Shown here in pieces: positions 1 to 35,399 of a DNA stretch of 35,399 nt; position 1 is the first letter of the stretch, and each line of letters opens with the position of its first letter. The stretch spans positions 1-35,399 of the forward strand of contig LNFR01000116.1 in assembly GCA_001567185.1 (NCBI GenBank), read 5' to 3'. Source of the DNA: Bacteroidetes bacterium OLB12. GTDB taxonomy: Bacteria; Bacteroidota; Bacteroidia; Cytophagales; Cyclobacteriaceae. The notes under the pieces are model-generated. The model ran no database searches, was not told the DNA's origin, and saw only the letters and a list, made by a program, of their open reading frames with translations. The position numbers and the translations under genes were made by a program.

Positions 1-129
1 CTTCAAGAAATTTTTTTTGGAATATGCTGTTTTTCAGCAATTTTCCTGAATGTGAACCGGCCCTTGCTGGTATCGCCCCGCCAGGTAAACGAGTGCATGA
101 ATGGCATATTTACACTTCTTTGATAGCAT
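1..129 (-). pseudogene. Rrf2-family regulator, N-terminal part, cut by window edge and frameshifted
   Basis: Reading the minus strand from the ATG at 129 gives MLSKKCKYAIHALVYLAGRY, the typical first helices of an Rrf2/IscR-type winged-helix regulator. The frame breaks after ...PVHIQE, at an A4 run near 51-54. If one A is dropped the product continues IAEKQHIPKK. A second break at the A8 run (11-18) then restores FLE before the window ends. The text recovered across all three frames matches the family (a helix-turn-helix IAE.....KKFLE), so the gene is recognisable despite the breaks. Both breaks look like single extra bases in homopolymers, so sequencing error is as likely as decay. It differs from the two Rrf2 proteins at 3885-4256 and 10818-11276, which start MFSKACEY. 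Only about 43 residues are visible, so nothing can be said about a cofactor site. Confidence 0.7.
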
Positions 130-187
130 GACTTCGCCAAGATATACTTTTTGTCAATAATATTAATTTTGTGCTTAACAAACCCTT

Positions 188-259
<72 letters not shown>

Positions 260-280
260 CTTAGTTTATTTTAATTTACT

Positions 281-736
281 GTGATCGTTTCCAGGCCAAG
301 CTCACAAACGCTTATTTCATTTACCCTTTTTCTGCTCATAACCTGCATCGTGCTGACGCTAAATGTTGTGACTATTATACAAGATCGTTACGCATGGTAT
401 AACCTCGCCATCATAGGTATTCTTGTACCTATCGGAGTTTTTGTTTTGTATCGGATTTTTATCCGGTACAAAGTAATTCGTGCCGGTAATAACCGGCTGG
501 AGATTACTTACCCCGTATTTAGAAAAACGCATGGCTTCCACCTCAGGCAAATTACAAGCTGGCGCGAGAGCATTGTAAAAACCGGAAAAAAAGCTGTGTA
601 TAAAGAACTTGAAATTGTTTGCGATAACAGGCTTCGCATCACCATCGGGCAAAAGGAGCACACCGAATACGATAAGTTGGTGCATTACCTGCAACGAAAA
701 ATTCCAGGAAAAAAAGTAGCGGAAGGGTCCCATTAA
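281..736 (+). CDS. Small membrane protein with PH-like C-terminal domain
   Basis: A 151-residue protein starting at a GTG soon after tRNA-Thr. Two hydrophobic segments (about residues 10-32 and 40-62) are followed by a polar domain of about 85 residues with alternating strands ending in a basic helix. This is the layout of bacterial PH-like (bPH/DUF304-type) membrane proteins, but that assignment rests on layout only. I do not recognise a specific family. A hairpin with a T-rich tail lies just downstream (766-786), so it is probably a single-gene transcript. The GTG is the first plausible start and no Shine-Dalgarno sequence is visible, so the start is uncertain. Confidence 0.6.
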   Translation: MIVSRPSSQTLISFTLFLLITCIVLTLNVVTIIQDRYAWYNLAIIGILVPIGVFVLYRIFIRYKVIRAGNNRLEITYPVFRKTHGFHLRQITSWRESIVKTGKKAVYKELEIVCDNRLRITIGQKEHTEYDKLVHYLQRKIPGKKVAEGSH

Positions 737-765
737 ATCTTTTACCTCCTGGTTCAAAACGAAAA

Positions 766-786
766 AACCCAGGCGTTACCTGGGTT
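766..786. terminator. Bidirectional terminator hairpin
   Basis: AACCCAGG and CCTGGGTT pair around a 5-nt loop. The hairpin is preceded by an A run and followed by TTCTTTT, so it can stop transcription from the small membrane gene on the plus strand and from tRNA-Pro on the minus strand. Confidence 0.75.
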
Positions 787-797
787 CTTTTGATCTG

Positions 798-872
798 TCG
801 GGGTGAGAGGATTCGAACCTCCGACCTCTACGTCCCGAACGTAGCGCACTAGCCGGGCTGTGCTACACCCCG
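798..872 (-). tRNA. tRNA-Pro (anticodon CGG)
   Basis: On the minus strand the acceptor stem CGGGGTG pairs with CACCCCG. The anticodon stem CTACG/CGTAG encloses TTCGGGA, giving anticodon CGG (Pro). The T arm GGAGG-TTCGAAT-CCTCT is intact and the discriminator is A (798). CCA is not encoded. Confidence 0.94.
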
Positions 873-935
873 AGATACAACAGGGCAACAAAACTAAGCA
901 TAAGTTGGGAATTGGTACACAGTTATCCCTCTTCT

Positions 936-960
936 AATGGAGTATCCATTATTTTTTTTT
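936..960 (+). terminator. Possible small terminator hairpin
   Basis: AATGGA (936-941) and TCCATT (945-950) form a 6-bp stem with a 3-nt loop, followed by A and a long T run. The shape is that of an intrinsic terminator on the plus strand, yet no plus-strand gene sits directly upstream. It may be chance or serve a short unseen transcript. Confidence 0.35.
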
Positions 961-1019
961 GTTTCTCTCCAGAAAGTAAAGGGGGTGGAGACATTCTGAA
1001 CTAATATAGATGCACAACC

Positions 1020-1418
1020 TCAATTAGCTATTTCATCGCATTGCTCAACTACTGGTTTGATAGCATGTTCGATTTTACCCAGCACCGTTTCCATTTGATC
1101 CTGATTATAGTCTTGTCCGTTCTTCTTTGGAACATCATAATCCGAAAGGTCAAAATGCAGATCGGGTTTCAATTGATGATTGGCCAGACAGGCTTTGGAA
1201 CACGCCAGGGGACAGCCATCTACCGCAATTATTTTCCTGCCAGATTTAGCAAGCCGTACCAGCTTCTTCACATTGCCACCAACACCTGCAATGCACGACA
1301 TCTCCGCCAAACCACTGCGATCGATTTTAAGGGCAATGGCATTGGCCATCTGGGCAGCGCTGGAACACCCTGAGCAGGAGTAGATCAGGGGCTTATTGGC
1401 CTCGTTCAGATTTTGCAT
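1020..1418 (-). CDS. DGC-domain putative zinc-binding protein
   Basis: A 132-residue soluble protein of the DGC family (named for its Asp-Gly-Cys motif). The N-terminal segment YSCSGCSSAAQMAN has two Cys; the middle has SCIAGVGG; the signature VDGCPLACSKACL lies at about residues 66-78. The conserved Cys suggest a metal or Fe-S site. The biochemical role of the family is not established, though members tend to occur with hemerythrins and NO/Fe-S stress genes, as here. A copy of the shared operator lies 40 bp upstream (1458-1477), followed by a good Bacteroidota -7 element TACCTTTG (1445-1452 on the minus strand). It is probably monocistronic, since the next minus-strand feature downstream is the tRNA. 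Confidence 0.85.
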   Translation of the reverse strand: MQNLNEANKPLIYSCSGCSSAAQMANAIALKIDRSGLAEMSCIAGVGGNVKKLVRLAKSGRKIIAVDGCPLACSKACLANHQLKPDLHFDLSDYDVPKKNGQDYNQDQMETVLGKIEHAIKPVVEQCDEIAN

Positions 1419-1457
1419 GGCATCCGGGTTCAGAATTGAGGCTGCAAAGGTACAAAT

Positions 1458-1477
1458 AAAAGAGTAATTTGTCCTTA
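1458..1477. promoter_or_regulatory. Rrf2-type operator upstream of DGC gene
   Basis: AAAAGAGTAATTTGTCCTTA matches the window consensus AAAGGAYAAATTTRTCYTTT. On the minus strand it ends 5 nt before a TACCTTTG -7 element, so a bound protein would cover the -33/spacer region, which suggests repression. Confidence 0.6.
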
Positions 1478-1545
1478 TATCGAGATCTGTATTTTACTGT
1501 GATAGATACATCCAATGCATCGTTCCGCGTACGGCAGCGCTTCCT

Positions 1546-1760
1546 TCAATAATATTTGAAGAGCTCCTCTTTACCGAGCATCAACTGAAATTCATCGGGG
1601 TGTATGTACTTGTTCGCTTTGGGGAATACGATATTTTCTTCTCTGAAAAAGTGTAACCGGAGCAATTCAATCAGGGCAAATCCCTGCTCAGCAGCAACAT
1701 CGCAAGTGAGTGCCCGTGAGGTTGCATCGGGCAACCGCGAAGCAAGTGCCAGCTATTTTT
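1546..1760 (-). pseudogene. Hemerythrin-domain gene remnant (C-terminal helix only)
   Basis: The only readable part is about 65-70 residues ending ELLRLHFFREENIVFPKANKYI and then PDEFQLMLGKEELFKYY. The H..REENI.FP.A pattern is the last helix of hemerythrin-like domains, where the His and Glu bind the di-iron site. The three earlier helices with the other ligands are absent, and upstream the frame is closed by stops near 1775. An AGGAAG sequence at 1840-1850 would suit a start, but no ATG follows at normal distance. It sits directly behind an intact hemerythrin gene (1858-2319). I read it as a truncated or decayed paralogue; sequencing errors could also hide a longer gene. Confidence 0.5.
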
Positions 1761-1857
1761 ACCAACGGTGGGATTCCCCACCATGATGGCCGCCATGGGA
1801 ATTGTAGAAGAACAGATTGAAAAGTAATAACTAACGCTTCCTTTCAGGTACTGTAGT

Positions 1858-2319
1858 TTAAAGCCAAAATTCATCCTTCCACGTTTCGTCAGTATGTAAC
1901 GAGGTGTGTACCTTTTCCAAGGCAAGCCATTGATCAGGTGTTGCGGTTTCCTGAATAACATTGAAGAGTTGCCTTTCTTCAAACCGGATATGCTTCTCCA
2001 ACTCTTCTTCAATCCGATTGAGCGTACGCTCCTTTTCAGGATCGGCTGATGTAAACAACCGGGCCAGCCGCCTGTGATCGGCCAGCGCTTTCTTTACCAT
2101 CACATGCTCGTTTCCAAGCACCGGAAAGAAATCTTTTTCCTCTACTTCGAAATGATGTTGCAGCGAGGTTTTCCAAAACCACTGTGCATAGGCCATCATC
2201 CGGTCTGCATCAATGCCCTTCTTAAAGCCCTGCCTGATTTTCCAACCCAATAATAAGCCGTGATGGTGATCTCTGCTTAGCGGCTGTAGCGCTTTATGTC
2301 GTTTAATCGGCTTTTCCAT
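1858..2319 (-). CDS. Hemerythrin-domain protein
   Basis: A 153-residue protein made of one four-helix hemerythrin domain. Visible di-iron ligands are H18-H20 (RDHHH), H55/H56 with EVEE at 58-61, H82 (ADHRRL) and H110 with E114 (HIRFEERQLF). Such proteins bind O2 or NO, or serve as iron and redox sensors; which of these applies cannot be read from sequence. The ATG shares one base with the stop of the upstream Cys4 protein gene (TGATG), so the two are translationally coupled. They lie in one minus-strand run with DUF488 and ric, consistent with a NO/iron-stress operon. Confidence 0.9.
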   Translation of the reverse strand: MEKPIKRHKALQPLSRDHHHGLLLGWKIRQGFKKGIDADRMMAYAQWFWKTSLQHHFEVEEKDFFPVLGNEHVMVKKALADHRRLARLFTSADPEKERTLNRIEEELEKHIRFEERQLFNVIQETATPDQWLALEKVHTSLHTDETWKDEFWL

Positions 2320-2594
2320 CAGGGGTGTTTATGTGTTGAACAAGAAGGGCACTGCTTCAATTCACCCTCCTTTAAGGTGATGCTTTCGAGGTGATCCTTT
2401 ACAAACTGTTGTATCAGCATATAGCTGTCGCGGTGATTGTTTACGTCTATCTGCTTATCCTTAAACATTTTCCGAATCTTGTTGTCGTATTGCTGATATC
2501 CCCAGCACACCGGGCACAGTCCTTCCGGTGCCTCATCTTTCTCGTCCTTCTTTGTCTGCTTTAGATGATTAAATATGCTATCGACTAATTTCAT
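2319..2594 (-). CDS. Small Cys4 protein (CPVCWGYQQYD motif)
   Basis: I chose the ATG at 2594 because AAGGAAG precedes it at the right distance; a longer reading from 2645 adds 17 unconvincing residues. The product is 91 residues. It has one Cys pair near the start (CPVCWGYQQYD, C27/C30) and one near the end (QCPSC, about 82/85), so a single zinc or rubredoxin-like metal site is likely. The middle is a charged helix. I do not know its function. It is coupled to the hemerythrin gene by a one-base overlap and lies 37 bp after DUF488, so it belongs to the same operon. Confidence 0.8.
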   Translation of the reverse strand: MKLVDSIFNHLKQTKKDEKDEAPEGLCPVCWGYQQYDNKIRKMFKDKQIDVNNHRDSYMLIQQFVKDHLESITLKEGELKQCPSCSTHKHP

Positions 2595-2631
2595 ACTTCC
2601 TTCATTTAAAAACCTGACATTACTCCAAACA

Positions 2632-2994
2632 CTAACTTGCTGCACGTTTACTTTCTAATCTTCTGGCCAAAACATTCGCATGGTTATGTATCTCGTCTTT
2701 TGCTGCGTAAAGAAGACATAACGGAGTTTTTTCAGCCAGATCCTTCAAGCGATGTACCTCCTCCTCCATGTGATCGAGTTCCCGAAAGTACTTTCTGCTA
2801 AACTCATCAAATCGTTCAGGCTTGTGGCCGAACCATTTTCGCAGCGCTGGCGAAGGAGCAATGTCTTTGTTCCATTCGTTAAGCGCTGCATTTTCTTTCT
2901 TCAACCCTCTCGGCCAAAGCCTGTCCACCAGCATCCGGTAACCATCGGTTTTTGATGGTGGCTCGTAGATCCGCTTTACGGAAATTCGTTTCAT
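2632..2994 (-). CDS. DUF488 family protein (YeaO-like)
   Basis: A 120-residue protein with the DUF488 signature near the N-terminus (KRIYEPPSKTDGYRMLVDRL, then WPRGLKKE) and the middle motif APSPALRKWFGHKPERFDEF. The family is small and of unknown biochemical function, and often occurs in stress or metal-related neighbourhoods. The ATG at 2994 overlaps the stop of ric as TGATG, so I prefer it to the TTG one codon earlier. Co-transcription with ric and the downstream hemerythrin is very likely. Confidence 0.88.
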   Translation of the reverse strand: MKRISVKRIYEPPSKTDGYRMLVDRLWPRGLKKENAALNEWNKDIAPSPALRKWFGHKPERFDEFSRKYFRELDHMEEEVHRLKDLAEKTPLCLLYAAKDEIHNHANVLARRLESKRAAS

Positions 2995-3713
2995 CAATTT
3001 TGCCTTTCCATTTCAATGGCTTTTGGAAAGAGTATGTTGTTTTCCAAATGAATGTGCATGTATAAATCTTCAGCAAACTCTTTCAGCATGGCATACGTAA
3101 CGGTGTAGGTTCGGCAGGCATCGGCCGGAGGCACGAAGTTGCCTGTCAGCTCCGTAATTTTTTGAAAGCGCTCCCCTTCTGCGTTGTGGTCGTGCTTCAT
3201 CATCTCAATCGGATTTTGAACGGTGCCAAAAGGCGGAGTGGATATCGGTTGGTTGGCCGCTTTCTGGCTCACCATTTTACGGATGAATGGGAACAGCACG
3301 AACTCTTCTTTCTTCATGTGTACGGTTAGCTCATCAGATGTTTGATCGAACAATTCGGCCACTTCAAGTAGTTCGGGATGCCGGCCACCATGCACGGTTG
3401 CCACTTTGTGCAGAAAGGGTTTAATCTCCAGAATCCGGTTCTCCACATAGCGGTGATGTTTCTTTTCAATGTAATCGGCCAGTAAATCCAGCGGCCATGA
3501 GTTATAATCGGTGGCCTTGCTTTCATTTTGTTCTACTACTTTTTGCAACGCCTCCACCAGGGCATGGGGTTCAACATCTTTGCGTTCGCAGGCATCGGCA
3601 ATGCTGCGTCCTCCCTTGCAACAAAAGTCGATGCCGTGTGCGTGAAATACGGCTGCGGTACGGTAATCTTGTGCTACCACTTCGCCAACGATATGGTCTG
3701 TTTCAATTTTCAT
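2994..3713 (-). CDS. ric: Iron-sulfur cluster repair di-iron protein (Ric/ScdA/YtfE)
   Basis: 239 residues. The N-terminal ScdA_N/DUF542 domain (1-60) has the hallmark HGIDFCCKGG with C31-C32. It is followed by a hemerythrin-like di-iron domain whose ligands are visible: HH at about 86-87, H with KKEE at about 132, HDH at about 174-176 and HIHLENNILFP at about 220-230. Ric proteins restore Fe-S clusters damaged by NO or oxidants and can supply iron. All key residues are present and the length matches the family. It is the first gene of a run with DUF488, the Cys4 protein and hemerythrin. An operator copy lies about 65 bp upstream (3778-3797), so NO/Fe-S-dependent control through an Rrf2 protein is likely. 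Confidence 0.94.
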   Translation of the reverse strand: MKIETDHIVGEVVAQDYRTAAVFHAHGIDFCCKGGRSIADACERKDVEPHALVEALQKVVEQNESKATDYNSWPLDLLADYIEKKHHRYVENRILEIKPFLHKVATVHGGRHPELLEVAELFDQTSDELTVHMKKEEFVLFPFIRKMVSQKAANQPISTPPFGTVQNPIEMMKHDHNAEGERFQKITELTGNFVPPADACRTYTVTYAMLKEFAEDLYMHIHLENNILFPKAIEMERQN

Positions 3714-3777
3714 AATAGATTATTTTATGGTTTCTAGTTCGTTTTTATGTTGAGCCTGGAATCGGCCGCATTTTTTT

Positions 3778-3797
3778 TATGGATAAATTTGTCTTAA
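3778..3797. promoter_or_regulatory. Rrf2-type operator upstream of ric
   Basis: TATGGATAAATTTGTCTTAA contains the core GATAAATTTGTC, with inverted half-sites matching the other sites in this window. It lies 65-84 bp upstream of ric and beside the 3' end of the neighbouring Rrf2 gene. Confidence 0.6.
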
Positions 3798-3884
3798 ATC
3801 AATCTAAAATTTTTTTTATCGTACCAGGATAGTCTTACCCCGATTTTAAACCCCCCCAGGGCTAAGTCGTACACCGTAGTCGTT

Positions 3885-4256
3885 TCAAGCATTTTCTTTA
3901 ACTCCGCTCTTATTTTTTACAAAGCGATCGTGCATCGGACAAGGTTCTGCACTGTTACAGTTGGTTAACCCCAACGCACAACCTGTATATAAGGAGTCGC
4001 CATCAATAGCGAAAACAATATCGCTTGCTTTGATCCGCTTCATCTGAGCGGGATCGATATAAAAACCACCATTAGGCCCGGTAAGCGAATGCACGATGCC
4101 ATGTTTGGTAAGTGCACCCAACACCTTTGCAGTAAATGCCGCTGGCGAGCCCGAGTTCTCCACCACATCGCCAATTTTTACGCGCTGCCCCTCCAACGAT
4201 TGAGTCGCTATATAAATGATGGCTTTAATGCCGTATTCACAGGCTTTTGAAAACAT
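3885..4256 (-). CDS. Rrf2-family regulator (NsrR/IscR-like), C-terminus frameshifted
   Basis: 123 residues as written, starting MFSKACEYGIKAIIYIA. The winged-helix domain is followed by three Cys at about 93, 100 and 106 (C-x6-C-x5-C) in the cluster-binding position of NsrR/IscR-type sensors. It is closely related to the protein at 10818-11276 but lacks that protein's last helix. Dropping one A from the A6 run at 3913-3918 restores it: the frame then reads VKIRAELKKMLETTTVYDLA, matching the family, and stays open to a stop at 3794. So this is either a sequencing error or a C-terminally truncated regulator. An operator copy lies 25 bp upstream, which suggests autoregulation. Candidate master regulator of the NO regulon described here. 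Confidence 0.88.
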   Translation of the reverse strand: MFSKACEYGIKAIIYIATQSLEGQRVKIGDVVENSGSPAAFTAKVLGALTKHGIVHSLTGPNGGFYIDPAQMKRIKASDIVFAIDGDSLYTGCALGLTNCNSAEPCPMHDRFVKNKSGVKENA

Positions 4257-4281
4257 GGGTTGTTTTACTTCCTTTTTAATT

Positions 4282-4300
4282 TAAGACAAATTTTATCTTA
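4282..4300. promoter_or_regulatory. Rrf2-type operator upstream of Rrf2 gene (autoregulation)
   Basis: TAAGACAAATTTTATCTTA is a 19-bp near-perfect inverted repeat (TAAGACAAA/TTTATCTTA) with a 1-nt centre, one base different in spacing from the other sites. It lies 25 bp before the ATG, and an AAGGAAG ribosome-binding site lies between. Confidence 0.55.
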
Positions 4301-4335
4301 AAATGTTTATGAAAAGCAATTTTTGTTGCCATTCT

Positions 4336-4620
4336 TCAGGAAAAAGTTGAATAGATATACCATGAAATGACGCCCATTGCAAGGGTGAGGATGTAGAGGT
4401 AATTGATCCAGGTAACCCCAAGTGATGCTTCCGGCACGGGAAGCCCCGACACTTTTAAAACAATCTGTAAAATGTGATACAGGTACAGCAAGACCACAAT
4501 CGTAAGAATAATAACCACCAGGGAAAGGGCAAAGATTACCGTCATTTGAAATGAATTACTTACGCTCTGAAGAAGAAGCGCATTCAATTCGTAAAAGAAG
4601 AGGTTGTTAAACAGGATCAT
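4336..4620 (-). CDS. Small two-helix membrane protein of the CuA-enzyme operon
   Basis: About 94 residues from the preferred ATG at 4620, which overlaps the SCO gene by 14 bp; a longer reading from 4665 would overlap by 59 bp. It has two hydrophobic stretches (about residues 25-50 and 68-90 from this start) and no metal-binding motif. Its position after subunit II, subunit I and SCO suggests an accessory or assembly subunit of the heme-copper enzyme. I do not recognise the family. Confidence 0.65.
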   Translation of the reverse strand: MILFNNLFFYELNALLLQSVSNSFQMTVIFALSLVVIILTIVVLLYLYHILQIVLKVSGLPVPEASLGVTWINYLYILTLAMGVISWYIYSTFS

Positions 4621-5374
4621 GGCTGATGATGGGTTTAGTGTTCGCAATCTTTTTTGTAGCGCCAACTCGGATAATGGTTTGCAGGATGAGCAGGATACAT
4701 ACTGTAGCTACTGAAGGAATGAGGATTAACAACAAGCCCCAGTTCATACGCCAGGTGCCGCTGGCCGGATCGTAACGGAAACAACTCGTCCAGATGTTTT
4801 CGCCCAGCGTAGAATAAACCGGAACAAACTCGTGTGTTATTTCTCTGAAGAGACGGTTCCACTGATCATTGGAAGGGAGGCCCTCAACCCGTTGCAAAAT
4901 TTTTCCCTCCGTGCTTACAAGAAGCAATAAGGAATTGTGATCATAAAGCTCGCCCAACTTTTTCCATTTCAACCCAAGCGATGCGGCCAGTTCTTCCCGA
5001 CTTTCCGTTGGAAGCACCGCGAATGTCCAGTTGGATGGCGGTGGGTTTACCTTGCTGTATCCTGCAAGCTTACTTAGTGTTTGTGCGTTATCGGTAGAAT
5101 CAAAACTAAGTACCACCATTTGAAACTTATCTTCTGCAATACTTTGCATGGCAAGCTGATCGCGAATTTGTAACACATAGGGGCTGCAAACTCCCGGGCA
5201 CCGGCTATACGCCAGGGTAAGAATCATGGGCTTTTGCGAATACCACGATGAAAGGGGCTGAAGCGAAGATTCCGCTGTTCGCACCGGAACATCCGGAATG
5301 TTCTTCAGCAAATAACCCATCTCATCGGGTTGCTGCGTAGAGAAAAAACTCAGGAGAATAATTGCCCAGCACAT
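4607..5374 (-). CDS. SCO1/SenC/PrrC-type copper chaperone with C-terminal membrane anchor
   Basis: 255 residues. The thioredoxin-like SCO domain carries the copper motif SRCPGVCSPY (C59, C63) and a later His in LYDHNSLLLL (about 144), the three usual copper ligands. The N-terminus is a short hydrophobic signal. Unusually, a long C-terminal extension has a transmembrane helix (about 213-238), so the domain is tethered at both ends or only at the C-terminus. SCO proteins metallate the CuA centre of subunit II, which fits the upstream genes. The start overlaps the end of subunit I by 25 bp, indicating translational coupling. Confidence 0.9.
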   Translation of the reverse strand: MCWAIILLSFFSTQQPDEMGYLLKNIPDVPVRTAESSLQPLSSWYSQKPMILTLAYSRCPGVCSPYVLQIRDQLAMQSIAEDKFQMVVLSFDSTDNAQTLSKLAGYSKVNPPPSNWTFAVLPTESREELAASLGLKWKKLGELYDHNSLLLLVSTEGKILQRVEGLPSNDQWNRLFREITHEFVPVYSTLGENIWTSCFRYDPASGTWRMNWGLLLILIPSVATVCILLILQTIIRVGATKKIANTKPIISHDPV

Positions 5375-6780
5375 CGCCTTGTAAAATCAATGGTATAAAT
5401 AATCATGCCCACGAGGTATAACGAAGCACATACCACGGCCAGTTTGGCCAGGGTAATCCCTTCGCTCACAATTTCATTATACATATCTACCCTGCGCGGA
5501 ACAGAAAGCGCTCCTCCCAAATAAAAGGCAAGGACAAATCCAACTCCACCCACCACCAGCAAACTGAAAATAACTTTGACGAGGCCCGGTGCAATTTTTT
5601 TCTCCCCGATTTCATCGGCAAACCAACTGGTAAAGGCCAGACTGAAAAAGACATTGCCCAACAAATTGTACGTATGAAAATGCGCGGGTACCCATTGTGT
5701 GTTGTGCAACACAAAGTTATTGGCAATAACGGCATCCAGAATAGCACCTACCCCACCAATGGCCCAGAACATCACACCAAAAAAATACAGCAGCGAAGCC
5801 AGGCTCCACTTCATGTTGGAGCGATAAACAGTAGTGAGTACCGAGAAAATGGTAACCACCGCAGCCGGCAAGGGTGCGAACCACGACATGATCTGGCCGA
5901 TGTATTGAAAGGCAACCGGCTGTGCAAAGTCCATATACAGGTGATGGAAGTACGCAAACAGAACAATCAACAACGTGGCATTCCAGGAAATGCCTACATA
6001 CCAGCTTGTTTTGTAATCGGGTTTGCCCGCCATGCGTGGGAACAGCTCATACAGAACCGCCAGACCCAGGTAGAGCATTTCGTTAACGAGCGTGTGACCA
6101 AAAAAGAAGGTGAGGTTTTTCATTAACAACGGATCGCTGGTCATGCCACCGTTCTGTAAGAATTCGAGGTAATACAGTACCAGCAATACAACCGCTGCCA
6201 GGATGCAGGCCGTTACACCAATTAAAGAAACAAACGATATCAGAATAAAAGGAGAGACAGCCGGGCCATCTTTGCCGGCAATGTGATGCCATGCGAGGGC
6301 CTGTGCAATCGAATACTTTTTAAGAATAGATGCCAACATAACCAACGACCACATCAGCCAGCCAACACCTAAAATGGTTAATGCAATCATAAAAAGCAGC
6401 AGGCCATGCTCGGTGCCCTTGGCATAAAAAGGCAGTGGATATAAGAAATACCAACCTGCATGAAACTTGGCAAGTAATGTTGAAATGAGTAGAACTACCA
6501 CCCCTAACACGGTACACACATAGGCAAACACGCTGCCCCACCGGGGTACCTCTACATAGCGGCTCAATATGAATTGAATGCCCGCCATACCGGCCACGAA
6601 CCAAACTCCTGCCATGAGCAACCCGTGCGAGGTCATAAGAATATAAAAATTGAGTGGCCCTATCTCCGTTATTTCGGCCTGCTCCATGCGCATGGTTAAT
6701 CCAAAAGCAATGGCCACCAGAAATACGACAAGCACTGTTAAAAGCCAAAGGAGGGTGGACTTCTTATCAAACGTATTCAT
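5350..6780 (-). CDS. Heme-copper enzyme subunit I without the active-site Tyr (probable CuA-type NO reductase)
   Basis: A 476-residue polytopic membrane protein. Metal ligands by position: H52 (TSHGLLM, low-spin heme), H229 (FFGHTLVNE), H279-H280 (YFHHLYMDF) and H367/H369 (PAHFHTY). So all three CuB His and the heme His are present. In oxygen-reducing B-type (ba3) enzymes the CuB His is followed four residues later by the cross-linked Tyr (HxxxY); here that residue is N233. Loss of this Tyr marks heme-copper NO reductases rather than oxidases. With a CuA subunit II just upstream, the best reading is a CuA-containing NO reductase of the B lineage (bNOR/CuANOR, eNOR, sNOR, gNOR and nNOR are the named groups). 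Which group it joins I cannot tell; an unusual oxidase is not excluded. Confidence 0.85.
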   Translation of the reverse strand: MNTFDKKSTLLWLLTVLVVFLVAIAFGLTMRMEQAEITEIGPLNFYILMTSHGLLMAGVWFVAGMAGIQFILSRYVEVPRWGSVFAYVCTVLGVVVLLISTLLAKFHAGWYFLYPLPFYAKGTEHGLLLFMIALTILGVGWLMWSLVMLASILKKYSIAQALAWHHIAGKDGPAVSPFILISFVSLIGVTACILAAVVLLVLYYLEFLQNGGMTSDPLLMKNLTFFFGHTLVNEMLYLGLAVLYELFPRMAGKPDYKTSWYVGISWNATLLIVLFAYFHHLYMDFAQPVAFQYIGQIMSWFAPLPAAVVTIFSVLTTVYRSNMKWSLASLLYFFGVMFWAIGGVGAILDAVIANNFVLHNTQWVPAHFHTYNLLGNVFFSLAFTSWFADEIGEKKIAPGLVKVIFSLLVVGGVGFVLAFYLGGALSVPRRVDMYNEIVSEGITLAKLAVVCASLYLVGMIIYTIDFTRRCAGQLFS

Positions 6781-6794
6781 GAGTCAGGACTGGT

Positions 6795-7346
6795 TTATTC
6801 AACATTAATTTTTGCTATCATGGCCGCGTGTGCCATGCCACAATATTCAAGACATAAAATATCGTATGTACCGCTTTCAGAAAACTTCCAACGCAACCGG
6901 TTTACATAGCCGGGCATGGCCTGAACCTGAGCCTTCAACACACCGTCTTTGTACAAACTGAATCCGTGGCTTACATCAAAACTTGAAACATTAAATTCAA
7001 TTAGCTCATCCTTCTGCACGGTAATTTCAACTCCAGCCGACATGCTGAAATCATCATCGTTGGCAATTGGAAATTTGGAGATGGCAAATGAAAACTGCCG
7101 GGCTACCACAAAAACTTTTTGAGTAGGTTCTTCTGCTGCAAAAAGACGATAAGGTGTTTTTGGCAGGGTGATGCCCAAAACCAACAACACGGTTCCGAAA
7201 GCGATGAAAAAGAAAATGGCTCGTTTCCGGTTTACGTTTTGGGCGCCTCCGCTTTTGCCTGAAGCCTGGAAAACAAGGAAGAATACCAAAACGATAATGA
7301 GAAACATGACGATGAAAAACAGAAAAACTTCTTTTTGTATAGTCAT
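6795..7346 (-). CDS. CuA-containing subunit II of heme-copper enzyme
   Basis: 183 residues. Two N-terminal transmembrane helices (about 6-28 and 43-60) are followed by a periplasmic cupredoxin domain. The CuA ligands are all visible: H127 (VSHGFSLY) and CLEYCGMAHAAM with C165, E167 (backbone position), C169, H173 and M176. The domain takes electrons from a soluble donor such as cytochrome c. It is the first gene of the operon, 14 bp ahead of subunit I. An operator copy lies 110 bp upstream (7457-7476), followed by a weak -7 element TATATTTA. A cupredoxin electron donor is also possible. Confidence 0.9.
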   Translation of the reverse strand: MTIQKEVFLFFIVMFLIIVLVFFLVFQASGKSGGAQNVNRKRAIFFFIAFGTVLLVLGITLPKTPYRLFAAEEPTQKVFVVARQFSFAISKFPIANDDDFSMSAGVEITVQKDELIEFNVSSFDVSHGFSLYKDGVLKAQVQAMPGYVNRLRWKFSESGTYDILCLEYCGMAHAAMIAKINVE

Positions 7347-7725
7347 ACCCCTGGCGAGTTTAAGTTCTACAAACCCTTATGTACTTTCTGATCCGGTTGT
7401 GGCCGTTTTCCGAACTGAGGCCGAATTGTTTAGGTAAATATATATCATTTATCTATTTACGACAATTTTATCGTAAAATATTCGCGGTTTATGTTCTATT
7501 TTCAACTTAGGAGCTTAATCTGGTTGCTTTTGAGGATTTAACTTTTCAAAACCTTATGCCCTATCCAAAGGCAGACATGGTGCCCAGGCTGGCAATCGAT
7601 GGTGCAATTATGTTACAAATACAGAGGCACGATATGCGCATAGAATTTAGCATAACATCAAAATCAATAGCTCCAGAGGAGCGAAACCAATTCACACCTG
7701 GTATTCAATGATTATCTCGTTTGGA
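7347..7725. other. 379-bp intergenic region with operator only
   Basis: Apart from the operator and possible promoter at 7438-7476, I see no gene. A 51-codon open frame (7556-7711) has no ribosome-binding site and no recognisable motif. No hairpin with a T run marks the end of the downstream-reading transporter gene. Confidence 0.5.
7457..7476. promoter_or_regulatory. Rrf2-type operator upstream of CuA-enzyme operon
   Basis: TTACGACAATTTTATCGTAA shares the core GACAATTTTATC with the other sites but has different outer bases, TTAC/GTAA, which form their own perfect inverted repeat. It lies 110 bp before subunit II, 11 nt ahead of a TATATTTA sequence on the minus strand. Confidence 0.55.
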
Positions 7726-8787
7726 TCAGTATTTTGCCGATAAATTTTTCACCATACTCCTCACCATTCCAACAATCACCGCAGCCCACGCAACCAGCGC
7801 CACGTAAACAAAGATGGATGACAGGCTCATGAGAAAATCAACATGAATCGCTTCCACTAACCTGAACGTACACACGGAAAACATTCCCAACGGAAAGACC
7901 ATGCCCCAGTACGAAGGGTGATAGCCTTCGGGCGTTGTCGGCAAGGGAACGCGCAGGTGCCGCCAGGTTCCGAGAATGATTAGCAGCGGAATCCACCACG
8001 CACCCCACGACCAAAAGAAAAGGGTGAAGCCTTTCAGGAATGGAAGTATTTCGGTTAGGATGGTAAGCTTGGAGGCATGCTCAATTAACAGCGCTCCGGC
8101 AACGGTAGTAATGGCTGTTGCTCCCATGTTAATCCAGTACGGTGCACCAAACTCCATCGGTGTTAATTCAAAAAACGACAGGCGATAAAAAATAAGACAC
8201 ATGATCAGGATATACAACATGCATCCGATCAGAAACAGGGCAAGCGATGCAAACAGCATGAACTGTTGTGCTGCAGCCGGTTTGGTTGATGCAATAAGCG
8301 TTGTAAGAATAGCAATGGCCTGGGTAGAGACAATGGTAATTAGCCAGGTGCCACTGATACCATCGTGCAGGTTGGGTTTATTCTTACCGGTGGTGAGGAG
8401 TGTAAAAAAGGTATAAATAATAATCGCCCAGGCAACGGTCGCGAATACCAGCAGTACTTCTGCCCATACCTGATGCTGAAACAGAAGGATCAATTGATTA
8501 CCCAGCACACAGGCTGCTGCCACCAGGGTAAAAAAACCCGGTCCCTTCTGGTAGTTGGCCATATCTTCTTTAACCCGTAACGGATCTAAGATCAACCTCA
8601 GCAGAAAAAAGCTGAGAAGCACCAGAAAAAAAACCAGGTTAATCCAGAACAATACGACAGCAATCGTATGCATACCATGTAAGTAAGTGGCTATAGAAAT
8701 TATTCCGGTAGCCATGGCCAGCGCAAAATAGCCGGTAAACATCTCCCGGATGCCATTTCTAATGTTCAAAATAACCGATTGTCCCAT
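7726..8787 (-). CDS. TDT-family transporter (TehA/SLAC1-like)
   Basis: 353 residues with about ten hydrophobic helices and few charges, beginning FTGYFALAMATGIISIA, the usual first helix of the tellurite-resistance/dicarboxylate transporter family. The motif ELTPMEFGAPYWINMGA and the later GYHPSYWGMVFPLGMF are also characteristic. Members include TehA and plant SLAC1-type anion channels. In a NO-related setting, export of nitrite or another small anion is conceivable but unproven. It is transcribed away from the 608-aa gene; the operator at 8877-8896 lies 90 bp upstream and could serve both promoters. Confidence 0.85.
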   Translation of the reverse strand: MGQSVILNIRNGIREMFTGYFALAMATGIISIATYLHGMHTIAVVLFWINLVFFLVLLSFFLLRLILDPLRVKEDMANYQKGPGFFTLVAAACVLGNQLILLFQHQVWAEVLLVFATVAWAIIIYTFFTLLTTGKNKPNLHDGISGTWLITIVSTQAIAILTTLIASTKPAAAQQFMLFASLALFLIGCMLYILIMCLIFYRLSFFELTPMEFGAPYWINMGATAITTVAGALLIEHASKLTILTEILPFLKGFTLFFWSWGAWWIPLLIILGTWRHLRVPLPTTPEGYHPSYWGMVFPLGMFSVCTFRLVEAIHVDFLMSLSSIFVYVALVAWAAVIVGMVRSMVKNLSAKY

Positions 8788-8876
8788 ACACCAATATAAT
8801 ACCGAAATTGCCGAAATCCGTAGGCGAACCCATTAAGTTTTTACTTACAACTGTGCGGTAGTTGCCTTTTTAAAAT

Positions 8877-8896
8877 AAAAGATAAATTTATCCTTT
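8877..8896. promoter_or_regulatory. Rrf2-type operator, most symmetric copy, between transporter and 608-aa gene
   Basis: AAAAGATAAATTTATCCTTT contains the perfect 12-bp palindrome GATAAATTTATC. On the plus strand a -7 element TACCTTTG follows at 8905-8912, 8 nt after the site, so bound protein would block the -33 region of the 608-aa gene's promoter. Confidence 0.7.
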
Positions 8897-8935
8897 ATTA
8901 GTGATACCTTTGCCCTCACGTTTAACATAAATATC

Positions 8936-10762
8936 ATGCAGCCTGCTATGCCACACTCCTTTCATATCCCGGTTATGGGATTGGCCTATACCATCGACAC
9001 ACCCATAAAAGTGGCGCGCTTTGGTATTAATTCGGTTATTTCCATTGTTCAGGATACGCTGATCGAAAAAATGCGCAGTTATTATTACCCGCAAATTGGA
9101 GAACCTTACCAGGCCATCAGCAATAAGGAAGATGATTACCGTGCCAAACGTATTACCGACTATCTGAATTTGGTGAACCGGATTGTAAACGATCAAATCG
9201 AAAAACTGAAAGATCAGGACTTTGAACCCGGTTCTGATATTTGCAAATACTTTGAAATGCTGCCGGATGGCTCCGATCTGAAAAACATCTTTTATGAGAT
9301 GCAAAGCCTGGCTAACGCAGAAGACAAACAACAATTGCAGAACTGGCTGCGAGAACAAATCAGGCCGGGAAGCATTGATGTAAACATTATGACGAAGCTG
9401 GACAAAAACAATCACGATCAACAAGGCCAGGCAATTGAAGATGGCTCGGATGCGGTTGCCGCCTTGCGTGGGTATGTGCAAAGCAACCTCAGCAATTCAT
9501 CCATTGTGCTATCGGCCGGTATGAATCCGCGGCTCTTTAGTTATATGGAAAAGCGGAGTGAATTTGATGCGGATAGTTATGGCGAATTTGAAAAGAAGAT
9601 CGTGATCAAAGTTTCGGATTACCGCTCGGCCTTAATACAAGGAAAAATGCTGGCCAAGAAAGGACTTTGGGTGAGCGAATTCAGAATTGAATCTGGTTTA
9701 AACTGTGGAGGCCATGCTTTCGCTACGGATGGATTTTTGATAGGCCCCATTCTGGAAGACTTCAAAACGAAGCGGGAAGAGTTGACCTCTACCCTATTTG
9801 CTGCATACAACGAATCGTTGAAAGCAAAAGGAAAAACTCCTTTTGAAAAACCCCACACCATCAAGATTACGGTGCAGGGTGGCATTGGCACCGAAGCGGA
9901 AGACAGGCTACTGCGCGAACACTATGGCGTAGATGGCACCGGATGGGGAACACCATTTTTACTTGTACCCGAAGCCACCACGGTGGATGACCATACCCTT
10001 CTATTGCTTAGCCAGGCGAAGGAAAGCGATGTAATCCTTAGCAAAAAATCTCCGCTAGGGGTGCGCTTCCATTACCTCAAAGGCACAACAGCCGAAACCG
10101 AACGCTTGAACCGGATTGAAAAAGGCAAGCCGGGCAGTCCGTGTACCGAAAAGTTTTTAGTGAACAATACCGAATTTGGCCCCGAGCCTATTTGTACCGC
10201 TTCGCGCACGTATCAAAAGAAAAAAATTGAGCAACTTAAATCGCTGGCGTTGCCGGATGACGAATACAACCGCCAGTTGAACGATGTGTTGGATAAAGAG
10301 TGTCTTTGTGTGGGCCTGAGTAACGCGGCCGTTAAAAAATATGAAGTGAAACCGTTTAAAGGACTGAGCGGCATTAACATTTGCCCAGGACCAAACATCG
10401 CTTACTTCAGCGAAGTGGTGTCGCTTCAAAAAATGGTTGATCACATCTATGGTCGTGTTAATATTTTACCCGGCAACAACCGTCCGCACATGTTCATCAA
10501 AGAACTGATGATCTACGTGGACTACTGGAAAGAACTGGTTGCCGAAGCAAAAGAAGCGATCGACAATAAAAAGAAGTCGTACATCGAAAACTTCCATCAT
10601 AACCTGCTGGAAGGCATTGCGCACTATCGCACTCTTACGGACAAGATCAACAGCGAGGTCACCACTTTGAAAGACAAACTTCACGAAGGGTTGATTACGG
10701 CCGAAACGCAATTGGAGGAAACATTCAGGAAGTTTATGGAAAAAACCATGGTGCCGGCCTGA
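8936..10762 (+). CDS. Cys-rich protein resembling nitronate monooxygenase TIM barrels
   Basis: 608 residues, soluble, no signal peptide. Several segments resemble the nitronate monooxygenase/2-nitropropane dioxygenase barrel: an N-terminal IPVMGLAYTIDTPIKVARFG, then ESGLNCGGHAF (254-262, like the family's GxEAGGH), then ITVQGGIGTEAEDRLL (311-326) and GTGWGTPFLLVPEA (334-347, like the usual GTRFLxxxES). Unlike that family it has long insertions and a C-terminal part with Cys at 403, 420, 456, 458 and 483 (PCTEKF, PICTAS, ECLCVG, NICPGPN), suggesting an Fe-S or other metal site. The last 100 residues are helical and charged. Substrate unknown. A strong operator plus -7 element lies 24-59 bp upstream. 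Flavin-dependent reduction of a nitrogen or sulfur compound would be a guess. Confidence 0.75.
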   Translation: MQPAMPHSFHIPVMGLAYTIDTPIKVARFGINSVISIVQDTLIEKMRSYYYPQIGEPYQAISNKEDDYRAKRITDYLNLVNRIVNDQIEKLKDQDFEPGSDICKYFEMLPDGSDLKNIFYEMQSLANAEDKQQLQNWLREQIRPGSIDVNIMTKLDKNNHDQQGQAIEDGSDAVAALRGYVQSNLSNSSIVLSAGMNPRLFSYMEKRSEFDADSYGEFEKKIVIKVSDYRSALIQGKMLAKKGLWVSEFRIESGLNCGGHAFATDGFLIGPILEDFKTKREELTSTLFAAYNESLKAKGKTPFEKPHTIKITVQGGIGTEAEDRLLREHYGVDGTGWGTPFLLVPEATTVDDHTLLLLSQAKESDVILSKKSPLGVRFHYLKGTTAETERLNRIEKGKPGSPCTEKFLVNNTEFGPEPICTASRTYQKKKIEQLKSLALPDDEYNRQLNDVLDKECLCVGLSNAAVKKYEVKPFKGLSGINICPGPNIAYFSEVVSLQKMVDHIYGRVNILPGNNRPHMFIKELMIYVDYWKELVAEAKEAIDNKKKSYIENFHHNLLEGIAHYRTLTDKINSEVTTLKDKLHEGLITAETQLEETFRKFMEKTMVPA

Positions 10763-10817
10763 CCCTTTGGTTGGTCAATCCTTTTTTTGTAATTACGCTG
10801 TGTGATTTCTATCAACT

Positions 10818-11276
10818 ATGTTTTCCAAAGCCTGTGAATATGCCCTTCGGGCCGTGCTCTACATTTCACTTAAAAGCGTGAATGGTTCGCGCATGAGCAT
10901 CCCTGAAATTGCCAAAGAGATTGATGCTCCGCTGGCATTCACCGGAAAAATTCTTCAAACGCTGGCGCGTGAAGGATTGATCTCTTCCATCAAAGGCCCC
11001 AACGGTGGGTTTTACATTGACCCAAAGTCCAAACCTGTAACCCTGCGCGACATTGTGCATGCCATTGATGGCAGCGATGATGTGCTGCATACGTGTACCC
11101 TGGGTTTAAAAGAATGCTCGGATAAATTTCCCTGCCCCATCCACGGAGAAATAAAAGCCTATAAAGAGCGTTTGCGTAAAGTGATGCGCGAAACCACTGT
11201 TCAAAGTCTGGCCGGTGACCTGACCAAAGGCCGTACGTTCCTGAAGAATGTAAAGCCAAAAAAATCAAGAGCTTAA
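10818..11276 (+). CDS. Rrf2-family regulator (NsrR/IscR-like), intact
   Basis: 152 residues. The winged-helix N-terminus (MFSKACEYALRAVLYIS) is followed by GPNGGFYIDP and three Cys at 93, 100 and 106 (C-x6-C-x5-C, TCTLGLKECSDKFPC). The C-terminal helix ERLRKVMRETTVQSLA, missing from the paralogue at 3885-4256, is present here. The Cys are placed to hold an Fe-S cluster that senses NO or iron status. It follows the 608-aa gene by 55 bp and may share its transcript; no operator copy was found directly before it. Its end overlaps the convergent pterin-synthase gene by 12 bp. Either this protein or its paralogue probably binds the repeated operator. Confidence 0.92.
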   Translation: MFSKACEYALRAVLYISLKSVNGSRMSIPEIAKEIDAPLAFTGKILQTLAREGLISSIKGPNGGFYIDPKSKPVTLRDIVHAIDGSDDVLHTCTLGLKECSDKFPCPIHGEIKAYKERLRKVMRETTVQSLAGDLTKGRTFLKNVKPKKSRA

Positions 11277-11690
11277 CCACTCGGCATACGAATCGGCTGT
11301 CTCCCACAACCTGAGTGAAATAAGTTGGATGTGCCCGGGAAGAACTTTAGTAATTTGTTCCTGGATAAAGATCAGCAGATTTTCAGCTGAAGGTTCATAA
11401 TCAAAAATCAACAAGGCCTCGCCCGGAGGTGTGCTATTGTCTGCAATGTACTTTCGGGAAAGAACAAGTTTGTGATCAAGTTTTGAAATGACCGCTTCGT
11501 TCACAAGGGTTTTTAGTTCTTTAAAATCAAAAATGATTCCCGTGCCTTCAATATACCCTAAGCCTGAATTACTTCCGGCAATGCAAACATGCAATTCATA
11601 CGAATGGCCATGGATGTGGGCGCATGGTCCCGCATATCCATGAATAGCATGTGCCGTTTCAAAACGAAAAATTTTGGTAATGCCAATCAT
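11265..11690 (-). CDS. 6-pyruvoyltetrahydropterin synthase/QueD homologue
   Basis: 141 residues with the whole PTPS/QueD signature: H14 (ETAHAI), then C23 and H27/H29 in CAHIHGHSYE (zinc His and catalytic Cys), LDHKLVL at 71-77 and E120 in LWETADSYAEW. QueD makes 6-carboxy-tetrahydropterin for queuosine; PTPS relatives make biopterin or related cofactors. The start overlaps the stop of the NorB-like gene as ATGA, so it is translated from the same message as the cytochrome c/NorB-like pair. That is an odd place for a queuosine gene and suggests a pterin role linked to that complex, or simple hitchhiking. Length is slightly above the QueD norm. Confidence 0.88.
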   Translation of the reverse strand: MIGITKIFRFETAHAIHGYAGPCAHIHGHSYELHVCIAGSNSGLGYIEGTGIIFDFKELKTLVNEAVISKLDHKLVLSRKYIADNSTPPGEALLIFDYEPSAENLLIFIQEQITKVLPGHIQLISLRLWETADSYAEWLSS

Positions 11691-13066
11691 TCAATTTGAT
11701 AGACAGGAGTTTTCCAACCAGCAACAGGTTGTTTACGCGGCTTAAAATTGCACGCTACTATGTTGCGCAGCAGCGGATAAACAATTGTTGCAAAGCCCAT
11801 GAGCAAGACCACACCCGAAGCTGCAAAAGCAATAAAGTATGGCCGGAGACTATTCATCATCACTGCAAAAGGAACGCCCTCGTTGCTCATTTGCCATTGG
11901 GCGCGTTGGATGCCCGCCACTAGCAAAGAAGTAAGAAATACAACCAGTGCTCCGTTCACCAGCCAGCCAGCCCGATAAACCTGAACGCGGTAGGCTTCCA
12001 TGCTTCGGCAGGTATTTCCAAGCAAGTCGAAAGAAACGGCCAGCAGCAACATGGTGTTGATGCCGATGGTGGTACCCATTACATGTGCTACGGTTATATA
12101 GGTTCCGTGCGTGTACACATTGATTGCCGGTATAGAAATTAGAATAGCTAAAAACAGGTTTAAGAAAATCCAAACATCGGCAATCATTAAGAAGCGGTAG
12201 GAAAGTCCGAATTGCGTTTTCTGCATGGCGGTAACTGAATCCTTCCACTTGTAGATGAGGCGGCCGAGTATCAACAGTTCGGTCATGCTTACCAGGTAAC
12301 CTATGTGCCGGATGGCAGGAGTTACCGGAAGCGTATAGATGTGATGGCTCCAGTTAAACAGGAGGTTAAAGAATCCCAGAAAGAAAAGTGCAAACGCGGT
12401 GGCGGATCGTGCATACGGTTTATCCTGACTGATTTTTTCCATCAGGTAAATTCCCGCTCCGTACACCAGCATGTTCCAGCATCCAACCATAGAGCCGTAT
12501 GATTTCCATTGCACGGTCATGTCCAGCACAATGTCTTTTCTGAAATGAGAAAAAATCCAGAGGTATGATTCAGAGAAGGTGAAGAGAAAGCCAAAAGCAC
12601 CCGTGAGCCACATCCAGATATATACTGGTTGTTGCCGCAGGGTTTTAACAGACTTGACAACCTGTATAATAAAGAGTATCCAACCCGCCAAAAGGAAGAG
12701 AGCCAGTACCGGAGGAAACTCCCAGTACTCCCTGCCGCCAAAAAAGCCCAGGGCATATCCGGAAAGAATGAGGATGGCACCCGTTACAAAAAAAATCAAA
12801 TGAAAACGCGACAACCAACGGCTGATTTTAACCTGTGCATATTCACGCAGGTAAAGCACCACGCCCCCGGTGGCAGAAAATAAAATCCAGAAAACCACCG
12901 AGCTCACATGAAAGGGTCTGGTTTTTTCAAATGACAGATACTGCTTAAGAAAACCGGGCAACATGTATTGAAACGCACCAATGGCTCCGAACATCATACC
13001 GATGAGCATGAGTACCAGGCCACTGAAAATTAACCATTTGGGTGCCTCAACTTTATTTGTATTCAA
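11687..13066 (-). CDS. NorB-like heme protein with eroded active site
   Basis: A 459-residue protein with about twelve hydrophobic helices, alignable along its length to the cytochrome c NO reductase large subunit. Conserved: H53 (PFHVSS, heme b), GREYWEFP (111-118), H241-H242 (NWSHHIYTLP, two FeB His), E263, and H320/H328 (THGTYITVAH; H328 is the heme b3 position). Changed: the usual WVVHLWVEGVWE segment reads WKSYGSMVGCWN, so the third FeB His becomes Y190, the FeB Glu becomes V194 and the next Glu N198. The usual HGH has become HVM, putting M330 where the second heme b His should be. It may therefore not reduce NO in the normal way. Start is TTG at 13066, overlapping the cytochrome c gene. 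Confidence 0.85.
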   Translation of the reverse strand: MNTNKVEAPKWLIFSGLVLMLIGMMFGAIGAFQYMLPGFLKQYLSFEKTRPFHVSSVVFWILFSATGGVVLYLREYAQVKISRWLSRFHLIFFVTGAILILSGYALGFFGGREYWEFPPVLALFLLAGWILFIIQVVKSVKTLRQQPVYIWMWLTGAFGFLFTFSESYLWIFSHFRKDIVLDMTVQWKSYGSMVGCWNMLVYGAGIYLMEKISQDKPYARSATAFALFFLGFFNLLFNWSHHIYTLPVTPAIRHIGYLVSMTELLILGRLIYKWKDSVTAMQKTQFGLSYRFLMIADVWIFLNLFLAILISIPAINVYTHGTYITVAHVMGTTIGINTMLLLAVSFDLLGNTCRSMEAYRVQVYRAGWLVNGALVVFLTSLLVAGIQRAQWQMSNEGVPFAVMMNSLRPYFIAFAASGVVLLMGFATIVYPLLRNIVACNFKPRKQPVAGWKTPVYQIE

Positions 13067-13461
13067 TTGTTCCGTTTAAGTTGCGTTTGAAATTTTTCGG
13101 ATCGGCTTTTCCGGATGCATCAATGCGTTCAAAAAAACGAACGAGTTGATCCAACTCTGTTTCAGAAAGATTGAAAGCAGGCATTACATTCGTGCCTACC
13201 TGCACAAATGCTTTAATGTATGCCGGCCCTTTGCCCGGGGCTGAATAAACATTGGTAAGATCGGGCCCCATGAAACCACCTAATCCGTATATCTGGTGGC
13301 AGGCCGTACAATTTTTTTTGCTGCCATATTTCCTTGCCCGCCAATGCCTCGTTCATGTTGGATGGTTGGGTGTGGGAATCTTGGGTGTAAATGAACCCCG
13401 AGTAAATTCCAAAAGAAATCAGCAGGGCTGAGTAAAGAATCAGTTTGGCCTTATCTGTCAT
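13053..13461 (-). CDS. NorC-like membrane-anchored cytochrome c, frameshifted at an A8 run
   Basis: From the ATG at 13461 (preferred to a GTG at 13479, which falls inside the -7 element) the product begins with a transmembrane anchor (KLILYSALLISFGIYSGFIY), then ALAGKEIWQQK. The frame breaks in the A8 run at 13312-13319. With one A fewer it reads QQKNCTACHQIYGLGGFMGP, giving a heme c motif CTACH, and continues into the second frame (DLTNVYSAPGKGPAYIKAFV ... MPAFNLSETELDQLVRFF), with the axial Met in NVMPAF. The total, about 135 residues, is the size of NorC. It overlaps the NorB-like gene downstream, as norCB do. The break is more likely a sequencing error than decay. Confidence 0.8.
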
Positions 13462-13494
13462 TTGTTGTGTATTCGGCACAAAAATATTACAAAT

Positions 13495-13514
13495 AAAGGA
13501 TAATTTTGTCTTTT
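13495..13514. promoter_or_regulatory. Rrf2-type operator between cytochrome c and nadA
   Basis: AAAGGATAATTTTGTCTTTT sits in the 72-bp gap between two divergent genes, 19 bp before nadA and 33 bp before the cytochrome c start. On the minus strand a -7 element TATTTTTG (13479-13486) follows; on the plus strand TAATTTTG lies inside the site itself. Confidence 0.65.
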
Positions 13515-13533
13515 AATTGTAAACGAATAAAAA

Positions 13534-14469
13534 ATGGCTGTTCGGATTACGCTGGCGGAGGAAATACACCGGTTAAAGAAGGAGAAAAATGCCCTCATTC
13601 TGGCTCATTATTATCAATACCCGGAGATTCAGGAAGTGGCCGACATGGTGGGCGACAGCCTTCAGATGGCCCAGTTTGCTGCGGCCTCCCGGGCTGATAT
13701 TCTGGTGGTGGCGGGTGTGTATTTCATGGCCGAAACAGCTAAAATTCTCAACCCTTCACGCAAGGTTTTACTTCCCGATACAGGGGCGGGATGTTCGCTG
13801 GCTGATTCGTGCCCGCCCGATGAATTCCGCTCTTTTGTTCAACATCATCCCGGTGCACCGGTTGTTACTTACATCAATTGCAGCGCACAAGTAAAAGCGA
13901 TGAGCGATGTGATTTGTACCTCATCGAATGCGGAAAAAATTATTCGCTCTATTCCCGATAACGGGCCAATCATTTTTGCTCCGGATGTAAACCTGGGCCA
14001 GTATCTGATCCGCCAAACCGGAAGAGACCTGCTGCTTTGGAACGGCAGTTGCCTGGTGCATGAAAGTTTCTCGATTGATAAAATTCTGGCATTGCACAAA
14101 ATGTATCCGCGTGCCAAGTTTATTGCACACCCCGAATCGCAGCCGCACATCCTGAAAATTGCATCGTATGTCGGTTCAACAAAGGGAATGATTGATTTTG
14201 TCAGTAAGGATGCAGCCCAGGAATTTATCATTGCCACCGAAGCCGGCATTTTACATGAAATGCAAAAGCAGGTGCCGGATAAACTGCTGATTCCGGCTCC
14301 TGCCTATGAAGACAATACCTGCGCCTGTTCCGAATGCCCGTACATGAAAATGAATACGCTGGAAAAACTTTACGATTGCCTGCTCACCGAGCAACCTGAA
14401 ATTACTGTACATGAACAAACGCGGAAACTGGCAGAAGCTGCACTGCAGCGGATGTTGCAGTTATCGTAA
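13534..14469 (+). CDS. nadA: Quinolinate synthase A
   Basis: 311 residues. NadA condenses iminoaspartate with dihydroxyacetone phosphate to quinolinate for NAD synthesis, using an oxygen-labile [4Fe-4S] cluster. Visible motifs: LAHYYQYPEIQEVADMVGDS, GVYFMAETAKILNP, PDTGAGCSLADSC (C87), INCSAQVKA, NGSCLVHE (C173), FIAHPES and NTCACSECPYMKMN (C263-C268, third ligand). All expected cluster Cys are present and the length is normal. No nadB or nadC lies nearby. The operator directly in front, shared with a NorC-like cytochrome, puts it under the NO/Fe-S regulator, sensible for an enzyme whose cluster NO destroys. The stop lies 2 bp from the convergent tpl stop. Confidence 0.95.
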   Translation: MAVRITLAEEIHRLKKEKNALILAHYYQYPEIQEVADMVGDSLQMAQFAAASRADILVVAGVYFMAETAKILNPSRKVLLPDTGAGCSLADSCPPDEFRSFVQHHPGAPVVTYINCSAQVKAMSDVICTSSNAEKIIRSIPDNGPIIFAPDVNLGQYLIRQTGRDLLLWNGSCLVHESFSIDKILALHKMYPRAKFIAHPESQPHILKIASYVGSTKGMIDFVSKDAAQEFIIATEAGILHEMQKQVPDKLLIPAPAYEDNTCACSECPYMKMNTLEKLYDCLLTEQPEITVHEQTRKLAEAALQRMLQLS

Positions 14470-14471
14470 CT

Positions 14472-15857
14472 TCACTTTCTTTCAAACCTTGCCTGAAAGA
14501 AGCGCAGGTATTTGGGTTCGTACACCACCTTCAGTCCACGGATTTTATTTCGTCTGGCAAAAACAGCCGCAGCCGATTCCGCCACTACATCCATGTGCGC
14601 CTGGGTATAAACCCTGCGCGGAATGGTAAAGCGCACCAGTTCAAGTTTAGGATAATAGTTTTCACCGTTTGGCTTTCGCCCGGCCGATACCATGCCACGC
14701 TCCATAGTTCGCACACCCGATTCAATGTAAAGTTCTGCCGCCAGTGTTTGTGCCGGAAATTCATCCTGCGTCAAATGCGGAAGAAAGGCTTTGGCATCTA
14801 CAAACACTCCGTGGCCACCGATGGGTTTCACAATGGGTATGCCGTACGATTCCAATTGTTGTCCCAGGTATTCTACCTGCCCGATGCGTGCCTGCTGATG
14901 GCGGTCGTTCAAACTTTCTTCAATGCCTACGGCAATGGCCTCCATGTCGCGGCCGGCCAGACCACCATAGGTATGCAGCCCCTCATAAATCACTACCAGG
15001 TTACGCGCTTCTTCAAAAACATCCCACTCGTTGGTGGCCATAAAACCGCCAATGTTTACCAGCGCATCTTTCTTTGCACTCATGGTTGCACCATCGGTAA
15101 GCGAGCAGATCTCCTTTACAATGTCCTTAACCGATTTCTTTTCGTAACCTTTTTCGCGCTGCTGAATGAAGTAGGCATTTTCAGCCACACGGGTCATGTC
15201 GTGAATAATGCGAATGCCGTGTTGTTTGGTAAACTTGCGAAGCTCTTTCAGGTTTTTCATGCTGATGGGCTGCCCGCCTGCCATGTTTACATTCGTGGCG
15301 ATGCTCACATACGGAATTTTTTTAGCACCGTGTTTTTTGATCAGCCTTGTGAGTTTTTCCAGATCAACATTTCCTTTGAAGGGAAATTCATTGGTTGGAT
15401 CGTGTGCCTCATCGATGATGATGTCTTCGAAAGTTCCTCCGGCCAGTTCCTGGTGAAGACGGGTAGTGGTGAAATACATATTACCGGGCACCACATCACC
15501 TTTCCTGATCAGTATCCGGGAGAGGATGTTCTCTGCTCCTCTTCCTGGTGTGTGGGCACTAAATATTTGTAACCATAAAAATTTTTGTACCGCCTTCTCA
15601 AGTTTGTAATAACTGTTGCTGCCGGCATACGCTTCATCGCCCAGCATAAGGGCCGACCATTGCCGGTCGCTCATGGCATTGGTACCGCTGTCGGTAAGTA
15701 AATCGATGTACACATCTTCCGATTTCAACAGAAAGGTATTGTATCCGGCCGCTTTGATGGCCCTGCTTCGTTGGCCCCGGGTGGTTTGCTTGAGCAACTC
15801 CACCATTTTCATTTTATACGGTTCTGCCCACGAACGTTTTTGAAGTTTTTTGATCAT
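14472..15857 (-). CDS. tpl: Tyrosine phenol-lyase
   Basis: A 461-residue PLP enzyme of the beta-eliminating lyase family. It resembles tyrosine phenol-lyase more than tryptophanase: GVRTMERGMVSAGR holds the Arg that binds the tyrosine phenol ring, and GNMYFTTTR and YIDLLTDSGTNAMSDRQW follow the TPL pattern. PLP residues: GRGAEN at about 105-110, DMTRVAEN with D220/R223, and the PLP-binding Lys in MSAKKDALVNIGG (K263). The product reaction is tyrosine to phenol, pyruvate and ammonia, reversible. It lies 62 bp behind the tryptophanase gene on the same strand and is probably transcribed with it. Odd: AHTPGRGAEN replaces the usual THQGRGAEN. Tryptophanase activity is not excluded. Confidence 0.85.
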   Translation of the reverse strand: MIKKLQKRSWAEPYKMKMVELLKQTTRGQRSRAIKAAGYNTFLLKSEDVYIDLLTDSGTNAMSDRQWSALMLGDEAYAGSNSYYKLEKAVQKFLWLQIFSAHTPGRGAENILSRILIRKGDVVPGNMYFTTTRLHQELAGGTFEDIIIDEAHDPTNEFPFKGNVDLEKLTRLIKKHGAKKIPYVSIATNVNMAGGQPISMKNLKELRKFTKQHGIRIIHDMTRVAENAYFIQQREKGYEKKSVKDIVKEICSLTDGATMSAKKDALVNIGGFMATNEWDVFEEARNLVVIYEGLHTYGGLAGRDMEAIAVGIEESLNDRHQQARIGQVEYLGQQLESYGIPIVKPIGGHGVFVDAKAFLPHLTQDEFPAQTLAAELYIESGVRTMERGMVSAGRKPNGENYYPKLELVRFTIPRRVYTQAHMDVVAESAAAVFARRNKIRGLKVVYEPKYLRFFQARFERK

Positions 15858-15919
15858 GTTGTAGATAATGATTTTATGTTAAAAGAAAATTGTTTGCAGA
15901 AGAATTGATGAACACAATG

Positions 15920-17294
15920 TTAAAGGCGTTCAAATCGTGCTGTGAAATGTCTGAGCATAGGTGGTTCATAAACAATGCGCAGGCCGCGTGGCTGATGGCG
16001 CAGTTCCAGTATGTCGTCAAACGTTTCGATGGTGTAGTCGATATGACTTTGCGTGTACACCCTTCTTGGTATGGCCAGTCGCACCAATTCATGTGCTGCG
16101 GGAATTAGTTTTTTATTTTCATCGTATTTGCCAAACATCACACTGCCTACCTCCACGCAGCGGATGCCGCCTTTGGTATATAAATCGCACACCAGCATTT
16201 GCCCCGGATATTGGTGAACCGGAATCTGGTTGTATAATTTTTTTAGCATCCACATACACGGCATGTCCGCCAATGGGCCACACCACCGGAATTCCTTTTT
16301 TTCGAAGATGTTCACCCAGATAAGCCGTGCTTCGAATTCGATAGTGCAAATAATCCGGATCAAAAACTTCGGTGAGCCCGATGGCCATCGCCTCCATATC
16401 ACGACCCGACAAACCGCCATACGTGGTAAATCCTTCAGAGATGATTAGCAAATTGGTACACTCGCGCCCGAGTTTATCATCGCGCAAGCACAACAAGCCG
16501 CCCATATTCACCATGCCATCTTTCTTGGCGCTCATCACAAAGGCATCACACAAGCCCAGCATCTCGCGGGCAATCGCCTCATAGGTTTTATCTGAGTATC
16601 CGGCTTCACGCTGTTTAATGAAGTAGCTATTCTCTGCAATCCGGCACCCATCCAGCACCAGCATGAGGTTATGGTTGTTACAAATGGTTCGTACTGCGCG
16701 AATGTTTTCCATGCTTACGGGTTGGCCGCCTGCCGAGTTATTGGTAACCGTCATGATTACGGCTGCCACATTTTCAGGGCGATGATGGGTTATAGCCTCT
16801 TCCAGTTTTTTCAAATCGATATTGCCCTTGAAGGGAAGTTCCAATTCTAAATCAAGTGCCTGATCGGGCATCAGATCAAAAGCAGATGCTCCGGTAAATT
16901 CGATGTTGGCCCGCGTGGTATCGAAATGTGTGTTGCTCAAAAAAACTTTTCCTTTGCCGCCCAGGATTCCGTAAAGGATGCGCTCGGCCGCACGGCCCTG
17001 GTGAGTAGGAAGAATGTAGTCCATTCCGGTAAGCTGCTTCACTACGGTTTCCAGGTGTTTCCAACTTCGGGCACCGGCATAACTTTCATCGCCTTGCATC
17101 ATGCCGGCCCATTGCCGTTCGCTCATGGCACCGGTTCCGCTGTCGGTCAGCAAGTCGATAAACACATCGTCTGAATTCAATAAAAACGGATTGTAACCGG
17201 CAGTCTGCAGGGCCTGTTGGCGGTGCGACTCGGTAGTTACCCGCAGGGGTTCCACCATCTTAATTTTAAAGGGCTCGGCCAGGGTGCGCTTCAT
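15920..17294 (-). CDS. tnaA: Tryptophanase, frameshifted at an A7 run
   Basis: The reading frame from 17294 gives 391 residues and ends at 16119, but a second frame continues the family's C-terminus to 15920. The switch point is the A7 run near 16238-16244. With one A fewer the text runs GGHAVYVDAKKLYNQIPVHQ without interruption, giving about 457 residues, the normal length. The sequence follows tryptophanase rather than TPL: TVTNNSAGGQPVSM in the PLP region and GIRCVEVGSVMFG where TPL has VRSMERG. The PLP-binding Lys lies in MSAKKDGMVNMGG. It cleaves tryptophan to indole, pyruvate and ammonia. An operator copy lies only 14 bp upstream (17309-17328), so the gene is likely repressed by the Rrf2 protein. 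A real pseudogene is possible, but an extra base in the read is simpler. Confidence 0.85.
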
Positions 17295-17308
17295 AGTAGA
17301 AAAATAAT

Positions 17309-17328
17309 AAAGGGCAAAATTATCTTTT
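17309..17328. promoter_or_regulatory. Rrf2-type operator proximal to tnaA
   Basis: AAAGGGCAAAATTATCTTTT lies 14 bp before the tnaA ATG. Followed on the minus strand by TATTTTTC as a possible -7 element, it would give an almost leaderless message. Confidence 0.6.
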
Positions 17329-17340
17329 TTAAGAAATAAT

Positions 17341-17360
17341 AAAGGATTAATTTATCTTTT
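17341..17360. promoter_or_regulatory. Rrf2-type operator proximal to the NO-dismutase-like gene
   Basis: AAAGGATTAATTTATCTTTT is the second of two sites in one divergent promoter region, centred 32 bp from the first (three helical turns). A -7 element TAGCTTTG follows at 17363-17370, so a bound repressor would cover the -33/spacer region. Confidence 0.65.
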
Positions 17361-17392
17361 ATTAGCTTTGAGAATCCCAAATATCAATAACC

Positions 17393-19747
17393 ATGAATAA
17401 GCCAGGATCCATTGAATATCTGCTTAACCCCAAAAACTGGTGGTTACCCCTGTTGATTATTTTTATTATCAGTATTACCGGAGTTTTTATGATGGGCTTG
17501 CATACCTACACCGATGCGCCCCCCGTTCCCAACTTCATTACCCATGATTCCAAACCTGTTTATAGTAAGGAAGACATTCAGAACGGCCAGGTTGTATTTC
17601 AGAAGTATGCACTCATGGAGTATGGCAGCGTATTTGGCGATGGGGCTTATCGCGGCCCGGATTATTCGGCCGAAGCGCTGCATCGCACAGCCACTGGTAT
17701 GCAGGAATATTATAGCAAACAACACGCAGGCGATGGCGATTTAGCCCGTTTGGGTATTTCCGAAAAAGTTAAGGCGGAGATCAAAGCGAATACATATAAT
17801 AAAGACAAAAACTCCGTCATCCTTACAGATGCACACGCCTATGCTGCGTTGCAGTTAGTAGATTACTACAATCAGGTGTTCACCAATCCCGAACACGAAC
17901 AGGCATTCTCACCAGCCGGTTATCTGACCAACGAAAAAGAAATTCGCGATCTCAGTGCCTTCTTCTTCTGGAGCGGCTGGGTTTGCGGTGTAGAACGTCC
18001 GGGTAAAACGTACAGCTACACACACAATTGGCCGTATGATCCAACAGCAGGAAACACACCCAGTGCTGCGGTGGTTATCTGGAGTATTGTGGGCTCATTG
18101 GGGTTGGTATTTGGCCTTGGCATTGTGTTGTATTACCACGGTAAGCTGGACAAACTGGATGACGCTGCCTTTACCAACAAAGCCGCTCCCCTCATGACGA
18201 AAACAGGCGTGAGCAATTTTAATCCTACAGCCATTCAGAAAGCTACTTATAAATTTTTCTACGCGGCCATTCTACTTTTTCTTGTTCAGGTGCTGGCCGG
18301 TGTTCTTACCGTGCACGATTTTGTAGGCTTTGTCAATTTTTTCGGATTTAACATTGCCGAAGCCCTTCCCATCACCATTACCCGAAGCTGGCACGTGCAA
18401 CTCTCCCTGTTGTGGATTTCAGCATGCTGGATTGGTGCTTCGTTTTTTGTGATGCCAATGCTTTCATCCAGGCAACCGGCCAATCAGTTAAAGCTCATCA
18501 ACATCATGTTTGCGCTTATTGTCGTATTGGTGGCCGGCTCATTCGTGGGTATGTTCATCGGACCAAAAGGTATTAGTGGTGATGCATGGATCTGGATCGG
18601 CCATCAGGGATGGGAATACCTGGAGCCCGCCAAGGTATGGCAAGGACTACTCTATATAGTTTTTGGATTTTGGGCAACCATACTTTATCGTGGGCTCAAG
18701 CCTGTGATGACGTTGAAAAAACCCTGGGCACTTCCCAACTGGTTGGTGTATGCCACCGTAAGTATTCTGGTGCTGCTTTGCTCGGGGCTAATGTTTACTC
18801 CGAAAACAAATTTTGTGATTGCCGATTTCTGGCGATGGATGGTGATCCACATGTGGGCCGAAGCTTTTTTTGAAGTATTCACTACCGTGTTGATTGGTTA
18901 CTTTATGGTGCTTATGGGACTGGTGAGTGAACGCGCTGCCACCCGTGTGATTTACCTGGCTTGTCTTCTCTTTTTAGGATCGGGTTTGTTAGGTATATCG
19001 CATAACTTCTATTGGAATGCCAAACCCGTATTCACTATGGCGTTGGGTTCGGTGTTCTCTACATTACAAGTAGTTCCGCTCATTTTGCTTACACTCGAAG
19101 CCTGGCGGTTTGCCAAACTTCCGGGTCAACTGGAAAATGGAAAGAACGGCAAAGTTACGTTCGGATTTCCCGGAGTATTTCTCTTTTTGATTGGTGTAAA
19201 CTTCTGGAACTTTTTTGGTGCCGGGGTTATGGGCTTTATCATCAACCTGCCCATTGCTAATTATTATGAACACGGTACTTATCTCACGGTAAATCACGGC
19301 CACGCTGCCTTGATGGGCGTGTATGGAAACTTATCCATAGCCGGAGCTTTGTTCTGCTGCCAGTTGCTCTTTAAACCAGTTGCCTGGAATACCCGGTTAA
19401 TAAAAATTTCCTTCTGGTCAATCAATATCGGTTTGCTGTTGATGGTTGTACTGGATTTGTTCCCGGCAGGTATTCTTCAATTTATGGCGGTGGTAGAAGA
19501 AGGACTTTGGTTTGCACGTAGCAGTGCGTTTATTGACAGCAACGTGTTTCAATCGCTTACCTGGCTGCGCATCATAGGCGGCTCCATCTTTGTGCTTGGT
19601 GGTGTTATACCACTTACCTGGTTTATTGTTTCCAAATGGAACATGTTGAAGCCTGTTAAGAAAATCAGTCCGGATACCCTGGCTGCTAATAATGGCCACG
19701 CACAACACAATCATCAGGAGCAAGAACTGGAACTTGAAAAGCTTTAG
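17393..19747 (+). CDS. nod: Putative nitric oxide dismutase (qNOR-related)
   Basis: 784 residues with the qNOR layout: an N-terminal helix, a periplasmic cytochrome c-like domain without a CxxCH motif, then about twelve helices. Kept: heme ligands H334 (RSWHVQL), H635 and H637 (VNHGHAAL), FeB ligands H486 and E490 (HMWAEAFFE) and H537. Changed: the FeB His pair HH reads H537-N538 (GISHNFYW). The quinol-site motif HYTVEGxGF reads HDFVGFVNF, keeping H308 but losing Glu (G312), and the C-terminal GD reads GG (729-730). Loss of quinol residues plus His-to-Asn at FeB is what I recall for the NO dismutases of Methylomirabilis, which make N2 and O2 from NO without outside electrons. An atypical qNOR is the alternative. 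The frame is intact. The tail (765-784) is rich in His and Glu. It carries its own operator and heads an operon with a Ric paralogue and nrdJ. Confidence 0.8.
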   Translation: MNKPGSIEYLLNPKNWWLPLLIIFIISITGVFMMGLHTYTDAPPVPNFITHDSKPVYSKEDIQNGQVVFQKYALMEYGSVFGDGAYRGPDYSAEALHRTATGMQEYYSKQHAGDGDLARLGISEKVKAEIKANTYNKDKNSVILTDAHAYAALQLVDYYNQVFTNPEHEQAFSPAGYLTNEKEIRDLSAFFFWSGWVCGVERPGKTYSYTHNWPYDPTAGNTPSAAVVIWSIVGSLGLVFGLGIVLYYHGKLDKLDDAAFTNKAAPLMTKTGVSNFNPTAIQKATYKFFYAAILLFLVQVLAGVLTVHDFVGFVNFFGFNIAEALPITITRSWHVQLSLLWISACWIGASFFVMPMLSSRQPANQLKLINIMFALIVVLVAGSFVGMFIGPKGISGDAWIWIGHQGWEYLEPAKVWQGLLYIVFGFWATILYRGLKPVMTLKKPWALPNWLVYATVSILVLLCSGLMFTPKTNFVIADFWRWMVIHMWAEAFFEVFTTVLIGYFMVLMGLVSERAATRVIYLACLLFLGSGLLGISHNFYWNAKPVFTMALGSVFSTLQVVPLILLTLEAWRFAKLPGQLENGKNGKVTFGFPGVFLFLIGVNFWNFFGAGVMGFIINLPIANYYEHGTYLTVNHGHAALMGVYGNLSIAGALFCCQLLFKPVAWNTRLIKISFWSINIGLLLMVVLDLFPAGILQFMAVVEEGLWFARSSAFIDSNVFQSLTWLRIIGGSIFVLGGVIPLTWFIVSKWNMLKPVKKISPDTLAANNGHAQHNHQEQELELEKL

Positions 19748-19752
19748 CTAAA

Positions 19753-20439
19753 ATGACGGTAACCGATATTCTGCGATTAGAACCACAAAGCATTCACATC
19801 ATAAAAAAATACAACCTTGATGCCTGTGATGCCGAAACTTTTTTATTTGAAGATGCGTGCCGTACGCATGCGGTAGATGCCCGGTGTGTAAAGAATGAAT
19901 TAATTGAACTAAGGATCTCACTAAAACAAGCTAACGAGTCGTTTGCTCAATTGCTTGATGGAATTCTGCAACAGCATGAAGTCATTAAGAATACTCTTTC
20001 CAACATTAAGCATGCATTGCACCTTGCTGTTCAGCAACAGACAGACTTTCAGGAGAAACTCCTCACCATTAAGAATAAATTTGATGTGCTGTCCGAAACG
20101 CTGGACATACATCTCTACAAAGAGGAAATGATTTTATTCCCTGAGTTTGTTAAGCTTTGGAATAATCAAAAAAATCAGAGAGAGCGTCTTCCTCTATTTC
20201 GAATGATGTACCCCATTGAAGGATTGGAAGATGAACATCAATTGGCAAGAACCATTCTCATCGACATGCGATCGATTATCCGGTATGGTAAAATACCAAA
20301 AGGAGTTGGTGTTTACTATGAATATGTATGTCAGGAACTGGAATCCTTCGAAAAACAAATGATCAACTTAATGGATCAGGAAAATCAATTGCTCTTTCCG
20401 AAAGCGTTGGAGCTGGAACAAACCCTCACACACAGTTGA
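19753..20439 (+). CDS. Degenerate Ric-like di-iron protein paralogue
   Basis: 228 residues, starting 5 bp after the dismutase-like gene, so co-translated. The layout follows Ric (short N-terminal domain, then four hemerythrin-like helices), but key residues are lost. The CC pair of the N-terminal domain reads LDACDAE (one Cys left, C25); the motif ending HLENNILFP reads MDQENQLLFP, so the last His is D218; and the HDH pair is reduced to DEH (H162). HLYKEEMILFP (H120) is kept. At best part of a di-iron site remains. A role as a partner, iron donor or assembly factor for the neighbouring NO enzyme is inferred from position only. Confidence 0.75.
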   Translation: MTVTDILRLEPQSIHIIKKYNLDACDAETFLFEDACRTHAVDARCVKNELIELRISLKQANESFAQLLDGILQQHEVIKNTLSNIKHALHLAVQQQTDFQEKLLTIKNKFDVLSETLDIHLYKEEMILFPEFVKLWNNQKNQRERLPLFRMMYPIEGLEDEHQLARTILIDMRSIIRYGKIPKGVGVYYEYVCQELESFEKQMINLMDQENQLLFPKALELEQTLTHS

Positions 20440-20475
20440 CTTTAACTATTTTTTAAACATATTAATTACAACCCT

Positions 20476-22326
20476 ATGGAACTTAATCAGGAAATCCTCA
20501 GCGACATTGTCATTTACATGAAATATGCGCGCTATCTCCCCGAATTGCAACGCAGAGAATTATGGCCGGAAATATGCGGGCGGTATGAAGACATGATGGT
20601 GCAGAAGTATCCACACCTGAAAGAGGAGATTGCCGAGAACATGCAATGGGTACTCCAGAAGAAAATCCTCCCTTCCATGCGTGCCATGCAGTTTGCCGGT
20701 GCACCTATTATTAAAAATAACAGTCGCATTTACAATTGTGCCTACATGCCGGTGGATGATATTCGTGCATTTTCGGAAGCCATGTTCTTGTTGCTGGGTG
20801 GAACCGGTGTGGGTTATTCCGTGCAAACGCATCACGTAGCAAAATTACCTCCCATTCAAAAAGCGGAGAAGACACGCAGGTTTCTGATTGGCGACAGCCT
20901 GGAAGGATGGGCCGACTCCATCAAGATGATCATGAAAGCCTACTTCGGGCAAAGCGATGCCATGCCGCTCTTTGATTACTCTGACATTCGCCCGAAGGGT
21001 GCACGACTGGTAACAGCAGGTGGAAAAGCACCGGGGCCCGAACCCTTAAAAGTTTGCCATGCGCACGTTACGGCCTTGCTCGATCGAAAACAAAATGGCG
21101 AAAGGCTTACTCCGTTGGAATGCCACGACATGATGTGCCACATTGCTAACGCAGTACTGGCCGGTGGTATTCGAAGATCAGCCATGATCTCGCTGTTCTC
21201 TCCGGAAGACGAAGAGATGCTCACTTGCAAATTCGGCAACTGGTGGGAGCTGAACGAACAACGTGGTCGTGCAAACAACTCGGCCGTACTGTCGCGCGAA
21301 TACACCACCGAAAAAGAATTTTTCGATCTCTGGAAAAAAATTGAACTATCAGGCGCAGGTGAGCCTGGATTTTATTTCAGCAACCACCCCGACTGGGGAA
21401 CAAACCCGTGTTGTGAAATCGCGCTGAAGCCGTTTCAGTTTTGTAACCTGTGCGAAGTAAACGTATCGGATGTAGAGACGCAGGAAGAATTGAATGCGCG
21501 TGCCCGCGCAGCCGGATTTTTTGGTACCCTGCAAGCCGGCTTTACCGATTTGCACTACCTGCGCGAAGTGTGGAAAAAAACCACTGAGCACGATGCCTTG
21601 ATTGGTGTAGGCATGACGGGCATTGCCAGTGGTAGGGTAGCCAAACTCGATCTCAAAGAAGCGGCTGATGAAGTTAAGCACATCAACAATATTGTGTCGG
21701 CAAAAATCAACATCGAGTTTGCGGCTCGTTGCACCACCATTAAGCCCTCGGGCACCAGCTCGCTCGTGTTGGGTACATCATCGGGCATTCATGCCTGGCA
21801 CAATGATTATTATCTGCGCAGAATGCGCATCGGAAAAAATGAAGCGCTGTACGAATACCTGCGTATCAACCATCCCGAGTTACTGGAAGATGACATGTTG
21901 AACAGCAAGCAGGCTATTATCTGTATTCCACAAATGGCTCCGGAAGGCAGTATTCTGCGCACCGAAGATGTGATGGACATGCTGGAGCGTGTAAAACAAT
22001 TTAACATTGAATGGGTACGCAACGGCTTCCGCCAAGGCTACAATGCTAACAACGTATCGGCCACCATTTCCATCCGCGATGATGAATGGGAGAAAGTAGG
22101 CCGCTGGATGTGGGACAACAAGTCGAGCTACAACGGATTGAGCGTGTTGCCGTATGATAATGGTAATTACAAGCAACCTCCGTTTGAAGATATCAGTCGC
22201 GAGAAGTTCCTGGAGTTGGAGCATTCACTCCATGCCATCGACCTGTCGAATGTATATGAGCCCGATGATGCCACCGACTTACAGGCAGAAGCCGCCTGTG
22301 CAGGTGGTGCTTGTGTGATTCAGTAG
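20476..22326 (+). CDS. nrdJ: Adenosylcobalamin-dependent ribonucleotide reductase (class II)
   Basis: 616 residues. Characteristic segments: RIYNCAYMPVDD (C88), FLLLGGTGVGYSVQ, the active-site region NPCCEIALKPFQFCNLCEVN (C323, C326), IKPSGTSSLVLGTSSGIHAW, and a C-terminal CAGGACVIQ whose Cys pair would re-reduce the active site. No ATP-cone is visible. Class II enzymes make the radical from coenzyme B12 and need no oxygen; the length is nearer monomeric RTPR-type than long NrdJ forms. It lies 36 bp behind the Ric paralogue in the nod transcript, so DNA precursors would be made where class I enzymes are starved of oxygen or poisoned by NO. A hairpin follows (22339-22382). Confidence 0.9.
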   Translation: MELNQEILSDIVIYMKYARYLPELQRRELWPEICGRYEDMMVQKYPHLKEEIAENMQWVLQKKILPSMRAMQFAGAPIIKNNSRIYNCAYMPVDDIRAFSEAMFLLLGGTGVGYSVQTHHVAKLPPIQKAEKTRRFLIGDSLEGWADSIKMIMKAYFGQSDAMPLFDYSDIRPKGARLVTAGGKAPGPEPLKVCHAHVTALLDRKQNGERLTPLECHDMMCHIANAVLAGGIRRSAMISLFSPEDEEMLTCKFGNWWELNEQRGRANNSAVLSREYTTEKEFFDLWKKIELSGAGEPGFYFSNHPDWGTNPCCEIALKPFQFCNLCEVNVSDVETQEELNARARAAGFFGTLQAGFTDLHYLREVWKKTTEHDALIGVGMTGIASGRVAKLDLKEAADEVKHINNIVSAKINIEFAARCTTIKPSGTSSLVLGTSSGIHAWHNDYYLRRMRIGKNEALYEYLRINHPELLEDDMLNSKQAIICIPQMAPEGSILRTEDVMDMLERVKQFNIEWVRNGFRQGYNANNVSATISIRDDEWEKVGRWMWDNKSSYNGLSVLPYDNGNYKQPPFEDISREKFLELEHSLHAIDLSNVYEPDDATDLQAEAACAGGACVIQ

Positions 22327-22338
22327 GAAACAATTTTT

Positions 22339-22382
22339 AAATCCTGTGGTGTTAAAAATGCACTCGTAGCACCACAGGATTT
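22339..22382 (+). terminator. Inverted repeat after nrdJ
   Basis: AAATCCTGTGGTG (22339-22351) and CACCACAGGATTT (22370-22382) form a perfect 13-bp stem with an 18-nt loop directly after nrdJ. No T run follows, so it may end the message by a factor-dependent route or protect its 3' end. Confidence 0.55.
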
Positions 22383-22468
22383 ACAGATTCATATTTTCAA
22401 TCTCATTTTAGTTGCCATACGATTGCGATCGTTAGCGCCTGTTGGCTTCAGCAAATTTTTCTGAGTCT

Positions 22469-22945
22469 TCATAAAAAATGATACTCAACGATTTTCTCGT
22501 CTTGAATGCGGCACATCAGCGCCCAATTGCTCGAGTAGGTTTTCCCGCTGGCTTTCACCACATGGGTGAACTTACCGTTGGCAAATGCTACGTCACCTTC
22601 TCCTATCAGGTTGGTTACAGAAAATGCTTTGGTATCGAAATGAGTGCCCAGGTTTGTAATAAATGTTTTAGCACCTTCCTTACCTTGATACGTTCCGAAA
22701 ATCTGAGTCCCCTGGCGTTCGGTTGAACGAACAGCCTCTATCGTGCAACTATCATGGAATGTATTGATAATACCGTTGAAATCGCCATTGCCAAAGGCTC
22801 CGAAAAATTGTTGAACTACTTCTTTGCTTGATTTTACTGTTTTCATAGTTGATTGTTTTGATTTGTCTGAGACTGTTTGTGCTCTACTGTGTTGTGTACC
22901 TAACGCCACCAGGCATAGGGTGTAGATTATTATGATTAGTTTCAT
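22469..22945 (-). CDS. Secreted SnoaL-like (NTF2 fold) protein
   Basis: 158 residues from the ATG at 22945, two bases after the stop of the upstream membrane gene; a reading from 22963 adds six residues before the signal peptide. The signal (KLIIIIYTLCLVALGTQHSRA) is followed by an NTF2/SnoaL-like domain: EVVQQFFGAFGNGDFNGIIN, then GTYQGKEGAKTFI and the last strand pair FTHVVKASGKTYSSNWALM. The fold includes enzymes and binding proteins, and nothing points to a substrate. It is probably co-transcribed with the small membrane protein. Confidence 0.8.
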   Translation of the reverse strand: MKLIIIIYTLCLVALGTQHSRAQTVSDKSKQSTMKTVKSSKEVVQQFFGAFGNGDFNGIINTFHDSCTIEAVRSTERQGTQIFGTYQGKEGAKTFITNLGTHFDTKAFSVTNLIGEGDVAFANGKFTHVVKASGKTYSSNWALMCRIQDEKIVEYHFL

Positions 22946-22947
22946 GA

Positions 22948-23160
22948 TTAGGGGTTTAGCCATTTGATAAATAGTTTGTTGTAAAAGGGCAGGATAACAT
23001 AGTAAACCACCGGCACAGCAACGGCCGTGAGGATAAATGTTCGTCCAGCCAGCGGAAAGGAACTGAGAAAGTCACCCCATAACCAAAAAAGAATGGTTAT
23101 TAGTGGATAGATGGCAAGCCAAATTAAGAAGGCTCGCTTGTGTTTGTCGTTTTTGTTCAT
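22948..23160 (-). CDS. Small two-helix membrane protein
   Basis: 70 residues from the ATG at 23160, chosen because the 30 residues before it in the longer frame are not protein-like and lie over the divergent promoter. Two hydrophobic helices (about 12-30 and 40-58) separated by a short polar loop make the whole protein. Typical of uncharacterised Bacteroidota membrane proteins (DUF2798-like in layout). It shares its promoter region with an HxlR regulator, which probably controls it and the SnoaL gene. Confidence 0.65.
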   Translation of the reverse strand: MNKNDKHKRAFLIWLAIYPLITILFWLWGDFLSSFPLAGRTFILTAVAVPVVYYVILPFYNKLFIKWLNP

Positions 23161-23200
23161 CGTGAGTACTTTGTTTACATTTGATGCAGTAAAACTATGA

Positions 23201-23229
23201 TGTACATATCCTCGTGTAAAGTATGTACG
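23201..23229. promoter_or_regulatory. Likely HxlR operator
   Basis: TGTACATA (23201-23208) and TATGTACG (23222-23229) form an inverted repeat (7 of 8) with 13 bp between, in the gap between two divergent genes. Centre-to-centre distance is two helical turns, as expected for a dimeric winged-helix regulator. Confidence 0.5.
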
Positions 23230-23283
23230 AAATTGTATCCTACATACCAAAAGGAATGTATTGCTGATAATCAGACAGAAAAA

Positions 23284-23616
23284 ATGAAGAAGAAAACAAA
23301 AGAAAGTGCAATGTGCCCGGTAGATTTTGCCTTCCGGAGGATTGGAGGCAAGTATAAGGCGCGCATCTTATGGCACCTTCATCGTAACAAGTTGCTTCGT
23401 TACGGTGAGCTGAAGCGCACCCTTCCCGACATCACAACCAAAATGCTTACCCAGTCACTGCGGGAACTGGAGGAGGACTTGCTCATTAACCGTAAGGTTT
23501 ACTACGAGGTGCCCCCCAAAGTAGAATATACCCTCACCGACATGAGTAAGGAGCTGATACCTTCACTCAAACTTATTATGGATTGGGGTACCAAACAGAT
23601 GAAAAGAGTGAGCTGA
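23284..23616 (+). CDS. HxlR-family transcriptional regulator
   Basis: 110 residues from the ATG at 23284; a longer frame from 23197 covers the operator and is unlikely. The family signature is clear: CPVDFAFRRIGGKYKARILW, LRYGELKRTLPDITTKMLTQ and the wing region VPPKVEYTLTDMSKEL. The N-terminal Cys (about residue 12) is the one by which several HxlR proteins sense electrophiles or redox stress. It faces the small membrane protein/SnoaL pair, and the inverted repeat between them is the natural binding site. Confidence 0.9.
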   Translation: MKKKTKESAMCPVDFAFRRIGGKYKARILWHLHRNKLLRYGELKRTLPDITTKMLTQSLRELEEDLLINRKVYYEVPPKVEYTLTDMSKELIPSLKLIMDWGTKQMKRVS

Positions 23617-23748
23617 ACTTATGTAATAACTCCCAGCTTCTTGACTATATTCTCCCCAGCGGCCAAAACAATAAGAGTTACGGATCAAGCAGAGCATAGG
23701 CCACAATTAGGGGCACCATGCATGAAGAAAATAATATGTGATCTCTAT

Positions 23749-23768
23749 AAAAGATATTTTAGTCTTAA
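23749..23768. promoter_or_regulatory. Rrf2-type operator upstream of U32 peptidase gene
   Basis: AAAAGATATTTTAGTCTTAA matches the consensus in most positions, followed 6 nt later by a -7 element TATATTTG (23775-23782). The gap to the -7 element is like that at the DGC, 608-aa and nod promoters. Confidence 0.55.
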
Positions 23769-23832
23769 ATAGGCTATATTTGCGAATTCATATTCAACCT
23801 GAAAAGGTTTTTAACAATCGCTTAAGCAAATA

Positions 23833-25083
23833 ATGGCAACGAGTAAGAAAGTAGAGGTATTGGCACCAGCTGGTTCGTTCGAATCGCTGGCCGCTGCCAT
23901 TCAGGCAGGAGCAGACGCCATCTATTTTGGTGCGGAGCAATTGAACATGCGGGCACGTTCATCCACTGCGTTTTCGACACACGACCTTGAAGAAATTGTA
24001 ACCCGTTGTCATGCAGCCGGAGTAAAGGCGTATATAACCCTCAACACCATTCTGTATGATCATGACATGCAGTTGATGCGCAAGATTATGGATGCAGCCC
24101 GAAAGCAAGGAGTTGATGCGGCCATCGTATCGGATCATGCTGCGCTAAACTATGGAAAATCTATCGGCATGCCCTTGCACATTTCAACGCAAGCTAACAT
24201 CAGCAACATAGAGGCCGTTGAATTTTTCGCTGCCTACGCTGACGTAATGGTATTGGCACGCGAACTCAGTGTGAAGCAGGTAGCCAAAATTACCCGACAA
24301 ATTAAGCGCAAGCGCATTACCGGTCCATCCGGAAACCTGGTGCGTATTGAAGTATTTGCGCATGGTGCATTGTGTATGGCCATATCGGGCAAGTGTTACC
24401 TGAGCCTGCATTCGCATTATGCTTCGGCTAACCGCGGTGCGTGCGTGCAAAATTGCCGGAGGCAGTACCTGGTAACCGACAAAGAGGATGGCCACGAATA
24501 CGAAATCGACAATGAATACATTATGAGTGCCAAAGATCTTTGCACCATTGACATGCTGGACGAAATCATTCAGGCAGATGTATCGGTGTTGAAGATTGAA
24601 GGACGAGGTCGTGCTGCCGATTATGTTTACACGGTAACGAAGTGCTATCGCGAAGCCGTTCAGGCAATTTTCAGCAAGCAGTTTACGCCCGAAAAAATTA
24701 CCACATGGAAGCAGCAACTGGCCACTGTTTACAATCGTGGTTTTTGGGAAGGCTACTATCTGGGACGGAAGCTGGGCGAGTGGAGTACCACCAGCGGTTC
24801 AGTGGCCACAGATCGAAAAGTATATTTAGGACAGGGCAACCGGTATTTTCCTAAAATCAATATAGCCGAGTTTCAACTGGAAACCGGTAAACTGAATGTA
24901 GGCGATAAAATAATGATCATCAGTAAGCATCAGGGTATTCAAACCGAAACAATTCATGAACTGCGCGTGAATGGCCATACGGCTAAAGAATCTGTTAAAG
25001 GTGATGCCGTTTCATTTTACTGCACCAACAAAATTTCGAAGGGCGACAAACTTTATAAGATTATTGAAACGGAGTATGCCTAA
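23833..25083 (+). CDS. U32 family peptidase (TrhP-type)
   Basis: 416 residues. The N-terminal barrel begins VEVLAPAGSFESLAAAIQAG, then AIYFGAEQLNMRARS. Four Cys in ALCMAISGKC (C181, C188) and RGACVQNC (C204, C208) are placed as the Fe-S ligands of U32 proteins. A beta domain closes the C-terminus (about 320-415). Despite the peptidase name, characterised members (TrhP, RlhA) add hydroxyl groups to tRNA or rRNA without oxygen, using prephenate-derived metabolites; the length fits TrhP better than RlhA. The stop codon region overlaps the ferredoxin start, so the pair works together. The operator upstream (23749-23768) ties it to the NO/Fe-S regulon. Confidence 0.88.
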   Translation: MATSKKVEVLAPAGSFESLAAAIQAGADAIYFGAEQLNMRARSSTAFSTHDLEEIVTRCHAAGVKAYITLNTILYDHDMQLMRKIMDAARKQGVDAAIVSDHAALNYGKSIGMPLHISTQANISNIEAVEFFAAYADVMVLARELSVKQVAKITRQIKRKRITGPSGNLVRIEVFAHGALCMAISGKCYLSLHSHYASANRGACVQNCRRQYLVTDKEDGHEYEIDNEYIMSAKDLCTIDMLDEIIQADVSVLKIEGRGRAADYVYTVTKCYREAVQAIFSKQFTPEKITTWKQQLATVYNRGFWEGYYLGRKLGEWSTTSGSVATDRKVYLGQGNRYFPKINIAEFQLETGKLNVGDKIMIISKHQGIQTETIHELRVNGHTAKESVKGDAVSFYCTNKISKGDKLYKIIETEYA

Positions 25084-25294
25084 GGTAATTCAATATCGAA
25101 ACAAATGTATTGGCTGCGGTATTTGTTACGAATTGCAACCACGCCTCTGGAGAATGTCCAGAAAAGATGGAAAAGCCAATTTGGTGGGTGGTGTTAATCA
25201 TAAAGGTGTTTACATACTATCCAGTAAAACTTATCAACCTTTCTCCGATGCGGTTGAACAATCCTGTCCGGTGAACGCCATTAAAATAGCTTGA
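25076..25294 (+). CDS. 4Fe-4S ferredoxin-like protein
   Basis: 72 residues starting at the ATG at 25076, inside the last codons of the U32 gene (8-bp overlap). The motif KCIGCGICYEL gives three Cys and SCPVNAI near the C-terminus gives the fourth, so it binds one [4Fe-4S] cluster. The middle is longer than in clostridial ferredoxins and has lost the second cluster. It presumably delivers electrons or clusters to the U32 enzyme. The longer frame from 24971 would lie within the U32 gene and is rejected. Confidence 0.88.
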   Translation: MPKVIQYRNKCIGCGICYELQPRLWRMSRKDGKANLVGGVNHKGVYILSSKTYQPFSDAVEQSCPVNAIKIA

Positions 25295-25334
25295 ATCCGG
25301 AACCAACTCGCTGAAAGACTCGATTTTTAATTTC

Positions 25335-26147
25335 TTATTCGCTAAGAAACTTTTCAATCATCGGTACTGCAAACTCTCCGCTTTTATAGTTCGGATTTAG
25401 GGTCGTGATCTCTCCAATGTAGGCACCATGCCCACCGGGGAGGATGGCCAACCGGCAATTCGGAATAAGGCGCGACATGGCCACGATGTGTTCGTTGGTT
25501 CCCACATCCTGGTCGCCATTGATGAGCAACACCGGTGCCTTGATGGATTTCAAATCTTCATCGGAATAATCGGTGAAGTTGATCATGCGATTGGCGCATT
25601 GATGAAACATGTTCATGAGTTTGGCGCTGTCGGGTGTTACTTGCAGGAATGCATCTTTATAGGGTTGCGGCATCTGCTCAAATGTTCCGTTCTGCATAAA
25701 CTCCCAAAACTGCGGAAATGCACCATTGCGTTTTAATAGTACTGAACCTGCTATTACTTTATTGCAGCGCTCCGGGTGCTTGATGGCTATCTTCAGTGCA
25801 GTTGTTCCTCCATTGCTAAATCCAAAGATGTCGGCTTTTTGAATTTTCAAATTGTCCAGCAGCGTAATCACATCATCGGCATCCTGATCGAAAGAGATGG
25901 GTGTGTTTCGGTCTTCTGTTCTGCCATGAGCCTGTAGTTCCACACAAATCAGTTGATGCTGTTTTACCAAAAGCGGGATGACTCTTCCAAAGGTAGTTTG
26001 AATTGTTGAGCCTCCGCCATGAAGCAGCACCAGCGGTTTGCCCTGACCGTATATTTCATAATACATTTTGATGCCATTGATATTGGAGTATCCGCTTGTG
26101 ATTAGCATAGAATCGGTTTTAACATTTTTGTCAGCTTTTCTCTTCAT
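25335..26147 (-). CDS. Alpha/beta hydrolase
   Basis: 270 residues. The fold is clear: GKPLVLLHGGGSTIQTTF (oxyanion region), nucleophile elbow GFSNGG (Ser about 110), acid in LLINGDQDVG and catalytic His in LPGGHGAYIG. Length and motifs are those of the common esterase/lipase-like group, and the substrate cannot be told. About 25 N-terminal residues precede the domain without a recognisable signal. Transcribed alone; no link with the NO genes is visible. Confidence 0.88.
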   Translation of the reverse strand: MKRKADKNVKTDSMLITSGYSNINGIKMYYEIYGQGKPLVLLHGGGSTIQTTFGRVIPLLVKQHQLICVELQAHGRTEDRNTPISFDQDADDVITLLDNLKIQKADIFGFSNGGTTALKIAIKHPERCNKVIAGSVLLKRNGAFPQFWEFMQNGTFEQMPQPYKDAFLQVTPDSAKLMNMFHQCANRMINFTDYSDEDLKSIKAPVLLINGDQDVGTNEHIVAMSRLIPNCRLAILPGGHGAYIGEITTLNPNYKSGEFAVPMIEKFLSE

Positions 26148-26355
26148 CGGAAGAAACCGAGCTATCGCAAGATAATAATAGCAGAGTTGAAACTGGAATG
26201 TTTAGAGCAACAGAGTTTTTATTGATTGGAGCAAGGTTCGCATGTTTGTAACATTTGCAACCGGCTTGGGTAAATACCTGCCCACTCTTGCGACAAGGGT
26301 TGCCAGAGTTGCCATATGCTTTTACTCCCTCCCCTATCTACGGATTGCCTGTTCC

Positions 26356-26931
26356 TTACAACATCCCATTAATAATCAACACAATTAATGGAGGCAGCGC
26401 TCCGGCCGCAATCAACCACTTGCCTCTTCCACCAAGTCCGTGTTTTCCTTTTAGAATAAAAAGTCCGGTTACATTAATCACAATTAGCATTACGGCAAAG
26501 ACATCCGAGGCCCACTTCCAGGCGGGCGCACTGTTGCGGTGTAATACATTGGACTGATAAAATATCGGTCGTCTTGAAATTCGTTCATAGACTCCCTTCC
26601 CTTCGGTTAAATTAATAAGCAGAGAAGCATCCTGATAGTACACTTTAACCTGGTGATTGGTAGGAAAATCATACACTTTGTAGGTCGTTTCGCCCACGCT
26701 GTTCCCAAATTGTTTTACAAGTTCTGGTGTTACATTTTCCCGGGTAAAGGTCTGCTTTAAGTCAACTTCTTCCTTGGTGATAATAAAATCAGGATTCCAT
26801 TCATTTATATGGTTTAATGCAATGCCTGACAAACAATAGACAATAACCAAGGCGGAGAAAAAATACCCCACATCGCGGTGCGTAACAATGTTGAAGCGCC
26901 TGAGCTTTCGCGTAAATGAATTGGTTGACAT
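26356..26931 (-). CDS. PepSY-associated transmembrane protein
   Basis: 191 residues. The first helix follows the family signature ([20 protein letters not shown], then [11 protein letters not shown]). A periplasmic PepSY-like stretch (about 50-125) is followed by [20 protein letters not shown] and two more helices. The His residues of the first and third helices suggest heme or metal handling, as in related iron-uptake reductases. It abuts the CbiX-like lipoprotein gene upstream, so the two form an operon concerned with metal or tetrapyrrole handling in the envelope. Confidence 0.82.
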
Positions 26932-27879
26932 CTATCTCTCGGTAAGCGTTTGGTTTTTTACTTTGGCAGCAAACTCATCACAAATTTGAACAACCCAACT
27001 TTCAACATTTGGATCGGGTAAAATTGCATCGGGCCTGTAAATCACTTTCTCATCCGACTTGGCAATCTTATCAATTCCATCACCGATTATTTTAACCTGA
27101 AATGTTTCGTCATGCGCTACCAACACCGGCACAACAACGGCTCTTTCTTTTTTATTGAGCACCCGGTTTATGGCTGCTGTGGTCGAATCGCTGTTGTAGT
27201 GCACAATATGACCACACCATCCGTACGCGTGTTCCGCTATTCCAGTGCTGTCTTTTACATAGGTTGCAACCTGATCAAACAATTGGCCCCATTCCTTATC
27301 ATAGGTTTCATCTCCATACCCAATCAGTACCAGGCCTTCGTTGTTTGTATCTTTCGAAATTTCTTTCACCCTGCGCAGCACATTTCTTTTCAGGATATCT
27401 GTAAAATCAAGATTGGGTGTCAGGTAAGTCTTGGCACGAGGGGTATAACGTTCAATCTTTTCAATCTTCAATACTTCCAACGATTGTGGATCCACTTTCT
27501 GACCAATGATGGTTGGGATGTCATCAAATGTGTGCGGACTTACCGTAAGAAAAACTGGAACGATAATCACATCGGTAAACCCTTCGGCATCAAAAGCTTT
27601 TAGTTGGGTGGCGATTGATGGCTCGGTATATTCCATGTGTGCCGTTTTGGTGCCTTTTACAACACCCCCCGACAATATTCTCGATTGCACATTCTTTTCC
27701 AGATCCATCAACACCTGTCGCCAGGTGCTTGACCGCGATCCATGGTTTACCAGCAGCACGCCAATTTTCTGGTTGTTACTTGCTTCCTCTTTTGCTGTTG
27801 GTGTACAGCCAATTATGAAAAGAACTAAGAATAAAAGTGTGAACAATTTCACCGCGGTTTGCCTGAATTGGGTCATCAT
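26932..27879 (-). CDS. CbiX/sirohydrochlorin chelatase-like lipoprotein
   Basis: 315 residues. The N-terminus is a lipoprotein signal with lipobox LFIIGC (C25). The body holds two related CbiX-type halves: VLLVNHGSRSSTWRQV with the metal-site His (H46), HMEYTEPS and VIIVPVFLTVSPH in the first, and GLVLIGYGDETYD, AHDETFQ in the second. Chelatases of this group insert cobalt, nickel or iron into tetrapyrroles. As a surface or periplasmic lipoprotein it may act in scavenging rather than synthesis, perhaps of cobalamin precursors for B12-dependent enzymes such as the class II reductase in this window (inference). It abuts the PepSY gene. Confidence 0.82.
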   Translation of the reverse strand: MMTQFRQTAVKLFTLLFLVLFIIGCTPTAKEEASNNQKIGVLLVNHGSRSSTWRQVLMDLEKNVQSRILSGGVVKGTKTAHMEYTEPSIATQLKAFDAEGFTDVIIVPVFLTVSPHTFDDIPTIIGQKVDPQSLEVLKIEKIERYTPRAKTYLTPNLDFTDILKRNVLRRVKEISKDTNNEGLVLIGYGDETYDKEWGQLFDQVATYVKDSTGIAEHAYGWCGHIVHYNSDSTTAAINRVLNKKERAVVVPVLVAHDETFQVKIIGDGIDKIAKSDEKVIYRPDAILPDPNVESWVVQICDEFAAKVKNQTLTER

Positions 27880-28072
27880 TATGTTGTTAGATTCGAACGC
27901 AAATCTAATTATTTAGACTAATTCCAAATAATATTTTCGTGATTTATTGCTCTTTTTCGTACAAAATCCAACTTTTTACTAAAACGGAATCGTGTGCAAA
28001 CCGCGGATAAAGCATGGCAACATCCCACGGAATGCTCAGCAAAGTATGGTCAAAACTTCTTCTTCGAGTGGA

Positions 28073-29074
28073 TCACCGCACTGGCGATTCTTTTTTTATG
28101 ATGGCAGGCAATTTCAGTTTTATGATATAAGAATCATTCAAGGGTTCTTTCCTGCTTACTGCATTCGGTTGCTCAAACACAACCGGATCGTGTTCAATGT
28201 TGGCCAGGCAATACAGCCAACCTCCTTCAATGTGCAGGCAGCGTGCATCGTTAAATACCTCATGACTTCGGAGCAGGGTATCTACACGCGTAACACGGCT
28301 TAGGTCAGCATCAAGCGAGTAACGTTTTATGGAATTCCTGCCCACTCCATATAAATAGCCATTATAGAATTTTAACCCGTCATCGCCAGCCAGGGTTACA
28401 TCGCGATAAGGAGTGAAACTCATTTTGTCCAAATCGAAGAATTTAATGCCACCATCGTATGACGTAGTGAACAATTTCTTTTCATCGGGTGAAAGGTCAA
28501 TTCCGTGAACCCACGACAGGTCAGGATGCACAACTAATGTTTTGATAGAGTCGAGTGGGTTGTTGGTGTCTACATACTGCACGGAAGATTTCAGCGTGTT
28601 GGTGATGTAAGCAATCCCTGTGCGGCCAACCACCAGGTGATTAAAATGATTTCGGCCTGTTGGCGCCTTTGCTTCATAGGTGCGAATGAGTTTTCCTGTG
28701 CGGGCATTAAGAATCAGTAAAACAGAAACCGGGTGTGCACCGGCCCTGTCGTCAACTTCATTCATCACGGCATACAACTTGTCATCCAACAGAAAGCAAT
28801 CCATGCCGTTCAGCTTGCCGTTATAGGGGGTTTTCAGAACATCAAACTTTTTTTCTGCTAATGATACCGTAACAATTTCCTTTCGATTCCAGCTTCCTAA
28901 ATAAGCTACCTGGCGGGCTACATCTATGGCCAGCCCTTTGAATTTATAGGTTGTGCCGGTGCCAAGGGCTACAATCTCCGCTACGGGGCTTGCATCTCCG
29001 TTATGGATTGTCTGGGCTTGCAGAGACAAAGCGCAGAAAATAAGAATGAATAAAATACCTTTTAAGGTATGCAT
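28073..29074 (-). CDS. Secreted beta-propeller (SMP-30/YncE-like) protein
   Basis: 333 residues with a signal peptide (GILFILIFCALSLQAQ). The body has repeated blade-like segments with patterns such as GLAIDVARQVAYLGSW, LNGMDCFLLDDKLYAV and VHGIDLSPDEKKLFTTSYDG, each about 45-55 residues, fitting a six- or seven-bladed propeller. Similar proteins are lactonases, esterases or scaffolds. No catalytic set can be named from sequence. It stands alone between the CbiX operon and the AbiEii pair. Confidence 0.8.
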   Translation of the reverse strand: MHTLKGILFILIFCALSLQAQTIHNGDASPVAEIVALGTGTTYKFKGLAIDVARQVAYLGSWNRKEIVTVSLAEKKFDVLKTPYNGKLNGMDCFLLDDKLYAVMNEVDDRAGAHPVSVLLILNARTGKLIRTYEAKAPTGRNHFNHLVVGRTGIAYITNTLKSSVQYVDTNNPLDSIKTLVVHPDLSWVHGIDLSPDEKKLFTTSYDGGIKFFDLDKMSFTPYRDVTLAGDDGLKFYNGYLYGVGRNSIKRYSLDADLSRVTRVDTLLRSHEVFNDARCLHIEGGWLYCLANIEHDPVVFEQPNAVSRKEPLNDSYIIKLKLPAIIKKESPVR

Positions 29075-29163
29075 GATGTAAGATAAAGAAAAGTGTAGGA
29101 TACGTGCTATTTGTTGAGATTGGCCTTAAAGGCTAAATTTTCATTACCACTTTGCTATAACTG

Positions 29164-29799
29164 TCAAAACTTTTTCTTTGATTGAAGTACAGCCTGATTG
29201 ATTCGTTTCTTGATGGACGTTAGGGGTAGCTTCTTCCGGAGTTTGGGCGGGTCGATGGACGGATCAATCTCATCAAAGAAGTTGACGGCACGCAGGGCAA
29301 TAAGTGGATTGAACCCGGGGTATTTGGTGGTGTAGAAGGTAAGCATTTCGGCCATCGAAAAATGTTCCAGCAAAAAGTAAATATCAATGAAATCTTTCAG
29401 CCGTTTGCCGGAATTGCTGATGGCATTGAGTTTCATAGCGGCAATATCTTCTTTCGAAAGGTAGGTGATGCCTTCTTCCGTAATAGGGGGTTTTACAAAC
29501 GGATAGTTGTGCGTAATGAAATCGACCTTCACCTTATTGACCAGGCAGATGATGGTATTTTTAAAGTTGTAAAGAACTTCAACTTTAAATTTTTGACTAT
29601 TTAATAAGTTCAACAAGGCATCCGTGTCAAACTCAGCTTGCGTAAACAGATCAATATCGATGGAGTTACGATGATTGAGTTGCAGGGCCAAGGCTGTTCC
29701 ACCCACCAGATTATACCCTTTAAGTTCAGGAAGGGCTTGCAGTTGCTGGATTAGTTTAAACGTTTCCGGAGCTACAATAAATTTATCCTTATGCAGCAT
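29164..29799 (-). CDS. AbiEii-like nucleotidyltransferase (putative toxin)
   Basis: 211 residues. The nucleotidyltransferase motif is LVGGTALALQLNHRNSIDID, with the GG at about 38 and the DxD acids at about 50-52 (IDIDLF), and VDFITHNYPF supplies the third acid. KEDIAAMKLNAI and KRLKDFIDIYFLL are typical of the family. AbiEii proteins act as toxins in type IV toxin-antitoxin or phage-defence pairs by modifying tRNA. The gene overlaps the upstream partner by 11 bp, as toxin-antitoxin pairs often do. Confidence 0.85.
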   Translation of the reverse strand: MLHKDKFIVAPETFKLIQQLQALPELKGYNLVGGTALALQLNHRNSIDIDLFTQAEFDTDALLNLLNSQKFKVEVLYNFKNTIICLVNKVKVDFITHNYPFVKPPITEEGITYLSKEDIAAMKLNAISNSGKRLKDFIDIYFLLEHFSMAEMLTFYTTKYPGFNPLIALRAVNFFDEIDPSIDPPKLRKKLPLTSIKKRINQAVLQSKKKF

Positions 29800-30082
29800 G
29801 CAGAAAATCCGATTTTAGAAAAACGTTGTGAGAATTTTTTTCGTAAGCATTCAATTGAGCGCTCCATTTTATGGTTTCCAGAATTTTGTCTTCACCATAA
29901 TAATGCAAAATCTCCCGCCATTCGTGAAGGTTCCCCAGTTGAAGCACCCGCTCAATCACAATCTTGTACGACTTGTCGTAGTTGAAAGTATCCAGGTCAT
30001 ACTCCCACAACAGGCTGGGATTGATGTTGGGTTTTTGCCGACTCTTTGGGCCCGATTTTCCTGCTCTTTTAGGCTTTTTCAT
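29789..30082 (-). CDS. DUF6922-type partner of the AbiEii-like protein
   Basis: 97 residues. The basic N-terminus (about 1-20) is followed by NPSLLWEYDLDTFNYDKSYK, IVIERVLQLG and HEWREILHYYGEDKI, the pattern of small Bacteroidota proteins encoded just before AbiEii nucleotidyltransferases. By position it is the antitoxin or accessory of the pair. The overlap of 11 bp with the next gene points to coupled translation. Confidence 0.78.
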   Translation of the reverse strand: MKKPKRAGKSGPKSRQKPNINPSLLWEYDLDTFNYDKSYKIVIERVLQLGNLHEWREILHYYGEDKILETIKWSAQLNAYEKNSHNVFLKSDFLHAA

Positions 30083-30206
30083 CTAACCAAAAATACGCAA
30101 AAAAGGCCTCAATTCCTCGAAAATAGGCCAATATCATTGCTATTTTGATGTGTGATTTGGCATCATTTTCACCCCGCAATGCCCCTCGTCTTTCCTGCTG
30201 TATCGA

Positions 30207-30617
30207 TTAATTTTTCTCCACGTAATTTTTGAAGTTGTTCAGAATAGCCTGCCAGCCTTGTTGTTGCAACTCGAGGGAATTTTCTGCCTCAGGATCAAAG
30301 GTTACTGTTACTGTTGTTTGATTGCCGGTAGTATCAAATTTTACGGTGGCCATTCTTCCGCCAAATTCGTAGGTGAATTTCTTGTCTGGAACAATCTCGG
30401 TATAAATGGCTTCAAAGTCGAACCCGAAGCTGCCGTCTTTGGCTTCCATCCGGGCTTTGTATGTACCGCCCACGCGCATATCGTTTTCAGCGCTGGGGCA
30501 ATGCCATGACGGATCGGCAAAATTCCAGTTTACAATATGTTTTGGATTGGTATAACAATCCCATACTTTTTTATTGGCCGCGATTATGGTGGCGGTAACG
30601 GTGATTTTGTTGCCCAT
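30207..30617 (-). CDS. SRPBCC (AHSA1-like) domain protein
   Basis: 136 residues of one START-like domain: VTATIIAANKKVWDCYTNPK, WNFADPSWHCP, VGGTYKARMEAKDGSFGF and the C-terminal helix QQQGWQAILNNFKNYVEK. Such domains bind hydrophobic ligands or, as in Aha1, partner proteins. It is the last of a minus-strand run with two further SRPBCC genes and an ArsR regulator (30207-32701). Confidence 0.88.
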   Translation of the reverse strand: MGNKITVTATIIAANKKVWDCYTNPKHIVNWNFADPSWHCPSAENDMRVGGTYKARMEAKDGSFGFDFEAIYTEIVPDKKFTYEFGGRMATVKFDTTGNQTTVTVTFDPEAENSLELQQQGWQAILNNFKNYVEKN

Positions 30618-30652
30618 GGTGGTGGTTGTTAGTTTGGTTGGTTACTCAATTA

Positions 30653-31615
30653 TCATTTCACTTGATAATTCACCATCCAGTTGATGCCGAACTGATCGGT
30701 GCAACTGCCATAGTATGCACCCCAGAACATATCCTGAATGGGCATTGTAATTTTTCCGCCCGCTGCAAGCGCATCAAACAAACGCTTGGCTTCTGCGCGC
30801 GATTCGGGTTCGAGGTTAATGTGTACATTATTTCCTTCCACAACAGTAAATCCCATCTCTTTTGGTGCATCGCTACCCATTAATATATGTCCGCCTATGG
30901 TTGGAAGTTCAACATGCAGCACCATCTTCTTTACCGGCTCGGCAATGGGTGGTTGGTTTGGATCGGGTGGCAATTCGCCAAAACGTTTGATGCCGTTAAT
31001 GAATTCAGTTTTGAATACCGACTTGTAAAATTTAAATGCTGTTTCCGTATTGCCCGGAAAATTGAGGTAGGTAGATACGCGTGCCATGTTGCTTGTTTTA
31101 TTTTGTTTACGCAATTGAAATTGTGAAGCAATGTATTGATCCAGGTTTTCAAGGCCGGCTGTGAAGCCTTCCTTAAAGCCCATCTGGATAATTTTCTCCA
31201 AATCGTCCAGCGTTTCAAACTTCACTACAATATCCACCAGGGTGTTTTCTTTTGCAGCATAGAAGTTGTTCGTCCAATGCATGGTGGGCATGTTGGGTTG
31301 CGGTTCGCCTTTGTCGTTGCAAAACGCATCTTTGAATGTAAACATGCTGATGGGATCAATGCGCAGGTAAAATGCTTTGCAATGGTGTCGCTCACCATTC
31401 GGTCCTGCCATTACATAATGCCAATGGCCGCCTTCTGAAAAATCCATCGAAACGGTTTCGGCTTTGAAGGGCTTGGGTGCCCACCACTGGTCGAGTATTT
31501 CGGCCTGGGTCCACGCATCCCACACCAGGGTCGGTTCGGCCAGAAATTCGCGTTTCACGAAAATGGTTTTCTTTTCTTTATCGACTGTAAAATCGAAGAG
31601 TAGGTTAGTATTCAT
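30653..31615 (-). CDS. SRPBCC-VOC fusion protein
   Basis: Residues 1-165 are an SRPBCC/AHSA1 domain (LLFDFTVDKEKKTIFVKREF, WDAWTQAEILDQWWAPKPF); residues 175-320 are a VOC/PhnB-like glyoxalase-fold domain (STYLNFPGNTETAFKFYKS, DMFWGAYYGSCTDQFGINWM). The joint, QLRKQNKTSNMARV, looks like a former stop/start region, and an internal ATG precedes the VOC part, so the fusion may have come from loss of a stop codon. I prefer the ATG at 31615 because the neighbouring SRPBCC protein begins in the same way; an ATG at 31657 overlapping the upstream stop as ATGA is an alternative and adds 14 residues. Function of either half is unknown. Confidence 0.82.
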   Translation of the reverse strand: MNTNLLFDFTVDKEKKTIFVKREFLAEPTLVWDAWTQAEILDQWWAPKPFKAETVSMDFSEGGHWHYVMAGPNGERHHCKAFYLRIDPISMFTFKDAFCNDKGEPQPNMPTMHWTNNFYAAKENTLVDIVVKFETLDDLEKIIQMGFKEGFTAGLENLDQYIASQFQLRKQNKTSNMARVSTYLNFPGNTETAFKFYKSVFKTEFINGIKRFGELPPDPNQPPIAEPVKKMVLHVELPTIGGHILMGSDAPKEMGFTVVEGNNVHINLEPESRAEAKRLFDALAAGGKITMPIQDMFWGAYYGSCTDQFGINWMVNYQVK

Positions 31616-31653
31616 AATATCTGTTTGTTTATGATTCAATGGTATTGTACTGT

Positions 31654-31863
31654 TCATTCAAGCAATTCGCATGAATGATTTTGTGCTCGCATCCGTGAAA
31701 TAATTTGCTCCACCGCGATACCTTGCCCCTCTACGCGCAAGATTCTATCGCAGTCGGTCAAGTCGAAGTTTATCTTGAGATTCGGAAATTCATGTTGCAA
31801 TACAGTCAAGATGCTTTTCATCTCTCTTTTCTTATTCACATCTGTCTTAAAAACTTCTGTCAT
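31654..31863 (-). CDS. Small ferredoxin-fold-like protein of unknown function
   Basis: 69 residues with no Cys pair or signal. The pattern SILTVLQHEFPNLKINFDLT and ILRVEGQGIAVEQIISRMRA suggests a small alpha/beta fold like those of heavy-metal-associated or ACT-like domains, but without metal ligands. It lies inside the ArsR/SRPBCC run, and its stop overlaps a possible start of the fusion gene as ATGA, so it is a genuine operon member. Confidence 0.7.
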   Translation of the reverse strand: MTEVFKTDVNKKREMKSILTVLQHEFPNLKINFDLTDCDRILRVEGQGIAVEQIISRMRAQNHSCELLE

Positions 31864-31880
31864 AACCCTTCGTTGTCGGT

Positions 31881-32384
31881 TTACTTTACAGCGCTTGCCA
31901 GTAAACGCTCCAGGTTTTTCAGCGAAGAAGCAAAGCCAAGTTTGAATCCTTCAAGCAGACTTTCCATGCGTTCAAACGATTCATTGTAGATGGTGATGCG
32001 CACGGTGGTTACACCCTTTTCTTCGCTGAAAGTATAATCCCAATCCGAACCATGCTGTTCCGGGTTTTCATCTTTATCGGCAAACACATTCCACATCTTG
32101 AAGTTTGTCTTTGGCGTGATGGATTTGTACTGTTGTATTGCCCAGCGCGCTGTTCCATCAGGACCAACCATGGCGTAAAATCGTTTTCCGCCCACTTCAA
32201 AATTCATGTATTTGGTTTTGGAGGTGAACGGTGCGGGGGCCACCCATTGGTCGAGCAGTTCGGCTTTCGTAAACGCATCCCACACAAGCGAAAGCGGTGC
32301 ATCAAATTCCCGTTTGATATAAACTGTTTTTGCGGGCTTGTCAACCGTAAATTCGAATAGAAGATCGTTGGTTTCCGTTTTCAT
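31881..32384 (-). CDS. SRPBCC (AHSA1-like) domain protein
   Basis: 167 residues of one SRPBCC domain: [53 protein letters not shown] and a C-terminal helix [20 protein letters not shown]. The start overlaps the ArsR stop as ATGA, so the two are coupled. ArsR-SRPBCC pairs are widespread and the regulator is presumed to control the operon. Ligand unknown. Confidence 0.88.
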
Positions 32385-32701
32385 TTTTTTTGCTTTTTAA
32401 GATTTGCCAATACTTTATCGAGTTGATTAAACCTGGTTTCCCAGATTTTTCTGAATTGCTCCAGCCACTTGTCGATCTCTTTCATCTTCTCTACTTCCAG
32501 TGAGTAATAGATTTCGCGTCCCTGGTATTCTTGCTTCACCAATTCGCACTCAGTTAAAATGCGCAGGTGTTTGGATACCGCTTGCCGGCTGGTATGAAAA
32601 TTTTCGGCCAGCGCGTTGGGTGTCATGGCTTGCAGGGCAATCAACGCAATGATGGCCCGCCTGGTAGGGTCGGCAATAGCCTGAAATACGTCCCGTCTCA
32701 T
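32381..32701 (-). CDS. ArsR-family transcriptional regulator
   Basis: 106 residues of a winged helix: [38 protein letters not shown] (recognition helix) and [20 protein letters not shown]. No metal-binding Cys are present, as in the large group of ArsR proteins paired with SRPBCC genes. It heads the minus-strand operon down to 30207. Its promoter lies in 32702-32780; GAAACTGTTCGGTTGCAAAT and GCAACTTTTCGGTTTCGCAA contain a repeated TTCGGTT element 30 bp apart that may be its operator. Confidence 0.9.
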
Positions 32702-32993
32702 GAGGCGTGGGGTTTATTTATGAAACTGTTCGGTTGCAAATATATGCAACTTTTCGGTTTCGCAAATTTTTAGTCAGATTTTTTGTGAAAAAGTTTTTGC
32801 TGTGTAACGGGTCGTTTTCTGTGAATGAAAAACACACCCGTGCTATTTGTATTTCTTCTCCCTCAATTAAACCAGGTGTTTGTAGTATGTAACAAGATTA
32901 ACCCCGATATTCACCGTTACAATCAGAAGCAAAAGAATAAAGATCAACGTGCTGTTGCTGCTTCTGACAACAGCCCTTTAAAATAATAATACT

Positions 32994-33218
32994 ATGGAAC
33001 CGTGGTTAAACAGCTTAAAAACAGAAACTCCTCAACAAGGATTTGAACTGGCCATTAAACTGGCCCGCATGGGTGTGAAATATACCCAACCCGATATGGA
33101 AGTACTTAAGGCAGGAAGAAAAGCGTATGCAGAAGATGCAGAGTTCCTCATTAATGCCTCGCAGGTAATTGCTATCCATTTTCAAACTGTAGCCAGGGCA
33201 AACAATTACTGGAACTAA
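32994..33218 (+). CDS. Small conserved-looking protein of unknown function
   Basis: 74 residues, helical and without Cys or signal (FELAIKLARMGVKYTQPDME, AGRKAYAEDAEFLINASQVI). The ATG follows an AT-rich leader typical of Bacteroidota genes. I do not recognise a family. A strong hairpin shared with the convergent aconitase gene lies 50 bp downstream. Confidence 0.6.
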   Translation: MEPWLNSLKTETPQQGFELAIKLARMGVKYTQPDMEVLKAGRKAYAEDAEFLINASQVIAIHFQTVARANNYWN

Positions 33219-33268
33219 TCATAAGCCTGAAGAACGATGGCAATTCAGGTACAATCAATTGTACGTTG

Positions 33269-33315
33269 AGGTTTGACTGGAGGAACAAAATTTTCTGTCC
33301 CTTCCAGTCAAACCT
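33269..33315. terminator. Shared terminator between small gene and aconitase
   Basis: AGGTTTGACTGGA (33269-33281) and TCCAGTCAAACCT (33303-33315) form a perfect 13-bp stem around a 21-nt loop. It overlaps the aconitase stop codon at 33308. A smaller palindrome GTACAATCAATTGTAC (33249-33264) lies beside it. Serves both convergent genes. Confidence 0.65.
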
Positions 33316-35399
33316 GTTCTTCCAATCTTTTTCGCAACACATATTGAAGTATGCCCCCGTGCGCAAAGTACTCCACTTCAATGGGAGCATCCAACCGGGC
33401 TGTTACTTTAAAGTGAGTGACCTTACCGGATGGATGCGTTGCCGATACATCGAGTATTTTATGCGGTGTTAGTCCGTTGGCCAGGCCTGTTATTTCATAC
33501 GTTTCACTGCCATCTAATCCTAATGAGACAGCATTCTGTCCGTTCATAAATACTAAAGGTGCCACACCCATTTGTACCAGGTTGCTACGGTGTATGCGTT
33601 CAAAACTTTCAGCAATTACCGCCTTCACACCCAGCAGGAAGGTGCCCTTTGCCGCCCAGTCGCGGGACGACCCCGATCCATACTCTTTTCCGGCCAGTAT
33701 AACCAACGGTGTTTTTTCTTTTTGATACGTCATAGCCACATCAAAGACAGTATCCACCTTTTTTGTAGGGAAATGTAAACTGTAGCCGCCTTCCTGATCA
33801 ACGATTTTATTTTTAATACGCACGTTGGCAAAAGTTCCCCGCATCATCAATTCATGATTGCCTCTTCTGGAACCATACGAATTAAAACTGTTTTTGGAAA
33901 CCTGGTGGCTGATCAGGTACTTACCTGCTGCCGATGTTTCTTTAAACGAACCCGCAGGCGAAATATGATCGGTAGTAACGGAATCACCTAAGTACAACAA
34001 TACCCTTGCCTGGCTAATATCGGTAACGGCTTCGGGCGTAGCTTTAATATCTTTAAAGAACGGTGCCTCTTTGATGTAGGTTGATTGTTCGTTCCATTCG
34101 AAATTTTCTGAAAGGTTCACCTCCAACTGCTGCCAATCTTCCGAGCCATCGAAAATAACATTGTACACTTCATCAAAGTCTTCCTGTTTTAAACAGTTGT
34201 TGATGGTTTGTTGTATTTCATCTCTGGTTGGCCAGATGTCTTTCAAATAAATGGCCTTACCGTTCGGATCAAAGTCGATGGGATCTTTTGTTAGGTCGAT
34301 ATCGATCCGGCCGCATAAAGCATAGGCCACCACCAACATGGGCGACATGAGGAAATTCATTTTCACCTGCGGATGCACGCGGGCTTCAAAATTTCTGTTG
34401 CCCGACAGCACCGAGGCAGTAATCAGTTTACCATCGTCAACGGCTTTTGCTATGGCCGGTGGCAGCGGACCCGAATTGCCAATACAGGAAGTACATCCGT
34501 AACCAACAGTATGAAAGCGTAGCGCATCTAAATATTCATTTAATCCCGATCGCTCAAGATAGCGCGTAACAACTTTCGATCCGGGCGCGAGCGAAGTTTT
34601 TACCCACGACTTTGTGCGCAGTCCTTTTTCAATTGCATTCTTCGCCAGGAGGCCCGCCCCGATCATTACTTTCGGATTGGAGGTATTCGTGCAACTGGTT
34701 ATGGCCGCAATCACAATGCTTCCGTCACTCAACACAAATTCTTTGTTTGCCTGCTTTATCCGTACGCTTCGCAGCTTGTCGTCCACGGCAATCACTTTCT
34801 GCGGACTTCCTTGTACTGGTGTTTCATCAAACGTAAATTCTGTACCCGAACCTCCTTTGTAAAGCCAGGCATATTCTTTTCTGTCCTTCTTCTCTTCATA
34901 CTTCCGGTTAAACTCGCTCTTCAGTATTTCAGAAAATTTATTCTTTAAATCTTTTACAAAAACTTTATCCTGTGGCCGCTTGGGTCCGGAAACGGTTGGC
35001 TCTAACGTGGACAGATCCAACGCCACCACCTTTGTGTAGGTGATGTTTTCCTTACCGGTTCTCCACAATAAATTTTCTTTGCAGTATTGCTCCACGATTT
35101 CAATCTGTTGTTTGGATCGGTTAGTGGCTTGCATGTACTCCAGTGTGCGATTGTCTATAGGGAAGTACGTTACCGTGCAGCCAAATTCGGGCGACATGTT
35201 GGCAATCGTTGCCCGATCGGTAACACTTAAATTATTTAAGCCGTCACCAAAAACTTCAACAAATTTTCCCACCACCCCGGTATCTCTTAACAGGCGGGTA
35301 ATGGTAAGCACCAAATCCGTAGCGGTGCAATGTTCGGGAATAGAGCCAGAAAGTTTCAATCCGATTACTTCGGGGCACGTAAAAAAAAAAAATTGGTTG
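33308..35399 (-). CDS. acnA: Aconitate hydratase, C-terminal three quarters, runs off window
   Basis: The visible part follows AcnA from PEVIGLKLSGSIPEHCTATD to the C-terminus. The cluster Cys are present: AAITSCTNTSNP and YGCTSCIGNSGPLPP. Later landmarks are GNRNFEARVHPQ, YLGDSVTTDHISPAGSF and AGKEYGSGSSRDWAAKGTF. It interconverts citrate and isocitrate in the TCA cycle. The frame stays open through the window edge, but the A12 run at 35381-35392 gives NQFFFFTCPEVIG; with one A fewer it reads QPIFFFTCPEVIG, closer to the usual GQPxxF text, so a homopolymer error is suspected. An internal TTG at 35359 is not the real start. The gene ends in a shared terminator. Confidence 0.93.
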   Translation of the reverse strand, partial: NQFFFFTCPEVIGLKLSGSIPEHCTATDLVLTITRLLRDTGVVGKFVEVFGDGLNNLSVTDRATIANMSPEFGCTVTYFPIDNRTLEYMQATNRSKQQIEIVEQYCKENLLWRTGKENITYTKVVALDLSTLEPTVSGPKRPQDKVFVKDLKNKFSEILKSEFNRKYEEKKDRKEYAWLYKGGSGTEFTFDETPVQGSPQKVIAVDDKLRSVRIKQANKEFVLSDGSIVIAAITSCTNTSNPKVMIGAGLLAKNAIEKGLRTKSWVKTSLAPGSKVVTRYLERSGLNEYLDALRFHTVGYGCTSCIGNSGPLPPAIAKAVDDGKLITASVLSGNRNFEARVHPQVKMNFLMSPMLVVAYALCGRIDIDLTKDPIDFDPNGKAIYLKDIWPTRDEIQQTINNCLKQEDFDEVYNVIFDGSEDWQQLEVNLSENFEWNEQSTYIKEAPFFKDIKATPEAVTDISQARVLLYLGDSVTTDHISPAGSFKETSAAGKYLISHQVSKNSFNSYGSRRGNHELMMRGTFANVRIKNKIVDQEGGYSLHFPTKKVDTVFDVAMTYQKEKTPLVILAGKEYGSGSSRDWAAKGTFLLGVKAVIAESFERIHRSNLVQMGVAPLVFMNGQNAVSLGLDGSETYEITGLANGLTPHKILDVSATHPSGKVTHFKVTARLDAPIEVEYFAHGGILQYVLRKRLEEQV

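Follow-up and report, generated by a model that had tools for sequence, protein, structure and literature searches.

A reading frame in Bacteroidetes bacterium OLB12 had been predicted to encode a nitric oxide dismutase (NOD), raising the question of whether this heme-copper protein belongs with the NODs or with the quinol-dependent NO reductases (qNORs), and of what it would do for its host. A NOD, if truly one, would be one of very few light-independent biological sources of O2. The window referred to below is the whole stretch of DNA analyzed (35,399 nucleotides). No NOD is reported to have been purified so far (PMC13386854), so dismutation by any member of the family is putative. The gene, here called nod, was confirmed as an open reading frame with the predicted limits, strand and length:

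17393..19747, + strand: nod, putative NOD; ATG start, 784 aa, complete open reading frame, qNOR fold

Active-site and quinol-site residues of the nod product

The nod product contains COX1 and NorB cytochrome-c-like domains (Pfam) and matched no NCBIfam model at an E-value of 0.001. Its closest solved protein is the Geobacillus qNOR (PDB 3ayf; E 1.3e-160), which was also the best match of its AlphaFold model (TM 0.83, E 1.1e-40; mean pLDDT 76). No geometry was drawn from the model because pLDDT was below 50 at residues 308-311 and 542-545, within or beside both sites. The fold, the heme ligands and three FeB ligands are shared with the Geobacillus and Achromobacter (6qq5) qNORs. In the alignment to 3ayf, H334, H635 and H637 each stand opposite a histidine, H486, E490 and H537 stand opposite H508, E512 and H559, and the spacing of 51 residues between H486 and H537 equals that between H508 and H559, the kept residues and the spacing being as in the original prediction.

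The protein differs from both solved qNORs in carrying Asn for His560 (N538, so that the FeB His pair becomes H537-N538) and Gly for both Glu332 (G312) and Asp746 ('RIIGGS' versus 'RAVPDT' in 3ayf), three changes that had been predicted and were borne out by the alignment, and also Gln for the catalytic Glu581 (Q559), which the prediction lacked. The conserved quinol (Glu332/Asp746) and catalytic (His560/Glu581) residues of a qNOR are thus all replaced. The quinol-site residues are His328, Glu332, Phe336 and Asp746 in Geobacillus numbering, and the first and third are retained in the nod product as H308 and F316.

Putative NODs are marked, according to Ettwig 2012 (PMC3413370), by Asn in place of a metal-site His, by Gln in place of a Glu close to the catalytic centre and by a lost quinol site; the prediction had named the first and the last of these, and the Asn rule is repeated in a 2023 mSphere paper (PMC10286720). 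N538 corresponds to the first mark (FeB His560, Geobacillus numbering) and Q559 to the second, the equation of the catalytic-centre Glu of Ettwig 2012 with E581 being our own reading, and loss of the quinol site is partial, with Glu332 and Asp746 replaced by Gly and H308 and F316 kept. The NODs of Ca. Methylomirabilis oxyfera (DAMO_2434/2437), HdN1 and Muricauda ruestringensis have the same Asn, Gln and quinol-site loss, with the other histidines kept (PMC3413370), and the Sediminibacterium and Algoriphagus MAG NODs (PMC10264387) and the Bacteroidota loci L064-L143 have the same active-site state as OLB12. In contrast to the Methylomirabilis, HdN1 and Muricauda NODs, OLB12 retains the quinol-site His328 (as H308), and nirK was not found in its genome.

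Columns 560, 581, 332 and 746 were perfectly linked across 127 homologues (139 rows minus 12 repeats of the same gene), 93 of which had the NOD state (N, Q, not-E, not-D; two of these rows stop short of column 746), 34 the qNOR state (H, E, E, D) and none a mixture, which argues that the changes are not due to chance. Most NOD-state rows were retrieved with the NOD-derived patterns ADFWRW[MC] and HMW[VA]EAF, neither of which includes any of the four columns, and the scan of genome contigs with such patterns comprised the best 80 of 241 matches, nearly all labelled Bacteroidota. The heme ligands and three FeB ligands were present in every tabulated homologue, with the sole exception of a His-to-Tyr change at 637 in one, and His328 was retained in 39 of the 93 NOD-state rows. 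As to whether such changes are common among NO reductases, Asn, Gln or a lost quinol Glu/Asp occurred in 0 of the 34 qNOR-state homologues, which are qNORs by sequence, with proven enzymes only among the solved ones.

Phylogeny and distribution

The tree comprised 58 rows, among them 41 of the NOD-state rows, 14 of the 34 qNOR-state rows and two PDB qNORs, and the seven trait columns were removed. In this quick tree, which lacked M. oxyfera and HdN1 and gave long-branch warnings, the 41 NOD-state rows were separated from the 16 qNOR rows with an SH-aLRT support of 90, or of 100 with the IMG/VR row L062 added to the NODs. The NOD side includes Muricauda sp., Algoriphagus, Hydrotalea and Ferruginibacter; the nod product therefore lies with Muricauda-genus NODs and apart from the qNORs, as would be expected from the prediction. 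It belongs to a 16-row group (SH-aLRT 100) with the Hydrotalea (L124) and Ferruginibacter (L128) NODs, the Algoriphagus and Muricauda NODs being in other groups, and its nearest homologue (L003) is 77% identical.

The same fold and the 29-36% identity to solved qNORs in structural alignments would also be expected of a normal quinol NO reductase whose substitutions are neutral, but the separate clade and the four substitutions, which affect the quinol and active sites and are linked without mixing in all 127 homologues, make this reading extremely improbable, and it was rejected on the linked residues and the tree. The published marks, the tree and the lack of these changes in all 34 qNOR-state rows support the predicted presence of a putative NOD in a Bacteroidota genome, and we consider it nearly certain that the nod product is a member of this putative family. 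NODs had already been reported in Bacteroidota, from Muricauda in 2012 (PMC3413370), from Sediminibacterium and Algoriphagus MAGs in 2023 (Ruff 2023, PMC10264387) and from further members in 2026 (PMC13386854).

The OLB12 genome (3.6 Mb, 118 contigs, 92.5% complete) contains one gene of this kind. A homologue was detected at E <= 1e-30 in 46 of the 295 genomes of a family sample, namely 23 of NOD type (OLB12, 20 other loci that were read, one of them partial, and two more by fragment identity), 21 of qNOR type (assigned by identity, with residues read in 9) and two unclassified fragments, and no genome of this sample had both types at that threshold. Homologues at 1e-60 were found in 38 of the 395 genomes of a phylum sample, and among the 30 loci kept the NOD state was seen in OLB12 and 4 others and the qNOR state in 25. 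A tblastn search for plasmid-borne NODs in 72,556 plasmid records matched 319, all below 60% identity and with 38.2% for the best listed. Distant NOD relatives were also observed on two IMG/VR viral contigs, and a viral scan using the L062 piece had L062 itself as its sole match.

Genome-wide comparisons below use a 64-genome panel drawn from the family sample, with 23 NOD genomes, 21 qNOR-type genomes and 20 with neither, the last being a non-random set of 10 genomes of the same genus and the first 10 others listed; the fragments G029 and G086 were excluded.

Gene neighbourhood and a palindromic upstream site

The features surrounding nod in the window are, in order:

1020..1418, - strand: DGC-domain protein; operator copy upstream at 1457-1476
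1858..2319, - strand: hemerythrin-domain protein
2994..3713, - strand: RIC/ScdA iron-sulfur repair di-iron protein; TIGR03652 above cut-off
3779-3798: weak operator-like site, 3 mismatches, upstream of the RIC/ScdA gene
3885..4256, - strand: Rrf2-family regulator
4607..5374, - strand: SCO1/SenC-like protein; weak match, 20.5 bits with a cut-off of 22.8
5350..6780, - strand: heme-copper subunit I, sNOR-type; GHTLVN, Asn at the oxygen-reductase Tyr position
6795..7346, - strand: CuA-type (COX2) subunit II, presumed sNOR partner
7726-8787, divergent from 8936-10762: SLAC1-type gene, with the sNOR genes after it
8876..8897: operator between the divergent SLAC1-type gene and 8936-10762
8936..10762, + strand: 608-aa protein; no Pfam match, with an Rrf2 gene after it
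10818..11276, + strand: Rrf2-family regulator; exceeds the cut-off of the Rrf2 superfamily, 31.6 bits with the NsrR model (cut-off 182)
11687..13066, - strand: third heme-copper-like protein, without a recognisable FeB His/Glu motif
13494..13515: operator copy located 18 bp ahead of NadA (13534); also lies upstream of the heme-copper-like gene 11687-13066
17308-17329: weaker second operator copy, 3 mismatches, upstream of nod
17340..17361: palindromic operator AAGGATTAATTTATCTTTTA, a near-palindrome 31 bp before the nod ATG
19753..20439, + strand: hemerythrin/RIC-like Fe-S repair protein, separated from the nod stop by 5 bp; 86.5 bits with the RIC equivalog model (cut-off 204.7)
20476..22326, + strand: class II (adenosylcobalamin-dependent) ribonucleotide reductase-like protein of 616 aa, separated from the RIC-like gene by 36 bp

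The gene nod is likely the first of an operon with the Fe-S-repair-like gene and the B12-type ribonucleotide reductase, whose product matched TIGR02505 (E 1.1e-74, 251.9 bits) under the cut-off of 340. Upstream of nod lies a minus-strand cluster with RIC/ScdA, Rrf2, hemerythrin, DGC and SCO1-like genes and a two-subunit heme-copper enzyme, and the model of the 608-aa protein is similar to the DfnA/PfaD group of FMN enoyl reductases.

Subunit I of the two-subunit enzyme has GHTLVN where OLB12's own A-type oxidase has GHPEVY. As in sNORs, Asn thus replaces the Tyr of oxidases, and the presumed partner is a subunit II of cupredoxin type. The Asn was kept in 5 of 5 aligned sNOR members, OLB12 included, and is the sNOR residue, shared with CuANOR/bNOR (PMC8756737 Table A4), which makes the exact subfamily tentative. 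An sNOR was present in 5 of the 64 panel genomes, all of OLB12's genus and one of them without nod, and in a sister genome (G261) the sNOR pair immediately follows nod in the same orientation. M. oxyfera, like OLB12, has an sNOR beside its NODs, and it also has a qNOR and a gNOR (PMC6094997).

When both strands of the palindrome are counted, the operator pattern AAGGAYWAATTWRTCYTTTA has 10 matches at 6 sites of the window with as many as 3 mismatches allowed, where 0.07 would be expected. With up to 2 mismatches it has 7 matches in the whole 3.6-Mb genome, against 2 for the backwards control; these fall at four sites, all in this contig (before the DGC gene, in the gap between the SLAC1/sNOR genes and the 608-aa/Rrf2 genes, before NadA and before nod). 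The sequence TAGCTTTG, just downstream of the nod operator, resembles the Bacteroidota -7 box. At OLB12 nosZ, on another contig, the operator site is absent. Of the 39 distinct relatives scanned (19 loci plus L119-L143, with L064-L118 left out), 14 have a similar site shortly before nod and 25 lack one, the latter a point against the NO-disposal scheme set out below; since the pattern was drawn by eye from the upstream regions of the window and these relatives, its presence there and at the window's nod site are not independent tests, and the remaining window sites and the whole-genome count are the fairer ones. In 12 relatives the site is 27-63 bp from the nod start, and in L127 and L128 it is behind the script-chosen nod start, yet still ahead of the point where the tblastn match starts.

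Across 100 nod loci, which span 3.6 kb to 20 kb (35 kb in OLB12) and include OLB12 and some repeats of one genome, an Rrf2-family gene occurred in 61, at a median of 146 bp upstream and, in roughly half, on the nod strand; the OLB12 Rrf2 genes are 6-13 kb off. Other recurring families, those outside the Pfam and NCBIfam runs having been named by reading a representative, were RIC/hemerythrin-type proteins (20), NrdG (18), NrdJ (16), NrdD (15), nosF (14), nosD (12), nosY (12) and nosZ (9). Class III ribonucleotide reductase is an oxygen-sensitive enzyme, and the presence of NrdD in 15 and NrdG in 18 loci is therefore odd beside an oxygen maker and counts against one. The Rrf2 proteins may be the readers of the operator, with NO as the signal, and NsrR is described as accompanying nod in Cecembia calidifontis (PMC13386854, citing another study). 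This regulon setting would also suit an NO-binding sensor or store that has lost NO turnover, a reading made very unlikely by the kept heme and three FeB ligands, which suggest a catalytic binuclear site.

A survey of nod neighbourhoods has already suggested NO detoxification (PMC13386854), and that idea is therefore in print. What is new here is the setting of nod, with a likely operon, a palindromic operator and a nearby sNOR-type NO reductase; in the part of the literature covered, with subscription papers mostly outside it, no report of a nod operator or of nod-sNOR or nod-cNOR linkage was found. The locus offers a concrete testable setting, with a predicted operator, two candidate regulators and a separate NO reductase near nod.

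NO disposal and its alternatives

The OLB12 genome contains nosZ (contig C72), followed by genes reading as nos genes, whereas no NosZ is reported for Methylomirabilis (PMC6094997). For O2 reduction OLB12 encodes an A-type subunit I with the motif HPEVY, together with a partial CcoN-like subunit. Neither nirK nor nrfA, the latter searched in the 23 NOD genomes, was found in OLB12, absences that are weak given a genome about 92% complete, and a nirS search gave no match in the 64 genomes, with its controls likewise silent. From its nosZ and O2 reductases and from nirK and nrfA not having been found, OLB12 appears to respire O2 and N2O and to encounter NO of outside origin.

The NOD family marks would equally fit a true NOD running oxygenic denitrification to feed an oxygenase, as proposed for Methylomirabilis. 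The presence of nosZ and an sNOR in OLB12 argues against this, as do, more weakly, the nirK and nrfA absences, and we regard it as distinctly improbable. The Rrf2 proteins and sNOR of the contig, the genomic nosZ and the failure to find nirK or nrfA favour NO disposal instead. In such a scheme NO would relieve an Rrf2-type repressor bound to the palindrome 31 bp before nod and so switch the gene on, probably inducing along with it the Fe-S repair proteins, the oxygen-independent ribonucleotide reductase and the sNOR-type NO reductase. Two NO molecules at the heme b3/FeB pair would be rearranged to N2 and O2; without a proper quinol site the enzyme would take no electrons from the quinol pool, and its job in OLB12 may be the electron-free disposal of outside NO. 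The cell's own oxidases, of A-type and cbb3-type, would then use up the O2 formed. Taken as a whole, this account, in which the NOD reaction disposes of NO and is itself controlled by NO, is the one to which we incline by a small measure.

For Bacteroidota at large, we suggest tentatively, as something short of probable, that NOD is an NO-triggered, electron-free safety valve and not an enzyme of oxygenic respiration. It would form part of a compact regulon, run by a repressor and its operator, that also includes an sNOR- or cNOR-type NO reductase, Fe-S repair, an oxygen-independent ribonucleotide reductase and often the N2O reduction genes, allowing bacteria without a nitrite reductase to destroy their neighbours' NO with a small amount of O2 as by-product.

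The main rival to NO dismutation, unlikely in our estimate, holds that the NODs of Bacteroidota are a clade of unusual NO reductases that make N2O for a nearby NosZ and receive electrons by a route other than the quinol site. In its favour, nosZ was held by 21 of the 23 NOD genomes, 16 of the 21 qNOR genomes and 10 of the 20 with neither (NOD versus neither, Fisher p 0.005, the 20 being non-randomly drawn). Of the 21 genomes containing both nod and nosZ, 10 have the two within 30 kb of each other, and for qNOR the figure is 8 of 16; nod is near nosZ about as often as qNOR is, as would also be expected if it filled the same place as a producer of N2O. Furthermore, no sNOR, cNOR or qNOR was recognised in 13 of the 23 NOD genomes, 12 of which have nosZ. 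Against it stands the loss of the quinol Glu/Asp and the catalytic Glu in all NOD-state rows reaching those columns. A second NO reductase also occurs in 10 of the 23 NOD genomes (an sNOR in 4 and a cNOR in 6), where nod is not a simple stand-in for an NO reductase. Relatives of nod occur in the cultured genera Algoriphagus, Muricauda and Hydrotalea.

The cNOR linkage is close in five of these genomes (G085, G039, G126, G114 and G053), with norB 4.4-5.4 kb and nirK 7.4-8.6 kb from nod. In G085 and G126 the genes follow the order norC-norB-norQ-norD, NorB being identified by its HLWVE motif and the remaining names by sequence reading.

Neighbours of nod within the window

Two genes lying upstream of nod, the putative NO dismutase (NOD) gene, encode the following proteins:

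8936-10762, plus strand: 608-aa protein whose structure model resembles FMN enoyl reductases
11687-13066, minus strand: third heme-copper-like protein, 459 aa, weakly matching CcoN/NorB

Searches of Pfam, NCBIfam and PADLOC at an E-value of 0.001 gave no match for the 608-aa protein, whose family was present in 22 of the 100 nod loci compared. Its predicted structure (pLDDT 75) is similar to the FMN enoyl reductases DfnA-ER and PfaD. The heme-copper-like protein retains the HH pair and a heme-type His, and carries QWKSYG[SA] at the position where CcoN of its own genome has QWWYGHNAV with a metal-ligand His. This state was consistent among all aligned sequences of the family (8/8, the window counted), which occurs in 13 loci.

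The remaining genes considered here were as follows:

14472-15857: full-length tyrosine phenol-lyase-like gene, adjoining the next
15920-17294, minus strand: tryptophanase-like gene, with a family-model match and two open frames
29164-29799, minus strand: AbiEii-like nucleotidyltransferase
32381-32701, minus strand: protein matching Csa3-type models

The tryptophanase-like gene may be broken: of the 457-467 residues of the family model, the ORF at 16119-17294 matches those up to roughly 355-360 and no further, and a second frame is open at 15920-16420. The AbiEii-like and Csa3-type genes are possibly of toxin-antitoxin or regulatory function.

Ribonucleotide reductases in related loci

Oxygen-independent ribonucleotide reductases recurrently adjoin nod in the loci of relatives (for example L154, L162 and L166), their type varying by lineage, with class III NrdD/NrdG in some and class II NrdJ elsewhere, as named by reading the sequences.

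Outlying homologues

NOD-state genes were also detected on contigs labelled as non-Bacteroidota, namely of Bacteriovoracaceae UBA6200 (L115) and of a Thermoanaerobaculia MAG (L086), both positioned within Bacteroidota NOD groups in the tree, a placement that may reflect transfer or misbinning. The qNOR-state homologue L037 (genome G663) had a score of 724 bits, intermediate between those of NODs and of other Bacteroidota qNORs, and was placed on the NOD side with a support of just 8. It is possibly an intermediate, or its position a long-branch effect.

Distant NOD-like genes were found on two IMG/VR contigs labelled viral, L062 (50.7 kb) and L063 (231 kb), with the His/Glu of the quinol site substituted (MDFANPF, MDFADPF). 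The L062 gene ends before the catalytic part and in L063 the central portion is missing, so that neither covers the Asn/Gln positions.
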